Of a stretch of DNA of 30,032 nucleotides, positions 1 to 30,032 are shown piece after piece (position 1 is the stretch's first letter; each line of letters opens with the position of its first letter). The DNA is from a virus: positions 1-30,032 of the IMG/VR virus record IMGVR_UViG_3300024264_000121. One strand, given 5' to 3'. Below the pieces are notes generated by a model. That model searched no databases. It saw nothing but the letters and a program-made list of their open reading frames with translations, and was not told the origin of the DNA. Made by a program: the position numbers and the translations under genes.

Positions 1-2
1 CA

Positions 3-320
3 ACAGGTGACATAACAGCATACTATTCTTCTGATGAAAGATTAAAAGAAAATATTAAACCTATAGAAAACGCAACCGATAAAGTTAAAGCTATAGGAGG
101 ATATACTTTCGACTGGAAAGAAGGTATAGAAGAAGTTACTTCTAAGACTGGAAAGGACGTAGGTATTATTGCTCAAGAGCTAGAAAAAGTATTACCTGAA
201 CTAGTAAATACTAGAGAGAATGGGTATAAAGGAGTAGACTATCCTAAGTTAGTTGCTCTATTAGTAGAATCAAACAAACAATTAATATCAAGAGTAGAAG
301 AATTAGAAAATAAATTATAA
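3..320 (+). CDS. Tail fibre C-terminus with S74 chaperone domain (5' partial)
   Basis: This is the 3' end of a gene that begins before the window; the open frame runs from base 3 to a TAA at 318-320. The translation holds the signature YYSSDERLKENI followed by a DWKEG...KTGKDVGIIAQELEKVLPELV segment. That is the hallmark of the peptidase S74 / intramolecular chaperone of phage fibres, which trimerises the fibre and then cuts itself off at the conserved Ser-Asp. It ends in a short leucine-rich coiled coil (NKQLISRVEELENKL). The same domain recurs at the end of the next gene, so this is a neighbouring paralogous fibre or its C-terminal cassette. The upstream fibre body is outside the window, so its receptor-binding part cannot be described. 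Confidence 0.9.
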   Translation, partial: TGDITAYYSSDERLKENIKPIENATDKVKAIGGYTFDWKEGIEEVTSKTGKDVGIIAQELEKVLPELVNTRENGYKGVDYPKLVALLVESNKQLISRVEELENKL

Positions 321-363
321 TTTTTTATTCCTACTACGGTTAATATTTAACATAAACAAGACA

Positions 364-374
364 TATTTATAATA
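364..374 (+). promoter_or_regulatory. Candidate promoter motif TATTTATAATA before the fibre gene
   Basis: The 11-mer lies in the 77-base gap between the two fibre genes, 23 bases before the ATG at 398. The same or a near-identical string lies before 20258, 22011, 22620, 23617 and 27020, i.e. at most non-overlapping gene starts. It contains TATAAT, so it could be a -10 element. No clear -35 box is visible. A short AGAAAG just before the ATG may be a weak ribosome site. Inferred from recurrence only. Confidence 0.45.
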
Positions 375-397
375 ACACAATATAACTATTTAGAAAG

Positions 398-2350
398 ATG
401 AGAATAGACGCACCTAGAGTAAGAAAATTAACATTCCAAGCCGGAGCAGCAGCCACTGAATCAGCATTTACTGGTTCATTTACCGGTTCATTCATTGGTG
501 CGATGACACCAGCTAACAACCTTTTCACCGGTACTACTGAAGGATTCACTGCATTACAGTCTAATATTTCTGCTTCATTTGCAGTTAGTAGTTCTGCACA
601 TTCACAAAGAACATCTATATCTGGAGCATTAGCAAGTACTATTGCAGGATTAGATGCCTCAGGATATGCTACCGATGCAGAACTTAGTACATTATCAGGA
701 TCTTCTCATACTGACAGAATAGCTAAAATAACAGTATTAAGTGGATCAGCACATACAGACAGAGTAGCCAAGATAGCAATATTAAGCGCTTCAGTCGATG
801 CTCATTTAGATGCTAATATTACAGCACTATCTAGCTCAGTTGATACACACCTAGATGCTAACATTGCAGCATTAAGTGCTTCAGCTCATTCACAAAGAGT
901 TTCTGAGGACACAGTATTATCAGGATCAGCTCATACTCAAAGAGTTGCTCTTAATACAGCACAGGGATCTGCTAATAGTACCTTATCTTCTTCTTTAGAT
1001 ACAAGAATAAAAGTTTCCGAAGGATTTAAAACTAACTTCGACACAGCTATTGGTTTAAGCTCAGATGATGTAACAATATTAGGTAACCTTACAATACAAG
1101 GAGATACTACAACGTTAAATACTGCTACACTAGATGTAGAAGATTTAAATATTACAGTTGCTAAAAATGCAGCATCTGCAGCATCAGCTAACGGAGCTGG
1201 ACTTACAGTAGATGGAGCAAGCGCAACATTAACATATGCTTCCACTGGTGATAAATGGGCATTTAATAAAGATGTTGATTTAGGTTCAAACAACTTAATT
1301 ACAGCAGGTAATGTAGACGGAAGAGATGTATCAGCAGACGGTACTAAATTAGACGGTATAGAGGCACTTGCGGATGTAACGGATACAACTAACGTAACTG
1401 CAGCAGGAGCTTTAATGGATTCAGAAGTAGATGCTGATATTAAAACTTTATCTCTACCAGCTAATACAACTATCTCAACATTTGGTAAAAGTTTAGTAGA
1501 TGATGCAGATGCAGCAACAGCTAGAACAACTTTAGAGTTAGAAGAAGTTACAAATGAAAGCAAATTAACAATGTTTGCTTCACCAACATTTTCTGGTACT
1601 GTATCTGGTGTAACTGCAACCCATGTTGGTTTAGGAAATGTAGATAACACAAGTGATGCTGACAAACCAGTATCTACAGCACAACAAACAGAAATTGATA
1701 CTAAATTAGATATTACAGATGCTCTTGTAAATGTTGGAGGATTTAATCAACTTACATTTAAAGACCAAGCAGGAAGAATTAACGGGACTAGTAACTTTAC
1801 TATCGACCCTTTCTCTTTCGACTTAACACACGCGGGTGGTTTAGCTTCATTTGATGGAGGTCTTGACGTAAATGGTGCATTATTTACAGTTAATACATCA
1901 GGTGATACCAAAGCAGATAGCTTAGGAGTAGGTACAGCAGCATCTGGTACAACAGGAGAGATTAGAGCAACTGGAGATATTACAGCATACTATTCTTCTG
2001 ACGAAAGATTAAAAGAAAACATCGAACCTTTATCAGCTATACTTAATAAACTACTTCAAGTAGGAGTATATTCATACGACTGGAAAGAAGGAATATCAGA
2101 AATTACTAGTAAAACCGGATCTGATATCGGAGTAATAGCTCAAGAAGTTAAAGAGATATTCCCAGAATTAGTCGAAGAAAGAGATAATGGATATTTAGCA
2201 GTTGACTATTTAAAGTTTACATCTTTAATTATATCTGCTTTTAAAGAGTTAGTTTCCAAACAAAACGTTCTTAAGGAACATACTCAATTTTGTATGAAAG
2301 CTATTGAAGAGTTAAAAGAAGAAATTGTATCTCTTAAAAAATGGGAATAG
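398..2350 (+). CDS. Tail fibre protein with S74 self-cleaving chaperone
   Basis: A 650-aa fibre protein. The N-terminus has a Gly/Ser/Thr stretch with FTGSFTGSF repeats. Residues about 99-186 carry six 15-residue units of the type LSGSAHTDRVAKIAI, likely a repetitive or coiled shaft. Residues about 225-310 match the repetitive fibre style common in marine phages (LTIQGDTTTLNTATLDVEDL, TGDKWAFNKDVDL, VDGRDVSADGTKLDGI). The C-terminus from about residue 530 is an S74 domain; the conserved Ser-Asp of YYSSDERLKENIEPL is S534-D535, where self-cleavage of these chaperones occurs. The last residues form a charged helix, as in other S74 proteins. It should form a trimeric fibre that contacts the host surface. 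The downstream gene starts inside its last codons. Confidence 0.9.
   Translation: MRIDAPRVRKLTFQAGAAATESAFTGSFTGSFIGAMTPANNLFTGTTEGFTALQSNISASFAVSSSAHSQRTSISGALASTIAGLDASGYATDAELSTLSGSSHTDRIAKITVLSGSAHTDRVAKIAILSASVDAHLDANITALSSSVDTHLDANIAALSASAHSQRVSEDTVLSGSAHTQRVALNTAQGSANSTLSSSLDTRIKVSEGFKTNFDTAIGLSSDDVTILGNLTIQGDTTTLNTATLDVEDLNITVAKNAASAASANGAGLTVDGASATLTYASTGDKWAFNKDVDLGSNNLITAGNVDGRDVSADGTKLDGIEALADVTDTTNVTAAGALMDSEVDADIKTLSLPANTTISTFGKSLVDDADAATARTTLELEEVTNESKLTMFASPTFSGTVSGVTATHVGLGNVDNTSDADKPVSTAQQTEIDTKLDITDALVNVGGFNQLTFKDQAGRINGTSNFTIDPFSFDLTHAGGLASFDGGLDVNGALFTVNTSGDTKADSLGVGTAASGTTGEIRATGDITAYYSSDERLKENIEPLSAILNKLLQVGVYSYDWKEGISEITSKTGSDIGVIAQEVKEIFPELVEERDNGYLAVDYLKFTSLIISAFKELVSKQNVLKEHTQFCMKAIEELKEEIVSLKKWE
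692..955 (+). repeat. Six 45-bp (15-aa) repeat units in the fibre shaft
   Basis: In the fibre reading frame the units start near 692, 737, 782, 827, 872 and 917, the last one incomplete. Each reads LS(G/A/S)S followed by an H, R or D-rich middle and a hydrophobic end, e.g. LSGSSHTDRIAKITV and LSASVDAHLDANITA. The nucleotide copies are diverged, so this is an old protein-level repeat rather than a fresh expansion. Confidence 0.75.
1970..2026 (+). repeat. Second copy of the S74 start region (pair of bases 3-59)
   Basis: The stretch encoding TGDITAYYSSDERLKENI is nearly identical in nucleotide sequence to bases 3-59. It includes a shared 20-mer ACAGCATACTATTCTTCTGA and a shared 17-mer GAAAGATTAAAAGAAAA. 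After this the two S74 domains diverge (KPIENATDK versus EPLSAILNK). Such near-identical joints between adjacent fibre genes allow homologous exchange of fibre bodies. Confidence 0.8.
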
Positions 2351-2886
2351 TTATAAAAGGGGATCTTGAAACAAATGCAGGTCCAACAAACGAGTTATAT
2401 ATTAGAATAGAAAACTGGAAAGTTAATCTATCAGTTGCACAAATACGATTTACTACAACGTCGTGGTTAAATAAGTCGTATGGAGAAAAGTTTTTAAGGA
2501 GATACTATGATGATCCTCTTAGAAACTCAATTGGGATAGTTGGTACTAAGCTTATTTACTACCCCGATAATGGTGAGCATAAGGAGTTAGATGTAGTTAA
2601 CCTTTATGACATGCCAATGTATACGAACCAAATAATAGAGGTACCAGTATACGAAACACAGGAAGTTACTAAAGAGGTTCCTTATGTTAGTTTTAACGAA
2701 GACGGAGAAGAAATAACTCTCTATAGAACAGTTAAACAACAAGAGGAAGTTCAAATTGATACAAAAGAGGTTACTAAAAAAGTAATTGATTATTCATTAG
2801 TCAATAGACTTGAAGAAGTTTCATATGAGTATTTAAAAGAAAAGTTAACCGAACATTTCCCTGAAGGGAGTATAAATATAGAGTAA
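2341..2886 (+). CDS. Hypothetical fibre-associated protein, 181 aa
   Basis: I do not recognise a named family. The N-terminus (GDLETNAGPTNELYIRIENW) reads like a small beta-rich virion protein, with a middle region of alternating Val and Glu/Thr (VPVYETQEVTKEVPY, EVQIDTKEVTKKV) suggesting a beta or fibrous segment. The C-terminus (SYEYLKEKLTEHFPEGSI) is helical. The ATG overlaps the last ten bases of the upstream fibre gene, which points to translational coupling and a shared function such as a fibre accessory or attachment protein. No signal peptide, membrane segment or catalytic motif is visible. The product is conserved-looking but its role is inferred from position only. Confidence 0.7.
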   Translation: MGIVIKGDLETNAGPTNELYIRIENWKVNLSVAQIRFTTTSWLNKSYGEKFLRRYYDDPLRNSIGIVGTKLIYYPDNGEHKELDVVNLYDMPMYTNQIIEVPVYETQEVTKEVPYVSFNEDGEEITLYRTVKQQEEVQIDTKEVTKKVIDYSLVNRLEEVSYEYLKEKLTEHFPEGSINIE

Positions 2887-2887
2887 G

Positions 2888-3337
2888 ATGGCAGTAAAAA
2901 CCTACGGAACAACTAATATAAGTTTCAGCTCTTTTGATGAATGGGCTAATAATGTATCAAGTGACTCTAATGTCACTATGAATAATGCTTTAGCAGATGC
3001 AACCCCATCTAATTCTAATCCTACATCAGCTAGTGAAATTTATAATAATAATTGGTTTCATGGTCAAGTACAAATTTCGACAGGAGGGTATGTAGATGTA
3101 TCTGGTCCAGGGAGTTACTCTCTAGCAGACGTTAGTACAACTACTACACTCAAGAATGCTAATCTTGATGAAGGTAACTTAGTGTTAACTGCTGACGAAA
3201 CAGCTGCTTATCCAAGAACATTTGTTAGATGGAGAAGAGACTCATCATCTGGAGCTGAGATACAAACAGGAACAGTTTTAACTTTAACTTCTGCGACTGA
3301 AACGTCAACTACAGTATTCTACGCAGAATTTACATAA
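2888..3337 (+). CDS. Small Ser/Thr-rich putative virion protein, 149 aa
   Basis: The protein is low in Lys and rich in Ser, Thr, Asn and Ala, typical of fibre or decoration proteins. The C-terminus FVRWRRDSSSGAEIQTGTV followed by LTLTSATETSTTVFYAEF resembles the short beta repeats of surface proteins (F.GW...G....T......T..A.F, as in Listeria-Bacteroides type repeats), but this is only a pattern resemblance. The start is two bases after the previous stop. It closes the structural fibre block; the next gene is an enzyme-like gene. Likely a virion or fibre-tip component; the exact role is unknown. Confidence 0.65.
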   Translation: MAVKTYGTTNISFSSFDEWANNVSSDSNVTMNNALADATPSNSNPTSASEIYNNNWFHGQVQISTGGYVDVSGPGSYSLADVSTTTTLKNANLDEGNLVLTADETAAYPRTFVRWRRDSSSGAEIQTGTVLTLTSATETSTTVFYAEFT

Positions 3338-3347
3338 AAAATTATAA

Positions 3348-4214
3348 GTGCAGGTTATATGGGTATGGGAGAACATAAGTCAACAGAAATCGTTCTATAA
3401 CGAATTAGACACTTATCTTCTAATTTCTTCAGCATTACTTTGGAAACGTAATAATCCAATTACTAAAGATCATATTCTTTACTGTGATCAGATGACTAGA
3501 GAGTATCTTACTGATATAAAAGCAGATACTCAAAATATATGGTCTGATATAAAAATACTCCCTACAAATAAACATATCGATAAATCAGTATTTTGGGCTT
3601 CAAGTAAATTAGAAGTACTTCGATATGTGGATAAACCTACACTAATTATGGATCATGATTTTTTGGTCTATAAACCTATAATACAGTTTCTTAATACAAC
3701 TCCAATTTTTTGTCATGAAGAAGACGGAATAAATTATTATCCTACAAGATTTGACCCTTTAATTAGATCCCTCTCTAAACTTATTAATACTCCAGAAACT
3801 AAAGCTATCAACTGCTGTTTTAATTATTTTCCTAATCCTAAATTAGCTAATTCTTATGCAAAATTATCTTTAGATATAATGACCGAATTAACTAATTCTA
3901 AAAAAGCATTAACTTCAAAGTATTTAATATTTGCAGAACAATTAGTTTTGAAGTATCTTCTAGATTATAATAATATTAAGTACAATACTTTGCTTAAAGG
4001 AATACATATATCTAAAAATGATGAATTTAAAAGTACTGAAAAAGGTATTTTTGAATTACATATTCATAATAAATTCTTTAAACACTACTGGAAAGACAAA
4101 CCAAAAATTAAAAAAAGTATAGAAGGTTATGATCTTAAGGAAGAAATTACTATATTAAAAAATATACTCAAAGGTTCTAAATGCTCGATCTCACTTACAT
4201 CAGACAATTCCTAA
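3348..4214 (+). CDS. Putative GT-A-fold glycosyltransferase-like protein
   Basis: A 288-aa protein read from a GTG at 3348; no ATG fits the conserved N-terminus MQVIWVWENI. The pattern is that of nucleotide-sugar-dependent GT-A proteins: an N-terminal strand, YCDQMTREYL at about 45-54, FWASSKLEVLRYVDKPTLIM at 82-101, then the acidic triplet D102-H103-D104 (DHDFLVYKP), which would be the DxD metal site. The layout recalls uncharacterised bacterial glycosyltransferase-like proteins of the DUF6734 type, but I cannot confirm membership. The C-terminal half is Lys-rich and less conserved-looking. It is the first gene of the enzyme island and overlaps the methyltransferase gene by 34 bases. The donor and acceptor are unknown. 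Confidence 0.55.
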   Translation: MQVIWVWENISQQKSFYNELDTYLLISSALLWKRNNPITKDHILYCDQMTREYLTDIKADTQNIWSDIKILPTNKHIDKSVFWASSKLEVLRYVDKPTLIMDHDFLVYKPIIQFLNTTPIFCHEEDGINYYPTRFDPLIRSLSKLINTPETKAINCCFNYFPNPKLANSYAKLSLDIMTELTNSKKALTSKYLIFAEQLVLKYLLDYNNIKYNTLLKGIHISKNDEFKSTEKGIFELHIHNKFFKHYWKDKPKIKKSIEGYDLKEEITILKNILKGSKCSISLTSDNS

Positions 4215-4945
4215 CTAATAATCAAGAAGAGAAATTAGACGAAAAAGGAAACAAAATTATATCGTACACTCCTGTACCTTATAGATGGGCTCATGGTGCT
4301 ACTGAAAATTCTCTAGGTGACGGATTACTAATATATTCTCTTATACATTTTATGAGAGCTAAAACATGTGTGTGTTTAGGCTCAGGAGGAGGCTTTATAC
4401 CTAGAATAATGACTAAAGCTAGACAAGACTTACATGCTTCAGGTATATTCGAAGGAGATGATGGAATGAGTTGGGGAGATATAGGTACTACTTTTGTAGT
4501 AGATGCTGCTAATGAAGTAGGAGGTAAAGTAAATTGGCTAGATAAGGATTCGTTCTTTAGAAAATATTTTTGTCCTAGGATAATTAACGATACTACCGAA
4601 AACGCTTATTATAATTTTTTCGTAAAAGAAGATATAAAGATAGATTACTTACATATTGATGCTGGTCATTCATATGAAGATGTTAAAAAAGACTTTACTC
4701 TCTACAGTAAAATATTATCTCCTAACGGTATTATATCTTTGCATGATACTGATATAAGATACGCTGAGAAATATATAGTTACAAAAGATATAGCAGACCA
4801 AAACGATCATGATACATTTGCAGAAGGTCCTTCTAAGTTTTTAGAAGAAATAGGAAAAGAATGGCAAAGATTTGACTTCTTTAATGAAGGAATACTAAAA
4901 GATAAACCTAGTTCAACCGGATTAACATTATTAAGACATGCCTAA
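4181..4945 (+). CDS. Class I SAM-dependent methyltransferase
   Basis: A 254-aa protein with a Rossmann-type SAM-binding motif I, VCLGSGGGFIP, at residues 64-74. The later block IDYLHIDAGHSYEDVKKDF (154-172) and IISLHDTD (184-191) is the pattern of the Methyltransf_24 group, many of which sit in glycan or natural-product clusters. This supports methyl transfer to a small molecule, sugar or protein rather than to DNA: no DNA-MTase (D/N)PP(Y/W) motif is present. The gene lies between two glycosyltransferase-like genes and overlaps both (34 and 8 bases), so O-methylation of a sugar is a reasonable inference. The substrate cannot be read from the sequence. Confidence 0.8.
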   Translation: MLDLTYIRQFLTNNQEEKLDEKGNKIISYTPVPYRWAHGATENSLGDGLLIYSLIHFMRAKTCVCLGSGGGFIPRIMTKARQDLHASGIFEGDDGMSWGDIGTTFVVDAANEVGGKVNWLDKDSFFRKYFCPRIINDTTENAYYNFFVKEDIKIDYLHIDAGHSYEDVKKDFTLYSKILSPNGIISLHDTDIRYAEKYIVTKDIADQNDHDTFAEGPSKFLEEIGKEWQRFDFFNEGILKDKPSSTGLTLLRHA

Positions 4946-5777
4946 CTTAGTCACAGTAGTAGGAGAAAATACTCATATACTTCCTCATATGTTAAAACAC
5001 TATGAAGATGTTATAGATAAAGCATATGTAGCAGTATATCGTCAAAGTGATAATGATGGTATATTAGAAGAAATAGAAGAGTTAGGTATAGAACCATTTA
5101 TGGTATTTACCGAACCTAAATACAACTGGAATAGAGTAACGGAAATATATAATACCATTAAGCAAACTAAACCAAACGATTGGTGGATTGTATCTGACGA
5201 TGATGAATTACAAGTATACCCAGAACCTATCGAAGATATCATTGAGAAATGTGAGAGATACGGTTATGACTTTGTTACAGGAGGGTTCTTAGATAGAATA
5301 GGTATAGATGGTACTTTCCCTGAAGTTACTAGAGAGACGAATATTCATAAAGCTTTTCCTTTAGCTGGATTCTTTAGACACCCTATGTCAAAAGCATGCC
5401 CTAATAAGGTTACACTTATGAAAGGTTTTCAAGATATTAGCTCTGGTCAACATTATGCTGCTTTTAAAGACGGTACTAATAGCTGGGGTGAAGGTCACCC
5501 AAGAAGAATGCCTGTAAATGAAGTATTTACTCAAGTACATCATTTCAAATGGGATAGTACTTGCGTTGAAAGAATAAAAAGAGTAGCAGATAATAAAAAA
5601 GACTACTCATACTCAGATGAGTATAGAATAATGTACGAGGCAATAAAAAATTCTGACTGGAAAATAGATGTTAATAATCTCAAATTTTTAGTTGAAGAAA
5701 TGAAAGAATTATCGTATATTGAGTATATGGACTACCCTCATTGGGATACTTTAAAGAAAAAAATAGTTACAATATGA
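4938..5777 (+). CDS. Glycosyltransferase, GT2-like with DDDE motif
   Basis: A 279-aa protein starting MPNLVTVVGENTHILPHML, the usual start of cytoplasmic glycosyltransferases that pass through a 'kindness' of strand-helix repeats (VAVYRQSDNDGILEEIEELG). The acidic cluster D87-D88-D89-E90 in WWIVSDDDELQVYP matches the (D/S)xDE(F/L) metal-binding motif of GT2/GT92-like enzymes. No membrane segment is seen. It overlaps the methyltransferase by eight bases, and its stop overlaps the next ATG as ATGA at 5774. A role in building an oligosaccharide together with the flanking genes is likely; sugar specificity is not visible. Confidence 0.75.
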   Translation: MPNLVTVVGENTHILPHMLKHYEDVIDKAYVAVYRQSDNDGILEEIEELGIEPFMVFTEPKYNWNRVTEIYNTIKQTKPNDWWIVSDDDELQVYPEPIEDIIEKCERYGYDFVTGGFLDRIGIDGTFPEVTRETNIHKAFPLAGFFRHPMSKACPNKVTLMKGFQDISSGQHYAAFKDGTNSWGEGHPRRMPVNEVFTQVHHFKWDSTCVERIKRVADNKKDYSYSDEYRIMYEAIKNSDWKIDVNNLKFLVEEMKELSYIEYMDYPHWDTLKKKIVTI

Positions 5778-5974
5778 GCGAGAATTACGAACAACAAAGA
5801 CTAATCCTAGAAGAGCGTAAAACTAAAGCAACTGAAAAGATTGCAAGGTGTTTAGATGCTCTTACTTTATGGTTTGAAGAAATCGATAAAGACGGATGGA
5901 ACGAAAGAGCACAGTTTTATCTTTCCGAATTTAGAAAAATGGTACCAGAGGATGAACCAACAGAAGAAACATAA
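5774..5974 (+). CDS. Small hypothetical protein, 66 aa
   Basis: I place the start at the ATG at 5774 (MSENYEQQRLILEERKTK) because it overlaps the upstream stop as ATGA, the junction style of this operon; an in-frame ATG at 5741 would add 11 residues inside the previous gene. The protein is charged and mostly helical, with one Cys (ARCLDALTLWFEEIDKDGW) and an acidic C-terminus (VPEDEPTEET). No family is recognised. It sits before two GT7-like genes and could be a small partner protein. As a short soluble protein in a cluster with five peptide-modifying-type radical-SAM genes it could also be a substrate, but it has no leader/core pattern that would show this. Confidence 0.6.
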   Translation: MSENYEQQRLILEERKTKATEKIARCLDALTLWFEEIDKDGWNERAQFYLSEFRKMVPEDEPTEET

Positions 5975-7400
5975 GCTTGGTATAATAATTCCTTATAGAG
6001 ATAGAGCTAATCAATTATTTGAGTTTAAGAAAGAGATAGGTAAACATATTGATTTTGATTATGAGATTATTGTAGTCGAGCAATTAGGAGACAAAGACTT
6101 TAATAGAGGAAAACTACTCAATATAGGGTTTGTAAAAGCAGAGGAGTTAGGTTGTGACTACGTTGTATTACATGATGTAGATATGATACCGGTAGATGTA
6201 GACTATTCGTATGTTGATAAACCAGTGCATCTAATTACAGAATTAGACCTCCCAGAAGGAACAGCTAGAACTTTATTTGATGAGTATTTCGGAGGAGTCA
6301 CTTTATTTCCTTCTAATCTATTTAGACAGATTAATGGATACTCTAACGAGTATTGGGGATGGGGATTTGAAGATGATGATTTACTACTAAGATGTCAAGA
6401 AAATCATATTAAGTTAGATGAGAAAAAAGTTCTACAAAAAGGTAGAGAAGGAGTAGCATTAGAGTTTAATGGAAAGGATAGTTTTATCAAATGTCCTAAC
6501 ATTATTAGTTCTTATAGAAACTTCACTATATTTTGTTCTTTTACTATCGGTAAACTTACTATAGAAGAATATGAAATCACAGATGAAATGTCTGTATTTT
6601 CTATCCCAGGTTTTGATACTGCATTAAATTATAATTCATTTAGAGATTTCGTATTTCAATTTTGGAAAAAAGACTTAAGTTCTATATCTATACCATCTGA
6701 TAAATTTCCTGAAGGAGCATACAACGTTGCAATTACTATCGATAATATGGCTTCTAACTCTAAAGATGAATATGGCAAGTATGTACCAGATATTAAATTA
6801 TTTATTAATGGTGAATATGTTAATCATAATTTCTTCGATAAGTTACTACCTTTACAAGAACAAGACTTTCTCTACCTTGGAGTCGGTAACCCAGAAAGAG
6901 ATGCTAAACAGAACTGGTTCAACGGTAGTATAAGTTCATTTGCTATCTACAATGAGGTACTAGACGATAATTTATGTAAGCAAATAACTTCTAATATTAA
7001 TAATAGCCTTTTTAAATTTAAAGACTCTGAATACCTCAGACTTTATTACGATATGAAGTTTTTAGATGAGAATAGAGTCATAGATCTTACCGGTAATGGT
7101 AATGACGGATATGCAAGCAATACATATCAAACAGATACTCAGCTAAGTGCTGAAACATATATACCTATTCCATGTAGAAAAGAAGGTAAATTTAAAGTAC
7201 TACCCCATAGTGAGAACGGATATAAAGATGGATACTGGGTAAGTTGGAATAGTAGGAAAAATCAAATAAATTACTACTCAAAATTTTATAACGATAGGTC
7301 TAAATATAGAGAAGATGGTATATCTACATTACCTAATAATTATAAAATAAGAGATGAGTTTACGAATAATAATTTTCACCACTTAGAAGTACAGATATGA
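5952..7400 (+). CDS. GT7-type galactosyltransferase-like protein with inserted LamG domain (copy 1)
   Basis: I choose the ATG at 5952, giving 482 aa (MNQQKKHKLGIIIPYRDRA); a longer frame is open from 5856 but that part lies inside the previous gene. Residues 8-150 match the beta-1,4-galactosyltransferase core motif by motif: IIIPYRDR, FNRGKLLNIGF (50-60), HDVDMIP with the DxD at 75-77, YFGGV (112-116) and NGYSNEYWGWGFEDDDLLLR (128-147). Residues about 165-390 form a concanavalin A-like LamG lectin domain (ALEFNGKDSFIK, IKLFINGEYV, FNGSISSFAIYNEVLDD, DLTGNGNDG). GT7 sequence then resumes: GKFKVLPHSENG with H419 at the place of the metal-ligand His, and REDGISTL near the end. It probably transfers a hexose to a glycan held by its own lectin domain. 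Its stop overlaps the next ATG. Confidence 0.8.
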   Translation: MNQQKKHKLGIIIPYRDRANQLFEFKKEIGKHIDFDYEIIVVEQLGDKDFNRGKLLNIGFVKAEELGCDYVVLHDVDMIPVDVDYSYVDKPVHLITELDLPEGTARTLFDEYFGGVTLFPSNLFRQINGYSNEYWGWGFEDDDLLLRCQENHIKLDEKKVLQKGREGVALEFNGKDSFIKCPNIISSYRNFTIFCSFTIGKLTIEEYEITDEMSVFSIPGFDTALNYNSFRDFVFQFWKKDLSSISIPSDKFPEGAYNVAITIDNMASNSKDEYGKYVPDIKLFINGEYVNHNFFDKLLPLQEQDFLYLGVGNPERDAKQNWFNGSISSFAIYNEVLDDNLCKQITSNINNSLFKFKDSEYLRLYYDMKFLDENRVIDLTGNGNDGYASNTYQTDTQLSAETYIPIPCRKEGKFKVLPHSENGYKDGYWVSWNSRKNQINYYSKFYNDRSKYREDGISTLPNNYKIRDEFTNNNFHHLEVQI

Positions 7401-8821
7401 GTCATAAATTAGGAGTTTGCGTTCCATATAGGAATAGAGAATTGCATATGCATGAGTTTATACCTAAATTAGGTAAGTACCTAAAAAACCAAAATATAGA
7501 CTTTCAAATTTATATAGTACATCAAGTAGATGATAAACTATTCAATAGAGGTGCAACAAAAAATATAGGAGCAAAATATGCATTCGAGGATGGCTGTGAC
7601 TATATAGTTTGGCATGATATTGATATGATACCTGATGAAGATGGAGGAGCTGATTATTCATATCCTGCAGATGCTCCTAGACATATTGCTACTAAGATAC
7701 AACAAATGGATTATCAATTAAAATATCATGAGTATTTTGGTGGTGCAGTATTATTTACAAAAGAACAGGTAGAAGCTACTAACGGGTACTCTAACGATTA
7801 CTGGGATTGGGGTATGGAAGATGATGATTTGTTTTGGAGATGTCATTTAGAGGGTTTAACTAACGATACATACTTAAAAGGCGATTACTCAAATCACAAT
7901 TTTATTAGGTTTAACGGAGAGAATTCTTATGCTAAGATACCTTACCAAAGAGACTTTAAAGCTTTAACTCAACGTACTCATACTATCTCAGCACTAGTTA
8001 GATGCTTTCAACAACCAGATAAAAATGAAGTTTTCTTAATAGGAGCAGAAGATAGAAAGTATGTAGAATACCCTATTTTAAGACTTCCTGGTTATGATTA
8101 TGGATTATCATTTAATAATTCAAGAGCATTGTCTATGACCTTTTGGAATGTATTCAACAAGCACAATTATATGTGGTTGAAAAGATACGATAACCAATGG
8201 AGTTGGGTTACTGCAGTTATTAGTGAAGAAGATCACTTAGCTCATTTTTATCTAAATGGTACAGAAGTAGATTCTAAGGTAGGCTTGGGAAGTCCTTCTC
8301 CTTTAAGGTTTGATGGTAAATTAAAAAACTACGGTAGTAATGACTACTATTTAGGTATGTCTCCATCTCAACCTGATGAAAGTACGTTTAAGTATTTTAA
8401 AGGAGATATAGCAAAAGTATTTGCATGGGATAGAGCATTAACACCAAAAGAAGTAAAATACTTGCATAATAATATACCTGATGAAGGTTTGGTTATAAAT
8501 GCTGATCTGAATTACCCAAAAACTACAGTAGAACAATTTAACACAGAAATCTTACAGGAGGATATAAGAATACCAAATTCTATTATACCTCATAGAGTTG
8601 AAGGTAGAATGAGATGTTTACCTCATGAGGATGAAGGTATAGTAAATGGAAAATTCGTTAAAGGAGAGACTACTGCTAAAAATGAAAAAAGGTATATATT
8701 AGAGATGCAGAAAGGTACTTGGGATTATAAAGGAGATGGAATAAAGCAACTCAAATTTGAAGAAGTAGGACAGAAAATATTTACCCCTTGGGCTAAAATG
8801 ATAGACATTAAACTAATATGA
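7397..8821 (+). CDS. GT7-type galactosyltransferase-like protein with inserted LamG domain (copy 2)
   Basis: A 474-aa paralogue of the previous gene with the same plan. GT7 core: LGVCVPYRNR (5-14), LFNRGATKNIG (48-58), HDIDMIP with DxD at 74-76, YFGGAVLF (113-120), and NGYSNDYWDWGMEDDDLFWR (129-148). A LamG-like domain fills about residues 165-385 (FIRFNGENSYAKIP, HFYLNGTEVD, FKGDIAKVFAWDRALTPKEV). The GT7 C-terminal part follows: GRMRCLPHEDEG with H410, and GDGIKQLKFE. Compared with copy 1, the second Gly-region residue is Asp (WDWG for WGWG). Junctions on both sides are ATGA overlaps. The two copies may add different sugars or act on different acceptors. Both keep the metal-binding residues, so both look active. 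Confidence 0.8.
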   Translation: MSHKLGVCVPYRNRELHMHEFIPKLGKYLKNQNIDFQIYIVHQVDDKLFNRGATKNIGAKYAFEDGCDYIVWHDIDMIPDEDGGADYSYPADAPRHIATKIQQMDYQLKYHEYFGGAVLFTKEQVEATNGYSNDYWDWGMEDDDLFWRCHLEGLTNDTYLKGDYSNHNFIRFNGENSYAKIPYQRDFKALTQRTHTISALVRCFQQPDKNEVFLIGAEDRKYVEYPILRLPGYDYGLSFNNSRALSMTFWNVFNKHNYMWLKRYDNQWSWVTAVISEEDHLAHFYLNGTEVDSKVGLGSPSPLRFDGKLKNYGSNDYYLGMSPSQPDESTFKYFKGDIAKVFAWDRALTPKEVKYLHNNIPDEGLVINADLNYPKTTVEQFNTEILQEDIRIPNSIIPHRVEGRMRCLPHEDEGIVNGKFVKGETTAKNEKRYILEMQKGTWDYKGDGIKQLKFEEVGQKIFTPWAKMIDIKLI

Positions 8822-9546
8822 TAGTATCCCTACCAGATAAGTATATTATAACGGATAAAAAAATGGGAACTAAATCCCTTCAAGATTTACATAGAAAATC
8901 TTACATACAACCGATATTTAATGATAAGCTTTTTGATGACTCTATAACTGAAAAAATTATCAAGAGGGTTGCATCTGGTAAAGCTCATCTTTATATCTAC
9001 ATACGTAAACCTAAGCTTAAATTAATCAGCGGTATTACACAAGTTATGAAAAGTAGTTTTAGTTTAGTTACTAGATTAACTATGAGACAAGTAGCACCTC
9101 AGTTATTTCCAGACCCTTCTGATTATATGTCACGCTTCCAGAAAACTAATACTCTTAAAAATACTTATATTGACATAATACAGCAAATGTTTCCTCTATT
9201 ATTTTTGGATCCACACTTAAATTTTAAATATTATTCATATATTAATTATTTAGCAATAAGGTTATGTAACTATCAGGATAGAGTTACTTTTGTACAAGTT
9301 GACAGTACATTAGGAGAAAATAAAAGACATTTAGAATCAATAGAGGTATTAAACCCACTTATAATAAATACGAATTCTTTTGTATATGATGTTAACTGGT
9401 TAGATGTAGAAGACATACGAGAGATAGTACCTGTTTTTTTAGAACCTTATGATATGATGTATAGAGCTTGGAGAACTACTTATAATGGTAGATGGAGTAA
9501 CGAAGGTAATTATTTATTTAAAGGTAAATCTAAAGATCACGTATGA
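8818..9546 (+). CDS. Possible sulfotransferase-like protein, 242 aa
   Basis: The assignment rests on three weak motifs. K14-K15-M-G-T-K-S20 (ITDKKMGTKSL) is placed like the 5'-phosphosulfate-binding loop of carbohydrate sulfotransferases. YIRKPKLKLISGI (61-73) resembles the 3'-phosphate segment (R.P...L.S). DPHLNFKYYS (131-140) resembles the DPH..PQ block of the Sulfotransfer_2 type. The length fits a small member. If correct it would add sulfate from PAPS to a sugar, in keeping with the neighbouring glycosyltransferases, with which it overlaps by ATGA on both sides. It may instead be an inactive or unrelated P-loop-like protein. There is no membrane anchor, unlike eukaryotic Golgi sulfotransferases. 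Confidence 0.45.
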   Translation: MIVSLPDKYIITDKKMGTKSLQDLHRKSYIQPIFNDKLFDDSITEKIIKRVASGKAHLYIYIRKPKLKLISGITQVMKSSFSLVTRLTMRQVAPQLFPDPSDYMSRFQKTNTLKNTYIDIIQQMFPLLFLDPHLNFKYYSYINYLAIRLCNYQDRVTFVQVDSTLGENKRHLESIEVLNPLIINTNSFVYDVNWLDVEDIREIVPVFLEPYDMMYRAWRTTYNGRWSNEGNYLFKGKSKDHV

Positions 9547-10919
9547 CACCAACAGAGGTAAAGAAAAAACTTGACGGAGTAGGGTGTGGTTTCTGTTTAG
9601 CTAAATGGACACAAGTTACTATGCATTTAGGTACCGGTATGACTCATTCATGTCACCACCCATCACCTCATAAAATACCTCTTAATGAACTTAAGAGAAA
9701 CCCATCTGCACTTCATAACACTCAACACAAGAAGACAAGACGTAAGGAAATGCTAGAAGGTAAAAGACCTACTGAATGTAACTACTGTTGGAATATAGAA
9801 GATAACTCTAACTCCTTCTCAGATCGAACTTTTAAATCAGCAGAACCTTGGTCGTTAGCTGAATTTGATAAGATCAAAGATAGTTATTGGAGAGATGATT
9901 TCAACCCTCGTTATGTAGAGGTATCTTTTGGTAATACATGTAACTTTGCATGTGCTTATTGTGGGCCACAATACTCATCGAAATGGGTAGAGGAAATAGA
10001 GAAACACGGTGGTTACCCAACAGAGCATAATTTTAATTCTATAGACGATATAAAATCTAGAGATCAAATGCCTTATAAGCAAACGGAATACAATCCGTAT
10101 ATTGAAGCTTTTTGGAAATGGTGGCCAGATCTTTTTCCTGATTTACATACTTTTAGAATTACTGGAGGAGAACCTTTATTACTAAAAGATACTTTCAAAG
10201 TATTAGAGTATATACAAACAAACCATAATGATAATTCTAACATTTCGTTAGCTATCAACTCTAATTTAGGTGTACCTGACAAGTTAATAGATAGGTTTAT
10301 CGATATAGCTCAAGACTTATGTGAGAATAATAAAGTTAGAGAACTAATTATATTTACCTCAGTCGAAGCTACGAATGAACAGGCAGAATATTCTAGATTT
10401 GGATTAAAATATGATAAGTTTTGGTCTAATATAGATAAAATACTAACTAAGTTACCAAAAGTAACTATTAATATTATGGCTACTTACAACGCTTTATCTG
10501 TTTTCAGTTATAGTGACTTAGTCGATAAAGTATTTGAATATAAAAAGAAGTATGCTAATGGTGAACGTTACTGGGTATCTGCCTTACAGCTAGACACTTC
10601 ATACCTCAGATGGCCTACTCACCTGTCTGTTAAAATATTAGAACCAGAACATAAGGAATTAATTTTGAAGTCTGCAGAAAAAGCATTATATTACGGTATA
10701 AAGAACTTTACTAAAGATAACTATGGTTTTTCAAATGTAGAGATTCAAAAAATGAAACGGCTATATGATTATGCTGTAGGAGATTCTAATTTTAATCAAG
10801 ATAAGTATAGAAAAGACTTCGTTAAGTTTGTAGATGAATACGATAAAAGAAGAAATACAGACTTTTTAGGAACCTTTCCTCAACTAAATAAACTTTATGC
10901 TGAATATAAAGAAAGGTAA
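9543..10919 (+). CDS. Radical SAM protein with N-terminal twitch domain (1 of 5)
   Basis: A 458-aa protein. The radical-SAM [4Fe-4S] motif CNFACAYC gives C133, C137 and C140; the SAM-binding GGEP is at 208-211 (RITGGEPLLL). Before it is a cysteine-bearing domain with C18 (GFCLAKW), C37 (SCHHPSPHKIP) and C79/C82 (ECNYCWNIED), the pattern of an N-terminal twitch/half-SPASM domain that holds a second Fe-S cluster. The C-terminal YDKRRNTDF recurs in its paralogues. The enzyme should cleave SAM to a 5'-deoxyadenosyl radical and abstract hydrogen from a substrate; SPASM/twitch relatives often act on peptides, others on sugars. Highly similar to the gene at 11481. It overlaps the next gene by 23 bases. 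Confidence 0.88.
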   Translation: MTPTEVKKKLDGVGCGFCLAKWTQVTMHLGTGMTHSCHHPSPHKIPLNELKRNPSALHNTQHKKTRRKEMLEGKRPTECNYCWNIEDNSNSFSDRTFKSAEPWSLAEFDKIKDSYWRDDFNPRYVEVSFGNTCNFACAYCGPQYSSKWVEEIEKHGGYPTEHNFNSIDDIKSRDQMPYKQTEYNPYIEAFWKWWPDLFPDLHTFRITGGEPLLLKDTFKVLEYIQTNHNDNSNISLAINSNLGVPDKLIDRFIDIAQDLCENNKVRELIIFTSVEATNEQAEYSRFGLKYDKFWSNIDKILTKLPKVTINIMATYNALSVFSYSDLVDKVFEYKKKYANGERYWVSALQLDTSYLRWPTHLSVKILEPEHKELILKSAEKALYYGIKNFTKDNYGFSNVEIQKMKRLYDYAVGDSNFNQDKYRKDFVKFVDEYDKRRNTDFLGTFPQLNKLYAEYKER

Positions 10920-11481
10920 ACCTTGGGTATTTTGGCCTAGTAGCATCTGCGAAACATTTCCAGAAAGCCCTGCTAACTTAATACTATCTGGTGATAAGTC
11001 ATTTCAGTTTAATATTGATTTTATACTCAAAGAACATGTTCTAGAGCAAAGTACTGTATTTACTTTAATTCCTAAGTATACAGGATTAGATTTATTTCCT
11101 AATCAGACATCAATAACTGTAACTTTTGAGGATAAAGTTGAGTACTATAGATTTGATCCTCTTGTTAAGTTAGGAGAGGTTACTAATTTTAAATTTATTC
11201 ACCAACCAAAAAGTTATTTAAAAATATTTATTAATAACATTGAGGTTGTGAATGAAGACTTGAGTAATCGAGTATTTGGTATTTGTGATGCTCCACATAT
11301 AGTTTTTGGAGCAGGAAACTTTCCTAAAAATAATTTCAACCTTAATTATACTGAGTTAGATTTACTTAGGTTTAGCGTCTTTCAAGACGGTAACCTTTTA
11401 GCTGATCATTTCTTTGAAGAAAGAATATTTGATAAGTATGTAGATGTAACAGGTAACTTAAATTTTATACATAAACTGTAA
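10897..11481 (+). CDS. Free-standing LamG-like (lectin-fold) protein, 194 aa
   Basis: The segments FQFNIDFILK, YLKIFINNIEVVNEDL, HIVFGAGNF and LDLLRFSVFQDGNLLADHFFEE followed by KYVDVTGNLNF follow the strand order of the LamG domains inserted in the two GT7 genes (compare IKLFINGEYV, YLGVGNP, SISSFAIYNEVLDD and VIDLTGNGN there). So this looks like the same fold encoded alone. No catalytic residues are evident. It lies between the two most similar radical-SAM genes, overlapping the first by 23 bases and touching the second as TAATG. It could bind the glycan or protein being modified. The similarity is by eye and moderate. Confidence 0.55.
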   Translation: MLNIKKGKPWVFWPSSICETFPESPANLILSGDKSFQFNIDFILKEHVLEQSTVFTLIPKYTGLDLFPNQTSITVTFEDKVEYYRFDPLVKLGEVTNFKFIHQPKSYLKIFINNIEVVNEDLSNRVFGICDAPHIVFGAGNFPKNNFNLNYTELDLLRFSVFQDGNLLADHFFEERIFDKYVDVTGNLNFIHKL

Positions 11482-13106
11482 TGGGAGTATTTGCTAAAAG
11501 AGAGAATGAAACGTTCCAGGAATACAGAGATAGAGCTATAAATACTTTATCAAAGTCTTTCTGTGGAGCTAAATGGTACAATGCTACTATTTGGTTAGGT
11601 AATGGAACTACTACTTCCTGTCATCACCCTCCTGCACATAAAATACCTCTAGAAGAGGTTGCAATGTCATATAAGGCACTCCATAATACTACATACAAAA
11701 AAGCTGTTCGTAAGCAAATGATGGAAGGTATTAGACCTAAGGAATGCGAATACTGCTGGAAAATTGAAGACCTTGGAGAAGATAAAGTATCAGATAGAGT
11801 ATATAAATCGGTAATATATACAGATGAAGAACTTAAACAAGCCAAAGAAGAATTTGGGTATACTGAAGATGTAGATTTAAAGACCCTAGAAATTGCATTT
11901 GATGCTAATTGTAACTTCGGTTGCTCATATTGTAATGCTTCTTTTAGTACTACTTGGCAAAAAGATATAAAAAAGTTTGGACCTTATCAAAACTTAGTTT
12001 CTGATGGAGCAGGAGCATTTCAACACGATGGTTCTCATGCAATGCCATACGGTAGAAAAAATACTGATAATCCATATGTAGATGCATTTTGGAAATGGTG
12101 GGAAGCTGAACTACAATATACTTTAAGAGAATTAAGAGTTACAGGAGGAGAACCTTCTATGTCTCCAGACTTTTGGAAATTAATGGAATGGTGGAAATCT
12201 CATCCTGATTGTGAAGTGGATTTTGCAGTTAATTCTAATCTTGGTCAGAAGAAACAATTATTAGACGCTTTGATAGAATCTAGTCAAAATGTTAAGTCTT
12301 TTTCAATTTATACTTCATGTGAAGCAGTAGGTCTTCAAGCAGAGTATATTAGGTATGGTTTAGAGTGGGATGTATGGCTAAAAAATATGTACAGAGTAAA
12401 CTCTGAAGGTAATATCAAATCTGTTAATGTGATGATGACTATTAACGCCTTATGTTTATTCTCTATTACTGAGTTTATGGATGAAATGCTTAAACTTAAG
12501 TCTAAGTATGGCTCACAGGCAGCAGTAATGTCATTTAATATTTTACGTTTTCCTTCGTTTCAATCTATTGTCACCTTACCTTCAGAGATAAGAATGGAGA
12601 GAGCAGCTCATATAGAAAAATGGGTAGAGGAAAATTGGAAAGATGGAAAAAATGGATTCATGGACTATGAAAGAGATGGTCTATTACGTTTAATTGACTA
12701 TATTAAAAAAGTAGAAACTGGACACGAATTTACTTCTTCTTTAGAATCTAGAGAAAGAGATTGGAAATCATTTTATTCTCAATATGATATAAGAAGAAAG
12801 AAAGACTTTAAAGAAGCATTCCCTACTTTAGCACATTGGTACGACAGTATACCAGAAACTAACTTAGCTCCGTTAAAAAACCTCATAGATGGAGACGATG
12901 CAAAATCAAATAGATATGTAGAGGGTGTACTTAAACAAGCTAAAGACGAAGGATGGGTGCTTAACCCTCAATGGGCTAATCCCGGATCTCAAGAGTATAT
13001 TGAACCAGATGATGAGCAACAAGACAATATGATTGACTTAATTGCTGAACTTAAAAAAGATCAAGATACTAAATTCGTTGGAGGGGCAGCAAAAAGAACT
13101 ATATGA
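11481..13106 (+). CDS. Radical SAM protein with N-terminal twitch domain (2 of 5)
   Basis: A 541-aa protein, the longest of the five. Core motif CNFGCSYC gives C144, C148, C151; GGEP at 222-225 (VTGGEPSM). N-terminal cluster residues are C28 (FCGAKW), C47 (SCHHPPAHKIP) and C89/C92 (ECEYCWKIED), almost the same text as in the gene at 9543. The two are recent paralogues across the N-terminal domain (shared ALHNT, KK..RK.M.EG.RP.EC.YCW.IED). The C-terminal YDIRRKKDF motif is present, then an extension of about 85 residues, acidic and Gln-rich (EYIEPDDEQQDN), that the others lack and that may bind a partner. It is coupled by TAATG upstream and ATGA downstream. Confidence 0.88.
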   Translation: MGVFAKRENETFQEYRDRAINTLSKSFCGAKWYNATIWLGNGTTTSCHHPPAHKIPLEEVAMSYKALHNTTYKKAVRKQMMEGIRPKECEYCWKIEDLGEDKVSDRVYKSVIYTDEELKQAKEEFGYTEDVDLKTLEIAFDANCNFGCSYCNASFSTTWQKDIKKFGPYQNLVSDGAGAFQHDGSHAMPYGRKNTDNPYVDAFWKWWEAELQYTLRELRVTGGEPSMSPDFWKLMEWWKSHPDCEVDFAVNSNLGQKKQLLDALIESSQNVKSFSIYTSCEAVGLQAEYIRYGLEWDVWLKNMYRVNSEGNIKSVNVMMTINALCLFSITEFMDEMLKLKSKYGSQAAVMSFNILRFPSFQSIVTLPSEIRMERAAHIEKWVEENWKDGKNGFMDYERDGLLRLIDYIKKVETGHEFTSSLESRERDWKSFYSQYDIRRKKDFKEAFPTLAHWYDSIPETNLAPLKNLIDGDDAKSNRYVEGVLKQAKDEGWVLNPQWANPGSQEYIEPDDEQQDNMIDLIAELKKDQDTKFVGGAAKRTI

Positions 13107-14380
13107 GTGTAGCAGCAGAAATGGCTTCTAGGAAAAATACTCCTAGAGAATTACAATTATTCCCTATAGACACAGCCACTTCATGTCAATATAAATGGAC
13201 TTGGAGTACTTTATTCTTATCATCTGGTAGATCTTCTAGTTGTCACAGGTGTCATACCTGGGATGTAAAAGACGATATTAAAAACTTCCATAACCATCCA
13301 GGCAAAATAGGAGATAGAGAAAAGATGTTAGAAGGTGAATGGCCTGGTAATGGATGTGAGTACTGCAAAAAAATTGAAGACGCTGGAGGAGAATCAGAAA
13401 GAAGCTCATATATTAATAAAGAATTAATGTCTCCTCCTGAGCTTGAATTCAATCCAACAGAAACTAAAGTAACTCCTCGAATACTAGAAGTTTACTTCGC
13501 AAACGTATGTAATCAGAAATGCGTATACTGTTCTCCTATTTTTTCTAACCTTATACAGAAAGAAATAGAAAAATTTGGTCCTATAGTAGATGATGAATAT
13601 GATCTAAAAGGATACGAAGTAGTACCTGAGTATAGAAGAATGAAAAAAGAATTTTGGGAATGGATGGACGAAAATGCTCAACACCTCTACAATTTTCAGG
13701 TATTAGGAGGAGAACCTTTATATCAAAAAGAGATATTTGAGTGTTTAGAGTTTTTTGAAGCTAGAGAACATCCTCAACTGACTTGGAAGATATTTAGTAA
13801 TTTAAAACATAACTTTAAAGGGTTTAAGGAAAAGATAGATAGAATTTCTGCTTTAGTGGAAAGAGGAGCTATAAGATCTTTCGAATTCGTTTGTAGTATC
13901 GATAACTGGGGTCCGCAGGCTGAGTTTGCTAGACATGGAATGGATTTAGAAGGATGGAAACGTAACTTTGAATACGTCTTACATAACCCTCATATTACAC
14001 TCAGCATCCACTCTACGATATCTCCAGTTACTCTTTGTACTATGGCAGATTTTTACGAAATGGTAGTAGAGTATAATAAAATTAAACCTATAGACTATGG
14101 TTGGAATACTGTAAAAATGCCTTCTTTTATGAACCCAGAAATTCTAGGTCATTATACTGAAAAATATTACGATAAACTTTTAGATACTATTGATGCTACT
14201 GATTATAGGAGAAGATATTTAGAAGGTTTTAAAAAACAATGTGTTTCACATCCGGTAGATGTTCCTAGATTAACTAAATTAAGAAACTATCTAGATGGAA
14301 TAGATAAAAGAAGAGGTACTGATTGGAAATCTCTGTACCCATGGATGGTAGAAGCAATGGATAAAGAAGGTGCTATATGA
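13103..14380 (+). CDS. Radical SAM protein with N-terminal twitch domain (3 of 5)
   Basis: A 425-aa protein. Core motif CNQKCVYC gives C136, C140, C143; GGEP at 202-205 (VLGGEPLY). N-terminal domain cysteines are C28 (SCQYKW), C47 and C50 (SCHRCHTWD) and C85/C88 (GCEYCKKIED). The HH of the two previous genes is replaced here by HRC, so the auxiliary cluster may be ligated differently. C-terminal IDKRRGTDW matches the family motif. More diverged from the first two than they are from each other. Both junctions are ATGA. The residue differences around the auxiliary cluster suggest a different substrate or step. Confidence 0.87.
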   Translation: MSVAAEMASRKNTPRELQLFPIDTATSCQYKWTWSTLFLSSGRSSSCHRCHTWDVKDDIKNFHNHPGKIGDREKMLEGEWPGNGCEYCKKIEDAGGESERSSYINKELMSPPELEFNPTETKVTPRILEVYFANVCNQKCVYCSPIFSNLIQKEIEKFGPIVDDEYDLKGYEVVPEYRRMKKEFWEWMDENAQHLYNFQVLGGEPLYQKEIFECLEFFEAREHPQLTWKIFSNLKHNFKGFKEKIDRISALVERGAIRSFEFVCSIDNWGPQAEFARHGMDLEGWKRNFEYVLHNPHITLSIHSTISPVTLCTMADFYEMVVEYNKIKPIDYGWNTVKMPSFMNPEILGHYTEKYYDKLLDTIDATDYRRRYLEGFKKQCVSHPVDVPRLTKLRNYLDGIDKRRGTDWKSLYPWMVEAMDKEGAI

Positions 14381-14934
14381 AAATATTATATACAGGAGGA
14401 AACGGACAATTAGCCTCTCAATTAAAAGAGATAGTTAAAGACTCAGAACATGAATGGTTCTTTCCTGATAAAGTTGAATGTAATTTATTAAGAAGAATAG
14501 TACTCGAAGACTATGCTGAAGAACATAAAAGTTTTGATGTTGTTATTACCGGTGCTAATATTTTTCCTGGTAAAATAAAAGGGTATAATCTTTCTTCTTT
14601 CCTCATGGGTATTAATCACATATATCTTATAGAGCAACTAGAAAAGCTTCCTAAACATTTTATTAACCTTACGACAGGAATAAAAAATATAGACGAACAT
14701 TACCTTTATAGAGCACAAAAAACTTATCAAAACGATTTATTTAAGAGGTATTTTCAATATCATGATAATAGTGTTAACTACATTAACTTTATGCCTCATC
14801 ATTTAGATAATCCAGATATAAGAAAAATAACTGCTAATTTATTTTTAGATATGTTAAATAATATCGAAGAATATACAGAAGAAAATTACGTCTGTGATGT
14901 TGATAACAACAAGATAAAAAACAATATATGGTAA
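14377..14934 (+). CDS. Short RmlD/SDR-like NAD(P)-dependent reductase or epimerase
   Basis: A 185-aa protein with a Rossmann nucleotide-binding start MKILYTGGNGQLASQL, very like RmlD (dTDP-4-dehydrorhamnose reductase) family N-termini. VITGANIFPG and INLTTGI occupy the later strands, and YRAQK (109-113 region) fits the catalytic YxxxK of SDR enzymes. RmlD-type proteins are usually near 290 aa; this one lacks most of the C-terminal substrate domain, so it is either a minimal form or a degenerate copy. Context (glycosyltransferases, methyltransferase) favours a nucleotide-sugar step. It overlaps its neighbours by ATGA upstream and seven bases downstream and has no internal stop, so it appears to be under selection. 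Confidence 0.65.
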   Translation: MKILYTGGNGQLASQLKEIVKDSEHEWFFPDKVECNLLRRIVLEDYAEEHKSFDVVITGANIFPGKIKGYNLSSFLMGINHIYLIEQLEKLPKHFINLTTGIKNIDEHYLYRAQKTYQNDLFKRYFQYHDNSVNYINFMPHHLDNPDIRKITANLFLDMLNNIEEYTEENYVCDVDNNKIKNNIW

Positions 14935-16283
14935 AGAAGAAAATTTTACCTAAAGACGGTAACGAAACCTTCTGTATGGCACCTTGGTCTCATACATATG
15001 TCTCTCCTCAAGGTGAGAGAAGGTTGTGTTGTGCCTCTAGAGAAAAGTCTTCTTGGATAAAGCAATATATAGATGTAGAGAACGATAATAAAAGTACTGA
15101 ATTTGTACCTTCTAAACTAGACGAACATTGGAACAGCGAATATATGAAGGATATTCGTAAGAGTTTAATGGCAGGAGAAGAAATAGAGCAGTGTCAAGTA
15201 TGTAACCATAAACTACTTAACTTACATACGTACAGAGGGTACTTTAATCATCAACTATTTCCAGATAAGATAGAAGAAGCATTTGAAAAAACTAGTGACG
15301 ACGGTTATACTGAAATGAAACCTATATCTTATGACTACCGTATATCTAATCTTTGTAATTTTAAATGCAGAATGTGCGGAGATCAGTTATCTTCCTCATG
15401 GGAAGCTGAAAGACGTCAAATGAAGAACTGGACTCCGGAAGGAGATCCTTGGATGACTTCTGAAAATAGAACTAAGCTACAAAACTTTACTAGAGAGGTT
15501 CTAGAAAAAGAACTATGGGCAGCAGTTCATGAAGAGAGAATAGAAGAGATATATTGGGTTGGTGGTGAACCTTTAATGTTTCAAATACATTGGGACATAA
15601 TGGAACATTTAGTTAAGACTGGACAATCTAAAAACGTAGTTGTTAGGTATAATACTAATCTATCTAGAGTAAGTTGGAAAGGAATAAATTTGTACGACTT
15701 ACTAAAACATTTCAAACATGTTAACATATCAGCATCTATAGACGGAACTGGTCCTATAGTAGAATACGTAAGGCACGGAATTAAGTGGGATAAATGGCTA
15801 CAGAATTTTAAAGATGGTTTATTCCTAAAGGATATGTACGGAGATGCAGGCATAGTTTTAGACGTTACTATTACTTCCCCAGGATTATTTGCTATGAAAG
15901 ATTTATTCGATTTAGCTTTAGAATTAGATGTTATTTCATATATTAAAAAGACGTTCGAATTTGACCCTGCTATAGTTATGTCTCCATCTATGATTCCAAG
16001 ACACATCTTAGAGCCGTTAATTGATGATATATTAGACTATATGAGACCTAAAGTAACAGAAAAGACACAGATCTATATCGATGCTTTAGAAGACGTTAGA
16101 AATATAGAAACATTTGACGAAAAATACCCTAATTGGTTAGATGGGCTTCAAAGAGGAAAAACTAGCCTTTACGAAGTAGACAAATTTAGAAACTGTAAAT
16201 ATAACATAGAAGATATTTTTAAACAATACAACACAGATTTATATAAGTGGTGGAAAACTATACCTTATGAAACTTTTATTTAG
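14928..16283 (+). CDS. Radical SAM protein with N-terminal twitch domain (4 of 5)
   Basis: A 451-aa protein of a second subtype. The N-terminus is FCMAPWSHTYVSPQGERRLC followed by a second Cys, the classic CxxPW...G...CC form, with C16, C34/C35 and C89/C92 (QCQVCNHK). Core motif CNFKCRMC gives C143, C147, C150 and is preceded by YDYRISNL; GGEP is at 212-215 (WVGGEPLMF). The closest relative here is the gene at 17283, which shares the LSNxCNFKCR and GxxLSSSW text. It lacks the C-terminal DxRRxxDF motif of the others and ends FKQYNTDLYKWWKTIPYE. Overlaps the next gene by 17 bases. Function as a radical-SAM enzyme is clear, substrate unknown. Confidence 0.88.
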   Translation: MVKKKILPKDGNETFCMAPWSHTYVSPQGERRLCCASREKSSWIKQYIDVENDNKSTEFVPSKLDEHWNSEYMKDIRKSLMAGEEIEQCQVCNHKLLNLHTYRGYFNHQLFPDKIEEAFEKTSDDGYTEMKPISYDYRISNLCNFKCRMCGDQLSSSWEAERRQMKNWTPEGDPWMTSENRTKLQNFTREVLEKELWAAVHEERIEEIYWVGGEPLMFQIHWDIMEHLVKTGQSKNVVVRYNTNLSRVSWKGINLYDLLKHFKHVNISASIDGTGPIVEYVRHGIKWDKWLQNFKDGLFLKDMYGDAGIVLDVTITSPGLFAMKDLFDLALELDVISYIKKTFEFDPAIVMSPSMIPRHILEPLIDDILDYMRPKVTEKTQIYIDALEDVRNIETFDEKYPNWLDGLQRGKTSLYEVDKFRNCKYNIEDIFKQYNTDLYKWWKTIPYETFI

Positions 16284-17283
16284 AAACATTAATAATGAAA
16301 CAATCGAAGTAGATTGTACAATATTTGAATCTCCATTAACTGATAAATGGGGAAGACTACTTGAAGGAGTTATACAAAATGATTTTATAGCATATGTAAA
16401 AAACTTTTCTTTAGTAGGTAATTTAGCACAGAACAGACCTCCAGAACAAATTATTAAAGAGTTAGTAGAAGGAGTAAGAATAATTAAAGCAGCTTCTTGG
16501 TACCCAGAGTATGATAAGATTAACGAGGACTTTGAATCATTACTTACTACTTATGATCAAGATATGTTAAATGATCTTCATCATCATTTTGATCAACTGC
16601 AAGGACAGATCTGGAATCCTACTCATTTTTTAGCTGCGGCAACCGGAGAAGAGAGGTTTGCTATCTCTAAACTTAATTTAAGTTGTCACGAACTAGAAGC
16701 TTATCATGATTCTAAAGAAAAGAAGGAAGCAGGATATCCTCATAGCGTGTATTTCTATTACTCTATATCTGGCACACCAGTGTTTGAAGGTATCACCTTA
16801 GAAGAGAAGATGCAGTTTAGTAGAACAGTAGATAATGGAATGATATATTTACATTATGCTCAAACTGGTAAAACATGGTACGAAGCATACTGTGATAATG
16901 ACGAGACTGTTCCTACAGAGAATATAACTGAGCATAGAACAGTATCAGGAGAGTTTTCCGCTCATATAGGTAAACCATTTGACTTTATAGTAGATGAAGG
17001 ATTTAAAAATTACATAAAAGCTAGAGGTAAAGATCCAGAAGATCCAGACTTAGCAATTGGGTATTGCCCAATAGGCCAAATAAATTCAGTAAATGGTATA
17101 GATATATCTGACTATGAAGCTTGTCAAAAAGTACTTGAAGAATATGATGATTTTTATGCTATAGAATATAATGGATTGAAAAACGAATATAATTATAGAG
17201 CAGACGACAGTACTTATTTAGCTAAAATAGAAGGTGTAATGGATACTTGGGAAGTAAATGATGACTTAAAAGAATTTGCATAA
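16267..17283 (+). CDS. Unrecognised conserved-looking protein, 338 aa, between two radical-SAM genes
   Basis: I do not recognise a family. Visible features: a helical N-terminal half with LHHHFDQLQGQ (104-114) and LNLSCHELEAYH (136-147), both rich in possible metal ligands (H105-H107, H141, E142, E144, H147). The middle is beta-rich (VYFYYSISG, GMIYLHYAQTGKTWYEAYCD), and the acidic C-terminal half holds RTVSGEFSAHIGKPFDF. No signal peptide or membrane segment. It is locked between radical-SAM genes 4 and 5, overlapping the first by 17 bases and the second as TAATG, so it is probably an enzyme or partner in the same process. A metal-dependent activity is possible from the His/Glu clusters but unproven. 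Confidence 0.65.
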   Translation: MKLLFRNINNETIEVDCTIFESPLTDKWGRLLEGVIQNDFIAYVKNFSLVGNLAQNRPPEQIIKELVEGVRIIKAASWYPEYDKINEDFESLLTTYDQDMLNDLHHHFDQLQGQIWNPTHFLAAATGEERFAISKLNLSCHELEAYHDSKEKKEAGYPHSVYFYYSISGTPVFEGITLEEKMQFSRTVDNGMIYLHYAQTGKTWYEAYCDNDETVPTENITEHRTVSGEFSAHIGKPFDFIVDEGFKNYIKARGKDPEDPDLAIGYCPIGQINSVNGIDISDYEACQKVLEEYDDFYAIEYNGLKNEYNYRADDSTYLAKIEGVMDTWEVNDDLKEFA

Positions 17284-18545
17284 TGTCAAAAGATAATTTC
17301 TGTATTGCTCCTTGGTTACATACACATGTATGGCCTGATGGTTCTGTATTCCCCTGCTGTACATGGGATAATGCCAAGGCTAAGATGGGTAGTATGAAAG
17401 AAGACTCCCTAGAAAATATATGGAACAGTGGAGAATATAAAAAATTAAGAAAGCAGTTTCTTGCTAACGAACAACCTGAAGGTTGCTCCCGTTGCTTTAA
17501 ACTAGAAGAACAAGATATACAAGGTTCTTATAGATTCCATTTAAATGATTCTTTTAAACAACATTTTTCTGAAGTAGAAAAAACAAACCCAGATGGTTCA
17601 TTAGATGAAATGAATTTACGTATGTGGGATTTTAGATTATCTAATTACTGTAACTTTAAATGCCGTAGTTGCGGACATGCTTTAAGTTCATCTTGGTTTG
17701 ATGATGCAAAAGCAATCGGTAAAGTACAAGGAGATAAAGCACTTATTAGTATAAATGACAATGTAGACTTTTTAAAGTTACTTGAACCTCATTTTGACTG
17801 TGTTGAAGAGATATATTTTGCAGGAGGAGAACCTTTAATGATGGAAGATCATTATATTATTCTAGAAGAGTTAATTAAAAGAGGTAGAACAGATGTAAAA
17901 CTACGTTACTCTACTAACTTCAGTATCCTTAAGTTTAAAAAATGGAATATAATTGAACTTTGGGAAAAATTTAATAATATAGACTTGTTTATCAGCGTTG
18001 ATGGGTTTGGTGATATAGGAGAATATGTACGTAAAGGATTCAACAATGATAAATTTGTAAGTAATGTATCTACGTTGATGGATAGTAAGGTAAATGTACG
18101 TTCCTTAATCTATATGATTACTTTTGGTACTTTAAATTTCTTACATTTACCAGAAATGATGAAATCATTCATTGAATACAATTTAATACCAAATAAAGAT
18201 AGAACATTAAAAAACGGAGCTCCTGTAAAAGTTGATGTAGGTCCAATATATTATCCTGATTACTATAACGTAGTACATTTACCTGATCGATATAAAGATA
18301 AGTTCCTTAGTTTTATGGAAAACTTTAAGGAAGATATTATAAAATTAGGAGGAAGCGAAGATACAGCTGAATATTTATATAAAGGTATATTAAAAGCTCA
18401 TGAATTTAGTATTAATGGGGAACGAAAGAAAAATTCTATACATAAACTTTCAAAGATTACTAAAATTCTCGATGATAGGAGAAAAGAAAAATTCGAAGAC
18501 GTACTATGGTACTTTAATTCAGTAGAAGACTTATATTTAGACTAA
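17283..18545 (+). CDS. Radical SAM protein with N-terminal twitch domain (5 of 5)
   Basis: A 420-aa protein of the same subtype as the gene at 14928. N-terminus FCIAPWLHTHVWPDGSVFPC followed by another Cys, with C7 and C25/C26, then C68/C71 (GCSRCFKLEE). Core motif CNFKCRSC gives C123, C127, C130; GGEP at 181-184 (FAGGEPLMM). The segment MGSMKEDSLENIWNSGEYKK (35-54) is the usual text that follows the first cysteines in SPASM/twitch domains. The C-terminus LDDRRKEKFED is a variant of the family's DxRRxxDF motif. Coupled by TAATG on both sides. The following gene is a 2OG oxygenase, so two different C-H activating chemistries are encoded next to each other. Confidence 0.88.
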   Translation: MSKDNFCIAPWLHTHVWPDGSVFPCCTWDNAKAKMGSMKEDSLENIWNSGEYKKLRKQFLANEQPEGCSRCFKLEEQDIQGSYRFHLNDSFKQHFSEVEKTNPDGSLDEMNLRMWDFRLSNYCNFKCRSCGHALSSSWFDDAKAIGKVQGDKALISINDNVDFLKLLEPHFDCVEEIYFAGGEPLMMEDHYIILEELIKRGRTDVKLRYSTNFSILKFKKWNIIELWEKFNNIDLFISVDGFGDIGEYVRKGFNNDKFVSNVSTLMDSKVNVRSLIYMITFGTLNFLHLPEMMKSFIEYNLIPNKDRTLKNGAPVKVDVGPIYYPDYYNVVHLPDRYKDKFLSFMENFKEDIIKLGGSEDTAEYLYKGILKAHEFSINGERKKNSIHKLSKITKILDDRRKEKFEDVLWYFNSVEDLYLD

Positions 18546-19177
18546 TGAAAATTTCAAGAACACCAGCTTATAAATTTTACCCTGCTTACGAATTAGAAGT
18601 AGAATCTCCCCCATTCGATAAAGAGTTATTATCTAGAGATGAAAATTGGGAAGAAAACAAAATTGCAGGAGGTAAAATTCATTTTTACGATACTACTAGA
18701 AAACTACTTAGACGAGATGGACCTAACTTTCAAATATGGGAATGGATCAACAAAGTAGTAGACAAAGATTTAATTTATACAGAGTTAGGTAAACTTTGGG
18801 AAGATCAATTTGAAAATTTTTACAAACCTTGGCCTTATAAACAAGATAAATTTGAAACACCAGAAGAATTTTTAAGATACTGGGTATCTCCATTAAAACA
18901 AGGGTTCAAAGATTTACCTGGTTATAGTATGCATTCTCATTATGACAATAGAGCTATATTTGGTAATATTTTTATCAATATGGCAGATAATGACTGTAGT
19001 ACTACCTTCTTCGATCAAGGTAAACCAGCATGGACTGCTCCTACTAAGAAAGGTAGTGGTATATTCTTCCTAAATGATGAAAATTTATACCATACTATTA
19101 ACCACGAAGGTAAAGAAGATAGGTATATACTAGTCGTACCTATAACTCTTAAAAAAATGTTCGATTATAATCAATGA
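18545..19177 (+). CDS. 2-oxoglutarate/Fe(II)-dependent oxygenase-like protein
   Basis: A 210-aa protein with the facial triad pattern HxD...H: H132-Y-D134 (MHSHYDNRAIFGN), distal H183 (NENLYHTI) and R193 (EDRYILVVPI) ten residues later, which fits the 2OG-binding Arg. Between them GSGIFFLND is the strand that precedes the distal His in these double-stranded beta-helix enzymes. The expected activity is hydroxylation or related oxidation using O2 and 2-oxoglutarate. Phage 2OG oxygenases near fibre genes are common in marine phages, and their substrates are mostly unknown. TAATG upstream and ATGA downstream tie it to its neighbours. Confidence 0.8.
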   Translation: MKISRTPAYKFYPAYELEVESPPFDKELLSRDENWEENKIAGGKIHFYDTTRKLLRRDGPNFQIWEWINKVVDKDLIYTELGKLWEDQFENFYKPWPYKQDKFETPEEFLRYWVSPLKQGFKDLPGYSMHSHYDNRAIFGNIFINMADNDCSTTFFDQGKPAWTAPTKKGSGIFFLNDENLYHTINHEGKEDRYILVVPITLKKMFDYNQ

Positions 19178-19890
19178 GAAATTTATTTATTTTTGGAGAT
19201 TCGTTCCTAGCACCGTATAGTCATAAAGAACTCTTAACTTTTAACTGGAAAAGAGAATACGTAGATGCTGAACATAAATTAGATAACCCAGTTCAAGATA
19301 TAAACTACTGGTTAACAGAATTTAGAACAAGAAATAGCTACAGACTAATTAACACAGCAGTATCAGGAACAAATAATGACTATATCTTTGAACAATTTTT
19401 TAGATTTAGTAAGTACTTCAAGTTTGGTGACTATATTGTACTTTTAATTACAAAAAAGAGTAGAGCACGATTTGTTAACAGGTTTTATGATCCTAAAACT
19501 AAAATGCGAACTCAAAATAAGTACCTTGATGTTGTTTTTCCTTTGCATGATGATTTAAACGAATCTATTAGACAGCAAACTTACTTTACTCCAGACGAAG
19601 TAGAAAAGTTAGCTTTAGAGACTTCTTCTAGACAGCATGACTTGAAGGTAAAGTGGTATATAAACGGTATGATGAACTTATCTAAGTTGTCTAAGCTTAA
19701 TTTACTTACTATTACTATAGATGAAGACTTTAGAGAGAGTGTGATAGAACCTGACTTTTTCCATAATGTTCCTAGAATTAACGAAAAGTTTTCACATCTT
19801 ACTGATAAACACCCTACTTACGAAGGAAATAAACTTATGGCATCAAGAATACTTAAACACTTTAATATTAATACACAATTATCTATATAA
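19174..19890 (+). CDS. SGNH/GDSL-type hydrolase-like protein
   Basis: A 238-aa protein with block I FIFGDSF (6-11; the Ser of GDS is residue 10), block II/III-like AVSGTNNDYIFEQF (62-75, Gly65 and Asn67/68), and block V DKHPTYEGNKLMASRI (211-226, H213). These are the four SGNH catalytic/oxyanion elements in the right order, with DxHP in place of the usual DxxHP. Such enzymes remove or add acyl groups, often acetyl on glycans. Placed at the end of the enzyme island, it could trim or acetylate a sugar. No signal peptide, so it acts in the cytoplasm or on the virion. TAATG connects it to the next gene. Confidence 0.75.
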   Translation: MRNLFIFGDSFLAPYSHKELLTFNWKREYVDAEHKLDNPVQDINYWLTEFRTRNSYRLINTAVSGTNNDYIFEQFFRFSKYFKFGDYIVLLITKKSRARFVNRFYDPKTKMRTQNKYLDVVFPLHDDLNESIRQQTYFTPDEVEKLALETSSRQHDLKVKWYINGMMNLSKLSKLNLLTITIDEDFRESVIEPDFFHNVPRINEKFSHLTDKHPTYEGNKLMASRILKHFNINTQLSI

Positions 19891-20144
19891 TGGCAAAACA
19901 AGTACCTATAGCAAAAGAGCATATTGAACTTCTTAATAGTTTACATAACAATAAAAAAGTTATCATAGAAGAACTCGGTAAAGTAACCCTGCAAGAAATA
20001 CTCATAGAAAAAAGAAGAGAGAAAGCAGTTATGTTCTTAGATAAAGTGACAGAACAGGAAACTTCGATAGCTAAAACACTAGAGAAAGTTTATGGTCAAG
20101 GCACTATTGATTTGCCGAACAAAGTTTTTATACCTCAACAATAA
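19890..20144 (+). CDS. Small coiled-coil protein, 84 aa
   Basis: The protein is highly helical with heptad-like Leu/Ile spacing (KEHIELLNSLHNNKKVIIEE, LQEILIEKRREKAVMFLDKV, QETSIAKTLEKVYGQGTIDL). The C-terminal YGxGTIDLxxxxFxP ending recalls a small coiled-coil protein that I know from marine T4-like phage structural regions, with no assigned function. It starts on the stop of the hydrolase gene (TAATG) and is the last gene before the tail promoter region. A role in virion assembly is possible from position. Confidence 0.65.
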   Translation: MAKQVPIAKEHIELLNSLHNNKKVIIEELGKVTLQEILIEKRREKAVMFLDKVTEQETSIAKTLEKVYGQGTIDLPNKVFIPQQ

Positions 20145-20176
20145 TTTTTAGATAGTTTCCGTCTATTTATTTTAAG

Positions 20177-20199
20177 AAGATGTAACTTATATACATCTT
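20177..20199 (+). other. Hairpin upstream of the tail sheath gene
   Basis: A perfect 8-bp inverted repeat AAGATGTA / TACATCTT with a 7-base loop lies in the 113-base gap between 20144 and 20258. It is not followed by a T-run, so it is not a standard terminator. It could be a weak or factor-dependent terminator of the enzyme operon, or an RNA stability or regulatory element. Confidence 0.4.
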
Positions 20200-20220
20200 A
20201 CGGTTTAGAATATTAGACGA

Positions 20221-20231
20221 TATTTATAATA
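20221..20231 (+). promoter_or_regulatory. Candidate promoter motif TATTTATAATA before tail sheath
   Basis: Identical 11-mer to that at 364, placed 26 bases before the sheath ATG at 20258. The leader in between is A/T-rich and shows no Shine-Dalgarno sequence. Sheath and tube are high-copy proteins, so a strong own promoter is expected here. Confidence 0.5.
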
Positions 20232-20257
20232 GTACTCAATAATATAATTTAACTAAC

Positions 20258-21976
20258 ATGGCAGAAACATTAATCTCTCCCGGGGTATTAGCGCAGGAAA
20301 ACGATAATTCCTTTATTGCACCAGCACCCTTAGAAGCAGGAGCGGCGATAATCGGACCAACTGTAAAAGGACCTGTAAACATACCTACAGTAGTAACGTC
20401 CTATGGAGAATACCAAAACACTTTTGGTACTACATTTACGTCTGGTTCTACAAATCAAGAATACCTTACTTCGTTATCAGTTAAGTCTTACTTCAATAAC
20501 GGAGGTAATACAATGCTAGTAACAAGAGTAGCATCAGGAACTTTTTCTTCGGCTACAGGTTCAGCATTAACAGCTACCGACGGAGGGGCAGCACCCTTTT
20601 CTTTTAAGACATTAGGAACAGGAACAGTATTCAATAACGGACAACCAACAGAAGAAAACTCTGATGGATCTTTAATCTCAGGTTCTTCTGACAATATAAG
20701 ATACGAAATTGCAAACGTTGATACTACACAAGGTACATTTTCTCTTTTAATTAGAAAAGGAGATGATAATACTAAAAATAAAACTGTACTAGAATCTTTT
20801 AACGATATATCTCTTGATCCTAACAGCCCAGGGTACATCGAAAAAGTAATCGGTAACCAAACTACTTCAGTTGGAACAGACGGAACTACTAATTACGTAC
20901 AGACTTCTGGAGAATATGTTAATAGGTCAAGATACATAACAATCGACGGAGTAACTAGACAAACTCTAGATTACATTGGTACTGACGGTAATATTAGAGT
21001 AGCTACTGCATCAGGATCACTACCAGCTGTTGGATCAGGATCATTTGGAGACGCTACAGGAGATTTAGTAACAGGCGGAGATACTTACTTCGATAACATC
21101 GGAACAGTATCACAAGGAATCACAGTAACAGATTATGCTACTGCACTTTCTATTCTTAATAACCAAGACGAGTATGTATTTAACATTATTTCTGCTCCCG
21201 GTTTAATATATAGCCAAACAGGACACGGTACACAGATCGATTCTATTATTTCTTTAGCTGAAAGCAGAGGAGATTGTATCGCAGTAGTAGATACAGTAGC
21301 ATACGGAACAACAGTATCAAATGCAGCAGCAGGAGTTGCTTCAATTAATAGCTCATATGCAGCTAACTACTGGCCTTGGTTGCAAATGCAATCTGGTACA
21401 GGTAAAAACGTATGGGTACCAGCTTCTACAGTAATCCCAGGAATATATGCATTCACAGATGGAGCAGCAGCTCCTTGGTTTGCACCAGCAGGTTTAACTA
21501 GAGGAGGTATATCTGATGTTATTCAAGCTGAAAGAAAATTAACAAGAACTCAAAGAGATACTCTTTATTCTAAAAATGTTAACCCAATCGCTACATTCCC
21601 AGGAAGTGGAATATCAGTATTTGGTCAAAAGACATTGCAGAAGAAAAAATCTGCTCTTGATAGAGTAAACGTTCGTAGATTATTAATTGATCTTAAGAAA
21701 TTCTTAGGTGATACAGCTAAAACATTAGTGTTTGAACAGAATACTAACGCTACAAGAAACAACTTCTTAGCTACTGTAAATCCATTCTTAGAATCAGTGG
21801 TACAGAGACAAGGACTTTATGCTTACAGAGTAGTAATGGATGACAGTAATAACACAGCCGATGTGATTGACAGAAATCAACTTATTGGTCAAGTATTTAT
21901 TCAACCAGCTAAAACAGTAGAATTTGTAGTACTCGACTTTACTATCGAGCCAACAGGAGCTACTTTTACAGCATAA
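20258..21976 (+). CDS. Contractile tail sheath protein
   Basis: A 572-aa protein with the sheath start MAETLISPGVLAQENDNSF (PGV turn) and GAAIIGPTVKGPVNIPTVV, and a conserved sheath C-terminal domain. The latter holds QKKKSALDRVNVRRLLIDL, LVFEQNTNATRNNFLATVNP, GLYAYRVVMDDSNNTADVID and an ending in FVVLDFTIEPTGATF. This is the T4 gp18-like family. Its size is typical or slightly short. The central part (about residues 90-300) is Gly/Ser/Thr-rich and is likely the surface-exposed variable insertion. It polymerises round the tube and contracts to drive it into the host envelope. The tube gene follows after 34 bases. Confidence 0.95.
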   Translation: MAETLISPGVLAQENDNSFIAPAPLEAGAAIIGPTVKGPVNIPTVVTSYGEYQNTFGTTFTSGSTNQEYLTSLSVKSYFNNGGNTMLVTRVASGTFSSATGSALTATDGGAAPFSFKTLGTGTVFNNGQPTEENSDGSLISGSSDNIRYEIANVDTTQGTFSLLIRKGDDNTKNKTVLESFNDISLDPNSPGYIEKVIGNQTTSVGTDGTTNYVQTSGEYVNRSRYITIDGVTRQTLDYIGTDGNIRVATASGSLPAVGSGSFGDATGDLVTGGDTYFDNIGTVSQGITVTDYATALSILNNQDEYVFNIISAPGLIYSQTGHGTQIDSIISLAESRGDCIAVVDTVAYGTTVSNAAAGVASINSSYAANYWPWLQMQSGTGKNVWVPASTVIPGIYAFTDGAAAPWFAPAGLTRGGISDVIQAERKLTRTQRDTLYSKNVNPIATFPGSGISVFGQKTLQKKKSALDRVNVRRLLIDLKKFLGDTAKTLVFEQNTNATRNNFLATVNPFLESVVQRQGLYAYRVVMDDSNNTADVIDRNQLIGQVFIQPAKTVEFVVLDFTIEPTGATFTA

Positions 21977-21989
21977 TTTTAATTTAAGA

Positions 21990-22000
21990 TATTTATAATA
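21990..22000 (+). promoter_or_regulatory. Candidate promoter motif TATTTATAATA before tail tube
   Basis: Third exact copy of the 11-mer, between sheath and tube genes and only ten bases before the ATG at 22011. At that distance a transcript initiated from it would have almost no leader, so the element might act with a short-leader start or as an RNA-level site instead. No Shine-Dalgarno sequence is visible. Confidence 0.4.
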
Positions 22001-22010
22001 AAGAAATAAA

Positions 22011-22496
22011 ATGGCAGTATTAGATCCAAACGAAATAATGTTTAGAGCCTTTGAACCAAAGGTACAGAATAGATTTATCATGTATATTGATGCTATTCCG
22101 TCCTTTATGATCAAAAACGTCACGGCTCCTAACTTCACAGACGAAGAAGTCAAATTAGACCACATGAACACTTATCGTAAGATAAGAGGAAAAAGAGAGT
22201 GGGGTAATATGGATATGACTTTATATGATCCAATCACACCATCTGGTGCACAAGCAGTGATGGATTGGGCAAGATTATCCTACGAATCAGTAACAGGTAG
22301 AGCTGGATACTCAGACTTCTACAAAAAAGACTTAACTCTTAATGTACTAGGTCCTGTAGGGGACGTAGTTAGTGAGTGGGTTGTAAAAGGAGCCTTCATA
22401 GTTGATATGGCACAAGGTTCTTTTGATTGGGCTACTTCTGACGTTGCAGAGCTTACAATCTCAGTAGCAATGGATTATTGCGTACTTAACTACTAA
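22011..22496 (+). CDS. Tail tube protein
   Basis: A 161-aa protein of the T4 gp19-like tube family. It opens with MAVLDPNEIMFRAFEPKVQN and RFIMYIDAIPSFMIKNVTAP, then a KLDHMNTYRKIRGKREW block, MDMTLYDPITPSGAQAVMDW, and the conserved ending FDWATSDVAELTISVAMDY. It forms the hexameric rings of the inner tube through which DNA passes. Length and gene order (directly after the sheath) are typical. A strong terminator follows 26 bases after its stop, which would make sheath plus tube a separate, highly transcribed unit. Confidence 0.95.
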   Translation: MAVLDPNEIMFRAFEPKVQNRFIMYIDAIPSFMIKNVTAPNFTDEEVKLDHMNTYRKIRGKREWGNMDMTLYDPITPSGAQAVMDWARLSYESVTGRAGYSDFYKKDLTLNVLGPVGDVVSEWVVKGAFIVDMAQGSFDWATSDVAELTISVAMDYCVLNY

Positions 22497-22522
22497 TACC
22501 GCTATACTACATATTTAAATTT

Positions 22523-22548
22523 AACCCGGCCTAGCCGGGTTTTTTTTT
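22523..22548 (+). terminator. Rho-independent terminator after the tail tube gene
   Basis: A perfect GC-rich stem AACCCGGC / GCCGGGTT with a three-base loop CTA is followed by a run of T ending at 22548. It is the only strong intrinsic terminator I can see in the window. It separates the sheath-tube unit from the chaperone and tape measure genes. Confidence 0.93.
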
Positions 22549-22583
22549 AGTAAAAGGGTTGGTACCGTAATTTTTATTTCATA

Positions 22584-22595
22584 TATTTATATAAG
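22584..22595 (+). promoter_or_regulatory. Candidate promoter motif TATTTATATAAG
   Basis: A variant of the recurrent motif, 24 bases before the ATG at 22620 and just after the terminator, where a new promoter is needed. No Shine-Dalgarno sequence is seen before the ATG (ACTAATAAAATCT). Confidence 0.45.
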
Positions 22596-22619
22596 AACTA
22601 GTTATAACTAATAAAATCT

Positions 22620-23351
22620 ATGGCCCAAGAAAATAAATTTCCAAGTGAACTTGTAGACTTACCATCAAAAGGAAACCTTTATCCTGAGGATTCTCCACTT
22701 GCTTCTGGTAAGATCGAAATGAAGTATATGTCTGCTAAAGAAGAAGATATACTTACTAATCAAAATTATATTGATAAAGGAGTAGTAATCGATAAACTAT
22801 TACAAGCATTAATAGTAGATAGTACAATACCCTATGATAATATTCTAGTAGGAGATAAAAATGCTATGTTAGTAGCAGCAAGAATTTTAGGATACGGTAA
22901 AGATTATGAATTTTCCTACGCAGGAGAAAAGCATACTATAGATTTATCCTTGTTAGATAATAAAAAAGCAGATGTACCAAAAGGTAAAAATGAATTCTCA
23001 TTCCAATTACCAGCATCTGGCAGAACTATAACATATAAGCTTTTAACTCATGGTGATGAAAATAAAATTGATCAGGAATTAAAAGGTTTAAGAAAAATTA
23101 ATAAAGATAATGTTCCTGAACTGACTACTAGATTGAAGTATATGATTCTTTCAGTTGACGGTAATGAAGAAAGAAAAACAGTAAGAGAGTTTGTAGATAA
23201 AGAATTATTATCATTAGATAGTAGAGCATTAAGAAAAGAGATTAATAGAATTCAACCAGATATTGATCTTACGTTTTACCCAGAAGGTGTTGAGGAGGGG
23301 GTCAATATCCCAATAGGGATAAACTTTCTTTACCCTGACGCCCGAATATAG
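22620..23351 (+). CDS. gp26-like tail/baseplate assembly protein (probable tail assembly chaperone, 0-frame product)
   Basis: A 243-aa protein: ELVDLPSKGNLYPEDSPLAS then GKIEMKYMSAKEEDILTNQN, VIDKLLQALIVD and KNAMLVAARILGYGKDYEF. This is the family called T4 gp26 or 'baseplate hub' in T4-like phages. It ends GINFLYPDARI and stops at a TAG at 23349. Placed between tail tube and tape measure, it occupies the position of tail assembly chaperones, many of which (lambda G/GT, P2 E/E') are extended by ribosomal frameshift. A conserved coding stretch in the +1 frame begins before this stop, which supports the same here. The likely role is to keep the tape measure protein in an assembly-ready state; T4 naming as a hub protein is the alternative. 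Confidence 0.85.
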   Translation: MAQENKFPSELVDLPSKGNLYPEDSPLASGKIEMKYMSAKEEDILTNQNYIDKGVVIDKLLQALIVDSTIPYDNILVGDKNAMLVAARILGYGKDYEFSYAGEKHTIDLSLLDNKKADVPKGKNEFSFQLPASGRTITYKLLTHGDENKIDQELKGLRKINKDNVPELTTRLKYMILSVDGNEERKTVREFVDKELLSLDSRALRKEINRIQPDIDLTFYPEGVEEGVNIPIGINFLYPDARI

Positions 23352-23583
23352 AGCAGCTCTATTTACTCAAATACATGAAATAGTATTTCACGGTAAAGGT
23401 GGGTACGATTTTCATACAATCTACAATATGCCTATATGGCTACGCAGGTTTACTTTCCAGAAAATGAATGAACATTACGAAGAAGAAGCCGATGCAGCTA
23501 AGAAGGCAGGAGGCAAGTCTAAGTCGATACCGAAAGGTCCAAATATTAGAAAACCTTCTTATACAACAAAGGCTCGCAAATAG
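23323..23583 (+). CDS. Out-of-frame extension of the gp26-like gene (likely frameshift product, gp51-like position)
   Basis: Frame +1 relative to the gp26-like gene is open from just after a TAA at 23320-23322 to a TAG at 23581-23583. It encodes TLTPEYRAALFTQIHEIVFH, then GKGGYDFHTIYNMPIWLRRF and a charged helical tail ending KPSYTTKARK. The first ATG is at 23428, after the best-looking part, and no GTG or TTG precedes it, so independent initiation is unlikely. The likely product is a fusion of gp26-like and this segment, made by a +1 (or -2) slip between 23323 and 23351; joining after FLYPDA gives FLYPDAEYRAALF. In T4 the gene following 26 is 51, before the tape measure, so this may be its counterpart. 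Confidence 0.7.
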   Translation, partial: TFFTLTPEYRAALFTQIHEIVFHGKGGYDFHTIYNMPIWLRRFTFQKMNEHYEEEADAAKKAGGKSKSIPKGPNIRKPSYTTKARK

Positions 23584-23592
23584 GCGGGCCTT
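23569..23592 (+). other. Hairpin at the end of the frameshift segment
   Basis: AAGGCTCGC / GCGGGCCTT form a 9-bp stem with one G-U pair and a six-base loop that contains the TAG stop. There is no following T-run, so it is not a canonical terminator. It may be a weak terminator or mRNA end element before the tape measure promoter motif. Confidence 0.45.
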
Positions 23593-23595
23593 AAC

Positions 23596-23606
23596 TATTT
23601 ATAAGA
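23596..23606 (+). promoter_or_regulatory. Candidate promoter motif TATTTATAAGA before tape measure
   Basis: A variant of the recurrent motif, immediately after the hairpin and ten bases before the GTG at 23617. Supported by recurrence at other unit starts only. Confidence 0.4.
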
Positions 23607-23616
23607 AAGACTTTCC

Positions 23617-26600
23617 GTGAACGAAGAACTTAAAAAACTTATTGATCAGTTAAAATCACTCAGAGTACCTACAGCTCAGGTAGATGCTATGGCTAATGCT
23701 GTACGTAATGCTAGAGAAGGTACACAAGAACATAATGCTGCTCTAGAAAATATGAGAGCAAGGGTTCAAGCTGTTACAGAAGCAGCTGACTTTGCTGGAG
23801 AGTCATTTTCTAACCTTACTGCTATACTAAGGGAAAATCTAAAAGAACTTACCGGTAAAGAAGACTCACAAAAACGACTTATAAAGAGTACCAAAGGAAT
23901 AGTAGATCTATCCCAACAACTTACTTATCACGAAGAGGAAATTACCGATTATTCTGAAAAGCAATTAGCTAAAAAAATAGAAACTGCTAAACAGAATAAA
24001 AAATTAATGAGTCAAGCTGCTGAAGAGCAGATTAGGTCTTTAAGTCATCTTGGTTTACAGGCTAATATGGGCAACCAAGCTTATCATGCTAAAGTAAATG
24101 AATTATTAACTCAAGGTAAGATAACTAAAGAACAAGCTAATACATTTAGAGAGTATAAAAAAGGTTTCCCTATAGTACAAGCAGTTATTGATAAAGGTGA
24201 AGAACAGCTTACTACTCAAAAACATGTTAACGAAACACTCGGTATAACTGGAGGACTTATTAAAGGTCTTTCTGGTGTAATGGGTAAATTAGGTATAGAA
24301 GGCTCAGCATTTCAACATGGTATAGAAAGTGCTAATGTAGCTATGAAAAAAGCTGCTAAAGATGGAGCAGGTAAACTCAAGACAGCTTTAATCGGAGTTA
24401 GTGAGGTAACCAAAGGAGTAGTTAGTCAACTTAATGACCCTGTCTTTATTGGAGGAGTTATAGTTAAGTTCGGTTTAGAAGGTGCTGATCATATAACCGA
24501 AATGCAGCGTTCTTTAGGACAGTCAGTAGAAAGCGGTAAAGCAATGGTCTCCAAGTTAGAGGAATTTGCAACTGAATCTGGTAACGCTTTTATAACCACA
24601 GCAAAACTGGGCCATGCTGTAGCCGGACTATCAGCAGAGGCAGGTACCTTTGCAACTAAATTTGATAAAAAGAATTTAATAGGCTTTGTAGAATTAACTG
24701 AAAATTTAGGTTACGCTACTGAACAAGCATCACATCTTATCACAACCTTAGAGATGCATGATCAGACTATGAATGACTTTGAGTCAAACATAGAAAAATC
24801 AGTAAACGGTTTCAACAAAGCTACTAATTCAAACATAACGTTAAAAGCAGTTATGGATGATATTTTATCTGCTTCTCAAGCACTTCATGTCACTATAGGG
24901 CAAACACCAAATGCTTTAGTAGATGCATCAATAGCAGCTAGAGGATTAGGTACAACTTTAAAAGGAGTAGAAAACATTGCTGATTCTTTATTAGATTTTA
25001 ATCAATCTATAGATGCTGAAATGGAAGCACAGTTAATGACTGGAAAATCTCTCAATTTAGCTAGAGCTCGAGAATTCGCTCTGATGGGTAATATGGAAAA
25101 GGTTGCTGAAGAAATAGGTAATCAGCAAGCTGTACAAGAAGCTTTTGCTACTAATAACGTACTAGCCCAAAGATCTGTAGCTAAGGCATTAGGAATGTCA
25201 AGAGAGGAGTTAGCTGATATGTACAAACAACAACAGCTACAGGTATTATCTCAAAAAGAAGGTTTAACAGCTCAAGAGCAACAAACTATGGCTGCTTTAA
25301 AAGCTAGAAAAGCTTCAGAGCAAATGGCAGATGTAGTAGGAAAAATTAAAGACCAATTCGCACAAGCATTTTTACCATTAGGAGAGGTTATTCTCAAGAT
25401 CATGGAAAAGGTATCAGTAGCTTTTGCTAACCCAGTCTTTGGTTCGTTTATTACTAAGTTCGCTTTAATTGGAACTGGAGCTATAATAGCCGGTAAATCA
25501 CTTCTTGGTGTAGTAAAAGGAGTAAAAGGTTTATCTAAGAATTTTAAAGAACTTCAAAGTTTAGGTAAAAGCGCAATGGGCTTTTTCAGCAAGATGTTCG
25601 GAACAGCATCCGAAGCAGCTGAACAAACAGCAAGTGTAGTATCTAATACAGCATCCCAAGCAAGTCAAGGTGTTAGTGAAATGAGAGAACCTAAAACTTC
25701 TGGTTCTAAAGTAAAAGAGTTTTTAACTAATTTAGCTGCCGGTCTTAAAGAAATGGGCAGTATGAAGGTATTAGGAGGTGCTTTAAACCTTATCCCAGCT
25801 TCTATTGGATTCATAGCTTTTATTCCTGGAATGGTAGGAGCAAAATTAATGGAAAAACTTAATGGAGAAAAACTTCAAGAGAACTTATATGGTCTAGCAA
25901 TGGGTCTAGAAGAAATGGGCAGTATGAAGGTATTAGGAGGTGCTTTAAACCTCATTCCTGCATCACTAGGATTTATAGCATTTATTCCTGGTATGATAGG
26001 AGCAAAATTAATGGAAAAACTTGATGGAGAAAAACTTCAAGAGAACTTATACGGTCTAGCAATGGGTCTAGAAGAAATGGGTAAAGGTAAGGTAATATTA
26101 GGAACAGGAGCTCTACTACTATCAGCTGTTGGATTTACAGCTATGATACCAGCCACAGCAGGAATGGCACTTTTTAACTTAGTTGCTCCTACTACTAATA
26201 AATTACTTCCTAAATTTGGTTCAGCATTAGCACAATTTGGTGCTTTAATGATGACCGGAGTTGCTCTATTAGGATTAGCAGCTCTAGGAGTAGCAGCAAT
26301 TGCTTTAGGATATGCTTTAAAATTAGCAGCTCCTGCAATTGAATCTGCTGGTACGGCAATAGGAGCTATTTTAACTGGACTTACTCCTATAGTTAAAGTA
26401 GTTGGAGAAACTATCATAGGCGTATTTAAAAGTATACCTGGAATCATTACAGCTGTAGCAGATGGATTCGTTAATATGTTTAGTGCTATAAGTATGGATA
26501 ATATAGTACCTATATTATTACTAGGTCCAGCATTATTAGGAGCTTCAATTGGTATAGCAGCATTTGCTGCTGCTTTAACAGGGGGTAGTATACTTTCAGG

Positions 26601-26997
26601 AATTAGCAGTTTAATGGGTGGAGGTATAATGAGTGACTTGGAGTCACTAGCAGCAATGAGTGAACCGTTAGCTACTGTAGGAGTTTCATTAACAGCAATA
26701 GCAGCAGGTATAGCTGCATTATCATCAGCTTTAGCTACATTAGAATTAGAAAAAATAGATGAACTAAAAGACTTAGTAATGACTACAGCATTTGCAGCAC
26801 CAGCAATAGCTGCTACAGGAGCTATTACAGAACTCATTAGTGGGATAACAGGTGCTTCTTCTGGAGGAGACTCTGATAAAGCATTGTTAGAAAAAATAGA
26901 TAGATTAATCGCTGCAGTAGAAACTGGAGGAGATGTTTATATCGACGGCAATAAAGCAGGTAGAGCGATTAATATTGCTACTTATAAATCTGCGTAA
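23617..26997 (+). CDS. Tail tape measure protein
   Basis: A 1126-aa protein read from GTG at 23617 (MNEELKKLIDQLKSLRVPTA). The first half is helical and Gln/Lys/Ala-rich with coiled-coil-like stretches (EEEITDYSEKQLAKKIETAK, MSREELADMYKQQQLQVLSQ). The second half holds long hydrophobic Ala/Gly/Leu segments, e.g. about 877-905 (MTGVALLGLAALGVAAIAL) and 962-992 (VPILLLGPALLGASIGIAAF), as expected for tape measures that later insert into membranes. Residues about 712-819 are two tandem 54-aa units. It sets tail length; at the usual 0.15 nm per residue this would be around 170 nm. A conserved C-terminus (VYIDGNKAGRAINIATYKS) resembles that of other marine myophage tape measures. Position after the chaperone gene fits. 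Confidence 0.93.
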   Translation: MNEELKKLIDQLKSLRVPTAQVDAMANAVRNAREGTQEHNAALENMRARVQAVTEAADFAGESFSNLTAILRENLKELTGKEDSQKRLIKSTKGIVDLSQQLTYHEEEITDYSEKQLAKKIETAKQNKKLMSQAAEEQIRSLSHLGLQANMGNQAYHAKVNELLTQGKITKEQANTFREYKKGFPIVQAVIDKGEEQLTTQKHVNETLGITGGLIKGLSGVMGKLGIEGSAFQHGIESANVAMKKAAKDGAGKLKTALIGVSEVTKGVVSQLNDPVFIGGVIVKFGLEGADHITEMQRSLGQSVESGKAMVSKLEEFATESGNAFITTAKLGHAVAGLSAEAGTFATKFDKKNLIGFVELTENLGYATEQASHLITTLEMHDQTMNDFESNIEKSVNGFNKATNSNITLKAVMDDILSASQALHVTIGQTPNALVDASIAARGLGTTLKGVENIADSLLDFNQSIDAEMEAQLMTGKSLNLARAREFALMGNMEKVAEEIGNQQAVQEAFATNNVLAQRSVAKALGMSREELADMYKQQQLQVLSQKEGLTAQEQQTMAALKARKASEQMADVVGKIKDQFAQAFLPLGEVILKIMEKVSVAFANPVFGSFITKFALIGTGAIIAGKSLLGVVKGVKGLSKNFKELQSLGKSAMGFFSKMFGTASEAAEQTASVVSNTASQASQGVSEMREPKTSGSKVKEFLTNLAAGLKEMGSMKVLGGALNLIPASIGFIAFIPGMVGAKLMEKLNGEKLQENLYGLAMGLEEMGSMKVLGGALNLIPASLGFIAFIPGMIGAKLMEKLDGEKLQENLYGLAMGLEEMGKGKVILGTGALLLSAVGFTAMIPATAGMALFNLVAPTTNKLLPKFGSALAQFGALMMTGVALLGLAALGVAAIALGYALKLAAPAIESAGTAIGAILTGLTPIVKVVGETIIGVFKSIPGIITAVADGFVNMFSAISMDNIVPILLLGPALLGASIGIAAFAAALTGGSILSGISSLMGGGIMSDLESLAAMSEPLATVGVSLTAIAAGIAALSSALATLELEKIDELKDLVMTTAFAAPAIAATGAITELISGITGASSGGDSDKALLEKIDRLIAAVETGGDVYIDGNKAGRAINIATYKSA
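25751..26074 (+). repeat. Tandem 162-bp duplication in the tape measure gene
   Basis: Two in-frame copies, 25751-25912 and 25913-26074, encode EMGSMKVLGGALNLIPASIG... and EMGSMKVLGGALNLIPASLG... through LQENLYGLAMGLE. Each is 54 residues and they differ at only a few. Many differences are synonymous, with long identical blocks. A third start (EMGKGKV) follows at 26075 but diverges quickly. An in-frame duplication in a tape measure adds tail length without breaking the frame. Confidence 0.9.
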
Positions 26998-27008
26998 TAT
27001 TTATTAAA
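26998..27008 (+). promoter_or_regulatory. Weak variant of the promoter motif, TATTTATTAAA
   Basis: Starts right after the tape measure stop, 11 bases before the ATG at 27020. It keeps TATTTAT but not TATAAT. Listed because of position; may be chance in AT-rich DNA. Confidence 0.3.
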
Positions 27009-27019
27009 AACAATTAATC

Positions 27020-27208
27020 ATGGGAATTTTAAAAAATCAAATTAGTTCAAATTTAGGACTCAAAGGAGGAACTCCTCCTAATAGAGACGGTGCTTCTGAT
27101 CTCTCTCAACTACATTATAATAGAAAGTCTAAAGCTCAACAACCTGGTGACTCTATTTTTGACTTAGACGGGAAGACTCCGAATAAGTATCAGAATCCAG
27201 AAGTATAG
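27020..27208 (+). CDS. Small putative virion protein, 62 aa
   Basis: MGILKNQISSNLGLKGGTPP and a Pro/Asp/Gly-rich remainder (QQPGDSIFDLDGKTPNKYQN) with no predicted enzyme motif. Such short extended proteins often act as linkers or plugs in baseplates. It sits between tape measure and tube-junction-like genes with a three-base gap to the next start. I do not recognise a family. Confidence 0.65.
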   Translation: MGILKNQISSNLGLKGGTPPNRDGASDLSQLHYNRKSKAQQPGDSIFDLDGKTPNKYQNPEV

Positions 27209-27211
27209 TAA

Positions 27212-28771
27212 ATGGCTTTACTAGAGTTAAAAACTAACTTAAAGTCCTTGAGATACCAGGGACCAGAAAAACCCCTTGTTACGAAGGATATAAATAATCC
27301 TCCGAAAACAAATAGTTTCTCTATGGCTGTAAATCATCGTTTAGATGATGTAGCTAGATTAAGTAAACTTTTGACTAAAAAGCAAGGATTAAAATTTGTA
27401 GGAAATCAAGCTTTACTTAACTTAACTAATATTAAACAAGATATTGAGAAAGTTAAAACTAAAGTTAGGGATGCAAAAAAAGATCCTGACAATACAAAAA
27501 CAGTAGCCAGTATAGTAGCAAAAGATGCTTTAAGTAAACTAAAAGAAACTGCTATTAACACAGTACTAGCAACAGCTTCTATCTTAGCTCAGTCTCCTGC
27601 TAGTGGTACTGGATTACATATACCTAGAGGATTAAAACCTAACACATACTTAAGAACCGGACCTGCATCTGGCATAGCAACCCTTAAAGGTAAAGACGGA
27701 GCTATTATACCGAATAACATAGCTAGTAAAAACCCAGATGATAATAATTTTCAAGGAGGAGAACCTCTAGCGCAAACTGAAAATTTAGCTTCTAAGGATC
27801 TTAACAAAGTAACAGAAGGAGATGAGTACCTTAAAGAAAAAGGTCCTTTATCAGTAAAACAAAGACAACTTCAAGCTACATCAGGAGAACTTGATCTAGG
27901 ATTAGATAATTCTGGCATATCAGGTTTTACACCTCCTATTGAAGATAAGAAAAAAGAGGAGTATAAAAAAGCTTATAAAATATTCTATAAACCTAATAGG
28001 TCTACTGGTGCAGAAATATCAAATGCACATCCTTTGGAACAGAATGAAAGTCGTACAAATTTCAACCCTGATGGAGGAGATGATTATGATGATATAAGAT
28101 ACGTTAAAAAATCTAATTCTTTTAATGACAGTAGTAACTCAGTTCCTCAAGAAAGAAGGGACGAAATAATAAATGGTTTAGGATTAGAAGATAAACCAGA
28201 TTCTATACAATCATTAGGCACAAAAACAGAATCTATTTTAGGTACAGAGGAAGAAGATATAATACCTTTTGAATTTAATACTTATTACCCTGGTAACACT
28301 GAAGGTAAGTTTATATACTTTAGAGCATTCTTAGATTCACTTAGTGATAACTTTAGCAGTGAGTGGAATAGTATCAAGTATGTTGGTAGAGCAGATAATT
28401 TTTACTCTTACAATGGTTTTGATAGGAGTATAACTTTTGCATTTAAAGTAGCAGCTTTTTCTAAAACTGATATACAGCCAATATATGATAAATTAAATGC
28501 CTTAGTAGGCTCAACAGCACCTACCTACTCTACAAATGGAGAGTTTATGAAAGGAACTTTGACTAAAATAACAATAGGAGACTATATAGTAGGATTAAAT
28601 GGATATGTTGAGAGTATAGGGTTAAGTTGGAATACAACTTATCCTTGGGAAATGGGAATAGATAGTGAAGAAACATTAAAAGTGCCCCATGTACTTGACG
28701 TAAATGTATCTTTTAAACCTATCCATGATTTTGCTCCAACAGCCAATTCAACTTATATAGCAAATGTATAA
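27212..28771 (+). CDS. Baseplate tube-junction-like protein (gp48/gp54 type)
   Basis: A 519-aa protein. The first 340 residues are low-complexity, Lys/Asn/Ser/Pro-rich and probably extended. The C-terminal domain, from about residue 350, reads FEFNTYYPGNTEGKFIYFRA, FSSEWNSIKYVGRADNFYSY, FDRSITFAFKVAAFSKTD, TKITIGDYI and a YPWEMGID turn. This is the pattern of the tube-like caps that join the tail tube to the baseplate in T4-like phages (gp48/gp54). The order after the tape measure and before a LysM-type baseplate gene matches. The stop overlaps the next start (TAATG). Confidence 0.75.
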   Translation: MALLELKTNLKSLRYQGPEKPLVTKDINNPPKTNSFSMAVNHRLDDVARLSKLLTKKQGLKFVGNQALLNLTNIKQDIEKVKTKVRDAKKDPDNTKTVASIVAKDALSKLKETAINTVLATASILAQSPASGTGLHIPRGLKPNTYLRTGPASGIATLKGKDGAIIPNNIASKNPDDNNFQGGEPLAQTENLASKDLNKVTEGDEYLKEKGPLSVKQRQLQATSGELDLGLDNSGISGFTPPIEDKKKEEYKKAYKIFYKPNRSTGAEISNAHPLEQNESRTNFNPDGGDDYDDIRYVKKSNSFNDSSNSVPQERRDEIINGLGLEDKPDSIQSLGTKTESILGTEEEDIIPFEFNTYYPGNTEGKFIYFRAFLDSLSDNFSSEWNSIKYVGRADNFYSYNGFDRSITFAFKVAAFSKTDIQPIYDKLNALVGSTAPTYSTNGEFMKGTLTKITIGDYIVGLNGYVESIGLSWNTTYPWEMGIDSEETLKVPHVLDVNVSFKPIHDFAPTANSTYIANV

Positions 28772-29076
28772 TGCCAAATAGATATAAAAATATTGACATT
28801 AGAGTTAGTGACTCTGGAAAGAGGTATAAATCAAATATGATATACCCAGATATTCCTTTGTCTGAAAATGATACCTATATAATAACTACCGGCAGCGATA
28901 GATATGATAGTCTTGCACAGCAGTTCTACGGAGATAGTTCTTTATGGTGGATTATTGCAAGTGCAAATAACTATAAAAAAGACGGTCTTATTCCAACACC
29001 CGGCGTGCAGCTAAGAATACCGGCTAATGGTCAAGACATACGAGCAGATTTTTATGAGTTTAATGAAAAAAGATAA
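28771..29076 (+). CDS. LysM-like baseplate wedge protein (gp53-like)
   Basis: A 101-aa protein. Residues about 40-87 form a LysM-like unit: DRYDSLAQQFYGDSSLWWII, ASANNYKKDG and TPGVQLRIP. This is the pattern of small baseplate proteins (T4 gp53, P2 gpX-like) that bind peptidoglycan-like surfaces or clamp the baseplate. The N-terminal 38 residues are a polar arm. No signal peptide. It overlaps the upstream gene by one base and is three bases before the next start. Confidence 0.85.
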   Translation: MPNRYKNIDIRVSDSGKRYKSNMIYPDIPLSENDTYIITTGSDRYDSLAQQFYGDSSLWWIIASANNYKKDGLIPTPGVQLRIPANGQDIRADFYEFNEKR

Positions 29077-29079
29077 GTT

Positions 29080-30032
29080 ATGGGTGCGTTATACCAATCA
29101 ATTCCTGAAGAATTAGCTACCCAAATTTCTCATAGAGAAAAATTACATGCTGCAACCGCACGTTCTAAAGATATATTAGTTTATCAAAATTCCAATTCTC
29201 CCTGGGTACGATTAAGATCTTCTGTCAATATAGTGTCCAATGAAGATGCTAAAAATTATGCTAAACAAGGAGGTAAAACACCACCATCAGGAGATGCCAG
29301 CTTAGCACGATCAATGGTATTGGCTAGTGGTACTCTAAACTACAATGAAAACCCTAACAGAGGTTCGGAAGCTCCAAGAGGAGGAGTTAGCTTTGGAGAA
29401 AAGACCTCAGCAGTTACAGGAGCATATCATAACTCCCCTTCTACAGGCTTCAGACCTATGCCAGGTATTACTGCCGCTTCTATACAAGCTATAGGCGAAT
29501 ATGGAGTACTTCGTAAAGCAACAGTTGATTTTAAAGTTTACTCTAAAGAGGATTTAGATGATATTGAGTTACTCTATTTTAGACTAGGTATGACAGTTCT
29601 ACTAGAATGGGGACATACTGTATTTACACCAGATGGTGAAAATGTTAATTTTGTAGATAAGTCAATGTTTATATCTAATGATCTATGGTTTGGATATAAT
29701 AAAGATTCTTCGGTAACTAGTGAGCTTAAGAATAAGAGAGAAGCTAGTAATAGAAATTACGAGGCAATGTATGCTAAAATAAATAATTTTAGCTGGTCTC
29801 TACAAACCGATGGTTCATATAATTGTTCACTTAATTTAACTTCAAAAGGAGTAGTAGTAGAAGGACTTCTTTTAGGTAAACCCGGTGATGCAGGAGCAAG
29901 TAAAGATGAACCAGAAACTGCTAAGGTAGAAGAAACATTAGAAAAGAATCGTAGTATCTTTCATTATGTTTTAAAACCTTTAGAAAAAAAGAAAGCTTTA
30001 GAAAAAATTAGTTTAAAAGATGAAGCTGTTAC
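29080..30032 (+). CDS. Large structural (baseplate-region) protein, 3' partial
   Basis: The frame opens at ATG 29080, three bases after the upstream stop, and is still open at the window end (317 complete codons). It begins MGALYQSIPEELATQISHRE. The central block FRPMPGITAASIQAIGEYGV followed by LRKATVDFKVYSKEDLDDIE and LLYFRLGMTVLLEWG is a conserved-looking beta-rich structural domain that I associate with large virion proteins of marine myophages. After it are INNFSWSLQTDGSYNCSLNL and an acidic linker. The role (hub, wedge or tail-tip protein) cannot be fixed without the rest of the gene. Confidence 0.75.
   Translation, partial: MGALYQSIPEELATQISHREKLHAATARSKDILVYQNSNSPWVRLRSSVNIVSNEDAKNYAKQGGKTPPSGDASLARSMVLASGTLNYNENPNRGSEAPRGGVSFGEKTSAVTGAYHNSPSTGFRPMPGITAASIQAIGEYGVLRKATVDFKVYSKEDLDDIELLYFRLGMTVLLEWGHTVFTPDGENVNFVDKSMFISNDLWFGYNKDSSVTSELKNKREASNRNYEAMYAKINNFSWSLQTDGSYNCSLNLTSKGVVVEGLLLGKPGDAGASKDEPETAKVEETLEKNRSIFHYVLKPLEKKKALEKISLKDEAV

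Follow-up and report, generated by a model that had tools for sequence, protein, structure and literature searches.

What does a tailed phage gain from five radical-SAM (rSAM) enzymes? In a 30,032-nt window, the whole stretch of uncultivated phage DNA analysed here, five such open reading frames (rSAM1 to rSAM5) lie head to tail between a tail-fibre and a sheath gene, all on the plus strand (Table 1). The preliminary description of this DNA had placed five rSAM/twitch genes here, and all five ORFs are present and match the NCBIfam family NF033640 (N_Twi_rSAM; curated cut-off 170 bits) over nearly their full length. The Pfam Radical_SAM cut-off was passed by four of the five, rSAM3 scoring about 20–21 bits. 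The phage proteins share the N-terminal four-cysteine domain and CxxxCxxC core with NF033640, and no difference from the family was found. In an alignment of 15 members (19–31% identity to the first), the CxxxCxxC and GGEP motifs and the four N-terminal cysteines noted earlier were invariant, far above chance; C7, C26, C68, C71, C123, C127 and C130, which comprise the CxxxCxxC and N-terminal auxiliary-cluster cysteines, were kept in 15/15. These 15 rows were too diverse for a genome scan, for which a closer sequence set was used successfully. We know of no NF033640 enzyme with a tested or assigned substrate.

Table 1. Features of the run from tail fibre to sheath, with the evidence for each
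Feature	Position	Strand	Evidence and remarks
TATTTATA promoter-like element 5' of tail-fibre gene	364..371	+	next one in a gap at 20221
Tail fibre with C-terminal S74 intramolecular chaperone	398..2350	+	PF13884 2.5e-18; PHROG tail fibre matches
Two small conserved proteins 3' of fibre (181, 149 aa), perhaps virion proteins	2341..3337	+	families 19 and 18, 20 loci each
Conserved 288-aa protein	3348..4214	+	21 loci; no PDB relative by sequence
Methyltransferase (Methyltransf_24)	4181..4945	+	2.8e-10; 37 loci
Family-2-like glycosyltransferase (GT2-like)	4938..5777	+	PF13704 2.7e-5, slightly below cut-off; 38 loci
Small conserved protein like family 7, between GT2-like and GT7 genes	5774..5974	+	ORF; family here in 33 loci; likeness judged by eye
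Galactosyltransferase-like GT7 fused to LamG domain	5856..7400	+	PF13733, PF02709; PF13385 slightly below cut-off; real start probably internal, after 5974
Second GT7-LamG fusion	7397..8821	+	PF13733 1e-19, PF02709 2.7e-19, PF13385 2.2e-12
Orphan 242-aa protein	8818..9546	+	without relative among phage loci examined
rSAM1	9543..10919	+	NF033640 344.6 bits; core, ortholog group 1, 62–63 loci, clade I
LamG/concanavalin-like protein between core rSAMs	10897..11481	+	profile-profile 95.9% to LamG part of GT7 proteins; 31 loci
rSAM2	11481..13106	+	NF033640 312.4 bits; AF2 pLDDT 87.4; core, ortholog group 0, 80 loci, clade I
rSAM3	13103..14380	+	NF033640 225.3 bits; accessory, group 9, 9 loci, clade I
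RmlD-like 185-aa NAD-binding protein	14377..14934	+	PF04321 1.1e-4, below cut-off
rSAM4	14928..16283	+	NF033640 329.6 bits, SPASM PF13186 8.9e-6; accessory, group 2, 48–50 loci, clade II
Conserved protein with invariant H and CHE residues	16267..17283	+	9 loci; predicted structure weak (pLDDT 67), no fold match
rSAM5	17283..18545	+	NF033640 358.8 bits, SPASM 4.2e-14; accessory, group 5, 13 loci, clade II
Probable 2OG-Fe(II) oxygenase-like protein	18545..19177	+	invariant HxD, H, R in alignment; no family match
SGNH-hydrolase-like protein	19174..19890	+	GDS and HPTYEGN motifs by eye; no family match above cut-off
Small protein common to phage immuto, last gene 5' of sheath	19890..20144	+	31.6% identity, 7e-11
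TATTTATA promoter-like element 5' of sheath gene, end of run	20221..20228	+	sequence pattern
Sheath gene, outside array	20258-21976		

The two subtypes proposed earlier proved to be real clades: rSAM1, rSAM2 and rSAM3 grouped with a support of 1.0 in the phage-only tree, and rSAM4 and rSAM5 with 0.935, falling to 0.56 once bacterial members were added. The first two proteins had further been regarded as close paralogues across their N-terminal domain that arose by duplication within the phage lineage. They are paralogues, and the likeness, densest in that domain, extends from end to end (460 columns, 34% identity). A duplication within the lineage of this phage is contradicted, because each protein belongs to an ortholog group of its own and bacterial members stand among both; the split between the two is old. 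Trees and ortholog groups likewise ruled out recent tandem duplication of the rSAMs. The dN/dS values against close relatives were 0.02–0.09, with 0.14 in one more distant comparison, and are approximate because dS was mostly saturated; they indicate strong purifying selection on all five genes, in line with the earlier view that each is in use. Decaying late arrivals were ruled out by these values, and trees, ortholog groups and dN/dS together speak against five unrelated newcomers under relaxed selection.

The five genes represent five ortholog groups common to many uncultivated phages. Of these, the groups of rSAM1 and rSAM2 are nearly constant and make up the core, separated here by a LamG-like gene; rSAM3, rSAM4 and rSAM5 are accessory, being present or absent. 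Of 65 pair observations across phage loci, 63 kept the order of the rSAMs; chance would give 68%. At least 586 relatives of one array member were found among uncultivated aquatic phages. Among isolated phages, rSAM2 and GT7-LamG had no match, rSAM1 had two weak matches in Vibrio phages, and rSAM5 had 39 distant records, nearly all from KVP40-like Vibrio phages.

Papers of 2017 and 2020 already described radical-SAM cassettes in phages of this sort (PMC5332604, PMC7029224). A T4-like marine genome contains 12 rSAMs (PMC5332604), and the rSAM cassettes of pelagimyophages lie in a host recognition cluster between VrlC and gp14 of a SAR11 T4-like phage (PMC7029224). As in the window, rSAM cassettes accompany glycosyltransferases in a tail-fibre island of these T4-like phages. 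The present array lies between fibre and sheath in a 30-kb fragment whose closest isolate infects Flavobacterium. The passages compared do not describe a core pair, a conserved order or a sugar link; the sugar link, the ordered array and the late-transcript pattern are what is added here.

Comparison with known enzymes gave a mixed list, headed by BlsE (Z 13.3), DesII (Z 13.1) and SkfB (Z 13.1), with SkfB, SuiB, MoaA and viperin tied or close; families missing from the list were not counted as evidence. DesII and BlsE act on sugars, SkfB and SuiB on peptides, and MoaA and viperin on nucleotides. DesII and BlsE gave the best structural alignments (232–266 residues), but at 12% identity, with the phage N-terminal domain outside the alignment and other rSAMs scoring nearly equally. 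Matches of the predicted fold thus do not discriminate between sugar, peptide and nucleotide enzymes. Weak family and fold likeness to viperin and MoaA would be compatible with enzymes that aid infection by making a nucleotide or small metabolite, of the viperin kind or a cofactor. This is highly improbable, as the viperin family reached 18–25 bits (at most 24.7 against a cut-off of 180) and MoaA (TIGR02666) at most 32.9 against 284 bits, both over part of the shared barrel only, and the neighbours do not fit.

The neighbouring genes were more telling. In phages, the rSAMs are accompanied by GT7-LamG and GT2-like proteins, RmlC, an RmlD-like protein, NAD-epimerase, Ugd, a carbamoyltransferase and a DegT aminotransferase. 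A bacterial cluster, from a genome drawn as Pseudomonadota (locus L176), starts with RmlC, RmlD and an ABC-2 permease, followed by a single ORF that joins an ABC ATPase with Wzt_C domain to an N-twitch rSAM, and further on by three more N-twitch rSAMs, a TylF methyltransferase, another methyltransferase and a WbsX glycosyltransferase. By its gene content, this is an O-antigen-type export cluster (RmlC-RmlD-Wzm-Wzt). It resembles the phage array in its run of four N-twitch rSAMs, RmlC, RmlD, methyltransferases and glycosyltransferase, but it is bacterial and has an ABC exporter, which the phage array lacks. In two cultured bacteria, Poseidonocella sedimentorum and Sphingomonas sp. 37zxx, N-twitch rSAMs adjoin an NDP-hexose 2,3-dehydratase, with FdtA between the two in Sphingomonas, plus B12-rSAMs and a PKS; these clusters were counted once because they look like one cluster type. 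Both NF033640 (2 of 398 genomes) and the dehydratase family PF03559 (4 of 289 at E 0.001) are rare, the centre genome being included in each count. A relative (33%) of family 8, a glycosyltransferase-like phage neighbour, adjoins rSAMs in a Bdellovibrionia chromosome. Other bacterial neighbourhoods were mixed, with GT2 accounting for 5 of 130 neighbours, and the pooled neighbours of bacterial members were rejected as a guide to function. Sugar-nucleotide or glycosyltransferase neighbours therefore occur in phages and in some, not all, bacterial neighbourhoods. Since phage and bacterial neighbours alike point to sugars, sugar tailoring is the most likely chemistry of the array, and the location of relatives in O-antigen and deoxysugar gene clusters of bacteria suggests unusual sugars as its product, destined for the virion or the surface of the host.

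A peptide substrate has some precedent. TPR arrays usually bind proteins, and N-twitch rSAMs are fused to such arrays in Elusimicrobia. SuiB and SkfB both rank near the top of the fold matches, the SuiB alignment running mainly through the barrel, and SPASM/twitch rSAMs often act on peptides (PMC11002830). The enzymes might accordingly be RiPP-like maturases modifying side chains of fibre, LamG-like or small proteins, of which the conserved one beside the GT2-like gene would be a candidate. Genes abut or overlap throughout 7397 to 20144, so a precursor gene could not be hidden in that stretch and a peptide target is little supported; no array protein had a Pfam match to an RRE domain. With sugar genes prominent in the phage and some bacterial neighbourhoods as well, we regard this route as quite unlikely. 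PDB sequence searches with the neighbours of no assigned family returned no relative.

The timing of expression bears on where the product goes. The element TATTTATA stands within 120 bp upstream of sheath (17/17), tube (12/12) and fibre (5/6) genes, in contrast to rSAM genes (1/282) and glycosyltransferase and methyltransferase genes (0/120), and none lies 5' of the window's five rSAMs. For this reason, late transcription of the array together with the fibre is probable, and the two seem to share a transcript. T4-type TATAAATA late promoters were rejected (9 found on both strands together against 8.3 expected, no excess); it was minus-strand TATAAATA matches in gaps that pointed to TATTTATA. 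Scans for sigma-70 promoters and terminators gave counts no higher than in shuffles. No operon protein has a TM-like stretch, and 2 of 639 neighbours across all loci have two or more. The membrane flippase and membrane glycosyltransferase of Gtr-type O-antigen conversion are absent.

These patterns are consistent with a late phage-borne glycan operon that includes the five rSAMs and whose product sits on the virion, probably on the fibre, a proposal with about an even chance of being right. Beyond the observed genes, selection, order, neighbours and promoter-like pattern, we infer that sugars are the substrates, which reactions take place and that the virion is the target. The GT2-like and GT7-LamG transferases would assemble a short glycan in the cytoplasm, and the N-terminal-twitch rSAMs would alter its sugars, either as NDP-sugars or already within the glycan, for example by dehydration, deamination, deoxygenation or epimerisation, as sugar-acting rSAMs such as DesII do. 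Methyltransferase, RmlD-like, 2OG-oxygenase-like and SGNH-like proteins might complete the glycan, which would then most likely be displayed on the virion, probably on its fibre. The constant first part would consist of rSAM1, the LamG-like protein and rSAM2, with rSAM3, rSAM4 and rSAM5 supplying accessory steps that vary between phages.

The same sugar chemistry could instead be aimed at the host, whose surface polysaccharide would be rewritten during infection, blocking superinfection or easing release from debris. Zaragoza-Solas et al. read the glycosyltransferases of the pelagimyophage island in this way (PMC7029224). Bacterial relatives lie in an O-antigen-type export cluster, and the accessory rSAM set differs between phages, as surface types do. 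Set against this, the promoter pattern puts the array with late fibre genes, and the operon has no flippase, polymerase, ligase or membrane protein, although host machinery could serve; a host target is a real but minor possibility. The preliminary description had left the choice between virion and host surface open, and because the genes appear on the tail-fibre transcript and no membrane protein is encoded, the product is most likely on the virion, so that a virion glycan is favoured over the host envelope. The modification pathway proposed there stands, since the enzymes are real, under selection, of two subtypes and set in one run of virion genes; calling it unknown no longer fits neighbours that point to sugars.

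The structural genes of the window are closest to those of Flavobacterium phage immuto (Immutovirus), not of SAR11 phages. In immuto, the closest isolated relative (sheath 64%), the genes for sheath, tube, hub and tape measure are syntenic and the TATTTATA elements are shared, but a profile search found no rSAM, and between its fibre and sheath there is nothing related to the glycosyltransferases of the window. A phage with related virion genes lives without the cluster, which counts against a virion-glycan operon. Loss of the cluster in a close relative with unchanged fibres had been named beforehand as evidence against a modification pathway; the cluster is missing entirely from immuto, but the fibre module there is also different.

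Arrays of NF033640 rSAMs are common in uncultivated aquatic phages, and the O-antigen and deoxysugar settings of the bacterial members give this radical chemistry a testable form, with dTDP-4-keto-deoxysugars and polysaccharide ends as candidate substrates. The fused Wzt-rSAM protein, the cultured Poseidonocella and Sphingomonas, and the virion glycan as a readout on the phage side offer handles for study. In a bolder form, which taken whole is rather unlikely, an ordered, modular rSAM line would make a sugar not known elsewhere and put it on tail fibres, phages would swap accessory enzymes to change the decoration, and radical chemistry, from an enzyme pool common with Bdellovibrionota, would write virion glycans. 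If the virion-glycan proposal is true, sugar-tailoring radical enzymes would join the late, virion-building programme of phages.

The five radical-SAM genes proposed in the preliminary description are confirmed: each product scores far over the cut-off of NCBIfam NF033640 (twitch domain-containing radical SAM protein), aligns to it nearly end to end, and retains CxxxCxxC, GGEP and the N-terminal cysteines, motifs invariant across 15 aligned members with only 19–31% identity to rSAM1. They lie in a viral fragment of 30,032 bases, within a run of mostly abutting or overlapping plus-strand genes that extends from the fibre gene to 20144, beyond which sheath, tube, hub, tape measure and baseplate genes follow. 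The cut ORF at the left edge (3–320) has an S74-like C-terminal stretch resembling that of the next gene, which would make the two consecutive fibre genes. Immediately 5' of rSAM1, a 242-aa orphan protein (8818–9546) has no relatives in any of the phage loci examined, though its flanking genes are conserved.

Features of the radical-SAM operon, the promoter-like element and a bacterial fusion
Feature	Position	Strand	Remark
Tail fibre	398–2350	+	S74 chaperone
Methyltransferase	5' of radical-SAM genes
GT2-like enzyme	5' of radical-SAM genes
Two GT7-LamG fusions	5' of radical-SAM genes
rSAM1	9543–10919	+	core pair
rSAM2	11481–13106	+	core pair
rSAM3	13103–14380	+	accessory
rSAM4	14928–16283	+	accessory
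rSAM5	17283–18545	+	accessory
LamG-like protein	between radical-SAM genes		profile match to LamG part of neighbouring glycosyltransferases
RmlD-like protein	between radical-SAM genes		weak match
Protein without assigned fold	between radical-SAM genes
Probable 2OG-Fe(II) oxygenase-like protein	3' of radical-SAM genes		HxD...H...R pattern
SGNH-like hydrolase	3' of radical-SAM genes		by eye
TATTTATA element	364, 20221, 21990, 22584, 23596	coding	also in locus L164
ABC ATPase, Wzt_C and N-twitch radical-SAM enzyme	L176:8579–11101		single ORF

A search with rSAM2 returned at least 599 stretches, of which at least 586 were confirmed as relatives, and 80 loci were retained; gene calling in these and the window gave more than 350 family members in 84 sources (1–8 per source). 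When 161 dereplicated phage members were placed in a tree, rSAM1–rSAM3 formed one clade (support 1.0) and rSAM4 with rSAM5 another (0.935), matching the two subtypes previously distinguished by motif. After 131 bacterial members were added, the first clade kept its support of 1.0, the second fell to 0.56, and bacterial sequences, many from Bdellovibrionota, were nested among both core groups and the rSAM4 group. One such bacterial array, that of L178, is chromosomal, since by eye it directly follows ATP-synthase genes; some other bacterial contigs may be misbinned phage. The split of the core genes therefore long predates this phage, which contradicts the suggested duplication of rSAM1 and rSAM2 within the phage lineage. 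Four Bdellovibrionota genomes (G001, G002, G003 and G008) hold 12–26 family matches each, not all over cut-off, frequently in adjacent pairs or runs. Against close relatives, dN/dS was 0.02–0.09 for all five genes (0.14 in one distant pair), with dS saturated in most comparisons. Between the window (14928–22496) and L006–L008, rSAM4 and rSAM5 are 86–97%, the sheath 75% and the tube 99% identical, a patchwork that hints at recombination.

The core pair occurs in 62 loci, window included, forming 32 distinct strings of radical-SAM genes, always with rSAM1 5' of rSAM2. Accessory groups number from zero (13 loci) to six; their order was kept in 63 of 65 pair observations (68% in shuffles), and group 4 (11 strings) was always accompanied by group 2, to which rSAM4 belongs. 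Since shared descent with losses suffices to explain this order and related loci were compared, these counts are descriptive and do not prove a pathway order.

No excess was seen for TATAAATA, the late motif of T4. Its reverse complement, TATTTATA, stands on the coding strand in gaps 5' of the fibre, sheath, tube, hub and tape measure genes. Over distinct 120-base upstream stretches, it preceded sheath (17/17), tube (12/12), the following gene (10/13) and fibres (5/6), against 1/282 for radical-SAM, 0/120 for glycosyltransferase and methyltransferase and 0/24 for LamG-like genes. A further match within rSAM5 (18372) is taken as chance. Flavobacterium phage immuto also carries the element, which lies 5' of almost every virion gene in Immutovirus-like phages and is a candidate late promoter for them; on this pattern, the simplest reading would be a single late transcript that starts at the fibre promoter and spans the array.

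Radical-SAM arrays in phages are already known, given reports of a T4-like marine genome with 12 such genes (Nishimura et al. 2017, PMC5332604) and of a pelagimyophage host recognition cluster combining radical-SAM cassettes with glycosyltransferases, the latter read as host O-chain modifiers (Zaragoza-Solas et al. 2020, PMC7029224). To these reports the present analysis adds an array in a lineage near Flavobacterium phages, the core pair and its accompanying LamG-like gene, the conserved order, the late-promoter pattern and the bacterial sugar contexts. The window sheath is 64% identical to that of immuto, and immuto lacks such a radical-SAM gene in the corresponding region; among isolated phages, rSAM2 had no match at the sensitivity used and rSAM1 only two, both weak.

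Over many loci, the genes near the phage arrays encode glycosyltransferases, LamG domains and glycan or sugar-nucleotide enzymes (RmlC, RmlD-like, NAD-epimerase, Ugd, carbamoyltransferase, DegT aminotransferase). In bacterial L176, an O-antigen-type cluster comprises RmlC, RmlD, an ABC-2 permease and then the ABC ATPase–Wzt_C–radical-SAM fusion, with three more radical-SAM enzymes, TylF, a second methyltransferase and WbsX. Wzt_C binds the end of a polysaccharide destined for export, so the fusion places the enzyme at a glycan. Poseidonocella and Sphingomonas members adjoin NDP-hexose 2,3-dehydratase, with B12-radical-SAM enzymes and a PKS; those of Sphingomonas directly adjoin FdtA, and Poseidonocella has an FdtA-like frame by eye only. 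The uncharacterised cluster common to Sphingomonas sp. 37zxx and Poseidonocella sedimentorum, both cultured (L113, L124 (L179)), holds a PKS, two B12-radical-SAM and two N-twitch enzymes and the dehydratase, with a GT28-like transferase additionally in P. sedimentorum.

Against a sugar substrate count the mixed pooled bacterial neighbourhoods, the likelihood that the two alphaproteobacterial clusters represent a single type, and the TPR–radical-SAM fusions of Elusimicrobia, which would suit a protein substrate. One Elusimicrobia bin (L139, L141, L152, L153, L157, L159, L161) carries rows of long proteins, each of those scanned joining a TPR array to a radical-SAM enzyme with N-terminal SPASM domain. 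As a third line on function, beside phage neighbours and bacterial members, the rSAM2 model (pLDDT 87.4) aligned best with the sugar enzymes BlsE and DesII; SkfB was level with them and SuiB and MoaA close, and the fold by itself therefore does not discriminate between substrates. Phage neighbours, bacterial members and the rSAM2 model together appear to converge on sugars.

Membrane stretches are absent from every protein of the operon, which favours a target in the cytoplasm, for example the fibre, and disfavours a self-contained surface-conversion system; the modified glycan may lie on the virion or on the host surface. The earlier proposal of a modification pathway stands in part, backed by phage and bacterial sugar contexts, without the duplication in the phage lineage. 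We infer that the array is a phage glycan island equipped with radical tailoring enzymes, whose mechanism is likewise deduced.
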